NCBI RefSeq assembly: GCF_001913155.1
Contig: NZ_CP018760.1
Coordinates: forward strand, 806,001-870,000
Source of the DNA: Maribacter hydrothermalis
GTDB taxonomy: Bacteria; Bacteroidota; Bacteroidia; Flavobacteriales; Flavobacteriaceae
Direction of reading: 5' to 3'
DNA: 64,000 bases
A program made the position numbers and the translations under genes. This document shows positions 1 to 64,000 of this stretch, in pieces. Below the pieces are notes generated by a model that saw only the letters and a program-made list of their open reading frames with translations, ran no database searches and had not been told where the DNA came from. The first letter of the stretch is position 1; each line of letters opens with the position of its first letter.

Positions 1-155
1 AAATATAGTAAATGCTCACATACCTTTTAACAGCTTCGGTTTATAGTCATGGTTATGCTCAAAATCCTTTTTGTTTGTATGAATGCGCTATGTTTTCTTT
101 TTTATTTTCTTGCAATGCTTCATCTTTGCTTTAACTATTTTAATAGATCATACGT

Positions 156-1130
156 ATGAAAAAAAATATTGCAATTATAATGGGCGGTTATTCTAGCGAA
201 TTTAAAATATCGCTTATAAGCGGTAATGTGGTCTATAATTTTCTTGATAAGGAAAAATTCAACTTATTTAGAATTCATATTTTCAAAAACAAATGGGTTT
301 ATGTAGACGATAATGATAATGAAATACCCATAGATCGCAATGACTTTTCTATTCCCTTAAATGATAGCATCATAAAGTTTCATTGTATATTTAACGCTAT
401 ACATGGTTCGCCTGGTGAAGACGGATTAATGCAAGCTTATTTCGAATTGTTAGGAATTAAGCACACATCATGCAATTTTTATCAGGCAGCACTCACATTC
501 AATAAAAGAGATCTCTTAAGTGTACTTAAACCATATGGTATAAAATCAGCTCCATCATACTATTTAAATTTGGGTGATGAATTAAACGAAACAGAAATAA
601 TTAACAAGGTAAAACTACCCTGCTTTGTAAAAGCAAATAAATCGGGTAGTAGCTACGGGATCACTAAGGTTTATAAGGCTGAAGATTTAAAGAGTGCCAT
701 TGAAACAGCTTACAAGGAAGATGATGAAATTATTATTGAAGGTTATCTTGAAGGCACGGAGGTTTCTGTTGGAGTTCTAAAAATAAAAGGCGAAACAACC
801 GTTTTTCCCATAACTGAAATAGTTTCAGAAAATGATTTTTTTGATTATCAGGCTAAATACGAAGGAAAATCGCAAGAAATTACGCCTGCACGTATCAATG
901 CTGAACAATTAGAAAAAGTAACAATCGCTTCTAAGAAAATATATGATGTTCTAAAAATGACTGGTTTCTCTAGAAGTGAATTTATCTTCATTGGTAATGA
1001 ACCCTATTTATTAGAAATGAACACAACCCCTGGTTTAACTACGGAAAGTATTTTACCACAACAAGCTAAAGCTGCTGGCATTGAACTAGGTATGCTTTTT
1101 GAGCTTGCAATTGATGAGGCATTATCTTAA
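156..1130 (+). CDS. ddl: D-alanine--D-alanine ligase
   Basis: Cytoplasmic ATP-grasp enzyme that joins two D-alanines for the peptidoglycan stem peptide. The N-terminus has the Ddl signature (IIMGGYSSEFKISLISG, about residues 8-24). The ATP-grasp core follows with CFVKANKSGSSYGITKV, the EGTEVSVGVL strand and the metal-binding EMNTTPGLT near residue 289. At 324 residues it has normal family length. The start ATG is the only good one and follows an AT-rich leader without a Shine-Dalgarno sequence, as is usual in Bacteroidota. coaD follows in the same direction after a structured spacer. Assignment is from motifs visible in the translation. Confidence 0.96.
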   Translation: MKKNIAIIMGGYSSEFKISLISGNVVYNFLDKEKFNLFRIHIFKNKWVYVDDNDNEIPIDRNDFSIPLNDSIIKFHCIFNAIHGSPGEDGLMQAYFELLGIKHTSCNFYQAALTFNKRDLLSVLKPYGIKSAPSYYLNLGDELNETEIINKVKLPCFVKANKSGSSYGITKVYKAEDLKSAIETAYKEDDEIIIEGYLEGTEVSVGVLKIKGETTVFPITEIVSENDFFDYQAKYEGKSQEITPARINAEQLEKVTIASKKIYDVLKMTGFSRSEFIFIGNEPYLLEMNTTPGLTTESILPQQAKAAGIELGMLFELAIDEALS

Positions 1131-1156
1131 AATACCTATATTTAAAGAGTAAACGA

Positions 1157-1265
1157 CCTCGGGGAAAGCCCGCGAGGCATTCAATTGAAAATATAATTAA
1201 GATTTCGACGCAAGCCTTCCATACCGCTAGGCAGGCTTAGGAGCACTTAAATCTCGATTATCGAG
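1157..1265. repeat. GC-rich intergenic element with three hairpins
   Basis: The spacer between ddl and coaD is unlike the AT-rich surroundings. It holds a bulged hairpin (CCTCGGGG 1157-1164 with CCCGCGAGG 1169-1177), an AAGCCT/AGGCTT pair (1212-1217 and 1233-1238) enclosed by AGATTT/AAATCT (1200-1205 and 1249-1254), and a compact CTCGA-TTA-TCGAG hairpin (1253-1265). No U-tract follows, so it is not a standard terminator. It may be a dispersed extragenic repeat or a structured leader for coaD. No second copy was noticed in this window. Confidence 0.5.
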
Positions 1266-1277
1266 TAAAAACGTACT

Positions 1278-1730
1278 ATGAGACGAGCAATTTTTCCCGG
1301 TTCTTTTGATCCTTTAACCCTAGGTCATCATGATATTATTATGAGAGGCGTCACCCTTTTTGATGAAATTATTATTGCAATAGGTAAAAATGCGGATAAA
1401 AAATATATGTTTAGTTTAGAAAAACGATTGCATTTTATAGAAGAAGCGTTTAAAGATGTGCCCTCTATTAAAGTAAAAACTTACCAAGGCCTCACCGTTG
1501 ATTTTTGTAGGAAAGAAGACGCTAGTTTTATTTTAAGAGGATTAAGAAATCCTGCAGATTTCGAATTTGAGAAAGCTATTGCCCATACAAACAGAAAATT
1601 ATCTGAGATAGAAACCGTGTTTTTATTGACTTCTTCGGGTAAATCTTATATAAGTTCTTCTATTGTAAGAGATGTAATACGAAATAATGGGGACTATACT
1701 GGACTTGTACCTATTTCTGTAAGAAAATAG
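1278..1730 (+). CDS. coaD: Phosphopantetheine adenylyltransferase
   Basis: Transfers AMP from ATP to 4'-phosphopantetheine, the penultimate step of coenzyme A synthesis, in the cytoplasm. The nucleotidyltransferase signature PGSFDPLTLGHHDII is at residues 8-22 (the TxGH-type motif reads TLGH). The family segments RGLRNPADFEFEKAIAH and the C-terminal SSGKSYISSSIVRDV (the ISSS/R ATP-binding loop) are present. Length of 150 is slightly below the usual ~160. The gene lies about 150 bp after ddl, with the hairpin-rich element in between. Confidence 0.95.
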   Translation: MRRAIFPGSFDPLTLGHHDIIMRGVTLFDEIIIAIGKNADKKYMFSLEKRLHFIEEAFKDVPSIKVKTYQGLTVDFCRKEDASFILRGLRNPADFEFEKAIAHTNRKLSEIETVFLLTSSGKSYISSSIVRDVIRNNGDYTGLVPISVRK

Positions 1731-1811
1731 AAGCAAGTCTTAGAACTCACAACAGAAAACAACCTTTCAACAACACATAATCGCAAAAACACAACAATTA
1801 CTACTTAAAAA

Positions 1812-3695
1812 ATGGAAAGTTCCTATAAATTAGTAGGAAAATTCTTTCCGTATATGAGTACACCAAAAAATAATTCATCTTTTTCGTTAGATTGGATCAA
1901 ACAAATACCTTCGTCAATTGTAATAATAGATACCAATTTTAAAATTATTAGTGCATCCCCAAAATGGCAGACAAACTTTCAGTTAAATTTATCTCAAATT
2001 GAAGGTAATAATATAACCAGTTTTTTCCCAGAATTAGCTACTCAATTAAAAACGCGACTTCAATATAGCTTAGATGGGCTAAGGGACATTAAATTTAAAT
2101 ACAACGCAAATGATTCTAAATATTCATCAAAAGATTCCATTTGGCATTTTAACCCTTGGAAAGATGGTTACGGTAATATTATTGGTGTTATCATTAAAAT
2201 AAAGCCAATTACCAAAAACCAAGAACTTAAAATTGAGCTTAATAAAACCAAGTTGATTTTAAATCAAAAATGTGATGTCGCTAAAATTGGAAGTTGGGAA
2301 ATCGATATTATAAAAAACGTACTCCTTTGGACACCTATTGTAAATAAAATACATGGCTTACCCGTAAATTACAAACCAACCTTAGAAGAAGCTATAAATT
2401 TTTACCATGGAGAATCACAAGACGTTATAAGGAAAGCTGTCAATGATGCTATTAATTTTGGTACACCATGGAATGAAAAAGCACAACTGAAACAAAAAGA
2501 TGGAACCTTAATTACAGTAAATACTATTGGTAGACCAAAATTTAAAGATGGAAAATGTAATAGAATAATAGGTACAATTCAAAATATTAAGAGTACCGCA
2601 CCTACAAAAATCAATAATTTAAAAACAGTAATAGAAGAATATCCTCTATTTGAAAAAGTCCCTTTTGGATTAGCAATTATAGATTTAAATTCTGGAACAT
2701 TTTTGAATGTAAACAACCAATTTTCTAAACTATCGGGTTTCGAAAAAGAGCACTTTTTACAACATAATGTTATGGATTATGTACCTACTAATTTTAAAAA
2801 TAAAAATGCTGATTTATTTAAACAACTAAAAGAAAAAGGATTTTTTGAACCCGTAAAATTTATATTTTCTACAAAACAAAAACATCAATTAAATATAAAA
2901 GTTTCAGGGACAATCGTCAAAAATTCTTTAGGCGTAAAGAGCATTTTATGCACTATTGAAAATATAACTACGCAAACCAAACTAGAAAATAAACTTAAAA
3001 GCACTATCTCGGTTGTAAGAGAACGGAATGAGCAACTTTTAAATTTTGCACATATGGTATCTCATAATCTTAAAACACATGCAACCAACTTTTCTTTATT
3101 ATTAAATTTCCTAAATGATGAAACAAATAAGATTCAGCGCAATAAGTTCATGAAGATGCTATTTAGCGCTTCTGACAACTTATCTGAAACCATTAAAGGA
3201 CTGCGTGAAGTAGTTGCTGTAAACACAAGTGTAAATGAAGAAAAGAAAAATATTTCTTTAATTGATAGTGTTTTTGTTGTTGAACAAAATGTAGCAGGGT
3301 TACTGAAAGAGACCAATGGTAAAATAATTAATGAAATCCCCGAAGATACTATGGTTAAAGCCCTACCTGCTTACCTTAATAGTATTTTAACAAATTGTAT
3401 TACCAATTCAATAAAATATAGAAATCCAGATAAAAATCCCATAATCATTTTAAGTATAGAAGATGAAAAGAACTACACAGTTCTTAGTATAGAAGACAAC
3501 GGCCTAGGTATAGATTTAGAAAAATATGGCAATAAAATTTTTGGCCTATATAAAACTTTTCATAGAAATAAAGAATCTGTAGGTATAGGTCTTTATATTA
3601 CTAAAAATCAAATTGAAGCTCTAAATGGAAAAATTTCTGTTAAGAGCACGCCTAACCAAGGTAGTACTTTTAAAGTATATTTTAATAAAATATAA
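1812..3695 (+). CDS. Cytosolic multi-PAS sensor histidine kinase (copy 1)
   Basis: A 627-residue kinase with no signal peptide or membrane helix, so probably a cytoplasmic sensor. About three PAS-like modules occupy residues 25-130, 150-262 and 280-390. A dimerisation helix follows with the phospho-acceptor in VSHNLKTH (His418, H-N rather than the common H-E). The HATPase_c domain has N-box LTNCITNSIKY, G1 EDNGLGIDL and G2 GIGLYITKNQIEALNG. It is clearly paralogous to the next gene (same H-box, same GLYITKNQI G2). There is no linked receiver before the one at 5651, so the two kinases may share it. The ligand cannot be read from sequence. Confidence 0.88.
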   Translation: MESSYKLVGKFFPYMSTPKNNSSFSLDWIKQIPSSIVIIDTNFKIISASPKWQTNFQLNLSQIEGNNITSFFPELATQLKTRLQYSLDGLRDIKFKYNANDSKYSSKDSIWHFNPWKDGYGNIIGVIIKIKPITKNQELKIELNKTKLILNQKCDVAKIGSWEIDIIKNVLLWTPIVNKIHGLPVNYKPTLEEAINFYHGESQDVIRKAVNDAINFGTPWNEKAQLKQKDGTLITVNTIGRPKFKDGKCNRIIGTIQNIKSTAPTKINNLKTVIEEYPLFEKVPFGLAIIDLNSGTFLNVNNQFSKLSGFEKEHFLQHNVMDYVPTNFKNKNADLFKQLKEKGFFEPVKFIFSTKQKHQLNIKVSGTIVKNSLGVKSILCTIENITTQTKLENKLKSTISVVRERNEQLLNFAHMVSHNLKTHATNFSLLLNFLNDETNKIQRNKFMKMLFSASDNLSETIKGLREVVAVNTSVNEEKKNISLIDSVFVVEQNVAGLLKETNGKIINEIPEDTMVKALPAYLNSILTNCITNSIKYRNPDKNPIIILSIEDEKNYTVLSIEDNGLGIDLEKYGNKIFGLYKTFHRNKESVGIGLYITKNQIEALNGKISVKSTPNQGSTFKVYFNKI

Positions 3696-3810
3696 GAATT
3701 GTACTACTTTTATAGTAAGATAATAACTTACACAACTAATAAATACTCTTTCACAACAATTGTTCAGTAAAATACAGTAATCCCATTATTTTCGTAAGAA
3801 ATTACTTAAC

Positions 3811-5664
3811 ATGATTAAAGTTCCCCATATCACTAGCAGTACATATTTAATTAAGCAATTACCAACGCCAACTGCGTTCATTGATTCTAATTATAATATT
3901 GTACTTACATCTAACAAGTGGTCAACTACTTTTGATAGGAATTTAGAACGTAGTAGTTCCAAAAATTTATTTTCTGTTTTTCCAAAATTAAACCAAAAAT
4001 GGAAAACTGTATTAGAAAGTTGCTTAAAAGGACAACCTCAATTAATGGGTGTTCACCAGGCTAGTGATAAAAACGACAACGAATTGTGGTTTGAGTGGAC
4101 TACCGCACCATGGTATGATACCCATGAAACTATTATAGGTGTAATAATTCAATTAAATAATGTGACCGATACCATTAATAATGAATTAGAACTTAAAAAG
4201 AAAGATGTACTGTTGCAACAGCAGGCAGAAATTACTAAAATTGGTCGTTGGGAATATGATATTATTAACAACCAACTTACTTGGTGTGCTACCACCAAAG
4301 CAATACATGAGGTACCTCCACACTTTACTCCAAATATCGAAAATGCACTTTTCCATTATAAAGAAGGTCATAGTAGAAACGCAATATCTATGGCTCTTTT
4401 TGAAGCTCAAAGCAAAGGCAAAGCATGGAACAATTTAAAATTACAAATTATAACCGCAAACGGCAATGAAAAATGGGTTAAGGCCGGCGGTAAACCTATT
4501 TATAATAAAGGTGAACTTGTTGGGTTAATAGGTACATTTCAAGACATACACGATCAAGTTGAAGCTGATACAAAGTTTTTAGATAACGAAAAATTATTGA
4601 GAACTCTTATTGACAACTTACCTGTAAACGTTTACATAAAGGACACGGAATCTAGAAAAATTTTAGTAAATAAAGCAGAATGCGATTACTTAGGTATAAC
4701 AGACCCTAATGAAATTTTAGGTAAAAATGATTTTGAACTTTATTCTTTTGCATCAGCAGAAAAATCTAGAGAGGAAGATTTACAGGTAATGCGTTCTTTA
4801 AAATCCATAATTAGCAAAGAAAAAGTGAACGTTAAAAAAGATGGTAAAGAAACAACTTTTCTAAGTTCAAAAATACCATTAATTGATAATAAAGGTATTG
4901 CTTATGGTATTGTAGGTATAAGTCTCGACATTTCTCAATTAAAAGAAAAAGAAGATGAATTAAGAAATATCATAAACATTGTATCAATTCAAAACAAAAA
5001 ATTATTAAATTTTGCACATATTGTTTCGCATAACCTACGCTCACATTCAGCAAATTTTTCCATGTTATTGAATTTTTTAGAAACAGAAAAAGATGTAGAA
5101 GAAAAAAATAAAATAATGGTGATGCTTAATGAAGCTTCTAATAATCTTTTAGAAACTTTAGACAATTTAAATAATGTTATATCAATTAATACAAATACTA
5201 ATATTGAAAAAAAAGAGGTTAATTTAAATGATAAAATTATTGATTGCAATCGAAATTTTGCCACCTATCTTTTGAACAATAATGCACAAATAAAAAACAA
5301 TGTGCCACCTAATTTCATGGTGAAATCGGTTCCAACTTACTTAGAAAATATTTTATCAAATTTTATAACTAATGCTGTAAAATATAAAGATCCCAGTAGA
5401 AACTCAGTTATAACCCTAAGTGCAATTAAAAATAATAACCATTCTATTTTAACAATTTCAGATAATGGTATTGGAATTGACTTAAAAAAGTATGGAAAAA
5501 AATTATTTGGTATGTACAAAACCTTTCATACGAATAAAGATGCTAAAGGAATTGGGCTATATATTACTAAAAATCAGATTGATGCAATGAATGGAAAAAT
5601 AGAAGTAAAAAGTGAAATAGGAAAAGGAACAGAATTTAAAATATTCTTTAATGACAAAAATTAA
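3811..5664 (+). CDS. Cytosolic multi-PAS sensor histidine kinase (copy 2)
   Basis: A 617-residue paralogue of the preceding kinase with three PAS-like modules (about residues 15-120, 140-250 and 265-385) and no membrane segment. The third module contains a typical PAS core (LPVNVYIKDTESRKILVNKA). The H-box reads VSHNLRSH with His407. The HATPase_c domain has N-box LSNFITNAVKY, G1 SDNGIGIDL and G2 GIGLYITKNQIDAMNG. The 3' end overlaps the response-regulator gene by 14 bp, which suggests translational coupling and that this kinase phosphorylates that regulator. A 115-bp spacer separates it from copy 1. Confidence 0.88.
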   Translation: MIKVPHITSSTYLIKQLPTPTAFIDSNYNIVLTSNKWSTTFDRNLERSSSKNLFSVFPKLNQKWKTVLESCLKGQPQLMGVHQASDKNDNELWFEWTTAPWYDTHETIIGVIIQLNNVTDTINNELELKKKDVLLQQQAEITKIGRWEYDIINNQLTWCATTKAIHEVPPHFTPNIENALFHYKEGHSRNAISMALFEAQSKGKAWNNLKLQIITANGNEKWVKAGGKPIYNKGELVGLIGTFQDIHDQVEADTKFLDNEKLLRTLIDNLPVNVYIKDTESRKILVNKAECDYLGITDPNEILGKNDFELYSFASAEKSREEDLQVMRSLKSIISKEKVNVKKDGKETTFLSSKIPLIDNKGIAYGIVGISLDISQLKEKEDELRNIINIVSIQNKKLLNFAHIVSHNLRSHSANFSMLLNFLETEKDVEEKNKIMVMLNEASNNLLETLDNLNNVISINTNTNIEKKEVNLNDKIIDCNRNFATYLLNNNAQIKNNVPPNFMVKSVPTYLENILSNFITNAVKYKDPSRNSVITLSAIKNNNHSILTISDNGIGIDLKKYGKKLFGMYKTFHTNKDAKGIGLYITKNQIDAMNGKIEVKSEIGKGTEFKIFFNDKN

Positions 5665-6055
5665 CGATATCGCTATAATTGACGACGACGCCATAACGGT
5701 ATTTGGATTAAGAAAATTAATTACTATGTATGTTGAGTGCAATTCAATACAGTCATATGCCAATGGTAAAGTTGCCTTAGACGGGTTCATTGAAAAAATT
5801 AATCAAAAGCAACAAATTCCTGAAATTCTATTCTTAGATATAAATATGCCAATTATGGATGGATGGGAATTTTTAGAAGCTTTTCTAAAACTTAACATTT
5901 CTACAAAAATAAAAATCAATATAGTTACTTCTTCAATTGACCCCTATGATAAAAAACAATGGGAATTTTACAAAACCAAAACCCATCATTTAATTACATT
6001 TAATTTAAAACCAATTGACAAAAATATAATCACCGAAATTACCAAGGTTGCCTAA
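5651..6055 (+). CDS. Single-domain response regulator
   Basis: A 134-residue protein that is one receiver (REC) domain with no output domain, like CheY or Spo0F. The acidic cluster is Asp11-13 (IIDDDAIT), the phospho-acceptor is Asp63 in LFLDINMPIMDGWEF, the switch Ser/Thr lies in IVTSSID, and the conserved Lys is Lys120 in FNLKPID. It overlaps the second PAS kinase by 14 bp, so it is almost certainly that kinase's partner, and possibly serves both tandem kinases. It presumably acts by protein-protein contact or as a phosphorelay intermediate; its target is not evident. Confidence 0.9.
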   Translation: MTKINDIAIIDDDAITVFGLRKLITMYVECNSIQSYANGKVALDGFIEKINQKQQIPEILFLDINMPIMDGWEFLEAFLKLNISTKIKINIVTSSIDPYDKKQWEFYKTKTHHLITFNLKPIDKNIITEITKVA

Positions 6056-6072
6056 AGCAATGAAGTATTGTT

Positions 6073-6080
6073 TATTTTTG
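6073..6080 (+). promoter_or_regulatory. Candidate -7 box for the M14 peptidase gene
   Basis: TATTTTTG matches the Bacteroidota -7 consensus TAnnTTTG; a TTG lies 22 bp upstream (6048-6050). A start of transcription just downstream favours translation from the ATG at 6123 (or 6090) rather than the ATG at 6048, which lies upstream of the promoter and inside the response-regulator gene. Confidence 0.45.
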
Positions 6081-6122
6081 CCAATCAATATGGAGCCAAT
6101 TTTCCATAATATTTTATTGGCA

Positions 6123-7871
6123 ATGAGAATTCTACGAGCAATTTCCTTTATTTTTCTATTTATCTCTTGTGAGAAAAAAAACGATTCAATCGAAACTGAT
6201 TTTCTTACGCCTTATGAAATCTCTAACAAGACTGAAACCGCCACTTATGAACAAGTGATAGAATTCTATTTAAACCTCTCTAAAGAATTCTCTAGTATAA
6301 ACATACAAACAATAGGAGAAACCGATAGTGGCCAACCTTTACACTTAGTTACCTATAGTGCCGAAGCAGACTTTAACTTTAAGAAATTAGAGAAAGACAA
6401 AGCCATAATGCTAATTAATAACGGAATACACCCTGGCGAAAGCGATGGAGTAGATGCAACCATGTTATTATTTCGCGATTTAGCACGAAGAAAAATTAAA
6501 ACCCCTAAAAAAACCCTCATTGCTACTATACCAATTTATAATATTGGCGGCGCACTAAATAGAAATAGCACTTCTAGGGCAAATCAAAATGGGCCCAAGG
6601 AATATGGATTTAGAGGGAATGCCAAAAATTATGATTTAAATAGAGATTTCATTAAAACTGACACGAAAAACGCCGAAACTTTTTCAAAAATTTTTCATTT
6701 AGTTAATCCAGATGTATTTATTGACAACCACGTAAGTAATGGTGCAGATTACCAATATACGCTTACCCATTTATTTACACAACATAATAAGCTAGGCGGG
6801 AAATTAGGTGACTATGTTCATAACAAGCTAATGCCACAATTAAAAGATTCACTATTAAATTCTGAGTTAGAAATAACACCGTATGTAAATGTTTTTAATA
6901 AACCCCCGGAAATTGGATTTCAACAATTTATGGATTATCCAAGGTATTCAACTGGTTACACTACGCTATGGAATTCCGTGGGTATGATGGTTGAAACCCA
7001 CATGTTAAAATCCTATGACAAAAGAGTTGAAGGCACCTACCAGCTAATGCGTAAAATGATATTAATTACCGAAAAAGATGGCAATGATATTAAGGCTTTA
7101 CGCGCCAATGCAACAAAAAATGTCCTATCTAATAACCATTACCCTATTTCTTGGCAATTAGACACCAGTAAGGTTTCAAAGTTTATTTTTAAAGGATTTA
7201 AGGCAGACACCGTAATTAGTAAAGTAACAGGGTTACCGCGTTTAAAATATAATCGAAATTTACCCATTGAAAATGAAATTGAATATCGAGACTATTATAA
7301 ACCTTCAGATTCAGTTAAGATTCCTAGCGCTTACATTATTAAGAAACAATGGAAGAATGTATTACAAAGATTAGATAACAATAATATTACTTATACACCT
7401 CTTAAAAATGATACGGTTATACGTGTTGAATCATATAAAATAGCCGAATATAAAACAGTATCCTCACCTTATGAAGGCCATTATTTACATTATAATACGA
7501 CGATAAATTCAACTGAAATGGATTTAGGCTTTATTACCGGGGATATTATCGTATACTTGGACCAACCCGGTGCAAGATATCTATTGGAAACCCTAGAACC
7601 CGCCGCTGTAGATTCCTTTTTTAATTGGAATTTTTTCGACACCATACTTCAACAAAAAGAAGGCTTCTCTCCTTACGTATTTGAAGACACCGCCTTAAAA
7701 ATGCTTGAAAATGATTCTGTATTAAAACAAAATTTTGAAAATAAAAAGAACCTAGAACCAGAATTTAAAGCAAATTGGTATACACAGTTAAGCTGGCTCT
7801 TTAAGCAAAGTAACTTATATGAAAATGCACATATGCAATATCCTATTTACAGAATTCCAAATACTAACTAG
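6123..7871 (+). CDS. M14-family zinc carboxypeptidase lipoprotein
   Basis: Predicted exported zinc metallopeptidase of the M14 (carboxypeptidase A-like) superfamily. With the ATG at 6123 the protein starts MRILRAISFIFLFISC, a lipoprotein signal with lipobox FISC, so it is probably membrane anchored. Zinc ligands are His103 and Glu106 in NGIHPGESDG and His203 in FIDNHVS; the catalytic Glu is likely Glu291 in MMVETHML. The C-terminal half (about residues 350-580) is a flavobacterial extension of unclear role. The open frame extends upstream to 6048, but that region lacks a signal and precedes the candidate promoter. The 3' end overlaps the converging NUDIX gene by 4 bp. Confidence 0.87.
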   Translation: MRILRAISFIFLFISCEKKNDSIETDFLTPYEISNKTETATYEQVIEFYLNLSKEFSSINIQTIGETDSGQPLHLVTYSAEADFNFKKLEKDKAIMLINNGIHPGESDGVDATMLLFRDLARRKIKTPKKTLIATIPIYNIGGALNRNSTSRANQNGPKEYGFRGNAKNYDLNRDFIKTDTKNAETFSKIFHLVNPDVFIDNHVSNGADYQYTLTHLFTQHNKLGGKLGDYVHNKLMPQLKDSLLNSELEITPYVNVFNKPPEIGFQQFMDYPRYSTGYTTLWNSVGMMVETHMLKSYDKRVEGTYQLMRKMILITEKDGNDIKALRANATKNVLSNNHYPISWQLDTSKVSKFIFKGFKADTVISKVTGLPRLKYNRNLPIENEIEYRDYYKPSDSVKIPSAYIIKKQWKNVLQRLDNNNITYTPLKNDTVIRVESYKIAEYKTVSSPYEGHYLHYNTTINSTEMDLGFITGDIIVYLDQPGARYLLETLEPAAVDSFFNWNFFDTILQQKEGFSPYVFEDTALKMLENDSVLKQNFENKKNLEPEFKANWYTQLSWLFKQSNLYENAHMQYPIYRIPNTN

Positions 7872-8458
7872 TCACCTTCAAATAAAATTTTAATGTTCAC
7901 ATATGAATTTTGAAGTGCTTTTTGAATCTTAACTGGACCTTTCCATTTAACTTTTACAATACCTTCTTTTTTTTCAGGCTTTAATTTGCCCTTATAATCG
8001 GTCTTCATTGCGTACCAGTGAACTTGTTTTAAGGTATAAACACCGCTATTTTTAAAAATATGATAGGTAGTACGCAAGAAATTTTCAATTCTAAGACCTT
8101 TCACACCAGTTTCCTCCTCAACTTCTCTTATGGCACAATCTTCAATTGATTCACCTTTATCCAGCTTACCTTTTGGCAAGTCCCACTTATCATTTCTGTA
8201 TATAAACAACACTTTACCCTCATCATTTGTAACCACACCACCAGCTGCAACAACCAAAGGAATTTCTTTTGTGAACTTTTTTAAAATCTCCTCATGATTA
8301 GGATGATATATGTACGCTTCTTGAAGCTTTCCTTTCTTCAAAGACTTGATTGCCCCTTGTATAGAAGTCTGATTTAGTAAAAAATACTCTCCATTTGCTG
8401 TTTCGGAGAGTTTATTTGTCAAAATCAAAGGCAATTCATTAACAAAAACTTTATACAT
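7868..8458 (-). CDS. NUDIX hydrolase
   Basis: Cytoplasmic pyrophosphohydrolase acting on a nucleoside diphosphate linked to another moiety; substrate unknown. A perfect Nudix box lies at Gly97-Val119 (begins GKLDKGE and ends REVEEETGV) when translation starts at the MYKVF methionine. An N-terminal part of about 65 residues precedes the Nudix fold. An in-frame ATG at 8467 and a more distant one at 8485 would overlap pyrE; MYKVF was chosen because it avoids this overlap. The gene diverges from pyrE with almost no spacer and ends in a 4-bp overlap with the M14 gene. Confidence 0.9.
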   Translation of the reverse strand: MYKVFVNELPLILTNKLSETANGEYFLLNQTSIQGAIKSLKKGKLQEAYIYHPNHEEILKKFTKEIPLVVAAGGVVTNDEGKVLFIYRNDKWDLPKGKLDKGESIEDCAIREVEEETGVKGLRIENFLRTTYHIFKNSGVYTLKQVHWYAMKTDYKGKLKPEKKEGIVKVKWKGPVKIQKALQNSYVNIKILFEGD

Positions 8459-8461
8459 TTG
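8454..8461 (+). promoter_or_regulatory. Possible -7 box for pyrE
   Basis: TACATTTG fits TAnnTTTG and lies only a few bases before the pyrE ATG at 8466. It also encodes the first codons of the opposite-strand NUDIX gene, so the match may be coincidental. If real, the pyrE mRNA would be leaderless or nearly so. No -33 box at standard spacing was seen. Confidence 0.25.
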
Positions 8462-8465
8462 CGTC

Positions 8466-9110
8466 ATGGTTTTAGACAAAGACACGGCAAAAAAAACTGC
8501 AGAGCTTCTGCTGCAAATTAATGCAATAAAATTGAAACCCGAAAATCCTTTTACTTGGGCTTCTGGTTGGAAATCTCCTATCTATTGCGACAATAGAATT
8601 TTGCTATCATACCCAGCTATCAGAAATTACATTCGAGATGAAATGGCCAAGCAAGTTGAACTACTATATGGTAAGCCAGACTGCATTGTTGGTGTAGCTA
8701 CGGGAGCTATAGGAATTGGTGCTTTAGTTGCTGACAAACTAAATCTTCCTTTTGTATATGTAAGACCTGAGCCTAAATCTCATGGCAGACAAAATCAAAT
8801 TGAAGGGCATTTAGAAGCCTACCAAACTGTTGTAGTAATAGAAGACTTAATTAGTACTGGTAAAAGTAGTTTAAATGCTGTTGATGCATTAAGAGCTGTT
8901 GACGCCAATGTAAAAGGAATGCTAGCTATATTTACGTACGGTTTTGAAACTGCGCTCAACAACTTTAAAGAAAAAAACACCGAATTGCACACTTTAAGTA
9001 GTTATCAATATCTTATAGAACAAGCATCTGATACTGGTTATGTTAAAGAAGCACAGTTAAATACATTAATGGAATGGAGGAAGGACCCCTCGCAATGGAC
9101 AAATAAATAA
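8466..9110 (+). CDS. pyrE: Orotate phosphoribosyltransferase
   Basis: Converts orotate and PRPP to OMP in de novo pyrimidine synthesis, in the cytoplasm. The N-terminal FTWASGWKSPIYCDNR orotate/PRPP segment is at about residues 30-45. The PRPP-binding motif VVVIEDLISTGKSS is near residue 120. The RPEPKSHGRQNQIEG loop is the flexible catalytic loop. Length of 214 is typical. The ATG overlaps the opposite-strand CATG that can start the NUDIX gene. The SRPBCC-like gene follows after 3 bp in the same direction. Confidence 0.96.
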   Translation: MVLDKDTAKKTAELLLQINAIKLKPENPFTWASGWKSPIYCDNRILLSYPAIRNYIRDEMAKQVELLYGKPDCIVGVATGAIGIGALVADKLNLPFVYVRPEPKSHGRQNQIEGHLEAYQTVVVIEDLISTGKSSLNAVDALRAVDANVKGMLAIFTYGFETALNNFKEKNTELHTLSSYQYLIEQASDTGYVKEAQLNTLMEWRKDPSQWTNK

Positions 9111-9113
9111 TTT

Positions 9114-9506
9114 ATGTTTATAGAAACACCTAAAGCTCTAGTTTTAAAAAGTAAAGAAGATACTTTCAACTTTTTAAATGAGCTATCGAACTTTAGACAA
9201 TTAATGCCTGATAACATTGATAAATTTGAGGTTTTAAATGAAAATAGATTTCTTTTCGCTTTAAAGGGAATGCCAGAAATAGTTTTGGAAAAAAAAGAAC
9301 AAACGCAATTTAACAAACTTGTTCTTGGTGCGGCAAGCGATAAACTTCCATTTACTTTAACAGCCGATATTTTAGAAGTTAATAATGAAAAAAGCGAAGT
9401 TACCTTAAGTTTTACAGGTGAATTCAACGCAATGATGGCTATGATGATAAAAAAGCCAATAACTAACTTTATAAACACGTTGGCCACCAATTTGGAAAAA
9501 ATCTAA
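9114..9506 (+). CDS. SRPBCC-like small protein downstream of pyrE
   Basis: A 130-residue soluble protein resembling the SRPBCC (START/Bet v 1-like) ligand-binding fold. It opens with TPKALVLKSKEDTFNFLNEL, in which a short strand leads into a helix and then the LMPDNIDKFEVL stretch typical of polyketide-cyclase-like members. It has no signal peptide and no catalytic motif that I recognise. It sits 3 bp after pyrE, so the two are co-transcribed, but a pyrimidine role is only guilt by association. It converges on birA with a 4-bp overlap. Confidence 0.75.
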   Translation: MFIETPKALVLKSKEDTFNFLNELSNFRQLMPDNIDKFEVLNENRFLFALKGMPEIVLEKKEQTQFNKLVLGAASDKLPFTLTADILEVNNEKSEVTLSFTGEFNAMMAMMIKKPITNFINTLATNLEKI

Positions 9507-10234
9507 TACTGAAGTTGTATTTTTTTTAATCCAAATTCTTGAAAATCGCCGTTTTCTAGCTTTAGATTTAACGTTCCATTTATTGTTACGCCAACTATTA
9601 CACCTTTTAGTTGGCTATTATCTTGCGTTGTAAATGTACAGGCCTCTCCTTTTTTAAATAAGTGAGAATGGTACCGAGCAAATAATTCGCTCTCAACAGC
9701 AAGAATTGGTTTTTGCAATTGATAATGTAATTTTTCAATTAATAAATAAAAAACCTTATCCAAATCATAATTCCGTCCAACTATTGTATTTAATGATGCA
9801 GCATGTGGCGCATTTTTAAACACTTTTTGGTTCACATTCAGCCCAAAACCAATAATACTTCTTTTTATTTGTGAGCCAGAAATAATATTTTCAATTAATA
9901 TACCTCCAATTTTAGAATTACCTGACAGAATGTCGTTAGGCCATTTTATCTTTAAGTCAGGAACTCCTAACTCCTTTAAACCTTCTAAAATGGCTAAAGA
10001 AACACTCATACTTATTAAAAACGCCTTATTTATAGATACATCTATTTCTTTCTTCAATATACTGAAAGCTAGATTTTTACCTGCATCCGACTCCCATTTT
10101 GCATTTAATTGCCCCCTACCTAAAGTTTGATTTTGGGTAGTTATTATAGTGAAATCTTTAAGTACTTTTTGTGTCGATAATTCTTTCAAATAACTATTAG
10201 TGGACGGCGTGGCATCAAGTTTGATTATTTGCAT
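9503..10234 (-). CDS. birA: Biotin--[acetyl-CoA carboxylase] ligase
   Basis: Activates biotin to biotinyl-AMP and attaches it to biotin carboxyl carrier protein. Family motifs are DATPSTNSYLKEL at the N-terminus, GRGQLNAKWESDAGKNLAFS (adenylate loop), IKWPNDIL, KIGGILIE and GFGLNVNQ. At 243 residues it lacks the N-terminal winged helix of E. coli BirA, so it is a group I enzyme without the repressor function. It diverges from rsfS. Confidence 0.94.
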   Translation of the reverse strand: MQIIKLDATPSTNSYLKELSTQKVLKDFTIITTQNQTLGRGQLNAKWESDAGKNLAFSILKKEIDVSINKAFLISMSVSLAILEGLKELGVPDLKIKWPNDILSGNSKIGGILIENIISGSQIKRSIIGFGLNVNQKVFKNAPHAASLNTIVGRNYDLDKVFYLLIEKLHYQLQKPILAVESELFARYHSHLFKKGEACTFTTQDNSQLKGVIVGVTINGTLNLKLENGDFQEFGLKKIQLQY

Positions 10235-10300
10235 TTGCAGTACTTATTGATATTCTTTAATGTATTGTTAAAAACTAGACCTAAAAGAACAAAAAAATAA

Positions 10301-10308
10301 TAACTTTG
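10301..10308 (+). promoter_or_regulatory. Candidate -7 promoter box for rsfS-ftsH
   Basis: TAACTTTG is an exact TAnnTTTG match 19 bp before the rsfS ATG, in the spacer that diverges from birA. A -33 box at the expected spacing is not obvious. Confidence 0.6.
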
Positions 10309-10327
10309 TAAAAAATAAAATTTTTGA

Positions 10328-10702
10328 ATGCAGGAAAGTAAAACTAGCGCAGATGAGTTAATTGCATTAATAATACAAGGAGTTGACGAAGTAAAAGGTC
10401 AAAACATTAATCTATTAGATTTAAGAGACATTGAGAACACCGTTTGTGATTACTTCATCATTTGTAACGGTACATCAAATACGCATGTAAATGCAATCGT
10501 AGGATCTATCCAAAAAACAGTAAGCAAAGCAATTCAAGATAAACCTTGGCACGTAGAAGGTGAAGATAACGCTGAATGGGTGTTAATGGACTATGTAAAT
10601 GTAGTAGTTCATGTATTCCAAAAGCAAATACGAGAATACTACGACATAGAAGGTTTATGGGGTGATGCAAAATTCACCACAATTGAAAGCAGCATTAATT
10701 AA
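10328..10702 (+). CDS. rsfS: Ribosomal silencing factor RsfS
   Basis: A RsfS/Iojap-family protein that binds ribosomal protein uL14 and blocks subunit joining when nutrients are low. At 124 residues it shows the family core: the NTVCDYFIICNGTSNTHVNAI segment (about residues 38-58), DKPWHVEGEDNAEWVLMDY and VVVHVFQKQIREYYDIEGLWG near the C-terminus. ftsH follows 12 bp downstream, a conserved arrangement in Bacteroidota. A good -7 box lies just upstream. Confidence 0.94.
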   Translation: MQESKTSADELIALIIQGVDEVKGQNINLLDLRDIENTVCDYFIICNGTSNTHVNAIVGSIQKTVSKAIQDKPWHVEGEDNAEWVLMDYVNVVVHVFQKQIREYYDIEGLWGDAKFTTIESSIN

Positions 10703-10714
10703 TATAAAAATATA

Positions 10715-12721
10715 ATGGCAAAAGAAAACAAAGCAAATCCCAAAAAACCAAAATTTAGTTCTTGGTGGATTTACGGATTGGTAGCAGTATTACTTATAGG
10801 ATTTCAATTATTCAATAGTGATGAATTAGCTAGCACAAAAAAAACAACTACCTCTGAATTGCAAGAGTATTTAAGAAATGGTGATGTACAAAAGATTTTA
10901 ATCATTACGAATACCAATCAGGCAAAAGTATTCTTAACAGATGAGGCTATTGCAAAAGAAGTGCATAAAGATGTTAACGAAAAATCCTTTCTTCCTACAT
11001 CGGGCAATGTACCTCAATATACTTTAGACTATGGTGATCTTCAAATTTTTCAGAATGAGATTACTGACATTAAAAAGGAAAATAATTTAGATACTATTAT
11101 TGAATTTGGTAAAGAATCTACAGCCATTTTAGATTTCTTATTGTCCTTACTACCATTTGTTTTAATCATTGGTATTTGGATTTACTTAATGCGTAGAATG
11201 TCTGGCGGCGGCGGCGGCGGCGCTGGAGGTCAAATTTTCAATATTGGTAAATCTAAGGCGAAGCTTTTCGACGAAAAGACCGACACTAGAACATCTTTTA
11301 AAGATGTAGCTGGTTTAGAAGGAGCAAAAGAGGAAGTAGAGGAAATTGTGGACTTTTTAAGAAACCCGGACAAATACACTTCATTAGGAGGTAAAATCCC
11401 TAAAGGTGCTTTATTAGTAGGACCTCCTGGAACAGGTAAAACACTTTTAGCAAAAGCCGTTGCAGGTGAGGCAAAAGTTCCTTTCTTTTCACTTTCAGGC
11501 TCAGATTTCGTTGAAATGTTCGTAGGAGTTGGTGCTTCAAGGGTAAGAGATTTATTTAAACAAGCAAAAGATAAATCTCCAGCCATTATCTTTATTGATG
11601 AAATCGATGCCATCGGTAGAGCTAGAGGTAAAAATAATTTCACCGGTTCTAATGACGAACGTGAAAATACACTCAACCAATTATTAACAGAAATGGATGG
11701 TTTTGGCACCAATACCAATGTAATTGTATTGGCAGCTACCAACCGTGCAGACGTACTTGATAAAGCATTAATGCGTGCTGGTAGATTTGACAGACAAATT
11801 TATGTTGACTTACCGGATATTCGTGAGCGTAAAGAAATTTTTGAAGTACACTTAAGACCTATTAAAACATCTGAAGCCTTGGATCTTGAATTTTTAGCAA
11901 GACAAACTCCCGGTTTCTCTGGTGCAGATATAGCAAATGTATGTAATGAAGCTGCATTAATTGCCGCCAGAAAAGAGAAAAAAGCCGTTTCTAAACAAGA
12001 TTTCTTAGATGCTGTTGACCGAATAGTTGGCGGACTTGAAAAGAAAAATAAAATAATTACTCCTGGAGAAAAAGAAACTATTGCTTATCATGAAGCTGGA
12101 CATGCAACAACAAGTTGGATGCTAGAACATGCAGCACCATTAGTAAAAGTAACAATTGTGCCAAGAGGACAATCTTTAGGTGCAGCTTGGTATTTACCAG
12201 AAGAACGCTTAATTGTTAGACCTGAACAAATGCTAGATGAGATGTGTGCAACAATGGGCGGTAGAGCTGCAGAGAAAGTTATATTCAACAAAATATCTAC
12301 CGGTGCTTTAAGTGACCTAGAAAAAGTCACTAAGCAAGCAAGAGCAATGGTTACGATCTATGGTCTTAACGATGAAATAGGAAACATTACCTATTATGAT
12401 TCTGCAGGACAAGATTCATATGGTTTCTCAAAGCCTTACAGTGAAGATACTGCAAGAAAAATAGATGCTGAAATATCTAAAATTATTGAAGAACAGTATC
12501 AAAGAGCAATTAAAGTACTTACAGATAATAAAGACAAATTAACAACCTTAGCTGAAAGATTATTAGAGAAAGAAGTTATCTTTAAGGAGGATTTGGAAAA
12601 AATATTTGGAGAACGGAATTTTGAAAAAGATATACTGGCTCTAGAAAATAAAAAAAAACTTGAAAAGGTAGAAAATACAGATTCCGAAACAGAAGAGGAA
12701 GAAATTACAGAGAATAAATAA
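10715..12721 (+). CDS. ftsH: ATP-dependent zinc metalloprotease FtsH
   Basis: Membrane-anchored AAA+ protease that degrades unassembled membrane proteins and regulatory substrates. Transmembrane helices lie at about residues 17-34 and 143-162, flanking a periplasmic domain. A glycine-rich linker (SGGGGGGAGG) leads to the AAA domain, with Walker A GPPGTGKT at 236-243, Walker B IIFIDEIDAIG and the SRH ATNRADVLDKALMRAGRFDR. The M41 zinc site HEAGH is at 459-463. The tail is acidic and low-complexity (about 650-668). Length of 668 is normal. It follows rsfS by 12 bp. Confidence 0.97.
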   Translation: MAKENKANPKKPKFSSWWIYGLVAVLLIGFQLFNSDELASTKKTTTSELQEYLRNGDVQKILIITNTNQAKVFLTDEAIAKEVHKDVNEKSFLPTSGNVPQYTLDYGDLQIFQNEITDIKKENNLDTIIEFGKESTAILDFLLSLLPFVLIIGIWIYLMRRMSGGGGGGAGGQIFNIGKSKAKLFDEKTDTRTSFKDVAGLEGAKEEVEEIVDFLRNPDKYTSLGGKIPKGALLVGPPGTGKTLLAKAVAGEAKVPFFSLSGSDFVEMFVGVGASRVRDLFKQAKDKSPAIIFIDEIDAIGRARGKNNFTGSNDERENTLNQLLTEMDGFGTNTNVIVLAATNRADVLDKALMRAGRFDRQIYVDLPDIRERKEIFEVHLRPIKTSEALDLEFLARQTPGFSGADIANVCNEAALIAARKEKKAVSKQDFLDAVDRIVGGLEKKNKIITPGEKETIAYHEAGHATTSWMLEHAAPLVKVTIVPRGQSLGAAWYLPEERLIVRPEQMLDEMCATMGGRAAEKVIFNKISTGALSDLEKVTKQARAMVTIYGLNDEIGNITYYDSAGQDSYGFSKPYSEDTARKIDAEISKIIEEQYQRAIKVLTDNKDKLTTLAERLLEKEVIFKEDLEKIFGERNFEKDILALENKKKLEKVENTDSETEEEEITENK

Positions 12722-12722
12722 T

Positions 12723-12752
12723 ATTGCAGTACTTTAGATCTGCAATTATTTT
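12723..12752 (+). terminator. Weak terminator-like hairpin after ftsH
   Basis: ATTGCAG (12723-12729) pairs with CTGCAAT (12740-12746) and is followed by TATTTT. The 7-bp stem is short, so termination may be partial and the downstream genes could still be read from upstream. Confidence 0.4.
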
Positions 12753-12762
12753 AAAATTATAG

Positions 12763-13374
12763 ATGGGGCTTTTAGATATTTTATTTGGTGGTGGCAAGAA
12801 GAAGGTTTCAAAAGAAACTGCAGAGACACGAGGCGACCACATGCCGGATCTAAATATTCCGGTAGATGAAAAATTTACAATCCATTTTAAACAAAACGGA
12901 GGAAAATTCATTTACTGTATTTCGGATTCTGAAATATCTGGAGCCCTACAAAGCATTATTGAAGAGAATAATTGGCAAAAAGAACCTTTCTATGTTTTAA
13001 ACAAAAGGTTGGCAGAAAAATTTTCGAAGGAGGGTATAGTATTTACAGAAAAAATAAGGCAAAGTGAGGTCTTCTTTACTACATGTGAGCATTTAATTGC
13101 TCAAAATGGTAGCATTTTGGTTTGTTCTAATCAATTACATGAGAAAAAGGTAAATGAACTACCTAGCAACGTAGTTGTTTTTGCTACAACTAGCCAACTT
13201 GTAGAATCTATTGGGGAAGGTCTAAAGACCATTAAGAAAAAGTACGGTCAAAAAATTCCTGCCAATATTACGACGTTAAAACATTTTAAAGCTACCAAAG
13301 AAAACAGCGATGATTTTCTAACCTATGGTAGTAGTACTAAAAATCTTTATCTTTTACTTTTGGAAGATTTATAG
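12763..13374 (+). CDS. LUD-domain protein
   Basis: A 203-residue cytoplasmic protein of the LUD (lactate utilisation, LutC/YkgG-like) superfamily. Visible features are the short N-terminal MGLLDILFGGGKKK, a central FFTTCEHLIAQNGSIL strand-loop matching the LUD core, and VVVFATTSQLVESIGEGL. No lutA or lutB partner is next to it, so a lactate role is not supported. It lies between ftsH and cdsA; the cdsA ATG follows one base after its stop codon, so they are co-transcribed. Specific function unknown. Confidence 0.75.
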   Translation: MGLLDILFGGGKKKVSKETAETRGDHMPDLNIPVDEKFTIHFKQNGGKFIYCISDSEISGALQSIIEENNWQKEPFYVLNKRLAEKFSKEGIVFTEKIRQSEVFFTTCEHLIAQNGSILVCSNQLHEKKVNELPSNVVVFATTSQLVESIGEGLKTIKKKYGQKIPANITTLKHFKATKENSDDFLTYGSSTKNLYLLLLEDL

Positions 13375-13375
13375 T

Positions 13376-14179
13376 ATGAAAGAAATTTTAAGAAGGTCAT
13401 TAACCGGGGCTGTATACATAATTTTATTGTTGTCCGCAGTCTTTTTGAGTTCTGATGCTTTCGATTTTTTATTTATGACCTTTGGACTTGCATGCTTGTA
13501 TGAATACAAAAAACTTGTAAGACTAAGAGGTTACTATATATTCGCCGCCTATTTAGCGCTATGGTGGACTTTTATTTATTTAGTCAAAGACCAACAAATT
13601 GTCAATATTTTAATGCTGATAACCATAGTTGTTGATGTTTATTTATTAGTTAATCTTTTCACTAAAAAACCAATAAAATTCAATACCGCAATGAAGTTTA
13701 TAGTTGGTCTTTTTTATATCGGGGGCGGATGTATTTTTCTAACGATGATACCTTATAAAAACGATGCATTTGCCAAATTATTAATAATGGGAATTTTTAT
13801 ATTAATATGGGTAAATGATTCCTTCGCTTATTTAGTAGGAAAAAGTATTGGTAGAACAAAATTATTCCCATCGGTTTCTCCAAAAAAAACTTTTGAAGGT
13901 ACTATAGGTGGATTTATATTTGCACTTGCAGCAGCATACTTAATGGCTACCTTTGAAGAATTAATAAGTCCAATACAATGGATGATTTTAGCAACGGTAA
14001 TTGTAGTATCAGGCAGTTTAGGGGATTTAATAGAATCTAAACTTAAAAGAGCAGCAGGCGTAAAAGATAGTGGAGCTATATTACCAGGACATGGTGGTAT
14101 GCTAGACCGCTTAGATAGCTTGGTATTTGCTGCACCATTTGCTTATTTAACATTAAATATTTTTAGTTATGTTTCATAG
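13376..14179 (+). CDS. cdsA: Phosphatidate cytidylyltransferase
   Basis: Makes CDP-diacylglycerol from phosphatidic acid and CTP in the inner membrane, the entry to phospholipid headgroup synthesis. The protein is a multi-pass membrane protein of 267 residues. It carries the SPKKTFEGTIGG motif and the CDP-diglyceride synthase signature SKLKRAAGVKDSGAILPGHG followed by GMLDRLDSL. The open frame extends upstream to 13325, but the ATG at 13376 gives the normal N-terminus (MKEILRRSLTGAVYI) and follows the LUD stop directly. It overlaps psd by 11 bp. Confidence 0.95.
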   Translation: MKEILRRSLTGAVYIILLLSAVFLSSDAFDFLFMTFGLACLYEYKKLVRLRGYYIFAAYLALWWTFIYLVKDQQIVNILMLITIVVDVYLLVNLFTKKPIKFNTAMKFIVGLFYIGGGCIFLTMIPYKNDAFAKLLIMGIFILIWVNDSFAYLVGKSIGRTKLFPSVSPKKTFEGTIGGFIFALAAAYLMATFEELISPIQWMILATVIVVSGSLGDLIESKLKRAAGVKDSGAILPGHGGMLDRLDSLVFAAPFAYLTLNIFSYVS

Positions 14180-14852
14180 AGAGGGACAAAAAATAATCTT
14201 GTTTTCTTTTTGCTTTGTAGGCATAAGTGTAATATTGGCCCATTATTTTATTGATATATCTTGGTTAAAACTACTTATTCAATTAACGGGGCTAGCTATA
14301 TTGATTATAATTCTTCAATTCTTTAGAAATCCAAAAAGAATAGCCGTAAAAGATTTTAATGAAATTTTGTCCCCTGTTGATGGCAAGGTCGTAGTAATTG
14401 AAGAGGTATTTGAAAAAGAATATTTCAAAGATAAAAGAAAGCAAGTGTCTATATTCATGTCTCCAATTAATGTACATGTTACTAGATACCCCGCAAGTGG
14501 AAGTATTACATTTTCCAAATATCACCCAGGAAAATTTTTGGTAGCATGGCATCCAAAATCTAGTGAGGAGAACGAGAGAACTACCGTTGTCATAAAAACA
14601 CCAAAATTTGGTGAAATACTATATAGGCAAATAGCGGGAGCATTGGCAAAACGAATTGTTAATTACGCCGAAAAAGGTGAAAGTGTTCAACAAGGTGATG
14701 ACGCAGGTTTTATAAAATTTGGTTCAAGGGTAGACTTATTCTTACCTTTAGACTGCCAAATAAATGTGCAACTGAACCAAAAAGTAAAAGGCGCAGGAAC
14801 ATGTATAGCCACTTTTGTTGACCCAAATGAAAAAGAAGAAACCTCACATTGA
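14169..14852 (+). CDS. psd: Phosphatidylserine decarboxylase family proenzyme
   Basis: Decarboxylates phosphatidylserine to phosphatidylethanolamine. Two N-terminal hydrophobic helices (about residues 12-30 and 33-52) anchor it in the membrane. The pyruvoyl-forming autocleavage site is Gly185-Ser186 in IKFGSRVDLFLP, the short archaeal-type PSD arrangement. The segments SPVDGKVVVIEE and SIFMSPINVHVTRYPASG are family landmarks. Length of 227 fits the short PSD class. It overlaps cdsA by 11 bp and the acyl-CoA-binding gene by 26 bp, so the three genes are probably translated together. Confidence 0.94.
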   Translation: MFHREGQKIILFSFCFVGISVILAHYFIDISWLKLLIQLTGLAILIIILQFFRNPKRIAVKDFNEILSPVDGKVVVIEEVFEKEYFKDKRKQVSIFMSPINVHVTRYPASGSITFSKYHPGKFLVAWHPKSSEENERTTVVIKTPKFGEILYRQIAGALAKRIVNYAEKGESVQQGDDAGFIKFGSRVDLFLPLDCQINVQLNQKVKGAGTCIATFVDPNEKEETSH

Positions 14853-15084
14853 ATTTGAAGAAGCCGTAGCTTATGTTAATAGCTTTACAGAACCAATACC
14901 TGCAGATGTACTTCTAAAGCTTTATGCATATTTTAAAATTGCTAATTCAAATTTCGACAACCCTGGCAGTAAAACACCCTTAATAAATGCGTTTAAAGCT
15001 AATGCGTTATTCCAAGCTAAGAATATGAGCAAAAAACAGGCTATGAAATCATATATAGAATTAGTTGGCAAAGAATTAAAATAA
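14827..15084 (+). CDS. Acyl-CoA-binding protein
   Basis: A small soluble acyl-CoA carrier (ACBP fold, four helices) of 85 residues. The segment DVLLKLYAYFKIANSNFDNP matches the ACBP core, followed by NAFKANALFQAKNMSKKQAM. The ATG at 14827 was chosen over an in-frame TTG 12 bp earlier. It starts inside the end of psd, so it belongs to the membrane-lipid operon; a role in buffering or delivering acyl chains is inferred from family and context. It converges on the response-regulator gene 7 bp away. Confidence 0.88.
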   Translation: MKKKKPHIEFEEAVAYVNSFTEPIPADVLLKLYAYFKIANSNFDNPGSKTPLINAFKANALFQAKNMSKKQAMKSYIELVGKELK

Positions 15085-15091
15085 CAAAATT

Positions 15092-15793
15092 TTAATTACC
15101 TGTTCGCAAGATAAAACCTTGACCGTGAATATTATCTATACAAATTTCTGGATCTTGTCCTAAATATTTTCTAAGCCTTGTTATAAACACATTTAAACTT
15201 TTTCTATTAAAGTAATCGTTATTACCCCAAAGTTTCAACAAAATATCTTTATGACTGCACAACTCATTTGTCCTCATGGCCAAAAAATGAAGTAATTCAC
15301 TCTCTTTATTCGTCATGTAAATTACCTGTGAACCTATACAAAGTTCTTGATTGAGTGAATTGAAATTATAAGCACCTAATTTAAATTGGGTTGTTGTTGA
15401 AACCTCTTGTTTTGTACCCGCTATTCTAGCAAGTAAATTCTCAATCCTGATTACTAATTCCTCTTCATCAATCGGTTTTTTTAAATAATCTACCGCCCCT
15501 AAATGAAAGCCCTTTAACACATCAACCTTTAATGAACGTGCCGTTAAAAATATAAAAGGCAATTCAGGAAATTGAGTTTTTATCTGTTTTGCCAATTCAA
15601 AACCATCCATTTCGGGCATAGTAACATCCAAAATTGCCATATCATAAGCAATATTTTGTAAATGTTTTAGTGCCTCTTGAGCCCTTTTTAACCATTTTAC
15701 CTCAAAATTTTTAATACGAAGATATTCGGTCAATAAATACCCAAGATCCTGACTGTCTTCGACCAACAGTAACTTATATTTCTCATTATTCAT
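15092..15793 (-). CDS. OmpR-family response regulator (RprY-like)
   Basis: A DNA-binding response regulator of 233 residues. The receiver domain (about 1-125) has VEDSQD with Asp13, phospho-acceptor Asp56 in AILDVTMPEMDGFEL, the switch Thr in IFLTARS and the Lys in DYLKKPID. A winged-helix trans_reg_C domain follows (about 135-230), ending VFITRLRKYLGQDP and HGQGFIL. It starts 8 bp inside the 3' end of the kinase gene, so the two are coupled. The layout and the kinase type match the RprX/RprY pair of Bacteroidota. Confidence 0.9.
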   Translation of the reverse strand: MNNEKYKLLLVEDSQDLGYLLTEYLRIKNFEVKWLKRAQEALKHLQNIAYDMAILDVTMPEMDGFELAKQIKTQFPELPFIFLTARSLKVDVLKGFHLGAVDYLKKPIDEEELVIRIENLLARIAGTKQEVSTTTQFKLGAYNFNSLNQELCIGSQVIYMTNKESELLHFLAMRTNELCSHKDILLKLWGNNDYFNRKSLNVFITRLRKYLGQDPEICIDNIHGQGFILRTGN

Positions 15794-17054
15794 GACACAA
15801 CGGTATTCTTATTAGTACGCTTGTACCCACTCCTTTTTCACTCTCTACTACAACTTTGCCATGATGTTTTTCTACTACCTTTTTCACATAACTAAGCCCC
15901 AGTCCATAACCCTCTACAGCTTCATTCTCCATATTCTTCACCCTAAAATATTTTAAGAATATTTTATCTTGATCTTCGCTATCTATTCCACTCCCATTAT
16001 CACATATCTTAATCGATAATTTTCTATTCTCTACATATGCAGAAAGCGTTATCACTGGATCTTTAGCATATTTTTTTGCGTTATCAAGAATGTTGTTCAA
16101 CGCATTTTCAAGATGAAACACTTCTGCTTTAATCGTATAATTACCAGTTTCTAAGTGATAGCTAAATTGCACCTTCTCCATAGAAACCAACGTTTTAAAT
16201 TCATGACATATTTTTTCCACATAAGGTTTAAAATCAACATTGTTAAGTTTCAACACATTAAAGTTCGACTCCAAGCTGCCTAATTCCAATACTTTTTCTA
16301 TCTGTACAGTAAGGCGATTTACTTGTTGTTTAATAATTTTCAAAAGTGGTACTTGATTTTCATTAGCTTTGTCCTCCAAAATTTTTGTAGCAAGACCTAT
16401 TGAGAAAACAGGGGTCTTCAATTCATGGGTTAGGTTATTTATAAATTCATTTGTAGTTGTAATTACATTTTGTTGCCAATAATACGTTCGCAAAACCCAA
16501 ATGACCGCTATACAAATACCCATAATAAACAATAAACTAGGTACGGTTAGTCCATTCAATTTAGCTAAAAAATAAGTATTTAAATTTTTGAACTGCATTT
16601 GTAGCACTACTTTAGCTCCAAATTCTTTTGGCAAATAACCGCTTAATTCTATAGGATAACTTACCATTTCCTCATCTTCATCGAACCTATTAGCTGATTG
16701 AAGGTAATACAAGGAATCCTTTGTTTGCAGCGTATAAGTAAATTCGGTTTCTATACCCGCCCTCACCAACTTTTCGGTTAAAAAATCATTTAAAAAATAC
16801 TTAGACGCATCTTGAACACTCCCAACACTATCGTTAAAGTAAGATGTATCTTCCTTTAAAGCACTTACAATCAAAAACGTCAATTGATTTTTTGTTTCCA
16901 GTCCATCGGCTATCTCTTTACTTACTTCACCAAGCTGGGTGTTGAACTGAACTTTGGCCAAACTCAACCCTATTCGTAAATATTGGTATTGCACAATAGC
17001 CAAACCAATGATAGAAACTAAAAATATCGTTATGTAAATATTTCTTTTTTTCAC
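15786..17054 (-). CDS. Membrane sensor histidine kinase (RprX-like)
   Basis: A 422-residue inner-membrane kinase. TM1 is at about residues 6-23, a periplasmic sensor of ~150 residues follows, and TM2 is at about 172-192. The H-box is NLTHELKTPVFSIGLA with His210. The HATPase_c domain has N-box NALNNILDNAKKYA, G1 CDNGSGID and G2 GYGLGLSYVKKVVEKH. It is the upstream gene of a two-gene operon with the OmpR-type regulator. The divergent spacer carries phased TTAA boxes that could be the regulator's own operator. Confidence 0.9.
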   Translation of the reverse strand: MKKRNIYITIFLVSIIGLAIVQYQYLRIGLSLAKVQFNTQLGEVSKEIADGLETKNQLTFLIVSALKEDTSYFNDSVGSVQDASKYFLNDFLTEKLVRAGIETEFTYTLQTKDSLYYLQSANRFDEDEEMVSYPIELSGYLPKEFGAKVVLQMQFKNLNTYFLAKLNGLTVPSLLFIMGICIAVIWVLRTYYWQQNVITTTNEFINNLTHELKTPVFSIGLATKILEDKANENQVPLLKIIKQQVNRLTVQIEKVLELGSLESNFNVLKLNNVDFKPYVEKICHEFKTLVSMEKVQFSYHLETGNYTIKAEVFHLENALNNILDNAKKYAKDPVITLSAYVENRKLSIKICDNGSGIDSEDQDKIFLKYFRVKNMENEAVEGYGLGLSYVKKVVEKHHGKVVVESEKGVGTSVLIRIPLCHE

Positions 17055-17085
17055 AATGCTCCCTTAAAGAAACAGAATTATGGCG

Positions 17086-17135
17086 TTAAATTAACAAATC
17101 TTAATCTTTCATTAACTGCATTAACCTTTCATTAA
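17086..17135. promoter_or_regulatory. Phased TTAA boxes, candidate RprY-like operator
   Basis: TTAA occurs at 17086, 17091, 17101, 17112, 17121 and 17132. The last four form an exact-distance direct repeat: TTAATCTTTCATTAA (17101-17115) and TTAACCTTTCATTAA (17121-17135), 20 bp apart and differing at one base. Spacing of ~10-11 bp puts the boxes on one helix face, as OmpR-family dimers require. The site lies between the kinase start and the divergent outer-membrane gene. That this regulator binds it is inferred. Confidence 0.45.
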
Positions 17136-17179
17136 TCTTTATTGATATATGCTTAGTTATCACCTTTACTAGATTTCTA

Positions 17180-17187
17180 TAATTTTG
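17180..17187 (+). promoter_or_regulatory. Candidate -7 box for the outer-membrane gene leader
   Basis: TAATTTTG matches TAnnTTTG. It lies 118 bp before the ATG at 17305, so the transcript would have a long leader containing the hairpin at 17244-17280. Confidence 0.5.
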
Positions 17188-17243
17188 CGGTAGTTGAGTA
17201 ATTTATTTTAATTGGAAACTATGCATTTGCATTTTTTTCAGAG

Positions 17244-17280
17244 TGGTCAATCCTTTGAAATGTAGGATTGACCATTTTTT
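17244..17280 (+). terminator. Intrinsic terminator in the leader of the outer-membrane gene
   Basis: TGGTCAATCCT (17244-17254) pairs perfectly with AGGATTGACCA (17264-17274) around a 9-base loop and is followed by six T. It stands between two divergent genes, so no annotated upstream gene ends here. It could be an attenuator for the gene starting at 17305 or the 3' end of a ~90-nt small RNA starting near 17190. Confidence 0.7.
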
Positions 17281-17304
17281 ATCAATAGCCAAAAACCGAC
17301 CATC

Positions 17305-18444
17305 ATGATTATCAAACTTTACCACATTACCCTATTATTTTTTTTATTTACAACATCATTTCTCACTGCGCAAGGCTGTGTAGCCATCCGTCACTTTTCT
17401 TCTTGCGTTGGCAGTAGTCTTGAAAATAATGTTTTAAACAAAGGCGATATACAATTAGGGTTAAATTACCGATATTTTAAATCTTACAGACATTTTAGAG
17501 GCACCCATGAAGAGCCGGATCGTATAACCAACAATACCGAAGTAATTAATTTTTCGCATAGCACTGATTTTTTTCTAACCTATGGTATCAGTGATCGCGT
17601 TTATACCAGTATTACCATACCTACTGTTTTCAACTCGAGATCTTCACTTTATGAACATGGTAGAAACGAACGAAATACCACTTTTTCCAGAGGTTTGGGA
17701 GACGTTCGCCTTGGCGTGGGATGGTGGTTATTACCGTTGGAAACTAACCCGAAGGGTAATATTGCCATAGGACTTGGGGTAAAATTGCCGACGGGTAATT
17801 ACAATGCGTCCGATATTTTTTATAATGTTGGACTAAATAATGAACCACAGACCCGACCAGTAGACCAATCGATACAACCTGGAGACGGTGGTTTTGGATT
17901 CACGGCCGATTTTCAGTGGTATCAAAAACTTACCAACGGACTATTTTCATATGCAAGTGGTTTTTATCTCTTAAACCCAAGGGAAATAAATGGTATTAGA
18001 ACATTTAGAGAAACATTAAGTCCACTTTTAGAAAATGAATCCATTATGGCAGTCCCTGACCAATATTCTGTAAGAACCGGGTTGAGCTATTCCCTAAGTC
18101 CAACCATATCCAGCTCTTTAGGAGCGCGTTTTGACTGTGTACCCGTAAAAGATTTGATAGGCGGTAACGAAGGGTTTAGAAGACCCGGAAATGTTCTCTC
18201 CATTGATCCTGGTATTGGTTTTAATAAAAGTAATTTTTCTTTAAACCTTAATGTACCATTTGCAATTCGTCGTGAACGTCCACAAAGCATTACGGATATT
18301 CAGACAGAAATACAAACCGGAAACCCAAGACACGGCGATGCAGCTTTTGCTGATTATGTTATCAATTTTGCTGTTTCTTACCGGTTTTCCTCTAATAAGG
18401 TTCCTGTTCCACCAGAATTCATGAACGAATTCAAAACTAAATAA
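17305..18444 (+). CDS. Outer-membrane beta-barrel protein (transporter/porin-like)
   Basis: A 379-residue exported protein. The signal peptide is about residues 1-22 (LLFFLFTTSFLTAQ), followed by a Cys pair (Cys25 and Cys33). The rest alternates aromatic and small residues in beta strands, with GLGDVRLGVGWWLLP and GNIAIGLGVKLPTGNY resembling the MetA/phenol-degradation-type transporter barrels, and it ends in a strand (VINFAVSYRF). Substrate unknown. The upstream region has TTAA operator-like boxes, a -7 box and a terminator hairpin in the leader, so it may be controlled by the divergent two-component pair. A DoxX-like gene follows after 20 bp. Confidence 0.7.
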   Translation: MIIKLYHITLLFFLFTTSFLTAQGCVAIRHFSSCVGSSLENNVLNKGDIQLGLNYRYFKSYRHFRGTHEEPDRITNNTEVINFSHSTDFFLTYGISDRVYTSITIPTVFNSRSSLYEHGRNERNTTFSRGLGDVRLGVGWWLLPLETNPKGNIAIGLGVKLPTGNYNASDIFYNVGLNNEPQTRPVDQSIQPGDGGFGFTADFQWYQKLTNGLFSYASGFYLLNPREINGIRTFRETLSPLLENESIMAVPDQYSVRTGLSYSLSPTISSSLGARFDCVPVKDLIGGNEGFRRPGNVLSIDPGIGFNKSNFSLNLNVPFAIRRERPQSITDIQTEIQTGNPRHGDAAFADYVINFAVSYRFSSNKVPVPPEFMNEFKTK

Positions 18445-18464
18445 AAACCCAAAATCCTAATTAA

Positions 18465-18923
18465 ATGCAAAACGAAGTATTTAAAAATTTTATATTATCT
18501 AGAAGTATAGGAATAGTGTACCTACTTTTTGGAGTGGTAAAATTTGTACCACATTGGAGTCCGGCCGAACAATTGGCCGGTGAAACGATAACCATATTGA
18601 CCATGGGGCTTATTCCTACTCAATTATGCCTATTACTTTTGGCATTATTTGAAACAGTTATTGGAATTTGTCTACTATTTAATTTGCAAAAAACAATCAT
18701 TCTAAATTTGGCAATCTTTCATGTTTTATTCACTTTTTCGCCTTTATTCATTCTATCGAATCAAATTTTTGGAAACGAAGAAGCCGCCTTTACCTTAACA
18801 GGACAATATATATTTAAAAACATCATCCTTTTAAGTGTCTTAGTTTCCTTAAGATTAGAAGCTCCCGTTACCTCCCCGACTCATACAGTTTTAAAAACTA
18901 TAAGGAAAAAAATAACCATTTGA
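18465..18923 (+). CDS. DoxX-like integral membrane protein
   Basis: A 152-residue protein with four predicted membrane helices (about residues 12-30, 45-72, 75-97 and 110-130). The N-terminal SIGIVYLLFGVVKFVPHWSP fits DoxX/YkgB-type proteins, in which a first helix ends in a KF-containing loop. No catalytic residues are evident. It is co-oriented with the outer-membrane gene 20 bp upstream, so it likely shares that regulation. Family assignment is moderate; function unknown. Confidence 0.62.
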   Translation: MQNEVFKNFILSRSIGIVYLLFGVVKFVPHWSPAEQLAGETITILTMGLIPTQLCLLLLALFETVIGICLLFNLQKTIILNLAIFHVLFTFSPLFILSNQIFGNEEAAFTLTGQYIFKNIILLSVLVSLRLEAPVTSPTHTVLKTIRKKITI

Positions 18924-18951
18924 AAATAGTTAAAAATAAATCGTTGCTATT

Positions 18952-19716
18952 TTATTCATATAGATCATCAATATCTGCATCACATAAATCACATAATAAT
19001 TCATCCAATTTATAGCAAACATCATGGAAAAAACGTTCTCCCTTTTCTGCCGTAGCAAATTCTGGATTACCAATACCGGTGTCGCTACTTACTTTTGACC
19101 ATTGTCTTTCTGCCCAAGCCCAACCTTCATTAATCGCTTGTATTTTAAAAGATTTAGAACTTCCACTACCCCATTTTTCTTTTGGCAATACCAAATCTGG
19201 TCTTAGGTATAGCATTAAACTAGTTTCCATCTCATCGGCATGGTCGCCTTTTTCTTTGAAATATAACGATTTATCGAGCATGGGTGGAAAAAAGCAAAAG
19301 CTGATGAACATTTTAGGAAACAACAGACCTAATTCTCTAACGATCGGTTTAAAATTGTTGCCACCATGACCATTAAACAATAACAATTTGTAAATACCTT
19401 GCCTATTTAAAACTGTCACTAAATCTTTTAGAATGGCCAGTTGTGTAGATGGATTAAGATTCATATCCAAATAAATATCTTTCTGTCCTGTATTCACTCC
19501 ATAAGGGATTGTAGGCAGAACAATAACTTTTTTACCTTTTTCCCAAGATAATTTAGCAGCTGATTCTATCATACTCTGCGCTTGATAATTATCGGTGCCA
19601 TAGGGTAAGTGATAATTATGAGCCTCTGTAGCTCCCCAAGGCAAAATTGCCAAATCTATTTGTTCATCTTTTAAGTGCTCCCAATTGGTTTCTGCAAGTA
19701 TGTAAGGTCTTATCAT
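18952..19716 (-). CDS. Creatininase-family amidohydrolase
   Basis: A 254-residue cytoplasmic metallohydrolase of the creatininase/MftE/ArfB fold. The metal-site signatures are WGATEAHNYHLPYGTDNYQA (Glu, His and Asp ligands), LLFNGHGGNN, and DHADEMETSLMLYLRPD with the third His/Glu. The true substrate cannot be read off: relatives hydrolyse creatinine, formamidopyrimidines or peptide tails. It stands alone, converging on the DoxX-like gene. A near-match -7 sequence (TATCTTTA) sits on the minus strand just upstream of the ATG. Confidence 0.85.
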   Translation of the reverse strand: MIRPYILAETNWEHLKDEQIDLAILPWGATEAHNYHLPYGTDNYQAQSMIESAAKLSWEKGKKVIVLPTIPYGVNTGQKDIYLDMNLNPSTQLAILKDLVTVLNRQGIYKLLLFNGHGGNNFKPIVRELGLLFPKMFISFCFFPPMLDKSLYFKEKGDHADEMETSLMLYLRPDLVLPKEKWGSGSSKSFKIQAINEGWAWAERQWSKVSSDTGIGNPEFATAEKGERFFHDVCYKLDELLCDLCDADIDDLYE

Positions 19717-19741
19717 AGTAATAAAGATACTATTTAACCAT

Positions 19742-19770
19742 AAAAAAACCCTTGAAATTAATCAAGGGTT
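19742..19770 (-). terminator. Intrinsic terminator of the small membrane protein gene
   Basis: On the minus strand AACCCTTG and CAAGGGTT (plus 19763-19770 and 19747-19754) form a perfect 8-bp stem followed by a run of T. It terminates the 55-residue gene and isolates the creatininase-family gene. Confidence 0.75.
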
Positions 19771-19807
19771 CATATAACTTTTGATAAAATGATTTCTACA
19801 AATTACC

Positions 19808-19987
<180 letters not shown>

Positions 19988-20004
19988 TTAGATTGTTTAT
20001 ACTA

Positions 20005-20012
20005 CAAAACTA
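20005..20012 (-). promoter_or_regulatory. Candidate -7 box for the small membrane protein
   Basis: The minus strand reads TAGTTTTG, an exact TAnnTTTG match, 29 bp before the ATG at 19975. Confidence 0.5.
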
Positions 20013-20115
20013 AAAAGATTAACGCTGTAAGCTTAACTCAAATCAATTGATTACTAGCTCTAAATCAGAAGCTTCACGAAAATAAACATATTTACAAGTT
20101 TTCAAAATCAGTCCT

Positions 20116-21000
20116 TTACACTAACTTTTCTTTAAAAAATTCAATGGTACGTGACCAAGCCAATTCCGCTGCAGGTTCATCATACCTAGGTGTAGACGTA
20201 TTGTGGAAACCATGATTTACATCTGGGTAGAAGTATGCCACATTTTCTTTTCCATGTTCATTTAACGCTTTTTCATAAGCTGGCCATCCGGCGTTTACAC
20301 GTTCGTCTAGACCTGCAAATTGCAACATTAACGGGGCATTAATATTTTCTATGCCTTCCGTTGGCTGGCCTCCGTAAAATGGCACAGCAGCTGCCAAATC
20401 TGGCACTTTTACTGCCATCATGTTTGAAATCCATCCACCGAAACAAAAACCTACTACACCAATTTTTCCATTGCAACCCTCGTGATTCTTTAAATACTCA
20501 AATGCTGCTATAAAATCTTCTAGCATTTCATCTCTATCCCGTTTTCTTTGCATTTCCCTACCTTCGTCATCATTACCAGGGTAGCCACCCAAAGGGCTTA
20601 ATGCATCTGGAGCAATAGTTATAAAACCTGCCAATGCCGCTCTTCTTGCAGTATCTTCTATATACGGATTTAACCCTCTGTTTTCATGAACAACTACGAT
20701 ACCTGGCAACTTATCTTCTGCTGATTTTGGCTTAGAAAGCAATGCCTTTATCTCGCCACAACCTTTAGCCGAATTATAGGTGATAAACCCTGAATCTAAA
20801 TCCGGATTATTTTTATCTACTAAAAATGTATTCTCATAATCGGGCATTAAAAAACTCATTAACGAAGGCACCGTAATACCACCTACGGCGTACATGGATA
20901 GTTTTTGCACAAAGTCCCGTCGTTCTAGTTTATTATGCGCATACGCGTCATAGAGGTCAAATACCTCTTGCTTGATATCTTCTTTTTTTAGTGGTTTCAT
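20116..21000 (-). CDS. Dienelactone hydrolase family protein with Tat-like segment
   Basis: An alpha/beta hydrolase of 294 residues. The nucleophile is Cys in GVVGFCFGGWISN, as in dienelactone hydrolase, with Asp in FAGLDERVNAGWP and His in VNHGFHNTS. The N-terminal part is unusual for a cytoplasmic enzyme: after about 25 charged residues comes ERRDFVQKLSMYAVGGITVP, a twin-arginine motif followed by a hydrophobic stretch, which suggests Tat export or anchoring. The physiological substrate is unknown; genome-wide, such proteins are generic ester or lactone hydrolases. It lies downstream of valS behind a terminator. Confidence 0.87.
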   Translation of the reverse strand: MKPLKKEDIKQEVFDLYDAYAHNKLERRDFVQKLSMYAVGGITVPSLMSFLMPDYENTFLVDKNNPDLDSGFITYNSAKGCGEIKALLSKPKSAEDKLPGIVVVHENRGLNPYIEDTARRAALAGFITIAPDALSPLGGYPGNDDEGREMQRKRDRDEMLEDFIAAFEYLKNHEGCNGKIGVVGFCFGGWISNMMAVKVPDLAAAVPFYGGQPTEGIENINAPLMLQFAGLDERVNAGWPAYEKALNEHGKENVAYFYPDVNHGFHNTSTPRYDEPAAELAWSRTIEFFKEKLV

Positions 21001-21071
21001 CTTCTCAGCTTTTTTATGTTCTATTTAAAAGTACGAAAACAACATGATTAGCTACATACTTTTAACAATTG

Positions 21072-21109
21072 AAAAAGCCTCATTCCCAATTAAGTAGGAA
21101 AGAGGCTTT
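21072..21109 (-). terminator. Terminator after valS
   Basis: AAAGCCTC (21074-21081) and GAGGCTTT (21102-21109) form an 8-bp stem. Read on the minus strand it ends in a T run, 22 bp after the valS stop codon. Confidence 0.7.
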
Positions 21110-21131
21110 GTTTATTTATGAGATTAAAGTA

Positions 21132-23762
21132 TTACCCCAAACTCGCTAAACTTTTTTCTAAAGTTTCAATTTTAGCCTCAGCATCTGCCATTTTTTGACG
21201 CTCTATCGCTATTACTTTTTCAGGTGCATTGCTTACAAATCGTTCATTAGAAAGTTTCTTCTGAACAGATACCAAGAATCCTTTAGTATATTTTAACTCT
21301 TCGTTGATCTTAACGATTTCTGCTTCAATATCAATAGCTCCTTCCATTGGCACAAAGTATTCGTTACTTTTTACACGGAAGGTCAAAGCGCCTTCTAACT
21401 GCGCGTCTAAATAACTAATATCAGATACATTAGTCAGTTTAGAAATGACAACATCCCAACGTTTGCTAGCTTCCTCAGAATTTAAAACTGACAACTCCAA
21501 TGCTTCTTTCATTGGAATGTTCTTGTTTTTTCTGATGGTTCTTACTCCAGCAATGACCTCAGCAGCGAAATCGAATTGAGCTATTAATTCTTCATCAATT
21601 TTACCTACCGTTGGCCATTTTGCTATTACTAATGCCTCACTCTCTTCTCTCTTTGCAATATGCTGCCAAACTTCTTCTGTCAAAAATGGCATAAAAGGAT
21701 GCAATAATTTTAGGTTCTGCTCAAACAACTGAATCACCTTATCAAAAGTGGTTCTATCTATTGGTTGTTGGTAAGCTGGTTTTATAATCTCTAATAAGGA
21801 AGAACTATAATCGTCCCAAACCAATTTATAGATAGACATTAAAGCATCTGAAATACGGAACTTACTAAAATGATCTTCGATTTCTAATAATGTTTTATTC
21901 AGCTTAGACTCATACCACTCCAAACCAAGCTTTGAAGCTTCTGGTTGGGGTATATCAGCAATTTCCCAACCTTTTATTAATCGGAAACCATTCCATATTT
22001 TATTGGCAAAGTTTTTTCCTTGTTGACATAAATCTTCATCGAACATTAAATCGTTACCTGCAGCAGAACTTAATAATAGACCTACACGGACTCCGTCTGC
22101 ACCATAATCTTCTATTAGCTTTAAGGCATCGGGCGAATTACCTAAAGACTTAGACATTTTTCTACGTTGCTTATCCCTCACCAATCCGGTGAAATAAACA
22201 TTTTCAAAAGGTTTTTCACCTCTAAACTCATACCCGGCAACAATCATTCTAGCAACCCAGAAAAATAAAATATCCGGACCTGTTACTAAATCATTTGTTG
22301 GGTAGTAATAGTTTATCTCTTCATTATCTGGCTCCATTATACCACCAAATACACTCATTGGCCATAACCACGACGAAAACCACGTATCCAAAACATCTGC
22401 ATCTTGTCGCAAGTCACTTTCTTGTAATTCTGATTTGCCAGATTTTTCTTTTGCCAGTTTTAGTGCATCTTCTAAATTAGCAGCAACAACAAAATCCTCT
22501 TGTCCGTCGCCAAAATAGAACGCTGGTATTTGCTGACCCCACCATAATTGTCTAGAAATATTCCAATCGCGAACATTCTCCATCCAATGACGATAGGTAT
22601 TATCAAATTTCTTTGGGTGTAGCTTTACATCGCCACTTTCCATTACAGCCTCTAAAGCGGGCTTTGCCAAATCTTCCATTTTCAGGAACCATTGATCAGA
22701 TAGTTTTGGTTCAATAACCGCCTTAGTTCTTTCTGAAGTACCTACTTTATTGATATGGGTTTCTGTTTTTACCAAAAATCCTTTTTCCTCCAGTTCTTTA
22801 GAAATTTCTTTTCGCACTATAAAACGATCTTTACCTTCATAATGCATACCAAAACTATTGAGGCTGGCATTGTCATTAAAGATGTCAATAGTTTCCAAAT
22901 TATGCTTTTCTCCTAGTGCTTTGTCATTTATGTCATGCGCAGGTGTTACTTTTAAACAACCTGTACCAAATTCAACATCAACATACTCATCTTCAATAAT
23001 TGGAATAACCCTATTGCAAATTGGCACAATAACCTTTTTACCTTTTAAATGTCTAAAACGTTCATCATTAGGATTTATACAAATAGCTGTATCGCCTAAT
23101 ATTGTTTCCGGTCTCGTGGTTGCAATAGTCACTTTCTCGTTAGAACCTTCTATAGCATAGGCTAAATAATAAAGTAACCCTTGCTTTTCTTCATAAATAA
23201 CCTCTTCATCTGACAATGTAGTTTGGGCCTCCGGGTCCCAGTTTACCATGCGATACCCACGGTATATAAGTCCTTTATTGTACAGATCAACAAATACTTT
23301 TATAACACTGTCATAGCGTTCTTTATCCATTGTAAAGGCTGTACGGTCCCAATCACAAGAACAACCTAATTTTTTTAACTGTTCTAAAATTATACCACCA
23401 TACTGGTGTGTCCATTCCCAAGCATGTTCTAAAAACTCTTCTCTAGAAAGTTCATTCTTATGAATGCCTTGCTCCTTAAGTTTTGCAACAACTTTTGCTT
23501 CTGTCGCTATAGATGCATGATCTGTACCGGGTACCCAACATGCATTTTTACCTAGAAGGCGAGCTCGCCTTATTAATACATCTTGTATTGTATTGTTTAA
23601 CATATGACCCATATGTAAAATACCAGTTACGTTTGGTGGCGGTATTACAATACTATAAGGTTCTCTTTCATCTGGTGTAGAATGAAAGTATCCATTTTTC
23701 ATCCAGTAATCATACCAATGTGATTCTGTGGCCTGCGGATTATATTTTGAAGGAATTTCCAT
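21132..23762 (-). CDS. valS: Valyl-tRNA synthetase
   Basis: Charges tRNA-Val; class I aminoacyl-tRNA synthetase with an editing domain. The HIGH-type motif is HMGH at residues 50-53 ([14 protein letters not shown]) and KMSKS is at 535-539. The CP1 editing domain has [12 protein letters not shown], and [18 protein letters not shown] is the conserved connective segment. The C-terminus from about residue 810 is the valyl-type coiled coil. Length of 876 is normal. A TAACTTTG -7 box on the minus strand at 23853-23860 predicts a leader of about 85 nt. Confidence 0.97.
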
Positions 23763-23852
23763 ATTTGGAACAGTTTTTGAATAATAATAAATTGGATTAT
23801 TAAAAATAAAGCCGAATTGACATTCTAACGGTCATTTCAGCTGAATTTTACC

Positions 23853-23860
23853 CAAAGTTA
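23853..23860 (-). promoter_or_regulatory. Candidate -7 box for valS
   Basis: The minus strand reads TAACTTTG (TAnnTTTG), about 90 bp upstream of the valS ATG. It lies in the spacer divergent from the DUF1573 gene. Confidence 0.45.
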
Positions 23861-23904
23861 AATACGAAACAAAAATAAGTAACGTTAGAGTATAACAAAA
23901 GGAT

Positions 23905-23935
23905 TTTGAGGTTGATCTGAAAAGATTTAATTTTG
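23905..23935 (+). promoter_or_regulatory. Promoter of the DUF1573 gene
   Basis: A -33 element TTTG (23905-23908) and a -7 element TAATTTTG (23928-23935) are separated by 19 bp, an excellent fit to the Bacteroidota primary sigma consensus. Transcription should begin near 23940, just before the ATG at 23956. Confidence 0.7.
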
Positions 23936-23955
23936 ACGTCCACTCAAAATTAAAA

Positions 23956-24348
23956 ATGATGAAAAAAATAGTACTTGTATTATTTATTGGTTTGCTTGGA
24001 TTTAGCCTTACAGCTCAAGAATCTGCTGCCAAAATAGAGTTTAAATCAGAGACTGTTGATTATGGTGAAATTGCAAAAGGTTCTGACGGAGTTAGGGTTT
24101 TTGAATTCACAAATACCGGAACAGCACCACTTATTGTGAGTAAAGTAAGTTCTAGTTGTGGATGTACCATACCAAAAAAACCAGAAGATCCAATTTTACC
24201 AGGCAAAACAGGTGAGATTCAAGTAAAATACGATACCAATAGAGTTGGACCAATTCGTAAAGCAATTACGGTAATTTCTAATGCTGATACCCCTACAAAG
24301 GTTTTAAAGATTAAAGGGGAAGTACAAGCGCCTAATGGAACAAAATAA
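23956..24348 (+). CDS. DUF1573 secreted protein
   Basis: A 130-residue exported protein with a signal peptide (residues 1-20, ending SLTAQ). A single DUF1573 domain with an immunoglobulin-like (ASPM-SPD-2-Hydin-like) fold follows: VDYGEIAKGSDGVRVFEFTN, then the hallmark SSCGCTIPKKPE, then PGKTGEIQVKYDTNRVGP. The CxC motif is conserved in the family and may bind metal or form a disulfide. Single-gene unit with its own strong promoter and terminator. Role unknown; Bacteroidota encode many paralogues. Confidence 0.9.
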   Translation: MMKKIVLVLFIGLLGFSLTAQESAAKIEFKSETVDYGEIAKGSDGVRVFEFTNTGTAPLIVSKVSSSCGCTIPKKPEDPILPGKTGEIQVKYDTNRVGPIRKAITVISNADTPTKVLKIKGEVQAPNGTK

Positions 24349-24369
24349 GAACTAAATTTTAAAAATATT

Positions 24370-24400
24370 AAAGTCCAACTTTACGGTTGGACTTTTTTTT
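24370..24400 (+). terminator. Intrinsic terminator after the DUF1573 gene
   Basis: AAGTCCAAC (24371-24379) pairs with GTTGGACTT (24386-24394) around a 6-base loop and runs into eight or more T. It lies next to the converging protease gene's 3' end. Confidence 0.9.
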
Positions 24401-24411
24401 ATGCCTACTTT

Positions 24412-25743
24412 TTATTCGAACAATGGTTTTAAAACAAAACTAAATAACAAATCATTATTATACCGTTCTACTAAAACCTTTACTCTTTTATCTTTATTAT
24501 TATTCAACAAATGCATAATTTCTTGCAATTTATATCGGTGAATTCGTTTTCCGTTTACAGCTAAAATAACATCTCCTTCTTGCAAACCCGCCGAGTGTGC
24601 CGGGCTACCCGCACGAATACCGGACACAACAATTTCCGGAACCAAACTTAACCTAGTAGCACCTTGCAAAACAATTTGAACATCCCCGTAGGTTTTTTCG
24701 TTATTATAAACCACACCATTAGAATTGGCTATTCTTTCAGATACATAACGAACACCCGCATGCTGCAAGTCAATACCGCTAATATTATATTGAAATAATT
24801 TGTCAAAATTAGAATTCTTTTTAAGTATCATTCTCCTATTTTGATAATCAAATACAATATTAAATCGTTTAAACACCTCTCCACCTAGACTACCGTTTCG
24901 TCCACCAAAATCCTTAATGGTGTTAAAGGTTTCCATATCTGGAAATGCAGCCTTAGCATTGCTCAAAACAAAGTCGGCTATTTTTAAATGATGTATTTTA
25001 GTTCTCTTACCATATATATCCCCTGCAAGTCCTTTACCTAAAAAATCATCATAATGTTTCTCTGGTAATCGTATTTGTTCATCCTCAAAAAGCCATATAG
25101 CGTCACTACTACCCGTATCCATTAACATTTTAACCGGTATTTCCTGGGTTTTATTAATCATAACGCTAGCATCCAAATATGCCTTTTTTCCTATTATTGA
25201 CAAATTAATTTCACGAGAATTTTTTGGCAACTTATAAGAATACATATTCGGGTCATAAAATTTAATTGATTTATTTATATAATTAATATCTACAACAAAA
25301 TCTCTAAATAGATCATAGCCAATTATTCCATGTACTGGGATTCCCAAGCTTGGCGAAAAATTAATACCTGCATCCATGACCACATAAATATCTTGCGAAA
25401 CATTTTTAACATCCCCTAATCTCACAAAATTACTTGTAGATTTCAATGCATTTATAGCATCCCCTTCCCCTAAACCATTAATTGTAATTTCCGTTACATT
25501 ATTAAGTTGAATTGAATCTTGATCTGCTAAATTGAATAATATTGGAGTACCTACACCAGAATCTAAAACAAACGAGAGTTCCGTTCCATTAACCTCTACC
25601 GGTATAATCATTAAGTTATTAATTAATTGAAATTTCATTTTATGAAATTTCTTCCCTTTAGGCAAATGATACGATTGTGCTATACCAGAAAAAATAAAAC
25701 ACAATAATATAACAGGAAACAGGATTCTACTTTTATGTAACAT
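24412..25743 (-). CDS. Retropepsin-like aspartyl protease with PDZ domain
   Basis: A 443-residue exported protein. The signal peptide is about residues 1-22 (VILLCFIFSGIAQS). Two retropepsin-like lobes follow: the first catalytic triad is FVLDSGVGTPI (about residue 59) and the second MLMDTGSSDAIW (about 205), so one chain supplies both aspartates. A C-terminal PDZ domain (about 355-430) carries GIRAGSPAHSAGLQEGDVIL and AVNGKRI. This aspartyl protease/PDZ combination is common in Bacteroidota, probably in the periplasm. Substrate unknown. It stands alone on the minus strand. Confidence 0.85.
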   Translation of the reverse strand: MLHKSRILFPVILLCFIFSGIAQSYHLPKGKKFHKMKFQLINNLMIIPVEVNGTELSFVLDSGVGTPILFNLADQDSIQLNNVTEITINGLGEGDAINALKSTSNFVRLGDVKNVSQDIYVVMDAGINFSPSLGIPVHGIIGYDLFRDFVVDINYINKSIKFYDPNMYSYKLPKNSREINLSIIGKKAYLDASVMINKTQEIPVKMLMDTGSSDAIWLFEDEQIRLPEKHYDDFLGKGLAGDIYGKRTKIHHLKIADFVLSNAKAAFPDMETFNTIKDFGGRNGSLGGEVFKRFNIVFDYQNRRMILKKNSNFDKLFQYNISGIDLQHAGVRYVSERIANSNGVVYNNEKTYGDVQIVLQGATRLSLVPEIVVSGIRAGSPAHSAGLQEGDVILAVNGKRIHRYKLQEIMHLLNNNKDKRVKVLVERYNNDLLFSFVLKPLFE

Positions 25744-25890
25744 AATCGATATGAATTAGTTAACATCTATTAAGATACATAAAATCTACATACAAAACCT
25801 ATTTTTAACAGGATCCATAAATCTCAAATAAAACCTAATTAAATTGTAAGAATCATTATCATTTATCACTTTTGTGTAAAATATTATAAT

Positions 25891-27081
25891 ATGCCATCTG
25901 TTTCTAATAAAGGGCTTTCTATGCCTCAATCACCTATAAGAAAACTAGTTCCGTTTGCAGAGAACGCAAAGAAAAAAGGAGTTAAAGTAATTCATTTAAA
26001 CATAGGTCAGCCAGATATTAAAACCCCCCAACAAGCATTAGATGCGGTTAAAAACAACAACATCAACGTACTTGAATATAGCCGTACCGAAGGCTCTGAA
26101 GAGTTTAGAAATAAAATTGCAGGGTATTATATTAAAAACAACATAAATGTCAGTGCATCTGAAATTATTGTAACTACCGGAGGTTCTGAAGCATTAGCTT
26201 TCGCAATGAATACCATTGCCGACTCTAATGATGAAATCATTATACCAGAACCCTTTTATGCAAACTATAATGGATTTGCTACTGCTTGTGGGGTAAAAGT
26301 AGTCCCTGTTGTATCAAAATTAGAAGATAATTTTGCCCTCCCCCCTATCGAGGATTTTGAAAAACTAATTACACCAAGAACGAAAGCTATATTAATTTGT
26401 AATCCAGGAAACCCAACAGGGTATTTGTATAGCAAAGAAGAAATACAAAAATTAGCTGCATTAGTAAAAAAACATAATATTTTTCTAGTCGCTGATGAAG
26501 TGTACAGAGAATTTACTTATGATAACAAGGTACATGCATCAATTTTAAAAGAAGAAGGACTGGATGAACATGCAATAATCATAGATTCTGTTTCTAAAAG
26601 ATATAGTATGTGCGGTGCTAGAATTGGATATCTAGTTTCAAAAAACAAAGAGTTTATAGCCACCGCTTTAAAATTTGCCCAAGCAAGACTTTCACCACCC
26701 ACCTACGCACAAATAGCAAGCGAAGCCGCTTTAGACACACCAGATAGCTACTTTGCGGAAGTAAAAACAGAATATGTTGCGAGAAGAAATTTATTAATTG
26801 CAGAACTCGGAAAAATAAAAGGAATAAAGATTGCTAGGCCTCAAGGAGCTTTTTACTGTATCGCCGAATTACCGATTGAAGATGCTGATCATTTTGCGCA
26901 GTGGTTATTAGAGGATTTTAGAGTGGATAATGAAACTGTAATGGTAGCACCTGCTGCTGGTTTTTACGCTACGGAAGGTTTAGGTAAAAACCAAATTAGA
27001 ATTGCTTATGTTTTGGACCAAGCTAGTTTAAAAAGAGCTGTTCGTATTATTGGTGAAGCACTTAAAAGTTATAAAGGATAA
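25891..27081 (+). CDS. PLP-dependent class I/II aminotransferase (aspartate aminotransferase-like)
   Basis: A fold-type I PLP enzyme of 396 residues. It has NIGQPDIKTP near the N-terminus, TTGGSEAL (phosphate-binding), CNPGNPTG, VADEVYREF (Asp contacts the PLP ring nitrogen) and the Schiff-base Lys in IDSVSKRYSMCGARIGYL. The Arg binding the alpha-carboxylate is in NQIRIAYV. Subfamily features fit aspartate or aromatic aminotransferase class I; the exact amino donor is not clear. Its stop codon overlaps the murB start by one base (TAATG), so the two genes are coupled. Confidence 0.9.
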   Translation: MPSVSNKGLSMPQSPIRKLVPFAENAKKKGVKVIHLNIGQPDIKTPQQALDAVKNNNINVLEYSRTEGSEEFRNKIAGYYIKNNINVSASEIIVTTGGSEALAFAMNTIADSNDEIIIPEPFYANYNGFATACGVKVVPVVSKLEDNFALPPIEDFEKLITPRTKAILICNPGNPTGYLYSKEEIQKLAALVKKHNIFLVADEVYREFTYDNKVHASILKEEGLDEHAIIIDSVSKRYSMCGARIGYLVSKNKEFIATALKFAQARLSPPTYAQIASEAALDTPDSYFAEVKTEYVARRNLLIAELGKIKGIKIARPQGAFYCIAELPIEDADHFAQWLLEDFRVDNETVMVAPAAGFYATEGLGKNQIRIAYVLDQASLKRAVRIIGEALKSYKG

Positions 27082-28097
27082 TGACAATTCTTGAGCACTT
27101 TTCATTAAAAAATTACAATACATTCGGTATAGATTCAATCGCTAGATATTTTGTAGAAATAGTTTCTATTGAGGAGTTGCGAGATATTCTTAGCAATAAA
27201 GAGTATACTCGTAAAATTCTTTTGGGAGGTGGTAGCAACATGCTTTTGACCGATTCTATAGATGCTCTTTTTATTCACGTAAACATTAAAGGCAAACATA
27301 TTATTTCAGAATCTAACGATACTGTTCAAATACAGATAATGGCCGGTGAAAATTGGCACGATATGGTCATGTGGACCATTGAAAATGGGTTTGGCGGTCT
27401 AGAGAACATGTCATTAATTCCTGGAAACACTGGCACTGCACCCATACAAAATATAGGTGCTTATGGTGTTGAATTAAAAGATTGTTTTGTTAGTTGTAAT
27501 GCCATAAGGATTGAAGATCAAAAATTAATTACGCTAACAAAGGAAGATTGTGAATTTGGGTATAGGGACTCTTACTTTAAAAACGAAGGCAAAGATAAAT
27601 ATGTAATTACTTCTGTTACTTTCTCTTTAATCAAGGAAAACCATACTATTAATGCCAAATATGGTTCTATTGAAGAGCAATTAAAGAATGACTGCGTTAC
27701 CAACCCAACGATAAAAGATATTTCTAATGCAGTAATCGCTATTCGACAAAGCAAATTACCCGACCCAAAAGTATTAGGCAACAGTGGTAGTTTTTTTAAA
27801 AACCCTATAGTTTCTAAAGAAATATTTGATACGTTTATCGCAAAAAATCCCCAAGCACCATATTATAAAATTTCAGAATTAGAATATAAAATACCTGCAG
27901 GATGGTTAATTGAGCAATGTGGATTTAAAGGAAAACGTTTTGGTGATGCCGGTGTACATAAAAACCAAGCCTTAGTCCTTGTTAATTACAATAACGCAAC
28001 AGGAAAAGATATTCTAGACCTCGCAAAAAAGATAATTGAAGAAGTTAAACATCAGTTCCAAATAACAATTAGCCCAGAGGTGAATTTAATAAAATAA
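27081..28097 (+). CDS. murB: UDP-N-acetylenolpyruvoylglucosamine reductase
   Basis: FAD enzyme that reduces UDP-GlcNAc-enolpyruvate to UDP-MurNAc, committing it to peptidoglycan. The FAD segment ILLGGGSNMLLTD is near residue 50. The GNTGTAPIQNIGAYGVELKD segment, the catalytic region FGYRDSYFK and GNSGSFFKNPIVS near the C-terminal active site are all present. Length of 338 and the inserted YRDSYFK loop identify the E. coli (type I) class. It starts at TAATG, overlapping the aminotransferase stop. Confidence 0.95.
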   Translation: MTILEHFSLKNYNTFGIDSIARYFVEIVSIEELRDILSNKEYTRKILLGGGSNMLLTDSIDALFIHVNIKGKHIISESNDTVQIQIMAGENWHDMVMWTIENGFGGLENMSLIPGNTGTAPIQNIGAYGVELKDCFVSCNAIRIEDQKLITLTKEDCEFGYRDSYFKNEGKDKYVITSVTFSLIKENHTINAKYGSIEEQLKNDCVTNPTIKDISNAVIAIRQSKLPDPKVLGNSGSFFKNPIVSKEIFDTFIAKNPQAPYYKISELEYKIPAGWLIEQCGFKGKRFGDAGVHKNQALVLVNYNNATGKDILDLAKKIIEEVKHQFQITISPEVNLIK

Positions 28098-28123
28098 CCC
28101 CTGTAAAAAATTACAAGGGTTAT
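28094..28123 (+). terminator. Stable hairpin over the murB stop codon
   Basis: A 13-base arm at 28094-28106 pairs with 28111-28123 with one mismatch and a 4-base AAAA loop, and includes the murB TAA. No T run follows directly. A second, weaker AAGTGG/CCACTT pairing lies 25 bp on (about 28148-28173) followed by ATTTTA. The pair may act together as a terminator or protect the 3' end. Confidence 0.5.
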
Positions 28124-28301
28124 TACCAAACCAAACCAACCAAAACAAAGTGGGCAGTTACCAGCCGACCACTTATTTTATATATATTTTCATAAAACGC
28201 TTCATTAACAATCAATTTTATAATTTAGCGTTAACACATATACGGTTCAATCTTAGCATTTGGATGTCTATTTTTAAAAAATAATGTACATCATTTAAAT
28301 T

Positions 28302-28865
28302 ATGAGCACTTTATTAGAAAACCATATTGTTGAATTGTTACAGGAGCGAAACGAAAAAGCAATTTCACTCTTGTACGATAATTATGCAGATACCTTATTT
28401 GGTGTTGCAAACAAAGTTGTACGTGATCCTGACCTTGCACAAGATGTTGTACAGGAATCATTCGTTAAAATTTGGAAGAAAGCTGACACATACGACCCAA
28501 AGAAAGCCAAGCTTTTTACATGGCTTTTTAGAATTACAAGAAATACGGCAATTGATAAGTTAAGAAGTGTTAACACAAAATCTGATAAGGAAATCCAAAT
28601 AGATGTTTCTGACGTATATACTTTAGGCGTAGAAAGTACAAGGCCAGATTTAATGGATGTTAAAGAACATTTAAGCAAGATTGAAGATAAATATCAAATT
28701 GTTTTAGAAGCTCTATTCTTTCAAGGCATGACCCAACAAGAAGCAAGCGACGAGTTGGACATACCTTTAGGAACTATTAAATCTCGATTAAAAATAGGTT
28801 TACGCGAATTAGGTAAAATCTATGGTCCTGCCCTTTTGGCTTTGATGTTAAATATTGTATTATGA
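28302..28865 (+). CDS. ECF-type RNA polymerase sigma factor
   Basis: A 187-residue sigma-70 family member with region 2 (SLLYDNYADTLFGVANKVV and LAQDVVQESFVKIWKK, then TWLFRITRNTAIDKLRS) and region 4 (QIVLEALFFQGMTQQEASDE and LDIPLGTIKSRLKIGLREL). The type resembles the SigK/RpoE-like factors paired with RskA anti-sigma proteins. It overlaps the downstream anti-sigma gene by 4 bp (ATGA), so the two proteins are made in a fixed ratio. The target regulon is unknown. Confidence 0.92.
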   Translation: MSTLLENHIVELLQERNEKAISLLYDNYADTLFGVANKVVRDPDLAQDVVQESFVKIWKKADTYDPKKAKLFTWLFRITRNTAIDKLRSVNTKSDKEIQIDVSDVYTLGVESTRPDLMDVKEHLSKIEDKYQIVLEALFFQGMTQQEASDELDIPLGTIKSRLKIGLRELGKIYGPALLALMLNIVL

Positions 28866-29620
28866 AAGACAAAATTAAAATTTTTCTAGATTCTGATTTA
28901 TTAGAAAAATACCTTTTAGGCACCACTACAGATATGGAAGCTATGCAGGTTGAAAGATACATTGCCATGTACCCTGAGGTAAGAGAAACCTATGCCGAAT
29001 TACAAGAAAACCTTGAGGTTTTCGCTAAACAGTATGCTATTGAAGCTCCACAAGGCCTAAAAGATAAGATTCACTCAAGAATAAAAGCTGAGCGAAAAGG
29101 AAGAAAAAGATTTGTTAGCTATGCAATTGCCGCAAGTATTGCTGCGATAATGTTTGCTGGAATTTCTACTTTTTTCTGGAATCAAAATCAGAGTTTACAA
29201 GAGGAAAATAGTGTAGTTAGCAACAAAATAAAATTGCTTGAAGAAAACATGAAAGAGCAGTTGGAAGATGTGCGCAACCAGTTTATAGTCTTGAACAACC
29301 CACAAACAAAAAAGTACAACGTAAAAGGAAATCAAAAAGCAAAAGATCTTAAAGCGGTGGCGTATATAAACCCAGTTAAAAAATTATCTTATATAAATGT
29401 GAGCAAATTACCTCATATCCCAGAAAGCCAATGTTTTCAAATGTGGGCAGAGGTTAACGGTAAAATGATTAACCTAGGTATAATTGAAGAAGCTGGAGAC
29501 CAACAAAAACTTTTGGCACTTCCATATGCTGAAAATGCTGTTGGGTACATCACTATTGAACAGAAAGGTGGCAACCATACGCCAAGCGTAGAAAATATAG
29601 TAGCGAATATCGCTTATTAA
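28862..29620 (+). CDS. Anti-sigma factor (RskA-like)
   Basis: A 252-residue single-pass membrane protein. The cytoplasmic N-terminal part (about 1-80) would hold the sigma factor. A transmembrane helix is at about 84-106 (SYAIAASIAAIMFAGIST), followed by a periplasmic coiled coil (about 108-145) and a C-terminal RskA domain with PESQCFQMWAEVNGKMINLG and YITIEQKGGNHTPS. It lacks a clear HxxxCxxC zinc motif. Its start overlaps the sigma factor stop by 4 bp. Release is presumably by regulated proteolysis, as in RskA systems; this is inferred. Confidence 0.88.
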   Translation: MKDKIKIFLDSDLLEKYLLGTTTDMEAMQVERYIAMYPEVRETYAELQENLEVFAKQYAIEAPQGLKDKIHSRIKAERKGRKRFVSYAIAASIAAIMFAGISTFFWNQNQSLQEENSVVSNKIKLLEENMKEQLEDVRNQFIVLNNPQTKKYNVKGNQKAKDLKAVAYINPVKKLSYINVSKLPHIPESQCFQMWAEVNGKMINLGIIEEAGDQQKLLALPYAENAVGYITIEQKGGNHTPSVENIVANIAY

Positions 29621-29642
29621 TATTTACCATATAAAGTATTCT

Positions 29643-29673
29643 TAAAGCCCCTTTTATGGGGCTTTATTTTTTT
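29643..29673 (+). terminator. Intrinsic terminator after the anti-sigma gene
   Basis: TAAAGCCCC (29643-29651) pairs with GGGGCTTTA (29658-29666) around a 6-base loop, followed by seven T. The T run merges into the next gene's -7 box. Confidence 0.9.
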
Positions 29674-29680
29674 ATCTTTG
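29673..29680 (+). promoter_or_regulatory. -7 box of the small Cys-rich protein gene
   Basis: TATCTTTG fits TAnnTTTG and begins at the last T of the preceding terminator. Transcription would start about 10 bp before the ATG at 29695. Confidence 0.65.
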
Positions 29681-29694
29681 TAAAAAATTTACTT

Positions 29695-29898
29695 ATGAAA
29701 CTAGTACTTTTAACCATCGGTTTGTTAGCATTGGCCTTTGCCGGTATAGCCATTAAAATTTGGGGCAAAAAAAATGGAGCGTTTGCAGGAACTTGTGCAA
29801 GCCAAAGTCCCTTTTTGAATCAAGATGGCCAAGCTTGTGGCATGTGTGGTAAATTACCAAGCGAACAAGATTGTAAAAAAGATAAAATATCTGAATAA
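29695..29898 (+). CDS. Small Cys-rich membrane or secreted protein
   Basis: A 67-residue protein with one N-terminal hydrophobic helix (LVLLTIGLLALAFAGIAI) and a short C-terminal tail containing four cysteines: FAGTCASQ, GQACGMCGK and EQDCKK. The CxxCGK pattern suggests metal binding or disulfides. It is a recurrent flavobacterial 'membrane or secreted protein' family without a known role. The ATG at 29695 is preferred over an upstream in-frame ATG at 29656, which lies inside the terminator. It has its own promoter and lies between two sigma-factor units. Confidence 0.78.
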   Translation: MKLVLLTIGLLALAFAGIAIKIWGKKNGAFAGTCASQSPFLNQDGQACGMCGKLPSEQDCKKDKISE

Positions 29899-29943
29899 GA
29901 TAAGTATCCATATTAAATAATTCCTTTTCCATAAATCCAATTT

Positions 29944-30501
29944 TTGAATAACATAGACAATTTAGAAGAAACAATAAGTAAAGCGAAAGAAGGCAATCAA
30001 ATTGCATTTAGTCGATTAGTAGATATGTTTTGGAACGATGTTTATGGATTTCAACTTAAACGTACAGAAAATGAAAATGATAGTGAAGATATCACCATTC
30101 AAACATTTTCAAAGGCGTTCGATAAAATACATACCTATGACGATACGTATGTATTTAAGACATGGTTAATTGCTATTTCAAAGAACATTCATATTGATCT
30201 TGTTCGTAAACGCAAAAGAAATCTTTTAGATTCAAGAAGTAGTGTTGATGCAATTTCAAGTGCCTTAGATGTAACACCCTCTATGGAAGACCAATTAATA
30301 CATGAACAAAATTTAGCAGATTTATTAAGAGATATCAAGAAGTTAAAACCTCACTACCAATCAGTTATCAATCTCAGATATTTTAATGAATTAAGTTATG
30401 CGGAAATTGCAGCAAAGCTAAATGAACCCATTAACAATGTAAAAGTAAAGCTATTAAGAGCTAAAAAATTGCTCGCTGAAATCATAAAGGAAAGAAAATA
30501 G
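29944..30501 (+). CDS. ECF-type RNA polymerase sigma factor (TTG start)
   Basis: A 185-residue sigma factor with region 2 (ENDSEDITIQTFSKAFDKI and KTWLIAISKNIHIDLVRKR) and region 4 (YQSVINLRYFNELSYAEIAA and LNEPINNVKVKLLRAKKLL). No ATG is available upstream in this frame: a stop lies four codons before the TTG at 29944, and the first ATG falls inside region 2 (residue 28), so TTG must be the start. There is no adjacent anti-sigma gene, so control may be at expression or by an unlinked partner. lipA follows behind its own promoter. Confidence 0.88.
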   Translation: MNNIDNLEETISKAKEGNQIAFSRLVDMFWNDVYGFQLKRTENENDSEDITIQTFSKAFDKIHTYDDTYVFKTWLIAISKNIHIDLVRKRKRNLLDSRSSVDAISSALDVTPSMEDQLIHEQNLADLLRDIKKLKPHYQSVINLRYFNELSYAEIAAKLNEPINNVKVKLLRAKKLLAEIIKERK

Positions 30502-30587
30502 GATTGTATCAAAACTAATTCATTTTCACATTTTAAATCATGATTGTTTCAAGGGTCATTCTTCTTTATTGACACCTTTTTAGTTTG

Positions 30588-30595
30588 TATCTTTG
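30588..30595 (+). promoter_or_regulatory. -7 box of the lipA promoter
   Basis: TATCTTTG lies 15 bp before the lipA ATG. A TTG at 30569-30571 is 16 bp upstream and may serve as the -33 element. Confidence 0.6.
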
Positions 30596-30610
30596 TCTTA
30601 AAATATTAGC

Positions 30611-31486
30611 ATGTCTACAGTCCTTAATAAAAATGTTGCTCCACCAAAAGGTAAGCCTAAGTGGCTTAGGGTTAAATTACCAACAGGTAAAAAATACACT
30701 CAATTAAGAGGTTTGGTTGACAAGTATGACTTACATACCATATGCACCAGTGGTAGTTGCCCAAATATGGGCGAATGCTGGGGAGAAGGAACCGCAACAT
30801 TTATGATTTTAGGCAATGTATGTACTAGATCATGTGGATTTTGTGGTGTAAAAACCGGTAGACCTGAAAATGTTGATTGGGCCGAACCTGAAAAAGTGGC
30901 AAGATCAATTAAAATTATGGGTATTACGCATGCCGTAATAACTTCCGTTGATAGAGATGACCTAAAAGATATGGGTTCTATTATTTGGGCGGAAACCGTA
31001 AAGGCTATTCGTAGAATGAACCCTACTACTACTTTAGAAACCTTAATTCCAGATTTTCAAGGAATTGAGAAACATTTAGATCGAATTATTGCTGTTTCAC
31101 CAGAAGTCGTATCTCATAATATGGAGACTGTTAAAAGACTTACTAGAGAAGTACGCATACAGGCCAAATACGAACGTAGTCTTGAGGCTTTAAATTATCT
31201 TAAAAAGCAAGGCATAAATAGAACCAAATCTGGAATAATGTTGGGTCTTGGCGAACATGAAGATGAAGTAATCACTACTTTAGCAGACCTAAGGAGTGTT
31301 AATGTAGATGTGGTTACCATTGGTCAATATCTTCAACCATCTAAGAAACACCTACCTGTAAAGGAATTTATTACCCCAGATCAATTCAAAAAATACGAAG
31401 ATATAGGTTTAGAAATGGGCTTTAGACATGTAGAAAGTGGTGCTTTAGTTCGATCATCTTACAAAGCACACAAGCACATTCTTTAA
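30611..31486 (+). CDS. lipA: Lipoyl synthase
   Basis: Radical SAM enzyme that inserts two sulfurs into octanoyl groups on lipoyl domains. The auxiliary cluster cysteines are Cys45, Cys50 and Cys56 ([15 protein letters not shown]), and the radical SAM triad is Cys71, Cys75 and Cys78 ([11 protein letters not shown]). The C-terminal region contains the conserved [12 protein letters not shown] with the distal RSSY motif. Length of 291 is normal. It has its own promoter and a terminator at 31493-31527. Confidence 0.97.
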
Positions 31487-31492
31487 AAATAG

Positions 31493-31527
31493 ATTCATTT
31501 CTTCATTACATTTAAGAAATGAATTTT
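31493..31527 (+). terminator. Terminator after lipA
   Basis: ATTCATTTCTT (31493-31503) pairs perfectly with AAGAAATGAAT (31514-31524) and is followed by a short T run. Confidence 0.7.
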
Positions 31528-31573
31528 ATCCTTTTTAAAGGTACTCAGCAATATTCACCTCCAACTACAAACA

Positions 31574-32584
31574 ATGCAAAAACTGAATATAGGCATTAAT
31601 GGTTTTGGAAGAATAGGAAGAACCCTATTCCGCCTATTACAGCAACACGAACATTTAAATGTAGTTGCCATAAATGATTTAGCTGATAGTAGAACGCTTT
31701 CGCATTTGTTAAAATACGATAGTATTCATGGTACATCGCCCCATTCAATCACCTATTTTGAAAATAATATCATTGTCAATGACAAACCCATTGTATTATT
31801 AAACGAATCTCACCCATCTACTATAAATTGGTCAACTACTAATGTTGATTTGGTGGTGGAATGTACAGGTAAATTTAAGGATAGGGAAACACTTTCTTTC
31901 CATATTAAGAATGGCGCCAAGAAAGTTATTCTATCCGTACCACCTTCGGAAGATGATATAAAAATGATTGTCCTTGGTATAAATGAAAATACACTGTTAG
32001 CTACCGATGATATTATATCCAACGCATCCTGTACCACAAATAATGCCGCCCCAATGATTAAAGTGGTCAATGATCTATGTGGTATTGAACAAGCTTATAT
32101 TACCACTATACATTCTTACACCACAGATCAAAGTTTACATGATCAACCACATCGAGATTTAAGACGCGCACGTGCGGCATCCCAGTCGATCGTACCTACC
32201 ACAACTGGAGCAGCGAAAGCACTAACAAGAATTTTTCCAGAATTATCCGACGCCATAGGTGGTTGTGGTATTAGAGTGCCCGTACCCAACGGGTCCTTAA
32301 CAGATATAACTTTAAATGTGAAAAGGACTACAACTATTGAAGAAATAAACTCTACATTTGAAAAAGCATCACAAAATCAATTCAAAAATATATTGTATTA
32401 CACCAAAGACCCAATAGTTTCTATAGATATAAACAATAGTTACTACTCTTGTACGTTTGATTCTTTAATGACTTCGGTAATAGGAAAAATGGTGAAAATT
32501 ATTGGCTGGTATGATAATGAAACTGGCTATAGTAGTCGTATTGTTGATTTGATTAATTATTTAAATAATAAAAAATATATTTGA
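31574..32584 (+). CDS. gap: Type I glyceraldehyde-3-phosphate dehydrogenase
   Basis: Oxidises glyceraldehyde-3-phosphate to 1,3-bisphosphoglycerate in glycolysis. The Rossmann start is GINGFGRIGRTLFRLL and the AINDLAD segment fits NAD preference. The catalytic Cys153 is in SNASCTTNNAAP; the usual second Cys (TTNC) is replaced by Asn, a variant seen in this phylum. HSYTTDQSLHDQPHRDLRRA and WYDNETGYS complete the active site. It is 336 residues long and could be one of two gap copies in the genome. Its stop overlaps the downstream hybrid kinase start (TTGA), an unusual pairing. Confidence 0.93.
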   Translation: MQKLNIGINGFGRIGRTLFRLLQQHEHLNVVAINDLADSRTLSHLLKYDSIHGTSPHSITYFENNIIVNDKPIVLLNESHPSTINWSTTNVDLVVECTGKFKDRETLSFHIKNGAKKVILSVPPSEDDIKMIVLGINENTLLATDDIISNASCTTNNAAPMIKVVNDLCGIEQAYITTIHSYTTDQSLHDQPHRDLRRARAASQSIVPTTTGAAKALTRIFPELSDAIGGCGIRVPVPNGSLTDITLNVKRTTTIEEINSTFEKASQNQFKNILYYTKDPIVSIDINNSYYSCTFDSLMTSVIGKMVKIIGWYDNETGYSSRIVDLINYLNNKKYI

Positions 32585-34800
32585 AGATTTTATTTTTAAA
32601 TAAAGTACTACAAATTTTAATAGTTCCCATTTTATTTTTGGTGGCTACCACCAATTTATTTTCCCAAAATAAAGTTTTATCAGAAGATACCCAGTCTTAT
32701 TTTGATCAGGCTAGAATTTATAGAAACCAAGACAAAATTGATTTAGCTCTTGAGACGTTAAATGCTGCGGCCAGTTCTGCTGAAAAAAATGAAGACGTAA
32801 AAGCTTTAATTGATAGTCTACATGAGCTAGCCTTACTTTACTTAAAAATAAATAAGGAGGGCGATACAGAATTTTACTGGGATCGTGCTAGCGTATTAAT
32901 GAAAGATATTGCACATCCATACGGTGATGCAATGCATAAATATATTGAAGCAATACTCTTACATAGAAGTAATAGAAATTTTCAGGCATTATTTATGCTT
33001 AACGAGGCCAAGCAACTTAATAACGACCGAAATTTTTACAACAACTTATTGTTAACTGAAGCGAAAGTTTACATCAGTTTAGAAAAATATGATAGTGCTG
33101 TTAAAAATTTAAATTCACTAGTTATTAATACGGATATTTACGAAAAAGAATATTTATCCAGTCAGGCTTATTTAACCCTAGCAAAATTAAATTTGACTAC
33201 AGATAACTTATCCGAATCAGTTAAAAATGGCGAAAATGCATTAAAAATAGCTAACCAAAATGGTTTTTTAAAAGATATTGAAGAGGCAAACACCCTATTG
33301 ACCTCTACTTACGAAAAGCTAGGTTTATATCAAAAATCGTTAGTCAATAGCCAAAATTTAATTCGATTAAAAGATTCAATATTTAATATTGATAAGGTAA
33401 AAATAGAAGCCAAAACGGCTGATATAATTAGGGATGATTATAAAACAGAAGTTATTGCAAAACAAAATGTTGAAATTGAAGACTTAAAAGAATCACAAAA
33501 CAGGTCTGAACTTACCGCAATATTAACTTCTGCCTTTTTAATTATAATTTCACTACTAGCGGTTACCCTATACCGAAACAATCAAATTAAATTAAAAACC
33601 AACGATTTACTTCAGACTAAAAACAAAGAATTACAAATTGCGCGAGACGGGGCAGTACAAGCTATGGAAGCAAAAACAAATTTTCTTTCTACCGTTAGTC
33701 ACGAACTTAGAACACCTCTTTACGCCGTAACAGGCCTTACTCATCTTCTTTTAGAAGAAAACCCTGAAGAACATCAAAAAGAACATTTAAAGGCCTTGAA
33801 ATTTTCAGGCGACTATTTACTGAATTTTATTAATGACATTTTACACATTAATAAAATTGATGCAAATAAACTAGAGCCTTTAAATATGGAGTTCAACCTA
33901 AATAAGGTTATAAACGAAGTTATTAATTCTTTAGGTCAAAGCGCTAAAGCAAATAATACAAAATTAATTTTAGAATACGACTCAAATATACCAGGCCATT
34001 TATTAAGTGATCCATTGAAACTTTCTCAAGTTTTCATGAACTTAATTGGTAATTCTATCAAGTTTACAAAGGGTGGCGAAGTAAAAGTAATTACAAAATT
34101 ACTTAACAAAAAAGATGATGATGTAACTATTTATTTTGAAGTTAGCGATAACGGTATTGGTATATCCAAAGAAAAACAAAAAAGTATTTTTGAAGGGTTC
34201 GAGCAAGGTTCAATTCAAATTAATAGAGAATATGGAGGTACTGGTTTAGGCTTAACCATTGTAAAAAGCTTATTAGGTCTATTTAATAGTAAAATAGAAT
34301 TAGAGAGCGAATTAGGCCAAGGAAGTTCTTTCTTTTTTGAAATTGAAATGAAAAGTATGGATGCTATTCCAGAAGATTTTTCTTTCGAAATTACATCGCG
34401 AGAATACGATTTTAAAAACCTGCATTTGTTAATTGTAGAAGACAACAAAATAAACCAAGTCATAACTAAAAAGATGCTTTCTAAAAAAGAAATGACAAGT
34501 GATATTGCAAACAATGGTCATGAGGCAATAACCTTAGCACAAGAAAATGTTTATGATGCCATATTAATGGATATTCATATGCCTGGCATAAGTGGTGAAG
34601 AAGCTACAATAGAAATTAGAAAATTTAACCAAGACACCCCTATTATAGCTTTAACGGCAATATCCTTAGATGATAGCTTAGAGAGTTTTTATGCAGCAGG
34701 CTGTAATGACGTTGTAACCAAACCTTTTAAACCTGAAGTCTTTTATCAAAAAATTGGAGAGAATATTTTTGATAAAAACCCTAAGAATTCGCTGTCATAA
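32581..34800 (+). CDS. TPR hybrid sensor histidine kinase/response regulator
   Basis: A 739-residue hybrid kinase starting with TTG that overlaps the gap stop by 4 bp. The signal peptide (about 1-28, ending TTNLFSQ) exports a TPR region of about 270 residues (35-290). A short coiled coil and a transmembrane helix (about 315-335) follow. The HisKA domain has TVSHELRTPLYAVTG with His374. The HATPase_c domain has NLIGNSIKF, DNGIGIS and GGTGLGLTIV. The receiver domain (about 615-735) has VEDNKINQ, Asp664 in ILMDIHMPG and KPFKPEVF. There is no DNA-binding output. The TPR-sensor layout is common in Flavobacteriia; the signal is unknown. Confidence 0.9.
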   Translation: MKILFLNKVLQILIVPILFLVATTNLFSQNKVLSEDTQSYFDQARIYRNQDKIDLALETLNAAASSAEKNEDVKALIDSLHELALLYLKINKEGDTEFYWDRASVLMKDIAHPYGDAMHKYIEAILLHRSNRNFQALFMLNEAKQLNNDRNFYNNLLLTEAKVYISLEKYDSAVKNLNSLVINTDIYEKEYLSSQAYLTLAKLNLTTDNLSESVKNGENALKIANQNGFLKDIEEANTLLTSTYEKLGLYQKSLVNSQNLIRLKDSIFNIDKVKIEAKTADIIRDDYKTEVIAKQNVEIEDLKESQNRSELTAILTSAFLIIISLLAVTLYRNNQIKLKTNDLLQTKNKELQIARDGAVQAMEAKTNFLSTVSHELRTPLYAVTGLTHLLLEENPEEHQKEHLKALKFSGDYLLNFINDILHINKIDANKLEPLNMEFNLNKVINEVINSLGQSAKANNTKLILEYDSNIPGHLLSDPLKLSQVFMNLIGNSIKFTKGGEVKVITKLLNKKDDDVTIYFEVSDNGIGISKEKQKSIFEGFEQGSIQINREYGGTGLGLTIVKSLLGLFNSKIELESELGQGSSFFFEIEMKSMDAIPEDFSFEITSREYDFKNLHLLIVEDNKINQVITKKMLSKKEMTSDIANNGHEAITLAQENVYDAILMDIHMPGISGEEATIEIRKFNQDTPIIALTAISLDDSLESFYAAGCNDVVTKPFKPEVFYQKIGENIFDKNPKNSLS

Positions 34801-35782
34801 ATTGTTTTAAAGTTTGTTCAAACACCAACCTATCTTCTTTATTGAACTCGTGAGATACTTCAATATAATGCAGATTAGAAATTTTTGATTTTAAACGAAC
34901 GTAATCTTTCTCTGTAGTAAGTATACACTCCTTTTTTTGCAATAATTGAATTTCTTGCTCAGTAAAAAAATGATGATCATTAAATTTTAAATGGTTAAAA
35001 GTCACTCCTTCCAACTGTAAGAAATTCTCTAAAGGAACCGAATTGGCAATACCCGTAACTAAAGTAACTTCTTTGTTGATGAGCTCACTTAAGTCTATTT
35101 CCTTTCCTTTCAACTTTTTATTATAGGATAAATAACTAAACAAAACCTTTTGATGCCTCTTTGGATTTATTTTCGATCTAATACTACTTTTTTTAGATTC
35201 TGGTAAATCTTCCGGACATTTTGTAACGATTATAATATTCGCTCTTTTTGCTTCGCTTTTTGCATCTCGTAAATTACCTGTGGGTAAATACCAATCATTA
35301 ACATACAAGTTATTGTATGCGCTTAATAATATGGAATAATCAGGTTTTACTTTTCGGTGTTGAAAGGCATCATCTAGGAGAATGATATCTGGATTTGCCA
35401 TTTTCTCAAGTTCTGATATACCATTTCTTCTATTAGCATCAACAGCAACATGTATTCCTTTAAATTTAGATTTTAATTGAAAGGGTTCGTCCCCTAAATC
35501 TTCAACAATAGTATTATCATCTGATAATAAAAACCCTTTTGATTTACGTTTATACCCTCTACTTAAAATAGCAATACTATAATTATCTTGTAATAATCTA
35601 ACTAGCCACTCTATCATTGGCGTCTTCCCAGTTCCGCCCACACTTAAATTACCTACACAAATTATTTTAGTTGCATACGTTTTAGATTTAAACACACCTA
35701 AATCATAACAGCGATTTCTTAAAAATACTATTAAACCGTAAATTATTGAAATCGGGAAAAGAAGTTTTCGTAACACCTGCAT
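34781..35782 (-). CDS. lpxK: Tetraacyldisaccharide 4'-kinase
   Basis: Phosphorylates the lipid A disaccharide to lipid IVA at the inner membrane. An N-terminal hydrophobic segment (about 8-22) provides the membrane anchor, and the P-loop SVGGTGKT is at residues 47-54 (CVGNLSVGGTGKTP). ILLDDAFQHRKVKPDYSILL is the conserved D-x-FQHR region. Length of 333 is normal. The 3' end overlaps the converging hybrid kinase by 20 bp. A TAATTTTG box only 6 bp upstream of the ATG suggests an almost leaderless mRNA. Confidence 0.94.
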   Translation of the reverse strand: MQVLRKLLFPISIIYGLIVFLRNRCYDLGVFKSKTYATKIICVGNLSVGGTGKTPMIEWLVRLLQDNYSIAILSRGYKRKSKGFLLSDDNTIVEDLGDEPFQLKSKFKGIHVAVDANRRNGISELEKMANPDIILLDDAFQHRKVKPDYSILLSAYNNLYVNDWYLPTGNLRDAKSEAKRANIIIVTKCPEDLPESKKSSIRSKINPKRHQKVLFSYLSYNKKLKGKEIDLSELINKEVTLVTGIANSVPLENFLQLEGVTFNHLKFNDHHFFTEQEIQLLQKKECILTTEKDYVRLKSKISNLHYIEVSHEFNKEDRLVFEQTLKQFMTANS

Positions 35783-35787
35783 TAGTA

Positions 35788-35795
35788 CAAAATTA
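35788..35795 (-). promoter_or_regulatory. Candidate -7 box for lpxK
   Basis: The minus strand reads TAATTTTG (TAnnTTTG), ending only about 5 bp before the lpxK ATG. It is back to back with the -7 box of the Nif3-like gene at 35804-35811. Confidence 0.4.
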
Positions 35796-35803
35796 TAATA
35801 ATT

Positions 35804-35811
35804 TATCTTTG
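35804..35811 (+). promoter_or_regulatory. -7 box of the Nif3-like gene
   Basis: TATCTTTG, an exact TAnnTTTG match, 22 bp before the ATG at 35833. It supports that start over the longer open frame that reaches back into lpxK. Confidence 0.6.
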
Positions 35812-35832
35812 ATAACCTTATTTTTAATTAAA

Positions 35833-36927
35833 ATGACCATAAACGATATTACCAACATCATAGAAGAGCTTGCCCCATTAAGCTATGCCGAAGATTTTGA
35901 CAACGTAGGATTATTAGTCGGTGATGTTTCTACCGAAGTAACCGGCGTACTGGTTACCTTAGATACTTTAGAAAATGTAGTCGACGAAGCTATTGCTAAA
36001 AAGTGTAACTTAATTGTTAGTTTTCATCCTATTATTTTTAGTGGATTAAAAAAACTTACTGGTAAAACTTATGTAGAACGTGTAGTTATTAAAGCTATAA
36101 AAAATGACATTGCCATTTACACTAACCATACTGCACTGGATAACGCAAGACACGGTGTAAACAATAAAATTTGTGAAGTATTAGGCCTTACAAATACAAA
36201 AATCCTTATACCACAAAAACAAACCTTAAAAAAGCTAACCACTTTTGTGCCTGTTGACCATGTTGAAGAAGTAAAAGTGGCGATATTCAAAGCCGGAGCT
36301 GGTAAAATAGGTAATTATTCTAATTGTAGTTTTTCTACTGAAGGCCAAGGAACATATTTAGCAAATGAAAAAGCTAACCCAACAAAAGGTACTATTGGTG
36401 AAATACACACCGAAAAAGAAGTCTTGTTAACGTGCGTTTTTAATAGGAATGACGAACGGGCTATTATTAAAGATTTAATTTCGAGCCACCCTTACGAAGA
36501 GGTTGCCTACGATATTCATACCCTAGATAATACGAACCCATATATTGGTATGGGAATGGTTGGCGAATTAGAAAAAGAAGTGACTGAAATAGAATTTTTT
36601 AAGGATTTGAAGGTGAAAATGAAGGCACATACCATTAGACATTCAAAATTTTCAAAAAAACCAATTAGAAAAATTGCAGTATTAGGAGGTAGTGGTTCAT
36701 TTGCCATAGGAGCTGCAAAAGCAGCAGGAGTCGATGTTTTCATTACTGCAGACCTAAAATACCATCAATTTTATGAGGCTGAAAATCAATTAGTATTAGC
36801 CGATATTGGACACTTTGAAACTGAGCAGTTTACAAAAAACCTTTTAGTTGATTATCTTACGAAAAAAATTCCTAATTTTGCAGTCCATTTATCGGAAAGT
36901 ATAACAAATCCCATCAATTATTTTTAA
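35833..36927 (+). CDS. Nif3-like dinuclear metal-centre protein
   Basis: A 364-residue protein of the Nif3/YqfO family, annotated in databases as GTP cyclohydrolase I type 2 homologues though that activity is doubtful. The metal-site motifs are SFHPIIFSGLKKL, YTNHTALDNARHGVNN and, near the C-terminus, FITADLKYHQFYEAE with LADIGHFETEQF. The central segment (about 130-235) is the PII/CutA-like inserted domain of the long family form. The start was set at MTINDITNIIEEL; the open frame runs on into lpxK but has no other support. The C4-ribbon-like gene follows after 1 bp. Confidence 0.9.
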   Translation: MTINDITNIIEELAPLSYAEDFDNVGLLVGDVSTEVTGVLVTLDTLENVVDEAIAKKCNLIVSFHPIIFSGLKKLTGKTYVERVVIKAIKNDIAIYTNHTALDNARHGVNNKICEVLGLTNTKILIPQKQTLKKLTTFVPVDHVEEVKVAIFKAGAGKIGNYSNCSFSTEGQGTYLANEKANPTKGTIGEIHTEKEVLLTCVFNRNDERAIIKDLISSHPYEEVAYDIHTLDNTNPYIGMGMVGELEKEVTEIEFFKDLKVKMKAHTIRHSKFSKKPIRKIAVLGGSGSFAIGAAKAAGVDVFITADLKYHQFYEAENQLVLADIGHFETEQFTKNLLVDYLTKKIPNFAVHLSESITNPINYF

Positions 36928-36928
36928 T

Positions 36929-37708
36929 ATGGCAAAAAAAGAAGATTCCTCTGTAGAAGCAAAGTTAAGAGCATTATATGATTTGCAATTAATTGATTCT
37001 AGAGTTGATGAAATAAGGAATGTTCGTGGAGAACTACCTTTAGAAGTAGAAGATTTGGAAGATGAAGTCCTTGGCCTAAAAACGAGAATGGACAAACTTA
37101 AATCTGACCTAGAAAATATTAATTTTGAAATCGGTGCCAAGAAAAATCTTATTGAAGAGGCAAAGGCTTTAATTAAAAAATACGGCGAGCAGCAAAAAAA
37201 TGTTCGTAACAGTAGAGAATTTAATTCTATCAGCAAAGAATTAGAATTTCAAGAATTAGAAATACAATTAGCTGAAAAGAACATTAAAGAGTTTAAAGCT
37301 CAAATAGACCAAAAGAAAGCGGTTATTTCTGAAACGAAAGAGCGTTTATCTGAGCGCGATTCGCATTTGAAACACAAAAAAAGTGAATTAAACGCAATTC
37401 TTGCGGAAACTGAGAAAGAGGAGAAAGCATTACTAGAGGAATCAATCAAATTTCAAGATAAAATTGAAGAACGTTTGGTTAAAGCATATGCTCGTATTCG
37501 CAACAATGTAAAGAATGGCTTAGCTGTTGTTCCAATTGAAAGAGGTGCATCTGGTGGTTCTTTCTTTACTATTCCACCTCAAGTACAGGTAGAAATTGCT
37601 TCTAGAAAGAAAATTATCACCGATGAACATAGTGGTCGTATTTTGGTAGACCCAACGTTAGCTGAAGAAGAAAGTGAAAAAATGAAAAAAATGTTCGCTA
37701 AATTATAA
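36929..37708 (+). CDS. C4-type zinc-ribbon-like coiled-coil protein lacking its cysteines
   Basis: A 259-residue protein with a long antiparallel coiled coil (about 10-185) and a C-terminal segment that aligns with the C4 zinc ribbon of the CT398/YbgI-linked family. The conserved GxAVVPIERGA and IPPQVQVEIASRKKII surround the ribbon, but the four expected Cys are Ser208, Ser211, Asp232 and Ser235 (GASGGSFF and DEHSGRIL). The spacing (x2 and x2) is kept, so the fold is probably retained without zinc. It starts one base after the Nif3-like gene, a conserved pairing. Molecular role unknown. Confidence 0.85.
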   Translation: MAKKEDSSVEAKLRALYDLQLIDSRVDEIRNVRGELPLEVEDLEDEVLGLKTRMDKLKSDLENINFEIGAKKNLIEEAKALIKKYGEQQKNVRNSREFNSISKELEFQELEIQLAEKNIKEFKAQIDQKKAVISETKERLSERDSHLKHKKSELNAILAETEKEEKALLEESIKFQDKIEERLVKAYARIRNNVKNGLAVVPIERGASGGSFFTIPPQVQVEIASRKKIITDEHSGRILVDPTLAEEESEKMKKMFAKL

Positions 37709-37730
37709 TAGCATACATGCTACATATTTA

Positions 37731-37761
37731 AAAAAGCCATCCTTAAAAGATGGCTTTTTTT
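37731..37761 (+). terminator. Intrinsic terminator of the Nif3/ribbon operon
   Basis: AAAAAGCCATC (37731-37741) pairs perfectly with GATGGCTTTTT (37749-37759) around a 7-base loop, and T continues after it. Confidence 0.9.
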
Positions 37762-37777
37762 GTTTAAATTCATTATT

Positions 37778-38191
37778 ATGAATTTATTAAAGATCAGCTT
37801 AATTTTTATTATGATGTTAAGCATAAATGCAGGAGCCCAAAATTTATCTGATTTCCAATGGAAGAATAGAATAGTAATTCTTTATAAAAGTGATGCTAAT
37901 ATTACCGATGTAAAATCTGCCTTGGAAATTGTTAAAAACAACTCTTCTGGAATAAACGAAAGAGATATACATGTTTTTGTCTACAAAGACAATGTATTTT
38001 ATACCACCAACGGTAAAGCCACAAATATCAAGAAATCTAATTGGCTACCAAAATCCTATGATGGCTATGCTTTAATTGGAAAAGATGGCGGCATAAAATC
38101 AAATAGCCCTTATCCTTTTAAAATACAACAACTCTTTGACTTAATTGACAGTATGCCAATGCGCAAAAGTGAAATGAAGTCTAACAGGTAG
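37778..38191 (+). CDS. DUF4174 secreted protein
   Basis: A 137-residue protein with a signal peptide (residues 1-20, ending INAGAQ) and a single DUF4174 domain, a thioredoxin-like fold without a CxxC: FQWKNRIVILYKSD, the ERDIHVFVYKD strand and GYALIGKDGGIKSN at the C-terminal part. It starts 17 bp after the terminator; the ATG at 37778 was preferred to an earlier TTG. The stop abuts the converging kmo stop with no spacer. Function unknown. Confidence 0.8.
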   Translation: MNLLKISLIFIMMLSINAGAQNLSDFQWKNRIVILYKSDANITDVKSALEIVKNNSSGINERDIHVFVYKDNVFYTTNGKATNIKKSNWLPKSYDGYALIGKDGGIKSNSPYPFKIQQLFDLIDSMPMRKSEMKSNR

Positions 38192-39535
38192 TTAACCCAA
38201 GAGTTTAAGCATAAGCTCTTCTACTTCCTTACTATTCCATTTTTCTGCAATACCAGTTGTTTTCATGACTTCTTGCATAATCTCTTCTTGAGCATCACCC
38301 TCTGCAAGTGCTTCCGCATAAGGTCTATTGGAAAAAGTAACCCTACTATATGCCGGAACCCATTTCTCCGGATGCTTGGCAGCAAAGTGTTTTTCAATTT
38401 TCTTTTGAAGTAAGAAATTGGCATCTGCGGTTTTACTACTCATTTCTACAAAATTTCGATAGCTCAACTCTGCAATGGCATCGGCATTTGGTTTGCGTCT
38501 TTCTTGATAGGTGGTAAAAATACGTTCCCAATCGTTACCCAATTCTTGAATTATTTCATCTAATACAAAAATATCTTCAAAGCCAGCATTCATTCCCTGG
38601 CCGTAAAACGGTACTATAGCATGGGCAGAGTCACCGACAAGAGCAACTTTGTCCCAATAAGTCCATGGGTAGCATTTCATTGTTACCATGGCGCTGGTAG
38701 GGTTTTTAAAAAAATCTTCAGTAAGGTTCTCTATTTCATCTTTTACATTCGGGAAATAAGTTTTGAAAAAATGAACTGCATCTTTTTTAGTCTTTATACT
38801 ATCAAAAGAAACGTTTCCCTCAAAGGGCATAAACAAGGTACACGTAAAACTACCATCTAGGTTTGGCATTGCAATAAACATAAACTTGCCCCGTGGCCAA
38901 ATATGAAAAGAATTTTTATCTAATTTATGCGTACCATCACTGTTGGCAGGAATCGTTAATTCTTTATAACCTACATCAATAAAGTCTTGTGAATAATCAA
39001 ACCTACTGCGGCGCTGCATTTTATGCCGTACTCTTGAGAATGCACCGTCACAGCCAAAAACCAAATCAAATGGATACTCTGTCCACTCTCCCTTTTCACT
39101 GTCCCCGGTAAATACTTTGGCCTCTGGCAAATCTATATCCCAAACTTTTTCTTCAAAACGAAAATCTACACCGTTTTTTTCTGCAAGATCTATCATTCGT
39201 TTATTAAGAACTCCTCTAGAAATTGACCAAATAGCTTCTCCATCCTTACCATATTTTTGATAATATTCTGGCTGGCCAATTACATGCATTGCTCTTTTAT
39301 ATAGCGGTATGGCTATTTTTTTTATTTCCTCTTCTATTCCAACTGTTTTCAGTGCATTCCAACCTCTATTGCTCATCGCAAGATTAATAGATCTACCCGA
39401 AAATTCAATATTTCTAATATCCGGTCTTCTATCAAAAACAGTAATTTGATGTCCGTATCTTTTTAAGTAGATCGCGAGTAAAGAACCTACGAGTCCCGAG
39501 CCAATAATGGCAATGTTTTTTATATTTTGGGTCAT
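38192..39535 (-). CDS. kmo: Kynurenine 3-monooxygenase (FAD-dependent)
   Basis: Class A flavoprotein monooxygenase that hydroxylates L-kynurenine to 3-hydroxykynurenine in the tryptophan-to-NAD/kynurenine route. The FAD dinucleotide motif is IIGSGLVGSLLAIYLKRYGH (about 8-27), followed by FSGRSINLAMSNRG, the GD motif region ALVGDSAHAIVPFYGQGMNA and FGCDGAFSRVRHKM. Length of 447 matches bacterial KMO. No kynureninase or other kyn gene is adjacent, so the pathway partners are elsewhere. Related family members could act on other aromatics, but the SINLAMSNRG and PFYGQGMNAGFED regions fit KMO. Confidence 0.9.
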   Translation of the reverse strand: MTQNIKNIAIIGSGLVGSLLAIYLKRYGHQITVFDRRPDIRNIEFSGRSINLAMSNRGWNALKTVGIEEEIKKIAIPLYKRAMHVIGQPEYYQKYGKDGEAIWSISRGVLNKRMIDLAEKNGVDFRFEEKVWDIDLPEAKVFTGDSEKGEWTEYPFDLVFGCDGAFSRVRHKMQRRSRFDYSQDFIDVGYKELTIPANSDGTHKLDKNSFHIWPRGKFMFIAMPNLDGSFTCTLFMPFEGNVSFDSIKTKKDAVHFFKTYFPNVKDEIENLTEDFFKNPTSAMVTMKCYPWTYWDKVALVGDSAHAIVPFYGQGMNAGFEDIFVLDEIIQELGNDWERIFTTYQERRKPNADAIAELSYRNFVEMSSKTADANFLLQKKIEKHFAAKHPEKWVPAYSRVTFSNRPYAEALAEGDAQEEIMQEVMKTTGIAEKWNSKEVEELMLKLLG

Positions 39536-39785
39536 GCTTGTGGCCTTACGCCAACATTAAGTGAATGTTAAAAATATGAAATAATGACCTATTTACACCA
39601 TTTAACAAACAAACAAAATAATTCATTTTTAAAACTTAAAGTAAAATTTTATTAAAAAAAAAGCTATTCATCACTACTAATTCTCTAATTAAATAGTATT
39701 CAAAATCATAATTATGTTACCCAAAAACGGAGTATTCCACAGTAAATTTTCTAACAATTTAGTTAGAGCACTAATATGAAAATAG

Positions 39786-39816
39786 CACCTTTTAATACCT
39801 ATTAAAGGGTGTTTTT
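39786..39816 (+). terminator. Orphan terminator-like hairpin upstream of the giant gene
   Basis: CACCTTTTAAT (39786-39796) pairs with ATTAAAGGGTG (39801-39811), one G-U pair, 4-base loop, followed by five T. On the plus strand no gene ends upstream, so it implies an unannotated transcript or a control point in the giant gene's leader. Confidence 0.55.
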
Positions 39817-40318
39817 AACTATACTTTAATTTGTTAAAATTACGGTAAAACATCATTCCATGTTTTTCATATAATTACGTCCTTAACCCCCTGTATTCAG
39901 TCGATTAACCCTAGTAATTAACTGTACTTTTTTCAATTGTTTAACAACTATTTTAACACTCTACAACAAAACAATTAAAAGTATAAAATCTACTATTAAT
40001 TCAAATATTATAATAAAATCAAAAATCAACACATATTAATATGCTGATTTTCAGTTATTTATAAGACTTAACTAATTAGTATCATACTTTTAAAAAAATA
40101 AAGAAAGAATTGGACTACAAATTAAAAACCACAAATTTCAAGAGCTTCACAACAACAATTAAATTTTAACGAACATTCATCGTTATTTAGCCACTGTACG
40201 CTCATCGATGAACAACACATCAAAAGCTCGTGTAGATTACTAAAATATTTATTCTTGTAATAGCAGAATACTGTTTTCCATATCTACTTTGAAATATGAA
40301 TTAGTTACACCTAGACTT

Positions 40319-40354
40319 TAGGATAATGTTAAAACCATTTATAACATTTTCCTA
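40319..40354. promoter_or_regulatory. Inverted repeat shortly before the giant gene
   Basis: TAGGATAATGTTA (40319-40331) and TAACATTTTCCTA (40342-40354) form a 13-bp inverted repeat with one mismatch around a 10-base centre, 42 bp before the ATG. The AATGTTAA core recurs at about 40354-40362. It could be a regulator operator or an mRNA hairpin near the start. Confidence 0.45.
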
Positions 40355-40396
40355 AATGTTAAGGTTTAAGAGATTATAGTTTCTGAATCGAAATTT

Positions 40397-43300
40397 ATGA
40401 CCAAAAAATTAACCGCAGTTATTTTCTGCATGCTATTTTGTTTATTTAGTACTTTTTTAAGGGCCCAATGTGAGAATGACAATGGTGGTTTTGAAGACGG
40501 CACTAATAATTATGTATTTCAATCTGGTTCATTGGTAGATACTAATCCTGCTAATGCTTTAGCTGGTACTTCATCAGCTTCCTTACCAACTACAGGGGCT
40601 TTAGTGGCAACTTCAAGCTACGTCATAAATCCAGGCGATGTTCTACATTTTAGCCTTTACGAAAAAACATTAGGAAACACAGGAGACATAGAAATTGCTA
40701 TAGCCTATTTTAACGGTGGCTCCAATTTACAAGGCGTTGATAATTTCTTAATTGCGGCAGATGGTCTTAATAATTACAAACAAAGCAATTATACCTCAAC
40801 AGCTCCTGCAGGCACAGCGTTTTTTCAAGTTCAAATAGTGAACAATACTGATGGCACGGTTTTTCTTGACAACCTTTGTTTAGGTTTTGTTACAGAAATT
40901 TGTGGTAATGGCATTGATGATGATGGTGATGGTTCAATTGATGAATACTGTTATAATATTTCTGATGCTAGCGCTACGGAAGGTGGCAATATGACTTTTA
41001 CCTTAACAACAACAACGCCTTTATTTTTTACAAGTAGAACCTTTAACCTAACATACGTAAATTTAAGTACTACAAATGCAGATTTTACAGGCCCAACAAC
41101 AGTAACCATTCCACCACTAGCAACTTCTGTAAACTTTACAGTAGTTGCGGAAGATGATGATTGGGTAGAAACTACTCAGCAGCAATTTGCAGTATACTTT
41201 TCAAGAAATACAAACGATGTAAATTTTGGAGATAGACAAGGTATTGGTACAATTATAGATACCGATGTTGCTCATGTTATTGGTGGTAATTATGATATTA
41301 CCGAGGGTGGTACTATAGCTTACGGACTGTCTTTATCTACAGGCACAAACTCTGGAGGTAGACAATATGTTGGTATAGAAGATACATATACTGTAAATTT
41401 TGAAGTTCAAGACCACGCAGCTTCTGTGAGTGCAGCTATAGATGGGTCTGATTTTAATATATTTAATACCACTGTAACATTCCCTGCTGGGTCTATAGCT
41501 GGTAGTCAAGTTTTTATTGATGTACCTACTATGGATGATACCATTGTAGAACCATCTGAAGAGTTCCATGGTGTAAAATCTCAAAACGCTACAGAAGCTA
41601 CTAAATATGGATCCGGACCTTCTAGAGTAACTATCAATACAGAAAGATCATCATTAAGAATACATGATAACGATACGGCTATAATAAATTTAACAGATGC
41701 CAGTATATTAGAAAATAGTGGTAATACCGATATTTCATTTACTTTAATTGGTGATGTTCAAAATGCATTCAACATAGATTTTACAACGAATGACAACACC
41801 GCCATTTCTGCTTCTGATTACACAACAAAGTCTGGAACCATTGCATTTATAGGTACAGATGGCGAAAATTTCACTGAATCATTTACTATTCTAGATGATA
41901 CTGTTACTGAGCCACAGGAGAACTTTGTGATAACACCTGCGTATAACCCAGCAATTCTTTCTTTGGCAAACTATGTACCGCAACAAATTTCATTTTTACC
42001 TGCTTCTTCTACTATTACAATTAATGATGATGATTTAGATTCAGATAATGATGGGGTAAGGGATGCTGTAGATTTAGATGATGATAATGATGGTATTTTA
42101 GATTCAGAAGAGGCTGTAGAATGTATAGATGATGACTACCTGGCATGGGAGTTTAATTCTCCAATTGGTACAATACAGGTTGATTATGTTCAAAATCCGG
42201 CCATAACAAATTGGCTAATTTCTTCCGCTTCAGATATAATCGTAGGTAGTGGATTAACAGATGCCTCACCAGGAGCAGAATTACAGATTAATGATTTAGA
42301 AGGAAATAATTACCCTGAAGCCCTAGCCAACAACGATTACATTGAAATTAGTTTTACAACTGGTACTGATTTAACTTATCCGGTTATAGAGCGTATGGGC
42401 TTAAATTGGTTTCAAAATTCTGATGGAACCACTATTGGTAATGCCTATGATGCGGCTATTGCAATTTCTAAGGATAACTTTGTAACGTCTTCCCTACTAA
42501 ACTCAGATGTACGTATTAACTATCCAACGAACGGAGTTTCTGAATTTTTCGATTTAACCCAAAACGGGGTAAAATATTACTTAGAAGAAAGTACTACATA
42601 TACCGTACGTATCTATGCCTATAACCAACAAAGTGATGGCAATGTTGCCTATTCGGTATTTGATGATCTAACCTTAAGATTATCATCTTGCTTAGAACAA
42701 GATACTGATACTGACAACCTTCCTGATCATTTGGATGCTGATAGTGATGGTGACGGATGTAATGATGCCATTGAAGCCGGCCATACAGACCCTGATGGTG
42801 ACGGCTATTTAGGTAATTCCCCAATAGTCGTAGACAATGTAACTGGCCAAGTAACCGGTCAAGGAGGTTATACAGGTACTGATAGCAAAGTTACGAATGC
42901 AAATCAAACTGTTTCCGTAAATACGCAACCTATAGATCAAATTGCTAATATTGGAGACAATGTAACCTTTAATACTGCGATCACCGGTACCGCTTTAACA
43001 TACCAGTGGGAATTGAGTACTGATGATGGATCCTCATGGACACCCATTGCAGATAGCGGAATTTATTCAGGTGCTACTACTACCACACTTACGTTAACTG
43101 CCATTACTAGTACAGAACATTCTAATCAATATAGATTAATAGCAACAGATAGCGAGAATTTATGTACTCCAGATACAATTACAAATGAAGTAATTCTTTT
43201 TATAAAACCAGTTATTACTATTGCCGATGCAACTATTGCCGAAGGCAACAATCTTGACTTTATAGTTACTCTTTCGCATGCAGTAAATGAAGTGATAACA

Positions 43301-46300
43301 TTTGATTTATCGTATTCAAATATTACAACAACAGGTTTAGATTATACTTCTGTTGCTAATTTTTCGATACCTATTAACACAGTAAGTACAAGTTTGCTAG
43401 TACCCGCAATTGACGATGCTCTTATTGAAAACGATGAGACTTTTACATTGGGTATGACTAATGCTTCAACAAATGCTGGTAATATTACAGATACGGCAAG
43501 CGGTACAATTACAAATGTTAATACTCCATTGGCGGGCGAAGGTATATCTATTACAGACTTTTCAATTAATGAAAATGTCGGCACTGTAGATTTCTTAGTT
43601 ACCTACACCGGTCCTAATGTTCAAGATTCTTTTACAGTAGATTATGCCATTACAGATGCAACTACAACAGCTGGAACGGACTATAATGTAAATCTTACTG
43701 GTCAAGTTACTTTTCCTGCAGGTACAGTTAATGGCGACATACAACCTATACTTTTAGCTATTACCGATGATACGGTTATAGAAGGTAATGAAAGTTTAAA
43801 TATTCTTTTATCAAATAGTTCCAATAGTCAAATTGCTATTGCTGATGCCAATGCCACAGGTACGATCATTGATAATGATACTACCCCTACTACCGGTTTA
43901 TCTGTTTCTGATTTTAGTGTTAACGAGTCACTAGCCTCGGCAAACTTTGTAGTAACTTATAACGGTAGTAATGTAAAAAATGCATTTACGGCTGATTATA
44001 TCATTACAAATGGCACCGCAATTTCTGGGTCGGATTACACCGCTTTGTTAACGGGTCAAATTTCTTTTCCGGCCGGCACAACAAATGGTGCTACACAGTC
44101 TATTAATGTTATTATAATTGATGATCTTGTAATAGAAGGAAGTGAGAACATCAATTTTGAACTTACAAATATTTCTACTAGCCTATTAAATTTAGTTGAT
44201 GCGACTGCTATTGGAACAATACTAGATAATGATACAAAAACCACTACAACAGGTTTATCCGTAGCTGACCTTAACGTAAATGAAGCCGCAGGAAACAGCA
44301 ATTTTGTTATCACCTATAATGGTCCGGAAATTCAAAATGCATTCTCTGTAGATTATACGATTACAGATGTAACCACAGCTTCAGGTACAGATTATAGCGC
44401 AGTATCAACTGGAGTAATAAATTTCCCTGCGGGGACTATTAATGGTGACCAACAAACGGTAAGTGTAACTATTATTGAAGATTTGATTATTGAAAACAAT
44501 GAGACATTTAATTTTAACCTATCAAATCTTTCTACGACTTTAATAAACCTGGTAGATGCTAATGGCATTGGTACCATAACTGATAATGATATAAAAACAC
44601 CTACCACAGGCTTATCGACTTCAGATTTCTCAGTAGCCGAATCTGCAGGTAGTTCTAATTTTATAATTACCTATAATGGAAATACGGTACAAAATGGTTT
44701 TACCGTAGACTATACAATTTCAAATGGTACCGCTACTTCTGGAAAAGATTACAATGCAGTTTTAAATGGTCAAATTTTATTTCCGGCCGGTACAGCAAAC
44801 GGTGACCAACAATTAGTTGCAGTTACTATTTTAGAAGATACTTTTATTGAAGCAAATGAGGAACTGAACATACAACTATCAAATTTGTCAACTACATTAA
44901 TAAATATTGTTGATGCAAATGGCACAGGTACAATTACAGATAATGACAATACCCCAACAAGTGGAATTGATTTTCAAAATCTTACTGTTACCGTTGTAGA
45001 GGGTGATCCGGGTGATTCAGTTTCCGCAACCTTCGTTGTTGAATTTAAAGGTGATATTGATACTGGAGAATCTATACAAGTAGACTATTTTGTAAATAAT
45101 GGTACAGCTGCAAATGCTACAGATTTTACACCTAACCCTACCGTTCAAACCTTAACTTTTACGAATGTAAATAAATTAAGAAATATTGTTGTCCCTATTA
45201 TAAGTGACAATACTGTGGAGAATGAAGAAAACTATTTTGTAAACCTGATTGCTATTCGTTCTAATGTAAATATTGGATTATTGAATAATAGTGCTACTGG
45301 TATTATTACAGATGACGATGGTGGTGTACTGTCAGTCTCAGGGTTTAGTATTATTGAACAGACTAATGGTGCTAATTTTGATGTCATTTATCTAGGTGAT
45401 AGAGTTACAGGAGGTTTCACCGTTAATTACACCATTACCGATATATCTACCACTTCTAATGTAGATTACAATGTAACAGCCCCTACCGGTACTTTAACCT
45501 TTAGTGGTATAGATAACGAAATACGGTCTGTCGTAGTAAATGTTATTGGGGATAATTTTATTGAAAATAATGAAGATTTAAGAATAGTTATTTCTAACCC
45601 ATCTGTTAGTCAGGTGGCTATTTCGCCTACCGGTTCACAGGCAATAGGTACAATTGTTAACGATGATAATGGTAGTATTGCGGTGTCTGGTTTCTCTGTC
45701 AATGAGTACAACTCAACCGCTAATTTTAATTTTACCTATACTGGAAAACCTATTCAGGGTGGGTTTACGGTAAATTATCAAATTTCAAATGGCACAGCCA
45801 CATCGGGATCAGATTACACTGTTTCATCGCCAACAGGTACTTTAAGTTTTAGCGGGACTACTGGCCAAGTTGTTCAAGTACCAGTTAATATAGTACAAGA
45901 TGCCATTTTAGAAGGTAATGAAAACTTGAGTGCTACAATTACTCAAGTAACTCCTTCATTAATTTCAATAAGCAATGCAACTGCAACAGGTACCATAATA
46001 GATATTAATCACCAACCTAATGCTGTTGATGATGCATTTGTGGTATTTGGCACAACTGATATGCCCATTTTAGCAAACGATGATTATGGTTTTGATGGCC
46101 CTGCGGCGGTAAATCCATTACAAATTGTTGCTAGCCCAATAAACGGAACCGTTGTAATTAGAGATAATGGTACACCTAGTAATAGTACGGATGATTATTT
46201 TGAATATCAACCAAGTCCTTCTTTTAATGGAAATGATTCTTTTACCTACAGAATTACGGATTCCAATGGTTCTACAGATACAGCTGTAGTAAATATATAT

Positions 46301-49300
46301 GTTAATGATACAAATTTAAAAAAGGAGTTCGAAATTCGCTATCAAGGTAGTATTAATGGAGATTTCACCATGATTGCCAATAATGTTCTTTCTAGAACCG
46401 CTACTGGTAATTATAACGGTGAAGATGGCAATCACAATTTCAATAATAACGTTTTTGTTGATATAGATTCGGACCCAACCACATTCAACTCAACTAACGC
46501 AAACTTAGTAAATCCTGAGCCATCACTAAGTTGTTTAAATATTAAAAAAGCATATATCTATTGGGCTGCTGCAGACAAAGAATATGATGGTACTACTGGT
46601 GGTGGAGCAACGGAACCATCTTGGAACTATAACCAAATTAAGTTAATGTTGCCAGGACAATCTGCCTATACTACTATATCTGCCGATGAAGTAATTTATA
46701 GAGGTCGCAATGATCATTTCCAAAACGACCCATATGTATGTATTAAAGATATAACCGATGATATAAACGCACTTGCCTCTCCTTTTGGTTCGTATCAAGT
46801 AGGTAACGTAAAAGCAACAGAAAGAGATTTACGCTCTCATGGTATTGCAAATGTAACTGGCACATCTGGTGGTTGGCAAATTGTATTTGTATATGAAAAC
46901 GTGTCTTTAGACCCTAAAAACATTACACTTTACGATGGTTATGTACACACTTTTGCATCTAACGGTGCTGGTGAAACAGAATTTAATTTCAGTGGTTTTG
47001 AAACAATTCCGAATGGAAATGTAAATGCAGACGTTATGTTAGGCGCTTTAGAAGGTGACCGTGACTTATCTGGTGATCAATTATTGATTTATGATTCTAG
47101 CAACAACTGGTCTAAACTTTCAACAGCGTTAAGAGATGAAGATAACTTCTTCAATAGCCGAATTACTTTAGACGGACTAAATTATGTAAATAGAAATGCT
47201 GCAAGTACAAACACCTTAGGTTTTGATGCTACTGTATTTCCTTTAGACAATGTTGGAAATAGGTACATTGATAATGACCAAACATTTGCAAGATTTAAAA
47301 TTACTACTGACCAAGAATCATATGGTCTATATTTAATGGGAATGAGTGTTGATGTGTATCAACCAAGTTTAGGTGCATTAAGTTTAAATACCAATGCAAC
47401 TGGTCCTTTTAATGCAGGTGATATTATTCCATTAACACTTAATGTTACAAATACAGGAAACGACGATATTCAAAATTTAGAAATTTCCTCTATTTTACCT
47501 ATAGAAGCTGACTTTTCTGGCGTAGGTGTTTTACCAGCAGGCGTTACGCATTCTTATGACCCAACTACAAGGACATTAACCTTTAATGTACAGAACGGTT
47601 TCACTGATATGGGTGATAATTATGATCTCAATTTTGATATTGAGATACGTGAGCAGTGTTATTTCCTGGAAACGGCATGTACAGCTAGTTTTGAATTACA
47701 AGCAACGGCTACTTATAGCGGAGTAACAAATTCAAATCCTATTACTACAAATAGTTCATATACAACGGACTCTTGTGGTATAGGTTCACATGACCCTACA
47801 ATAATTGATGTACAGCAACCTGCCCAAGTAAATTGGTCAACAGCTCCAAATGCCTTAAACAGAACTGTATCTTGCGATAATATAACAGGCTATAATAATG
47901 CCAATACACTAGAGCCAGATACCGCTATTTGTGACTTTACTTTAGATAAAATTGCTGGGCCATTTGTACCATCGGGCTCATGCCCTACAGAAGGTACATT
48001 TACTAATACTTGGACTTTTACAGATGCTTGTGGTAGAGTAAGTTCAACATTTACCCAGGTAATTACTATAGAAGACAATACTGCTCCTACGTTCAATGAA
48101 TCTTTACCACAAGATTCGTACGCAGCACATAATAACATACCGGTAGCACCAGTATTATCTGCCAACGACAATTGCGATTCGAATGCCACAGTTAACTTTA
48201 ATGAATCTTATATTGGTGATAATAACAGTACTACTTACACCATCATAAGAACTTGGACTATTAATGACTGTGCAGGAAATAGCGCTAGTCATACTCAACA
48301 AATTTTCGTAAGTGAAAATGGTGATCCAATTGGACTTAAAATTTCTGATGTTTCAGTAAATGAAAATGCAGGAACGGCTACCTTACAAATTACGCATACC
48401 GGTTCTGTATCAGGTGGTTTCACAGTAAACTATACTACTTTAGATGATTCTGCTATTCAACCAGGAGATTATATTGCCCAGTCAAATTCCATTTCATTTG
48501 CAGGTACAAACAATGAAGTAAAGACGATTTCTTTTACAATCAATGACGATACTCTTATTGAAGTTACAGAGCAATTTTTTGCTCAATTATCTAATGGTAC
48601 GAACACGCCTCCTATTAATGACGACCAAGGAGTAATATCTATTACGGATAATGATAATATACCAGGAACTATAGGTGTTTCCTTCTCTGATAATAATATA
48701 ATAGTTACTGAAGGTATACATACTTTTGCACGCTTTACGGTTACTTTTACAGGAAACATTGCTCCTGGTCAAAACGTTACTGTAAACTATGCAACGACCA
48801 ATGGAACAGCTATTCAACCTAATGATTACACGTTATCTACAGGTACAATTACATTTAACAGTGCTACAAACAGTATTAATATAGATGTACCCATTATCGA
48901 TGACAACATCATTGAAGCTGCTGAAAATTTCACTTTAACACTTTCAAATATTCAGTCTAATTTGGGTGTTGGTTTTGTTGATCAACAACCAACCAATACT
49001 GCTAATGGTACTATAAATGATAATGATAATATCCCAGGTACAACTGGTATATCATTCCAAAATGATAATATCACGGTTAATGAAGCGGACGGTACGGCAA
49101 CAATAAATGTGCTATTAACCGGTAACGTTCAAGGCGGATTTACCCTTGACTATGCTACTGCCGACGATTCTGCAGTTCAACCTGGTGATTATACCACTAG
49201 TACTGGTCAGTTGACTTTCGCAGGTAACAATGGAGAAATACATCCTATAACAGTTGCTATTATAGATGATAATATTATTGAAGCTACGGAAAGACTATTC

Positions 49301-52300
49301 GTTAACCTTTCTAACCTTTCCACTACTTTGATTTCCATAAACGATAATCAGGGCAATATTAATATTACGGACAATGACAACATCCCTGGTACAACTGGTA
49401 TATCGTTCCAAAATGATAATATCACCGTTAATGAGGCGGACGGTACGGCAACAATAAATGTGCTATTAACCGGTAACGTTCAAGGTGGATTTACGCTTGA
49501 CTATGCTACTGCCGACGATTCTGCAGTTCAACCTGGTGATTACACCACTAGTACTGGTCAGTTGACTTTCGCAGGTAACAATGGAGAAATACAACCGATA
49601 ACAGTTGCTATTATTGATGATAATAGTATTGAGATTACCGAAAGACTATTCGTTAACCTTTCTAACCTTTCTACTACTTTGATCGCCATAAACGATAATC
49701 AGGGCAATATTAATATTACGGACAATGACAATATCCCTGGTACAACGGGTATATCATTCCAAAATGATAATATCACCGTTAATGAAGCGGACGGTACGGC
49801 AACAATAAATGTGCTATTAACTGGTAACGTTCAAGGTGGATTTACCCTTGACTATGCTACTGCCGACGATTCTGCAGTTCAACCAGGTGATTACACCACT
49901 AGTACTGGTCAGTTGACTTTCGCAGGTAACAATGGAGAAATACATCCAATAACTGTTGCTATTATTGACGATAATGTTATTGAAGCTACGGAAAGACTAT
50001 TCGTTAACCTTTCTAACCTTTCTACTACTTTGATCGCCATAAACGATAATCAGGGCAATATTAATATTACGGACAATGACAACATCCCTGGTACAACGGG
50101 TATATCATTCCAAAATGATAATATCACCGTTAATGAAGCGGACGGTACGGCAACAATAAATGTGCTATTAACTGGTAACGTTCAAGGTGGATTTACGCTT
50201 GACTATGCTACTGCCGACGATTCTGCAGTTCAACCAGGTGATTATACCACTAGTACTGGTCAGTTGACTTTCGCAGGTAACAATGGAGAAATACAACCGA
50301 TAACAGTTGCTATTATTGACGATAATGTTATTGAAGCTACGGAAAGACTATTCGTTAACCTTTCTAACCTTTCTACTACTTTGATCGCCATAAACGATAA
50401 TCAGGGCAATATTAATATTACGGACAATGACAATATCCCTGGTACAACGGGTATATCATTCCAAAATGATAATATCACCGTTAATGAAGCGGACGGTACG
50501 GCAACAATAAATGTGCTATTAACCGGTAACGTTCAAGGTGGATTTACGCTTGACTATGCTACTGCCGACGATTCTGCAGTTCAACCAGGTGATTACACCA
50601 CTAGTACTGGTCAGTTGACTTTCGCAGGTAACAATGGAGAAATACAACCGATAACAGTTGCTATTATTGACGATAATGTTATTGAAGCTACGGAAAGACT
50701 ATTTGTTAACCTTTCTAACCTTTCTACTACTTTGATTGCCATAAACGATAATCAGGGCAATATTAATATTACGGACAATGACAACATCCCTGGTACAACG
50801 GGTATATCATTCCAAAATGATAATATCACCGTTAATGAAGCGGACGGTACGGCAACAATAAATGTGCTATTAACTGGTAACGTTCAAGGTGGATTTACCC
50901 TTGACTATGCTACTGCCGACGATTCTGCAGTTCAACCAGGTGATTATACCACTAGTACTGGTCAGTTGACTTTCGCAGGTAACAATGGAGAAATACATCC
51001 AATAACTGTTGCTATTATTGATGATAGTTTATTAGAATCTACAGAGAATTTTTATGTAAACCTTTCTAATTTATCAACTTCATTAATTGCTATAAATGAT
51101 AACCAAGGAACTATTAACATTATTGACAACGATAGTGACCCATCTACTATTGGTGTCCAGTTCGATGTTACTTCAATTGATGTCAACGAAGATGCGGGTA
51201 CGGTTTCTCTTGATGTGGTGCTTAATGCACAAGTGCAAGATGAGTTTACCGTGGAATACTACACTGTTGATGGCACTACAATTGAAGGTAGTGACTATTC
51301 CGGGGTACCTCGTAACACCCAGACATTAACTTTTGGGGGTACCAACTCTAATACACAGACCATCGTAATTCCTATTATTGATGATACGCTTATTGAGTAC
51401 ACCGAGAACTTCCAAGTATTGCTTGAGAATATATCAACACCTTTGTTGGGTATTCTTGCTAATGATACCGCTACGGTGAACATCATTGATAACGATAGCG
51501 ACCCATCCACTTTAGGTGTTCAGTTCGATGTCACCTCTATCGATGTCAACGAAGATGCGGGTACGGTTTCTCTTGATGTGGTGCTTAATGCACAAGTGCA
51601 AGATGAGTTTACCGTGGAATACTATACTGTCGATGGTACTACCATTGAAGGTAATGATTATACCGGGGTACCTCGTAACACACAAACATTGACCTTTGGT
51701 GGTACCAACTCCAATACGCAGACCATCGTAATCCCTATTATTGATGATACGTTTATTGAGTACACCGAGAACTTCCAGGTTATTCTGGAGAACATCTCTA
51801 CACCGCTTGTAGGTATTCTTGCCAATGATACCGCTACGGTGAACATTATCGATAACGATAGCGACCCTTCTACTTTAGGGGTTCAGTTCGATGTTACCTC
51901 TATCGATGTCAACGAAGATGCGGGTACGGTTTCTCTTGATGTGGTGCTTAATGCACAAGTGCAAGATGAGTTTACCGTGGAATACTATTCCGTGGACGGT
52001 ACTGCCGTACAGCCCGGTGATTATACAGAGGCTATTCGTAACACACAAACATTGACCTTTGGTGGTACCAACTCCAATACGCAGACCATCGTAATCCCTA
52101 TTATTGATGATACGTTTATTGAGTACACCGAGAACTTCCAGGTTATTCTGGAAAATATCTCTACGCCGCTTGTAGGTATTCTTGCCAATGATACCGCTAC
52201 GGTGAACATCATCGATAACGATAGCGACCCTTCTACTTTAGGGGTTCAGTTCGATGTTACCTCTATCGATGTCAACGAAGATGCGGGTACGGTTTCTCTT

Positions 52301-55300
52301 GATGTGGTGCTTAATGCACAAGTGCAAGATGAGTTTACCGTGGAATACTATTCCGTGGACGGTACTGCCGTACAGCCCGGTGATTATACAGAGGCTATTC
52401 GTAACACCCAAACATTGACTTTTGGGGGTACCAACTCCAATACGCAGACCATCGTAATCCCTATTATTGATGATATCCTTATAGAGTACACCGAGAACTT
52501 CCAGGTTATATTGGAAAACATCTCTACACCGCTTGTAGGTATTCTTGCCAATGATACCGCTACGGTGAACATTATCGATAACGATAGCGACCCTTCTACT
52601 TTAGGTGTTCAGTTCGATGTTACCTCGATCGATGTCAACGAAGATGCGGGTACGGTTTCTCTTGATGTGGTGCTTAATGCCCAGGTACAAGATGAGTTTA
52701 CCGTGGAATACTATTCCGTGGACGGTACTGCCGTACAGCCCGGTGATTATACAGAGGTTATTCGTAACACCCAAACATTGACCTTTGGTGGTACCAACTC
52801 CAATACGCAGACCATCGTAATTCCGATTATTGATGATATCCTTATAGAGTACACCGAGAACTTCCAGGTTATTCTGGAAAATATCTCTACGCCGCTTGTA
52901 GGTATTCTTGCAAATGATACCGCTACGGTGAACATCATCGATAACGATAGCGACCCATCCACTTTAGGGGTTCAGTTCGATGTTACCTCGATCGATGTCA
53001 ACGAAGATGCGGGTACGGTTTCTCTTGATGTGGTGCTTAACGCCCAGGTACAAGATGAGTTTACCGTGGAATACTATTCCGTGGACGGTACAGCCGTACA
53101 GCCCGGTGATTATACAGAGGCTATTCGTAACACCCAGACATTGACCTTTGGTGGTACCAACTCCAATACGCAGACCATCGTAATCCCTATTATTGATGAC
53201 ACGCTTATTGAGTACACCGAGAACTTCCAGGTTATTCTGGAAAACATCTCTACGCCGCTTGTAGGTATTCTTGCAAATGATACCGCTACGGTGAACATCA
53301 TCGATAACGATAGCGACCCATCTACTTTAGGTGTTCAGTTCGATGTTACCTCTATCGATGTCAACGAAGATGCGGGTACGGTTTCTCTTGATGTGGTGCT
53401 TAACGCCCAGGTACAAGATGAGTTTACCGTGGAATACTATTCCGTGGACGGTACAGCCGTACAGCCCGGTGATTATACAGAGGCTATTCGTAACACCCAA
53501 ACATTGACCTTTGGTGGTACCAACTCCAATACGCAGACCATCGTAATTCCGATTATTGATGATATCCTTATAGAGTACACCGAGAACTTCCAGGTTATTC
53601 TGGAAAATATCTCTACGCCGCTTGTAGGTATTCTTGCCAATGATACCGCTACGGTGAACATTATCGATAACGATAGCGACCCATCCACTTTAGGTGTTCA
53701 GTTCGATGTTACCTCTATCGATGTCAACGAAGATGCGGGTACGGTTTCTCTTGATGTGGTGCTTAATGCACAAGTGCAAGATGAGTTTACCGTGGAATAC
53801 TATTCCGTGGACGGTACTGCCGTACAGCCCGGTGATTATACAGAGGCTATTCGTAACACCCAAACATTGACTTTTGGGGGTACCAACTCCAATACGCAGA
53901 CCATCGTAATCCCTATTATTGATGATATCCTTATAGAGTACACCGAGAACTTCCAGGTTATATTGGAAAACATCTCTACACCGCTTGTAGGTATTCTTGC
54001 CAATGATACCGCTACGGTGAACATTATCGATAACGATAGCGACCCATCTACTTTAGGTGTCCAGTTCGATGTTACCTCTATCGATGTCAACGAAGATGCG
54101 GGTACGGTTTCTCTTGATGTGGTGCTTAATGCACAAGTGCAAGATGAGTTTACCGTGGAATACTATTCCGTGGACGGTACAGCCGTACAGCCCGGTGATT
54201 ATACAGAGGCTATTCGTAACACCCAAACATTGACTTTTGGTGGTACCAACTCCAATACGCAGACCATCGTAATCCCTATTATTGATGATACGCTTATTGA
54301 GTACACCGAGAACTTCCAGGTTATTCTGGAAAACATCTCTACACCGCTTGTAGGTATTCTTGCTAATGATACCGCTACGGTGAACATTATCGATAACGAT
54401 AGCGACCCATCTACTTTAGGTGTCCAGTTCGATGTTACCTCTATCGATGTCAACGAAGATGCGGGTACGGTTTCTCTTGATGTGGTGCTTAACGCCCAGG
54501 TACAAGATGAGTTTACCGTGGAATACTATTCCGTGGACGGTACAGCCGTACAGCCCGGTGATTATACAGAGGCTATTCGTAACACCCAGACATTGACCTT
54601 TGGTGGTACCAACTCCAATACGCAGACCATCGTAATCCCTATTATTGATGACACGCTTATTGAGTACACCGAGAACTTCCAGGTTATTCTGGAAAACATC
54701 TCTACGCCGCTTGTAGGTATTCTTGCAAATGATACCGCTACGGTGAACATCATCGATAACGATAGCGACCCATCTACTTTAGGTGTTCAGTTCGATGTTA
54801 CCTCTATCGATGTCAACGAAGATGCGGGTACGGTTTCTCTTGATGTGGTGCTTAACGCCCAGGTACAAGATGAGTTTACCGTGGAATACTATTCCGTGGA
54901 CGGTACAGCCGTACAGCCCGGTGATTATACAGAGGCTATTCGTAACACCCAGACATTGACCTTTGGTGGTACCAACTCCAATACGCAGACCATCGTAATC
55001 CCTATTATTGATGATATAATCATAGAAAACACAGAAAATTTCAGGGTAATTCTTGAAAATATATCTTCACCATTAGTTGGTATCCTTGCTAATAATATTT
55101 CAACCGTGAATATCATAGATAACGACGGTAATGAAGGCTGGCCAACCGATGAAACAATTGAAGCTTGTGATACTATCCCTGATGCATTCGTAATTACAAC
55201 AAATAGTACTTGTGCTATTACTGTTGATTATGTGGAATTAATTGAAGGCCAAGATGATGAATGCGCAACAGAATTTACCATAACAAGAACTTGGACAATT

Positions 55301-56404
55301 ACAGATTGTGCTGGTAATGTACGTACACATTCACAGGTAATTACTATTGAAGATACCATAGCGCCTACATTCAATGAAACACTACCACAAAGTATGACAG
55401 TTGAATGTAACATGGTACCAGATGCAGCAGTCCTTACGGCATCTGATACATGTGATGCAAATGTTGTTGTTACGTTTGAAGAAACTACAACTAACAATGC
55501 CAATTGTGCTCTCGGGTATACGGTAACAAGAACTTGGAGTGTAAGTGATTGTGCTGGTAATACCGAAGAACATACACAAGTAATAACGATAGAACCTACT
55601 GGGCCAATTGTAAGTTCGCCTTTTGAAGAAGAAATTACCATTATATGTGGTGATGATATACCTGAGGTTCCGCAATTAGTATTTAGTGGTGGATGTGATA
55701 ATTATGATGTTGTTTTCAATGAAGAAATACAATCGGCTACTGATTCTGATGATTATATGATTATCAGAACATGGAATGTAACCGACTCTTGTAACAACAC
55801 CGCTTCTTTTGAACAAATAATCTTTGTTCTTCAGCCAAAATTAGAAGAAGTAACTATTAACATATGTATTGAAGAACAGGTTATTGACCTATTAAATTAC
55901 TTACCATCAGATTTTGACCGTAATGGTACATTTATGATTCTCGAAGGCGATGTTATTTTAGAAGAAAATTATTTCGACCCTATGAAGCATGAGCCTGGTG
56001 AATACAAAATAGCCTATAGCTCTATTGAAGGTACGTGTAAGTATTATGTAGACTTCACAATTATTGTAGATACAGAATGTGTACCATGTGGCAGAGGAGA
56101 AATTGTATTATCTAAAGCCGTAACCGCCAATGGTGATGGTGTAAATGATTACTTCGAAATTACTGGTGTAGAATATTGCACGTTTACTTTTGACATTATG
56201 ATCTTCAACCGTTGGGGAACTAAAGTCGCAGAGATAAAAGATTATCAAAATACCTGGGGTGGTGAAGCACCTGACGGATCATTTGGAAAATCGGGAGTAT
56301 TACCTACTGGTACGTACTACTATATCATTTCTGCTACAGATAAAGAAACAGGTAAAATTCTAGAACCTTTTAATGGATACATTTATTTAGGCACATCAGA
56401 ATAA
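40397..56404 (+). CDS. Giant Calx-beta repeat adhesin with T9SS type B C-terminal domain
   Basis: A 5335-residue exported protein, by far the largest here. The signal peptide is about 1-23 (ending FLRAQ). In order: a jelly-roll-like N-terminal domain (~25-165), three Calx-beta-like domains, thrombospondin type 3-like calcium repeats (~548-570 and ~768-810, DSDNDGVRD), an Ig-like domain (~835-905), about eight more Calx-beta domains, a cadherin-like linker (~1875-1970), a unique domain (~1975-2325, AYIYWAAADKEYDG), a DUF11-like domain, HYR-like modules, further Calx-beta domains, six 117-residue repeats (2879-3578), eleven 121-residue repeats (3579-4909), HYR-like modules (SDCAGN), and the type B sorting domain (~5235-5335; ANGDGVNDYFEI, FNRWGTKV, GTYYYII). 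DD/DND motifs suggest calcium binding. It is probably a surface adhesin; PorP/SprF follows. Confidence 0.93.
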   Translation: MTKKLTAVIFCMLFCLFSTFLRAQCENDNGGFEDGTNNYVFQSGSLVDTNPANALAGTSSASLPTTGALVATSSYVINPGDVLHFSLYEKTLGNTGDIEIAIAYFNGGSNLQGVDNFLIAADGLNNYKQSNYTSTAPAGTAFFQVQIVNNTDGTVFLDNLCLGFVTEICGNGIDDDGDGSIDEYCYNISDASATEGGNMTFTLTTTTPLFFTSRTFNLTYVNLSTTNADFTGPTTVTIPPLATSVNFTVVAEDDDWVETTQQQFAVYFSRNTNDVNFGDRQGIGTIIDTDVAHVIGGNYDITEGGTIAYGLSLSTGTNSGGRQYVGIEDTYTVNFEVQDHAASVSAAIDGSDFNIFNTTVTFPAGSIAGSQVFIDVPTMDDTIVEPSEEFHGVKSQNATEATKYGSGPSRVTINTERSSLRIHDNDTAIINLTDASILENSGNTDISFTLIGDVQNAFNIDFTTNDNTAISASDYTTKSGTIAFIGTDGENFTESFTILDDTVTEPQENFVITPAYNPAILSLANYVPQQISFLPASSTITINDDDLDSDNDGVRDAVDLDDDNDGILDSEEAVECIDDDYLAWEFNSPIGTIQVDYVQNPAITNWLISSASDIIVGSGLTDASPGAELQINDLEGNNYPEALANNDYIEISFTTGTDLTYPVIERMGLNWFQNSDGTTIGNAYDAAIAISKDNFVTSSLLNSDVRINYPTNGVSEFFDLTQNGVKYYLEESTTYTVRIYAYNQQSDGNVAYSVFDDLTLRLSSCLEQDTDTDNLPDHLDADSDGDGCNDAIEAGHTDPDGDGYLGNSPIVVDNVTGQVTGQGGYTGTDSKVTNANQTVSVNTQPIDQIANIGDNVTFNTAITGTALTYQWELSTDDGSSWTPIADSGIYSGATTTTLTLTAITSTEHSNQYRLIATDSENLCTPDTITNEVILFIKPVITIADATIAEGNNLDFIVTLSHAVNEVITFDLSYSNITTTGLDYTSVANFSIPINTVSTSLLVPAIDDALIENDETFTLGMTNASTNAGNITDTASGTITNVNTPLAGEGISITDFSINENVGTVDFLVTYTGPNVQDSFTVDYAITDATTTAGTDYNVNLTGQVTFPAGTVNGDIQPILLAITDDTVIEGNESLNILLSNSSNSQIAIADANATGTIIDNDTTPTTGLSVSDFSVNESLASANFVVTYNGSNVKNAFTADYIITNGTAISGSDYTALLTGQISFPAGTTNGATQSINVIIIDDLVIEGSENINFELTNISTSLLNLVDATAIGTILDNDTKTTTTGLSVADLNVNEAAGNSNFVITYNGPEIQNAFSVDYTITDVTTASGTDYSAVSTGVINFPAGTINGDQQTVSVTIIEDLIIENNETFNFNLSNLSTTLINLVDANGIGTITDNDIKTPTTGLSTSDFSVAESAGSSNFIITYNGNTVQNGFTVDYTISNGTATSGKDYNAVLNGQILFPAGTANGDQQLVAVTILEDTFIEANEELNIQLSNLSTTLINIVDANGTGTITDNDNTPTSGIDFQNLTVTVVEGDPGDSVSATFVVEFKGDIDTGESIQVDYFVNNGTAANATDFTPNPTVQTLTFTNVNKLRNIVVPIISDNTVENEENYFVNLIAIRSNVNIGLLNNSATGIITDDDGGVLSVSGFSIIEQTNGANFDVIYLGDRVTGGFTVNYTITDISTTSNVDYNVTAPTGTLTFSGIDNEIRSVVVNVIGDNFIENNEDLRIVISNPSVSQVAISPTGSQAIGTIVNDDNGSIAVSGFSVNEYNSTANFNFTYTGKPIQGGFTVNYQISNGTATSGSDYTVSSPTGTLSFSGTTGQVVQVPVNIVQDAILEGNENLSATITQVTPSLISISNATATGTIIDINHQPNAVDDAFVVFGTTDMPILANDDYGFDGPAAVNPLQIVASPINGTVVIRDNGTPSNSTDDYFEYQPSPSFNGNDSFTYRITDSNGSTDTAVVNIYVNDTNLKKEFEIRYQGSINGDFTMIANNVLSRTATGNYNGEDGNHNFNNNVFVDIDSDPTTFNSTNANLVNPEPSLSCLNIKKAYIYWAAADKEYDGTTGGGATEPSWNYNQIKLMLPGQSAYTTISADEVIYRGRNDHFQNDPYVCIKDITDDINALASPFGSYQVGNVKATERDLRSHGIANVTGTSGGWQIVFVYENVSLDPKNITLYDGYVHTFASNGAGETEFNFSGFETIPNGNVNADVMLGALEGDRDLSGDQLLIYDSSNNWSKLSTALRDEDNFFNSRITLDGLNYVNRNAASTNTLGFDATVFPLDNVGNRYIDNDQTFARFKITTDQESYGLYLMGMSVDVYQPSLGALSLNTNATGPFNAGDIIPLTLNVTNTGNDDIQNLEISSILPIEADFSGVGVLPAGVTHSYDPTTRTLTFNVQNGFTDMGDNYDLNFDIEIREQCYFLETACTASFELQATATYSGVTNSNPITTNSSYTTDSCGIGSHDPTIIDVQQPAQVNWSTAPNALNRTVSCDNITGYNNANTLEPDTAICDFTLDKIAGPFVPSGSCPTEGTFTNTWTFTDACGRVSSTFTQVITIEDNTAPTFNESLPQDSYAAHNNIPVAPVLSANDNCDSNATVNFNESYIGDNNSTTYTIIRTWTINDCAGNSASHTQQIFVSENGDPIGLKISDVSVNENAGTATLQITHTGSVSGGFTVNYTTLDDSAIQPGDYIAQSNSISFAGTNNEVKTISFTINDDTLIEVTEQFFAQLSNGTNTPPINDDQGVISITDNDNIPGTIGVSFSDNNIIVTEGIHTFARFTVTFTGNIAPGQNVTVNYATTNGTAIQPNDYTLSTGTITFNSATNSINIDVPIIDDNIIEAAENFTLTLSNIQSNLGVGFVDQQPTNTANGTINDNDNIPGTTGISFQNDNITVNEADGTATINVLLTGNVQGGFTLDYATADDSAVQPGDYTTSTGQLTFAGNNGEIHPITVAIIDDNIIEATERLFVNLSNLSTTLISINDNQGNINITDNDNIPGTTGISFQNDNITVNEADGTATINVLLTGNVQGGFTLDYATADDSAVQPGDYTTSTGQLTFAGNNGEIQPITVAIIDDNSIEITERLFVNLSNLSTTLIAINDNQGNINITDNDNIPGTTGISFQNDNITVNEADGTATINVLLTGNVQGGFTLDYATADDSAVQPGDYTTSTGQLTFAGNNGEIHPITVAIIDDNVIEATERLFVNLSNLSTTLIAINDNQGNINITDNDNIPGTTGISFQNDNITVNEADGTATINVLLTGNVQGGFTLDYATADDSAVQPGDYTTSTGQLTFAGNNGEIQPITVAIIDDNVIEATERLFVNLSNLSTTLIAINDNQGNINITDNDNIPGTTGISFQNDNITVNEADGTATINVLLTGNVQGGFTLDYATADDSAVQPGDYTTSTGQLTFAGNNGEIQPITVAIIDDNVIEATERLFVNLSNLSTTLIAINDNQGNINITDNDNIPGTTGISFQNDNITVNEADGTATINVLLTGNVQGGFTLDYATADDSAVQPGDYTTSTGQLTFAGNNGEIHPITVAIIDDSLLESTENFYVNLSNLSTSLIAINDNQGTINIIDNDSDPSTIGVQFDVTSIDVNEDAGTVSLDVVLNAQVQDEFTVEYYTVDGTTIEGSDYSGVPRNTQTLTFGGTNSNTQTIVIPIIDDTLIEYTENFQVLLENISTPLLGILANDTATVNIIDNDSDPSTLGVQFDVTSIDVNEDAGTVSLDVVLNAQVQDEFTVEYYTVDGTTIEGNDYTGVPRNTQTLTFGGTNSNTQTIVIPIIDDTFIEYTENFQVILENISTPLVGILANDTATVNIIDNDSDPSTLGVQFDVTSIDVNEDAGTVSLDVVLNAQVQDEFTVEYYSVDGTAVQPGDYTEAIRNTQTLTFGGTNSNTQTIVIPIIDDTFIEYTENFQVILENISTPLVGILANDTATVNIIDNDSDPSTLGVQFDVTSIDVNEDAGTVSLDVVLNAQVQDEFTVEYYSVDGTAVQPGDYTEAIRNTQTLTFGGTNSNTQTIVIPIIDDILIEYTENFQVILENISTPLVGILANDTATVNIIDNDSDPSTLGVQFDVTSIDVNEDAGTVSLDVVLNAQVQDEFTVEYYSVDGTAVQPGDYTEVIRNTQTLTFGGTNSNTQTIVIPIIDDILIEYTENFQVILENISTPLVGILANDTATVNIIDNDSDPSTLGVQFDVTSIDVNEDAGTVSLDVVLNAQVQDEFTVEYYSVDGTAVQPGDYTEAIRNTQTLTFGGTNSNTQTIVIPIIDDTLIEYTENFQVILENISTPLVGILANDTATVNIIDNDSDPSTLGVQFDVTSIDVNEDAGTVSLDVVLNAQVQDEFTVEYYSVDGTAVQPGDYTEAIRNTQTLTFGGTNSNTQTIVIPIIDDILIEYTENFQVILENISTPLVGILANDTATVNIIDNDSDPSTLGVQFDVTSIDVNEDAGTVSLDVVLNAQVQDEFTVEYYSVDGTAVQPGDYTEAIRNTQTLTFGGTNSNTQTIVIPIIDDILIEYTENFQVILENISTPLVGILANDTATVNIIDNDSDPSTLGVQFDVTSIDVNEDAGTVSLDVVLNAQVQDEFTVEYYSVDGTAVQPGDYTEAIRNTQTLTFGGTNSNTQTIVIPIIDDTLIEYTENFQVILENISTPLVGILANDTATVNIIDNDSDPSTLGVQFDVTSIDVNEDAGTVSLDVVLNAQVQDEFTVEYYSVDGTAVQPGDYTEAIRNTQTLTFGGTNSNTQTIVIPIIDDTLIEYTENFQVILENISTPLVGILANDTATVNIIDNDSDPSTLGVQFDVTSIDVNEDAGTVSLDVVLNAQVQDEFTVEYYSVDGTAVQPGDYTEAIRNTQTLTFGGTNSNTQTIVIPIIDDIIIENTENFRVILENISSPLVGILANNISTVNIIDNDGNEGWPTDETIEACDTIPDAFVITTNSTCAITVDYVELIEGQDDECATEFTITRTWTITDCAGNVRTHSQVITIEDTIAPTFNETLPQSMTVECNMVPDAAVLTASDTCDANVVVTFEETTTNNANCALGYTVTRTWSVSDCAGNTEEHTQVITIEPTGPIVSSPFEEEITIICGDDIPEVPQLVFSGGCDNYDVVFNEEIQSATDSDDYMIIRTWNVTDSCNNTASFEQIIFVLQPKLEEVTINICIEEQVIDLLNYLPSDFDRNGTFMILEGDVILEENYFDPMKHEPGEYKIAYSSIEGTCKYYVDFTIIVDTECVPCGRGEIVLSKAVTANGDGVNDYFEITGVEYCTFTFDIMIFNRWGTKVAEIKDYQNTWGGEAPDGSFGKSGVLPTGTYYYIISATDKETGKILEPFNGYIYLGTSE
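49031..51130 (+). repeat. Six tandem 351-bp Calx-beta repeats (type A)
   Basis: Near-identical units start at 49031, 49382, 49733, 50084, 50435 and 50786 (exact 351-bp period, 117 residues each, beginning IPGTTGISFQNDN). Differences are mostly single bases; copy 2 has a variant DDNSIEITER segment and copy 6 diverges at its 3' part (DDSLLESTENFYV). The identity at DNA level implies recent expansion or gene conversion. Confidence 0.95.
51131..55123 (+). repeat. Eleven tandem 363-bp Calx-beta repeats (type B)
   Basis: Units start at 51131, 51494, 51857, 52220, 52583, 52946, 53309, 53672, 54035, 54398 and 54761 (exact 363-bp period, 121 residues, beginning DSDPSTLGVQFDV). The first two copies carry a different middle (TTIEGSDYSG or TTIEGNDYTG) from the rest (TAVQPGDYTE). 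The last copy diverges at its end. Alternative synonymous haplotypes are shuffled among the internal copies. The array looks GC-richer than its surroundings. Confidence 0.95.
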
Positions 56405-56420
56405 AATTTAAAAAAACGTC

Positions 56421-56455
56421 ATGCTGTGCCCTTTCTAAAAAGTTAGGGCACAACA
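56421..56455 (+). terminator. Terminator-like hairpin after the giant gene
   Basis: TGTGCCCT (56425-56432) pairs with AGGGCACA (56445-56452), extended by ATG/CAT across one mismatch. Only a weak T run follows (ATTTTA), so partial readthrough into the PorP/SprF gene is possible. The remaining spacer to 56700 is AT-rich and I saw nothing else in it. Confidence 0.55.
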
Positions 56456-56700
56456 TTTTAGAAGCAAAGTTTAATTAGTGGAATTCTATTCTACAATACA
56501 TTTTAAAATAAACTACTAAATAAATTAAGTACATCTGATAAAAGCATCAAGTAATCGAAAATAAAGAAGTAAAACCAATAATTAAAGGCCATAACCGTTA
56601 TAAAAACGCATAACCAAATAAGAAATTAATTTGTTGATAAAATGGTTAACCTACTTATTTCTAAACATATAGCAACAAAATGCTAAACCCTAAACAGACC

Positions 56701-57603
56701 ATGAAAAAAGCTAATCTATTATTAGCCGTACTACTTTTTGCAGGGGCCTTTGCAAGTGCGCAACAGCTACCTCAGTTTACGCAATATATGTATAACACGA
56801 TTTCTGTAAACCCTGCCTATGCTGGCAGTAGAGAAACGTTAAATGCAACAATTTTGCATAGAAATCAGTGGGCCGGATTAGAAGGTAATCCAAGAACTAG
56901 TACGTTCTCCGTACATTCTCCTTTAAAAAATGAAAAAATAGGATTAGGAGTTTCATATATTAACGACCGTTTGGGTTTTGAAAGTACAAATTATTTTTAT
57001 GGAGATTTCTCCTATACCGTACCTGTAAGTGCAGAAGTTAATATGCGATTTGGCCTAAAGGGAGGGGTTACCAGTTACAGTCTGGAAAATCCAGATCCTA
57101 ATGATCAATTTTTCAATGCAAATTTTAATAGTTTAAATCCTAATTTCGGCGCAGGTTTTTATATTGGTTCCAATAGGTGGTATGCAGGTATTTCATCTCC
57201 AAGAATACTAAATACAGATTTAAATGAAGGTGAGTTCCAAGCATTAGAAAGAAATAGTTATTATGCTATTGGAGGACTAGTTTTAGACTTATCAGCGACA
57301 ACCATTTTTAAACCTACTATTATCACCAAGTTCACAAACGGAGCTCCTGCCACCTATGATTTCACTATAAACTTTTTGTTCAATGAAAAATTTTGGATAG
57401 GCACTTCTTACCGGGTTAACGATGCCTCAAATTTTGGAGCAATGATGGATTATCAAGTTTCTAAGGATATTAGAATTGGATATGCTTATGATTTACCAAC
57501 TTCTACCGTTAGACCATATACAGGAGGAACACATGAAATAATATTAATCTATGAGCTTGCTAAAAAGGTTTTAGGACCAATTAAATCTCCTAGATATTTC
57601 TAA
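56701..57603 (+). CDS. PorP/SprF-family T9SS outer-membrane protein
   Basis: A 300-residue outer-membrane beta-barrel protein of the PorP/SprF family, which supports secretion or surface attachment of partner proteins with type B T9SS domains. The signal peptide ends FASAQQ (about residue 21). The family signature QFTQYMYNTISVNPAYAGSR follows immediately, then LHRNQWAGLEGNP and SVHSPLKNEKIGLGVSYIND. The ATG at 56701 gives a normal signal peptide (MKKANLLLAVLLFAG); an in-frame ATG at 56680 adds seven residues. It lies 297 bp after the giant adhesin gene, its likely client, and 17 bp before the PorE-like gene. Confidence 0.93.
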   Translation: MKKANLLLAVLLFAGAFASAQQLPQFTQYMYNTISVNPAYAGSRETLNATILHRNQWAGLEGNPRTSTFSVHSPLKNEKIGLGVSYINDRLGFESTNYFYGDFSYTVPVSAEVNMRFGLKGGVTSYSLENPDPNDQFFNANFNSLNPNFGAGFYIGSNRWYAGISSPRILNTDLNEGEFQALERNSYYAIGGLVLDLSATTIFKPTIITKFTNGAPATYDFTINFLFNEKFWIGTSYRVNDASNFGAMMDYQVSKDIRIGYAYDLPTSTVRPYTGGTHEIILIYELAKKVLGPIKSPRYF

Positions 57604-57620
57604 ATATTAAAATCGATACA

Positions 57621-59567
57621 ATGAAAAATTTTAAAAATTCTGTGCTATTGATTCTACTTTTTCTAGTAGGCCAAGTAACTATGGCTCAATTTGCATCACA
57701 AAAAAAAGCGGATTATTATTTCAGTAAATTTTCATATTCTTTAGCAATCCCAGAATATGAAAGAATGGTAAAATCAGATGTTAATGCTGAATACGCCCAT
57801 CAACAATTAGCAGAATGTTTTTTGCTTATACGTGAATACAAAAAATCAATTCCGCATTTTAAGGAAGTTATCAATAATGCAACCTTACCTACAGATTACT
57901 ATTTTAAATATGCAATGGCATTATATGCTAACGGAGATTTAGAAGAATCAGAAGAGTGGTTAAAAAAGTATAAAAAGTATAATAAAAACGATTCCAGAGT
58001 AAAACGTTTTTTAAAGGACGGTAACTTAGCATCTGTTGTTTTTAATAGTAGACAAAGATATGAGGTTGAACCTGTATCGTTCAATTCTTCTGATAGTGAT
58101 TTTGGCACGTTTAGATTTATGGGTAACATCTACTTTGGCTCATCTAGAAGAGAAGTTGTAGATGGAGATAGTTATGGTTGGAATAATGAACCATGGTTAG
58201 ATATTTTTGCCGTGCAGGAAGATAATCCCTTGTCTATTCCTAAACGTATAAATGGAAATATAAATACCAAGTTTCATGAAAGCTCTGTAGCATTTTCTAC
58301 GGACTATAAAAATGACACGATAATGTATTTCACACGAAATAACTTCTATGACAAAAAAGAAGGGTATGGTGTGCTTAATGAAATAAATCTTAAAATATAT
58401 TCAGCTAAACTTGTTGATGGCGAATGGAAAGAAAATAGTAATCTAAGAATAAATAGCGATTACTACTCTACGGGTCATCCTTCTGTAAATCTTGCAAGAA
58501 CACGTATCTATTTCACTTCTGATCGACCAGGAGGTTACGGTGGTACAGATATATATTATGCTGAAATACATGAAAGAGGTGGTATTCAAACACCCGTAAA
58601 TGCTGGTCCTGTAGTTAACACTGAAGGGAATGAAATGTTTCCTTTCATTAATGAAGAAGGAAAATTATTCTTCAGCTCTGATGGTCATGTTGGTTTTGGT
58701 CAATTAGATGTATTCTCGACTATTTCTGACGAAGATGGTAAAGTCATAGATATTATAAACTTAGGAACACCAATTAATAGTTCTAGTGATGATTTTGCTT
58801 ATTATGGCCTACCAAGTGGTCTTGATGGATATGTAAGCTCTAACCGCGAAGGTGGCATGGGTAGTGATGATATTTATAAATTTAAATTTACGCCCTCTTT
58901 AGATGTTGAAGGTTACGTTGTAGATGGTGTAAACAATAAAATGCTAGATAGCGTAAACATAAAATTGTTTGACCAAATTACCAACACCTTGGTTGCACAA
59001 ACAATGACCGATGAACATGGTTATTATAGATTTCCTGTTAATAGAAAAACAACTTACATGATTGAGGCGGTTAGAAAAACGCACCCTCATAAGAATATTT
59101 ATTTCAATACAAGTACTACAGCCAAATCACAAAAAATATTACGACAAGATATTGTTTTAGAACCTGTTCTTGACCTCAAGCTTTTAGCAGGATTAAATCA
59201 AATTTATTTCGATTTTAACAAAAGTAACATAAGGCCTGATGCTGCCAAAGAACTAGATAAAGTAATTAAGGTTATGAACGTTACTTATCCAGATATGATA
59301 ATAAAACTAGAAGCACATACCGACCCTGTGGGTAGTCATGAGTACAACGACAACCTGTCAGAAGGAAGAGCTAAATCTACTTATGAATACCTTATTGAAA
59401 ACGGGGTATCAAAAGATAGAATTGTTTCTTATAAAGGTTATGGAAAACGAATGCCAATTAACAAATGTACTAGTAAATTAGACTGTACTCCAGAAGATTT
59501 AGAACTAAATAGAAGAACTGAATTTCCAATTCTACAAATTAAAAAAGGAATTTCAACATCAAAATAA
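57621..59567 (+). CDS. PorE-like TPR/propeller/OmpA envelope protein
   Basis: A 648-residue exported protein with the domain order described for PorE of the T9SS. The signal peptide is about 1-22 (ending VTMAQ). TPR-like repeats occupy about 25-135 (YSLAIPEYERMVKSD), then a TolB/PD40-like beta-propeller (~140-420, with IYFTSDRPGGYGGTDIYYAE), then a carboxypeptidase-regulatory-like domain (~432-510, VEGYVVDGVNNKMLDS), then an OmpA C-terminal domain (~530-645, IYFDFNKSNIRPDAA, LSEGRAKSTYEYL, NRRTEFPI) that binds peptidoglycan. It follows the PorP/SprF gene by 17 bp; the trio adhesin-PorP-PorE is typical of Bacteroidota. It may link the machinery to the cell wall. Confidence 0.9.
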   Translation: MKNFKNSVLLILLFLVGQVTMAQFASQKKADYYFSKFSYSLAIPEYERMVKSDVNAEYAHQQLAECFLLIREYKKSIPHFKEVINNATLPTDYYFKYAMALYANGDLEESEEWLKKYKKYNKNDSRVKRFLKDGNLASVVFNSRQRYEVEPVSFNSSDSDFGTFRFMGNIYFGSSRREVVDGDSYGWNNEPWLDIFAVQEDNPLSIPKRINGNINTKFHESSVAFSTDYKNDTIMYFTRNNFYDKKEGYGVLNEINLKIYSAKLVDGEWKENSNLRINSDYYSTGHPSVNLARTRIYFTSDRPGGYGGTDIYYAEIHERGGIQTPVNAGPVVNTEGNEMFPFINEEGKLFFSSDGHVGFGQLDVFSTISDEDGKVIDIINLGTPINSSSDDFAYYGLPSGLDGYVSSNREGGMGSDDIYKFKFTPSLDVEGYVVDGVNNKMLDSVNIKLFDQITNTLVAQTMTDEHGYYRFPVNRKTTYMIEAVRKTHPHKNIYFNTSTTAKSQKILRQDIVLEPVLDLKLLAGLNQIYFDFNKSNIRPDAAKELDKVIKVMNVTYPDMIIKLEAHTDPVGSHEYNDNLSEGRAKSTYEYLIENGVSKDRIVSYKGYGKRMPINKCTSKLDCTPEDLELNRRTEFPILQIKKGISTSK

Positions 59568-59587
59568 AATTTACCAATCAACCATTA

Positions 59588-59621
59588 AAAAGGCCTTTAC
59601 TATTTATAGTAAAGGCCTTTT
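59588..59621. terminator. Bidirectional terminator
   Basis: A perfect 15-bp stem, AAAAGGCCTTTACTA (59588-59602) with TAGTAAAGGCCTTTT (59607-59621), 4-base TTTA loop. It has T runs on both strands and separates the PorE-like gene from the converging clpP. Confidence 0.92.
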
Positions 59622-59643
59622 ATTATTTTAGGATATAAAAAAT

Positions 59644-60192
59644 CTATTTCATGATACCGTCAACTATTCCGTATTTTATAGATTCTTCGGCATTCATCCA
59701 ATAATCCCTATCGAAATCTCTTAACACCTTATCGAAATCTTGACCACAGTTATCAGCTAATATCTGCGCGCTTAATTCTTTAGTTTTAATAATTTCTCTG
59801 GCTTGGATTTCAATATTCGAAGCTTGTCCTCTAGCACCACCACTTGGCTGATGAATCATTACTTGTGCATGTGGCTGTATAAATCTTCTACCCTTTTTAC
59901 CTACCGATAACAAAATAGAACCCATTGATGCCGCTAAACCTGTACATATAGTAGAAACCGGACTTTTCAATGATTTAATAGTATCGTACATGGCAAAACC
60001 TGAAGTAACATAACCACCCGGACTATTAATGTAAAGTTGAATTTCTTTATTGTTCTGCATATCTAAATACAGTAACCTATCAATCACATGTTTTGCAGAA
60101 TCGTCATCAACCATACCCCATAGGAATACTTTTCTTTCATCCAACATTTTTTCATCTATGGCTTCCTGAATTTTTCCTTTTTTAGCACTCAT
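59644..60192 (-). CDS. clpP: ClpP-family serine protease (short paralogue)
   Basis: Peptidase subunit of the S14 family with catalytic triad Ser89 (GLAASMGSILLS), His114 (VMIHQPSGG) and Asp163 (DRDYWMNAEES). YINSPGGYVTSGFAMYDTI is the conserved substrate-binding strand. At 182 residues it is shorter than the usual ~200, with an atypical N-terminus (KVFLWGMVDDDSAKHV). No tig or clpX gene is next to it, so it is likely a second ClpP isoform beside the tig-clpP-clpX copy elsewhere. A strong promoter (60216-60244) precedes it. It may form hetero-oligomers with the canonical ClpP; that is inference. Confidence 0.88.
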   Translation of the reverse strand: MSAKKGKIQEAIDEKMLDERKVFLWGMVDDDSAKHVIDRLLYLDMQNNKEIQLYINSPGGYVTSGFAMYDTIKSLKSPVSTICTGLAASMGSILLSVGKKGRRFIQPHAQVMIHQPSGGARGQASNIEIQAREIIKTKELSAQILADNCGQDFDKVLRDFDRDYWMNAEESIKYGIVDGIMK

Positions 60193-60215
60193 ATTTTACG
60201 TTTAATTATCTCTAA

Positions 60216-60244
60216 CAAAATTAATGAATTAATTTATAAACAAA
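60216..60244 (-). promoter_or_regulatory. Promoter of clpP
   Basis: On the minus strand TTTG (60244-60241), 17 bp, then TAATTTTG (60223-60216): both boxes of the Bacteroidota consensus at standard spacing. The start of transcription should be near 60210, about 20 bp before the ATG. Confidence 0.72.
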
Positions 60245-60310
60245 TGCGGCAATAGACATGGGAATTAACATCCTATTTCAACATTCATAAATGAAAACGA
60301 AATTTATCTC

Positions 60311-61144
60311 TTAGGATTGTTCTTCAACTATAACTGTTTTTTCAACTACCTTTTTTATAGGTATTACAACTTTACCTGTTTTGGTTTTAAGAATCATAGA
60401 AATATTATCAATACCTACGACGGTACCTTCCAATTTCCCTACTTTAACCTTATCCCCAACTACATATATTTTTCTTGAATAAAATGTTCTTAACAAGTCA
60501 CCCACCACTTCTCTGGCACCTAGACCAAGAGCTAGGGAAATTGCTAACAAGAAAGCTCCTAAAATAATAGTAAAGTTATTGGTGATTATTTCTGTATCTA
60601 CACCTGCTTGGTTTAAAGCAGTTATACTTACAAAAATGATGATTAAATAAAATAAAGCATTACCTAAGACTTTACCTCCCCCAAGACCAATTGAATCGAA
60701 AATTTTGACAATAGTTTCCTTAATTACTTTAGCCAAATACAGGCCAATCATAAAAATTACTAATGCCGAAAGTAATATGGGTAAATAACGTAATAGGTTC
60801 GCTATTTCTGAAGATATAATAGTAAGGCCCATGATATCCGATGCTACTATTATAAATACTAGCCAAAGCAAAACTTTTACGAAAGTGATTAAGACTTTAC
60901 CTAAATCAATCTTTATATCGGCATCACCAAATAATTTTGCCTCGTTAACTTTTTCCGAAAACTTATCTATTTTAATTATCCTAAAAAGGCGTTTAAGAAC
61001 GAATTTTACAATTTTAATAATAATCCAGCCAAATATAAGAACCACAAAAGCACCAAATATACCTGGCAAGGCAGCCGCTATATCTTTAAATATAGTACTC
61101 AAAGATTCAAAAGCCAGATCTTTCCACTTATCTACTGTTTCCAT
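60311..61144 (-). CDS. Small mechanosensitive channel (MscS/CmpX-like)
   Basis: A 277-residue integral membrane protein. Hydrophobic helices at about 27-48, 85-108, 114-140, 160-180 and 188-215 are followed by a short MscS-type beta domain (KVGKLEGTVVGIDNISMILK and GKVVIPIKKVVEKTVI). The pore-lining helix is LAISLALGLGAREVVGDLLR. The C-terminal cage of full-length MscS is missing, as in the CmpX-type subfamily. It is the last gene of a unit led by an ECF sigma factor and a 61-residue protein, so it may respond to envelope or osmotic stress; that link is inferred from context. Confidence 0.85.
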   Translation of the reverse strand: METVDKWKDLAFESLSTIFKDIAAALPGIFGAFVVLIFGWIIIKIVKFVLKRLFRIIKIDKFSEKVNEAKLFGDADIKIDLGKVLITFVKVLLWLVFIIVASDIMGLTIISSEIANLLRYLPILLSALVIFMIGLYLAKVIKETIVKIFDSIGLGGGKVLGNALFYLIIIFVSITALNQAGVDTEIITNNFTIILGAFLLAISLALGLGAREVVGDLLRTFYSRKIYVVGDKVKVGKLEGTVVGIDNISMILKTKTGKVVIPIKKVVEKTVIVEEQS

Positions 61145-61170
61145 TAATTTATTTTTACTCTAATTATAAT

Positions 61171-61356
61171 TTATTTATTTTTTGTCTTTAACATGCCTTC
61201 TATAATTGAGGCGTAATTACCTGTAAACAAATTGGCTAATTCCATTAGTAACTTCGCAGCAGCAACGTCATCCATAACTTTTTTACGTAGCTCTGGTGGG
61301 ACATCTTTTAAATCTCCTTCTAAGTTTTTAAACGGATTGCTGTTCTGTTCTGACAT
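61171..61356 (-). CDS. Small conserved protein between sigma factor and channel
   Basis: A 61-residue soluble protein, predicted helical, with an N-terminal charged part (PFKNLEGDLKDVPPELRKKV) and a hydrophobic middle (DDVAAAKLLMELANLFTGNY). No domain that I recognise and no signal peptide. Its ATG overlaps the sigma factor stop (TAATG), and the channel gene starts 26 bp after its stop, so it is translated as part of the unit. A partner or inhibitor of the sigma factor is an obvious guess, but only from position. Confidence 0.75.
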   Translation of the reverse strand: MSEQNSNPFKNLEGDLKDVPPELRKKVMDDVAAAKLLMELANLFTGNYASIIEGMLKTKNK

Positions 61357-61982
61357 TACGGTATGGTTTTATACATTTCCACAACTTTGGCCTTAGCTCG
61401 CTTTAGCCTCATTTTAATGGCACTTGATTTAATTTCTAAAACATCTTCTAATTCTTTAATTGTAGCACCATCTTGGTACTTTAATAATAAAAGCGATTTA
61501 TCTTCTGGTGCTATAAGTTCTAAAGCTTTTTTAAGCTTATCAACTTGCATTTCTAATAACAAATTGTCGGTGACCTCTATAGAAACATCTTCTTGATTAT
61601 CAAAATTTACCGAGTTATCATTAATCTTTCGTTCCTTATTTCTATTTACATAATTAACACAAAAATTATAAGTAAAGGAATATAACCAAGTAGAGAATTT
61701 AGAATTCCCCTTAAAAGAACCCAGTTTTACAAAAATCATCAAAAATATATCTTGTGTTAAATCTTCTGCCTCTTTATTAGATTTTGAAAATCCTAAGCAC
61801 TTGTTATAAACCAACCTTGAGTACCTATCATACAACTCACCAAATAACATAGCGTCTTTATTAACTACAATTCGCTCTATTAATTCAGCATCGGTATATT
61901 TATGATGTGCAGATTTGGTAGATGAACTCCTTTTGAATTCATTCCCAATAATTATTAAACATAGCTTTCTAAGAAATGTCAC
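61356..61982 (-). CDS. ECF-type RNA polymerase sigma factor
   Basis: A 208-residue sigma factor. Region 2 is at about 50-110 (LFGELYDRYSRLVYNKCLGF, EAEDLTQDIFLMIF and STWLYSFTYNFCVNYVNR), then an acidic linker (about 120-140), then region 4 (LLLLKYQDGATIKELEDVLE and IKSSAIKMRLKRAKAKV). It leads an operon with a 61-residue protein and a mechanosensitive channel; no membrane anti-sigma gene is adjacent. The N-terminal ~25 residues are basic and hydrophobic; a later ATG could also be used (Met44), but that would cut region 2. Confidence 0.87.
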   Translation of the reverse strand: MTFLRKLCLIIIGNEFKRSSSTKSAHHKYTDAELIERIVVNKDAMLFGELYDRYSRLVYNKCLGFSKSNKEAEDLTQDIFLMIFVKLGSFKGNSKFSTWLYSFTYNFCVNYVNRNKERKINDNSVNFDNQEDVSIEVTDNLLLEMQVDKLKKALELIAPEDKSLLLLKYQDGATIKELEDVLEIKSSAIKMRLKRAKAKVVEMYKTIP

Positions 61983-62034
61983 TTTGTTAATTTGTTTACA
62001 AAAAATAAAAGTAGGTTAAAGATACCGTAATTGA

Positions 62035-62042
62035 TATATTTG
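62035..62042 (+). promoter_or_regulatory. -7 box of the DUF6503 lipoprotein gene
   Basis: TATATTTG fits TAnnTTTG, 18 bp before the ATG at 62061, in the spacer that diverges from the sigma factor gene. Confidence 0.5.
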
Positions 62043-62060
62043 AGCTAAAATGTGTTAAAA

Positions 62061-62741
62061 ATGAAAAAAATAATTGTTCTTTCTATAATACTATCAAGTA
62101 TATTAACTGCTTGTAAAACTGACAATAATAAGGTTAAAACTGAAGTTGCCGAAGATACACAATTGACAGTTCTTGAAAAAATAGCAAATGCAAATGGCTT
62201 TGCACATTGGAAAGATGTTGCTAGTATTAAATTCACTTTTAACGTAGACCGAGATTCAACGCATTTTGAGCGTACTTGGCTATGGGAAACGGCATCCAAC
62301 GAGGTTACTATGATGACAAGACAAGATACCATCACCTTTAATAGAAAAGCAGTAGATAGTACCATGACAGCAACAGATGGCGGATTTGTTAATGATAAAT
62401 TCTGGTTGTTGGCTCCTTTCCAATTAGTTTGGGACCAAAAGAATTTCACTTATAAGCATAAGGAAAATACAGAAGCCCCAATCAGCAAAACCAAAATGCA
62501 CAAACTAACTACAGTTTATGGTAATGATGGCGGCTACACCCCTGGCGATGCATACGATTATTACTTTGGTGATGATTATATTATTAAGGAGTGGGCATAT
62601 AGAAAAGAAAACCAAGAAGAACCTAATATGGTTACAAGTTGGGAAGATTACAAAACCTTAAATAAATTGAATATTAGCATGATGCACAAAAGACCAGATG
62701 CTGATTTTTCACTTTATTTTACCGAGGTTGAGGTCAAATAA
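62061..62741 (+). CDS. DUF6503 lipoprotein
   Basis: A 226-residue lipoprotein: the signal ends ILTAC, giving the lipidated Cys near residue 18. The mature part contains AHWKDVASIKFTFNVDRDS, FERTWLWETASNEVTM and DGGFVNDKFWLLAPFQLVWD, the pattern of DUF6503, a flavobacterial family of unknown function with a likely LolA-like beta fold. An in-frame GTG three codons earlier is less likely than the ATG at 62061. The next gene follows after 43 bp in the same direction. Confidence 0.8.
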   Translation: MKKIIVLSIILSSILTACKTDNNKVKTEVAEDTQLTVLEKIANANGFAHWKDVASIKFTFNVDRDSTHFERTWLWETASNEVTMMTRQDTITFNRKAVDSTMTATDGGFVNDKFWLLAPFQLVWDQKNFTYKHKENTEAPISKTKMHKLTTVYGNDGGYTPGDAYDYYFGDDYIIKEWAYRKENQEEPNMVTSWEDYKTLNKLNISMMHKRPDADFSLYFTEVEVK

Positions 62742-62784
62742 TTTGGTACAGCGTTTGATACTAAACAGAAACATCAAACCCGCT

Positions 62785-63951
62785 ATGAAATTTTCATTAC
62801 TTCCGCTTCTCTTCTTTACTTTGTGTAGTTATTCTCAGCATAGCATCAGTGCTATTGTTTTGGATAGTGCGGACAATTCTCCATTAGAATTTGTTGGTAT
62901 TTACAATAGTAAAGACCATACGATGACCAACGCCGACGGGCGTTTTCAGTTCTCTTCTAGTTCCGATTCTATTATCATTTACAGAGTTGGTTATGACAAA
63001 CAAATAACCACTTTTCAAAAAGTAAAGGATACCATCTATCTCAACAAAAGTGTGTTAGAACTAAATGAAGTAACCGTAACTAATGAAAGAACATTATGGC
63101 AAAAAGTAGGGGATTCTGTAAGATCCAACTACCCCACCTACCCCTACAAAGAGAAATTTTTATTGAGAGGTGTATTAAGATATAATGGTAAAATAACCCG
63201 CATACAGGACCTTCAAGGAAAACTAGAAAGAAGAACGCTTTTATACACTAAAGAAATTGATCCTGACAAAAAAGACTTTATTGTAGAGTTAACCAATATG
63301 CGTAAAGTAGGATTGGTACGTGATGAAAACGACGTGTATTTTATTTTTCAATCGTTTTACGGTTTGTTTATGGATTTAATTCCTGTGAATGCCACGGGAG
63401 ATGATTTTATTTTAAGTGAAGCTATTTTTGACAATGGTAAAAAAGTTAATCTAAACTTTCAATCCAAACCTTCAATTGAAAATGAGAATTTTTCGGGTCA
63501 TTACACTATTAATACTGAAAACAATGCTATGGAACATTTTAAAATGCATGTAGCATTAGAAAACAAACCCTTTTCTGAAAATGCAAATACTAAATACAGA
63601 ACAATTTCGTACGATAAAGAAATAATACTTTCAAAATCTTCTAAAACAAACAAGTACTATATTTCCTCTGCCAAGTACGATGTAAGAGTTGAGCAGACAG
63701 ACAAACAAAATTCATATACTTCATACTACGATGTATCGTTTATTTTAACTACTTCAGATAATGAAGGAGACTTTGAGGTTAAGAAAAATGTAAGTACATC
63801 AAAAGACCTTTTCAAAATAAATTATCCATACGACCAGAGCTATTGGAATTCACAAAATCAATTGTTATTAACTAACGAAATGTTAGATTTTATTGAAAAA
63901 GTGAAAGACTCCAGTAATGAGTTTAAAGTAAGAAGTAATATCAAAAATTAA
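62785..63951 (+). CDS. Secreted protein with carboxypeptidase-regulatory-like domain
   Basis: A 388-residue exported protein. The signal peptide is about 1-18 (MKFSLLPLLFFTLCSYSQ). A carboxypeptidase-regulatory-like beta sandwich follows (~20-95), with SAIVLDSADNSPLEFVGIYN and TMTNADGRFQFSS. The remaining ~290 residues are beta-rich, starting LNEVTVTNERTLWQKVGDSV, and resemble the DUF5686-like group of Bacteroidota envelope proteins; no full transmembrane barrel is apparent. The open frame extends upstream to 62698 inside the DUF6503 gene, but the ATG at 62785 gives the signal peptide. Function unknown. Confidence 0.78.
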   Translation: MKFSLLPLLFFTLCSYSQHSISAIVLDSADNSPLEFVGIYNSKDHTMTNADGRFQFSSSSDSIIIYRVGYDKQITTFQKVKDTIYLNKSVLELNEVTVTNERTLWQKVGDSVRSNYPTYPYKEKFLLRGVLRYNGKITRIQDLQGKLERRTLLYTKEIDPDKKDFIVELTNMRKVGLVRDENDVYFIFQSFYGLFMDLIPVNATGDDFILSEAIFDNGKKVNLNFQSKPSIENENFSGHYTINTENNAMEHFKMHVALENKPFSENANTKYRTISYDKEIILSKSSKTNKYYISSAKYDVRVEQTDKQNSYTSYYDVSFILTTSDNEGDFEVKKNVSTSKDLFKINYPYDQSYWNSQNQLLLTNEMLDFIEKVKDSSNEFKVRSNIKN

Positions 63952-64000
63952 GAATTCAATAGCGCTAATTTCTTTTACGTTTTAATAACAGTGTAAATAA

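Follow-up and report, generated by a model that had tools for sequence, protein, structure and literature searches.

Our analysis of a stretch of 64,000 nucleotides (hereafter the window, G000:C1:806001-870000) suggests, with a probability that we put at roughly 0.7, that an array of tandem units inside one giant gene encodes the anchor-proximal stalk of a type IX-secreted protein, which would be statically held and resized by recombination between its units. More specifically, we infer a rigid rod, static anchoring, a function in adhesion and size variation within the species, and the word adhesin, as applied to this giant protein, is likewise presumptive.

The repeat array and its giant protein

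The gene occupies 40397..56404 on the forward strand as an open frame of 5,335 aa with Calx-beta, Big_9, HYR_4C, CHU_C and TIGR04131 domains. As the preliminary description had it, seventeen tandem units were found in register within this one open frame, namely six A units of 351 bp and eleven B units of 363 bp (117 and 121 codons, respectively), which span 49022-55108 and make up 38% of the protein. Tandem Repeats Finder returned for the A units a period of 351 with 5.8 copies and 96% matches (49022-51042, score 3690), and for the B units a period of 363 with 11.0 copies and 94% matches (51116-55125, score 6647); as its reporting threshold is a score of 50, the array is far beyond chance. Cut in register, the Calx-beta units of the A array lie at 49022..51127 and those of the B array at 51116..55108, both on the forward strand; because of where the cut was placed, the last 12 bases of the former are shared with the B register.

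The earlier statement that the units are almost identical stands for the inner ones, where the DNA identity is 94.3-98.6% in A1-A5 and 94.5-98.9% in B3-B10, but not for the edge units A6, B1, B2 and B11, in which the divergence sits, the range over all A pairs being 87.2-98.6% and over all B pairs 79.6-98.9% (mean 92.0%). Such divergence at the edges is expected if exchange is commonest within the interior of the array. In fact 22 of 27 variable columns in A1-5 and 24 of 28 in B3-10 are third codon positions, and thus the units resemble each other more in protein than in DNA, neighbours within each array (117 or 121 aa) sharing 90-100% of their residues. The mean dS of the inner units is 0.139 (A1-5) and 0.159 (B3-10) with a dN of 0.011 and 0.005, so that most differences are silent. 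To call the array exceptional, however, was too strong, since the same locus in another genome (G017) has 8.1 x 309 bp (98%) and 8.6 x 360 bp (96%), and in one database protein (P0014) eight adjacent domains have the same protein sequence.

As for the fold, the array units match the solved calcium-binding domains (CBD) of the Na/Ca exchanger, and across the units (23 aligned three-unit rows) the residues E, DY, DD, E and DND do not vary; in the exchanger these acidic positions bind calcium. Pfam Calx-beta (PF03160) covers 8 stretches in the first half of the protein and 19 in the second, next to Big_9, HYR_4C and, at the C-terminus, the type IX sorting domain CHU_C. An HMM made from the units detects 30 domains: the 6 A and 11 B units, 2 that precede the array and 11 towards the N-terminus. 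The structure model of three B units was poor (pLDDT 54, pTM 0.30). A type-B C-terminal sorting domain is located at 56111..56350 on the forward strand (TIGR04131 match at G000:C1:862111-862350, 45.3 bits; also CHU_C), and on the giant protein TIGR04131 passes with 38.8 bits against a cut-off of 35. The protein thus has what marks a type-B CTD protein of the type IX secretion system (T9SS), a CTD above the curated cut-off together with an adjoining PorP-like gene, and from the sorting domain and the carrier gene a surface location with the anchor at one end is predicted. This domain content, Calx-beta repeats in a type IX-secreted protein, fits the stalk proposed in the preliminary description. 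Among the domain matches of the giant protein an adhesive family was not recognised, and the SprB repeat is absent from its Pfam matches. Moreover, a conserved non-repeat domain at residues 1985-2345 (46349..47431, forward strand) is seen in an alignment of 15 sequences, with a model of pLDDT 80.1 and weak jelly-roll-type matches only; possibly it is the functional part, and the array would then lie between it and the anchor.

Recombination within the array

Among B3-B10 there are 24 informative sites, and 128 of the 276 site pairs are incompatible; the mean incompatibility of neighbouring sites is 0.242 versus 0.464 in 5,000 shuffles of the site order (p=0.0002), which implies exchange of sub-unit stretches among the inner B units. 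The same test gave no signal on A1-A5 (10 sites, p=0.82), and a lag-4 test of the B units was not significant (p=0.096). Two long exact repeats on the forward strand, one of 509 bp (52991..53499, second copy 54443-54951) and one of 350 bp (52244..52593, second copy 53696-54045), each have their copies 1,452 bp or four units apart, and further exact repeats of 227 and 197 bp are spaced by one unit. The longest of these seem to point to a recent shift by four units (1,452 bp).

For comparison, the dS of the non-repeat part (565-763 aligned residues) against six related species is 1.4-2.3, near saturation, versus 0.14-0.16 in the array, and hence the present units spread after the split from those species. 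On these estimates the spread appears to be lineage-specific, though not all units spread very recently. A mean inner dS of ~0.15 also means that homogenisation has not been continuous, and it argues against very frequent turnover. Altogether the claim that the array is prone to recombination is borne out for past exchange among the B units and by the long exact repeats one and four units apart, and has to be tempered as far as very frequent homogenisation is concerned.

Comparison with relatives

An orthologue of the carrier gene beside the array gene (75% identity or more) is present in 20 of the 36 genus genomes including this one, and stretches were fetched for the other 19. Unit numbers differ among species: 6A+11B is seen here, 10A+4B or 6A+3B in relatives. 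Six loci (L117, L124, L125, L126, L128, L130) have ten A and four B units, with a mean unit identity of 74.0-75.5% in A and 79.0-84.9% in B; three (L121, L127, L129) have other unit types and end in two B-like units, the classes having been called in the relatives P0016 and P0009; six (L118, L119, L120, L122, L132, L133) are short pieces cut by contig ends; and L123, L131, L134 and L135 show other architectures, L134 being without any Calx-beta unit. Among the database proteins, P0003 has 6A+3B, P0006, from a metagenome-assembled genome (MAG), has 10A+2B, and P0014 has the eight identical domains mentioned above.

In the unit trees the A units of the window form one clade (support 0.977), and so do its B units (0.995). 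Among the units of the six relatives, grouping by position is seen for A4, A5, A8, A10 and B4, almost for A3 and A7, and not for A1, A2, A6 and A9. In three of the six, B1-B3 cluster by species. It follows that the relatives keep their array partly unit by unit while B1-B3 turn over, and that the window is homogenised in both arrays. The window A units match the relatives' A2 best, and may be closest to it; with margins of 0-4.6 points and three ties among 36, we treat this affinity as a lead only. In the gene tree the window is sister to P0003 plus the 10A+4B group (support 0.92, 0.83). Unit numbers were compared in four close pairs whose members come from different records and share 97.8-99.5% identity in a non-repeat part, and they are equal in three of these pairs; in the fourth, P0006 and L117 are two B units apart, perhaps owing to assembly collapse. 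The arrays of these pairs are much less uniform than that of the window.

Assembly breaks at the locus

Among the related loci examined, which are the best 80 of at least 590 in the genome collection, a contig end lies within 3.5 kb upstream of the carrier gene in 41 and within 3.5 kb downstream in 2, the one-sided cases being 40 and 1, respectively (sign test p=3.8e-11). All 41 upstream-broken contigs begin inside an open frame heading to the carrier, trivially so for L043 with 49 bases. Of 40 broken contigs, 15 have a further copy of their opening 150 bases within the same partial gene (at least 85% across at least 60 bases), as compared with 0 of 40 for a control taken 250-400 bases upstream of the carrier. 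Moreover, the protein cluster P0002 (3,033 aa, 4 members, longest contig 97.8 kb) is an exact prefix of the giant protein that ends at window position 49495, inside A2, and possibly stems from a draft assembly of this very strain. The warning that short-read assembly is unreliable here is well supported by this stop in A2 and by the excess of upstream breaks among those 80 loci.

Neighbouring genes and static anchoring

Downstream on the forward strand there follow a PorP/SprF-family carrier at 56680..57603, identified by Pfam and NCBIfam domains (TIGR03519, 244.2 bits, cut-off 90.55) and found by a tail check to be without a Cys-X-Cys tail, and a PorE-like protein with an OmpA domain at 57621..59567, which matches Pfam and NCBIfam models and stays below the curated cut-offs (NCBIfam PorE 322 bits, cut-off 600; CHU_0125-family model 399, cut-off 620). 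The closest named relatives of the carrier belong to Maribacter, the best being M. litoralis with 92% in protein, and on this ground we take the genome for that of a Maribacter.

According to the available text of a 2025 study, the Cys-X-Cys tail of SprF is required for gliding and for stable attachment to the track, and bonds to the track protein GldK (PMC12635249); for nonmobile type-B proteins, further anchoring through PorP-PorE-like complexes has been postulated in the accessible part of a 2022 account (PMC9143113). Judged by these descriptions as far as they go, the C-terminal Cys-X-Cys of the carrier of an SprB-type gliding adhesin is absent from the window's carrier, and the PorE-like gene that would mark an anchored nonmobile protein adjoins it. 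Across the genus genomes Cys-X-Cys occurs in none of the 20 orthologues of this carrier, and a PorE-like gene stands beside 18 of the 20, the window's own locus included; at L133 and L134 it was not found within about 9-10 kb downstream, which slightly reduced our confidence in the overall reading.

Elsewhere in the same genome are encoded SprA and a giant of 5,976 aa with SprB repeats, so that the organism probably glides. The carrier beside this SprB-repeat giant was found by search in 35 genomes, with loci returned for 30, and all 30 orthologues have Cys-X-Cys, whereas flanks of up to 1.5 kb contained a PorE-like gene in none of them. A similar division can be seen inside the window's genome, in which 13 PorP/SprF genes were found: the four unfused carriers that directly adjoin a PorE-like gene all lack Cys-X-Cys, and both Cys-X-Cys carriers (1967877, 2650654) are without a PorE-like neighbour. 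Another PorE-like gene is located beside a longer PorP-containing frame at 483516, a frame that was excluded from the tail scoring. Since the orthologues of the window's carrier combine the missing motif with, in most cases, a PorE-like neighbour and the SprB-linked carriers show the reverse, we predict that the array protein belongs to a static class and does not glide, its carrier being without the motif that ties that of SprB to the gliding track. The array protein is accessory in the genus, with its carrier in 20 of 36 genomes, and the SprB-linked carrier is nearly universal (35 of 36).

Alternative explanations

It is conceivable that the array is a slowly changing spacer, which was amplified once in this lineage and then kept by purifying selection with occasional conversion, so that all strains of the species would have the same unit number. 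An inner dS of about 0.15 with a very low dN agrees with such slowness, as do the 10A+4B organisation common to six related species and the equal unit number in three of four independent close pairs. However, exact repeats of 509 and 350 bp and shuffled B haplotypes are hardly expected from it, and because the A units of the stable relatives are far less uniform (74-75.5% mean identity), these relatives predict little for the window array; we regard such a spacer as rather unlikely, although it is the alternative to be taken most seriously. Another concern is that the unit numbers 6 and 11 rest on one complete contig and might be partly an artefact of its assembly by collapse or expansion, which the exact repeats of up to 509 bp, the break of a second record of the same protein (P0002) inside A2 and the frequent stops of related contigs at this locus would favour. 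We consider this improbable, as the genome is a single 4.27-Mb contig, 99.99% complete, which presumably reflects a long-read assembly as is usual for such contigs, the units can be told apart by many silent differences, and short reads could be confused over 300 bp only at the exact repeats four units apart.

The array could also be the stalk of a gliding adhesin of the SprB kind, moved by the motility track, whose length tunes surface contact. The type-B sorting domain, the adjoining PorP/SprF-family carrier and the giant size are all as in SprB, and the genome has SprA and the SprB-repeat giant; but the latter is a different gene that fits SprB better, and the tail and the neighbour of the window-type carrier, as well as its restricted occurrence in the genus, all tell against a gliding function, which seems to us improbable.

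Proposed mechanism and significance

Returning to the static, resizable stalk, we propose that the type-B C-terminal domain would leave the giant protein held by its own PorP/SprF-like barrel, which the neighbouring PorE-like protein probably braces to peptidoglycan, such that the protein stands still and takes no part in gliding. The seventeen Calx-beta-type (calcium-binding) beta-sandwich units would act as a spacer keeping the N-terminal 2,875 residues at a distance from the cell. Homologous recombination between misaligned units may then add, remove or overwrite units with the frame intact, because each unit is a whole number of codons long (117 or 121). The A units of this lineage would have been homogenised to one type, and its B units would have grown to eleven.

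More tentatively, the Flavobacteriaceae may possess a class of periscope proteins that are static, braced by the cell wall, exported by the type IX system and so far largely overlooked. Their Calx-beta stalks would be repeatedly rebuilt from single units by recombination in separate lineages, with a variable reach, and the class would be under-counted as about half of the related copies lie at contig ends. The published periscope cases, as far as the consulted texts describe them, are sortase-anchored Gram-positive proteins and autotransporter-type Gram-negative ones (PMC8201768, PMC9704523), and the present locus would put the periscope logic on the type IX secretion system of a marine member of the Bacteroidota. 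It also offers a natural comparison, with the array rebuilt here and the same unit number in six relatives. That about half of the related assemblies (best 80 of at least 590) have this gene family at the end of a contig is a caution for the counting of adhesins.

Relation to known systems

RTX adhesins are secreted by the type I route, and their extender arrays differ from the window array in this route and in the repeat families used. What they share with it, as described in the available text on MpIBP and SiiE (PMC7493085), is that calcium-associated beta-sandwich repeats lengthen a surface protein. The PorE-PorP-PG1035 system of Porphyromonas gingivalis likewise combines a type-B CTD protein, a PorP-like barrel and a PorE-like OmpA-domain protein, which here are encoded side by side; PG1035, however, is not presented as a giant repeat stalk in the accessible part of its account (PMC9143113), and the PorE-like protein of the window is below the curated PorE cut-off. 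With SprB-SprF of Flavobacterium johnsoniae the locus shares a giant repetitive type-B CTD protein and an adjoining PorP/SprF-family carrier, so far as the passages available go (PMC9143113, PMC12635249, PMC9870892), whereas it differs in having no SprB repeat, no Cys-X-Cys in the carrier, an adjacent PorE-like gene and a separate SprB-repeat giant in the genome.

Periscope proteins, which include Sgo_0707, SasG, Rib and CdrA, are in the available descriptions single-chain surface proteins whose stalk is built from a folded domain repeated in frame, the repeats being long and highly identical and their number differing between relatives, with recombination as the proposed cause (PMC8201768, PMC9704523). 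The window protein departs from them in using Calx-beta units, in its type-B export by the type IX system and its PorP-type anchor, in a unit number whose variation is seen here between species only, and in being without a known ligand-binding head; it agrees with them in its repeats, units of 117 and 121 aa whose neighbours are 90-100% identical in protein. Without claiming membership as proven, we infer that the periscope protein is the closest known kind of this locus and that the array protein works like one.

Around the carrier, the PorP/SprF-family gene that follows the array gene, the locus varies among relatives in the genus (coordinates of relatives are internal to each stretch). In three of them an additional giant gene, whose product of 1,693-2,697 aa has an end resembling the C-terminal sorting domain (CTD) of type IX secretion, separates the carrier from the array gene (L126, 9540-17261; L128, 9211-17301; L121, 12204-17282), and because this second gene with a CTD-like end stands before the carrier, a single carrier may serve two surface proteins in these relatives. 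In another relative (L134) the carrier is retained, yet the gene upstream of it (14740-17403) encodes 888 aa with no Calx-beta units, and no PorE-like gene was found in the roughly 9-10 kb searched downstream of this carrier. In L135 the array gene is divided between two open frames (8657-11725 and 12218-17314), which is either a genuine break or an assembly error within the repeats.

In the single-contig relative G017 (L131), three separate arrays with units of 309, 360 and 426 bp and 85-98% matches lie inside 16 kb at this locus (142-2629, 6298-9411 and 13408-16067, respectively).

Just upstream of the array gene in the window, an FAD-dependent monooxygenase is encoded on the minus strand (38192-39535), with weak VioC-like similarity (228 bits against a cut-off of 760).

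Outside the window, the same genome carries a further type-B CTD gene of 1,595 aa (L139, G000:C1:755340-760124), which has near-identical arrays of its own (294 bp x 4.5 at 92%; 687 bp x 2.8 at 98%). A PorP and PorE-like pair accompanies this gene.
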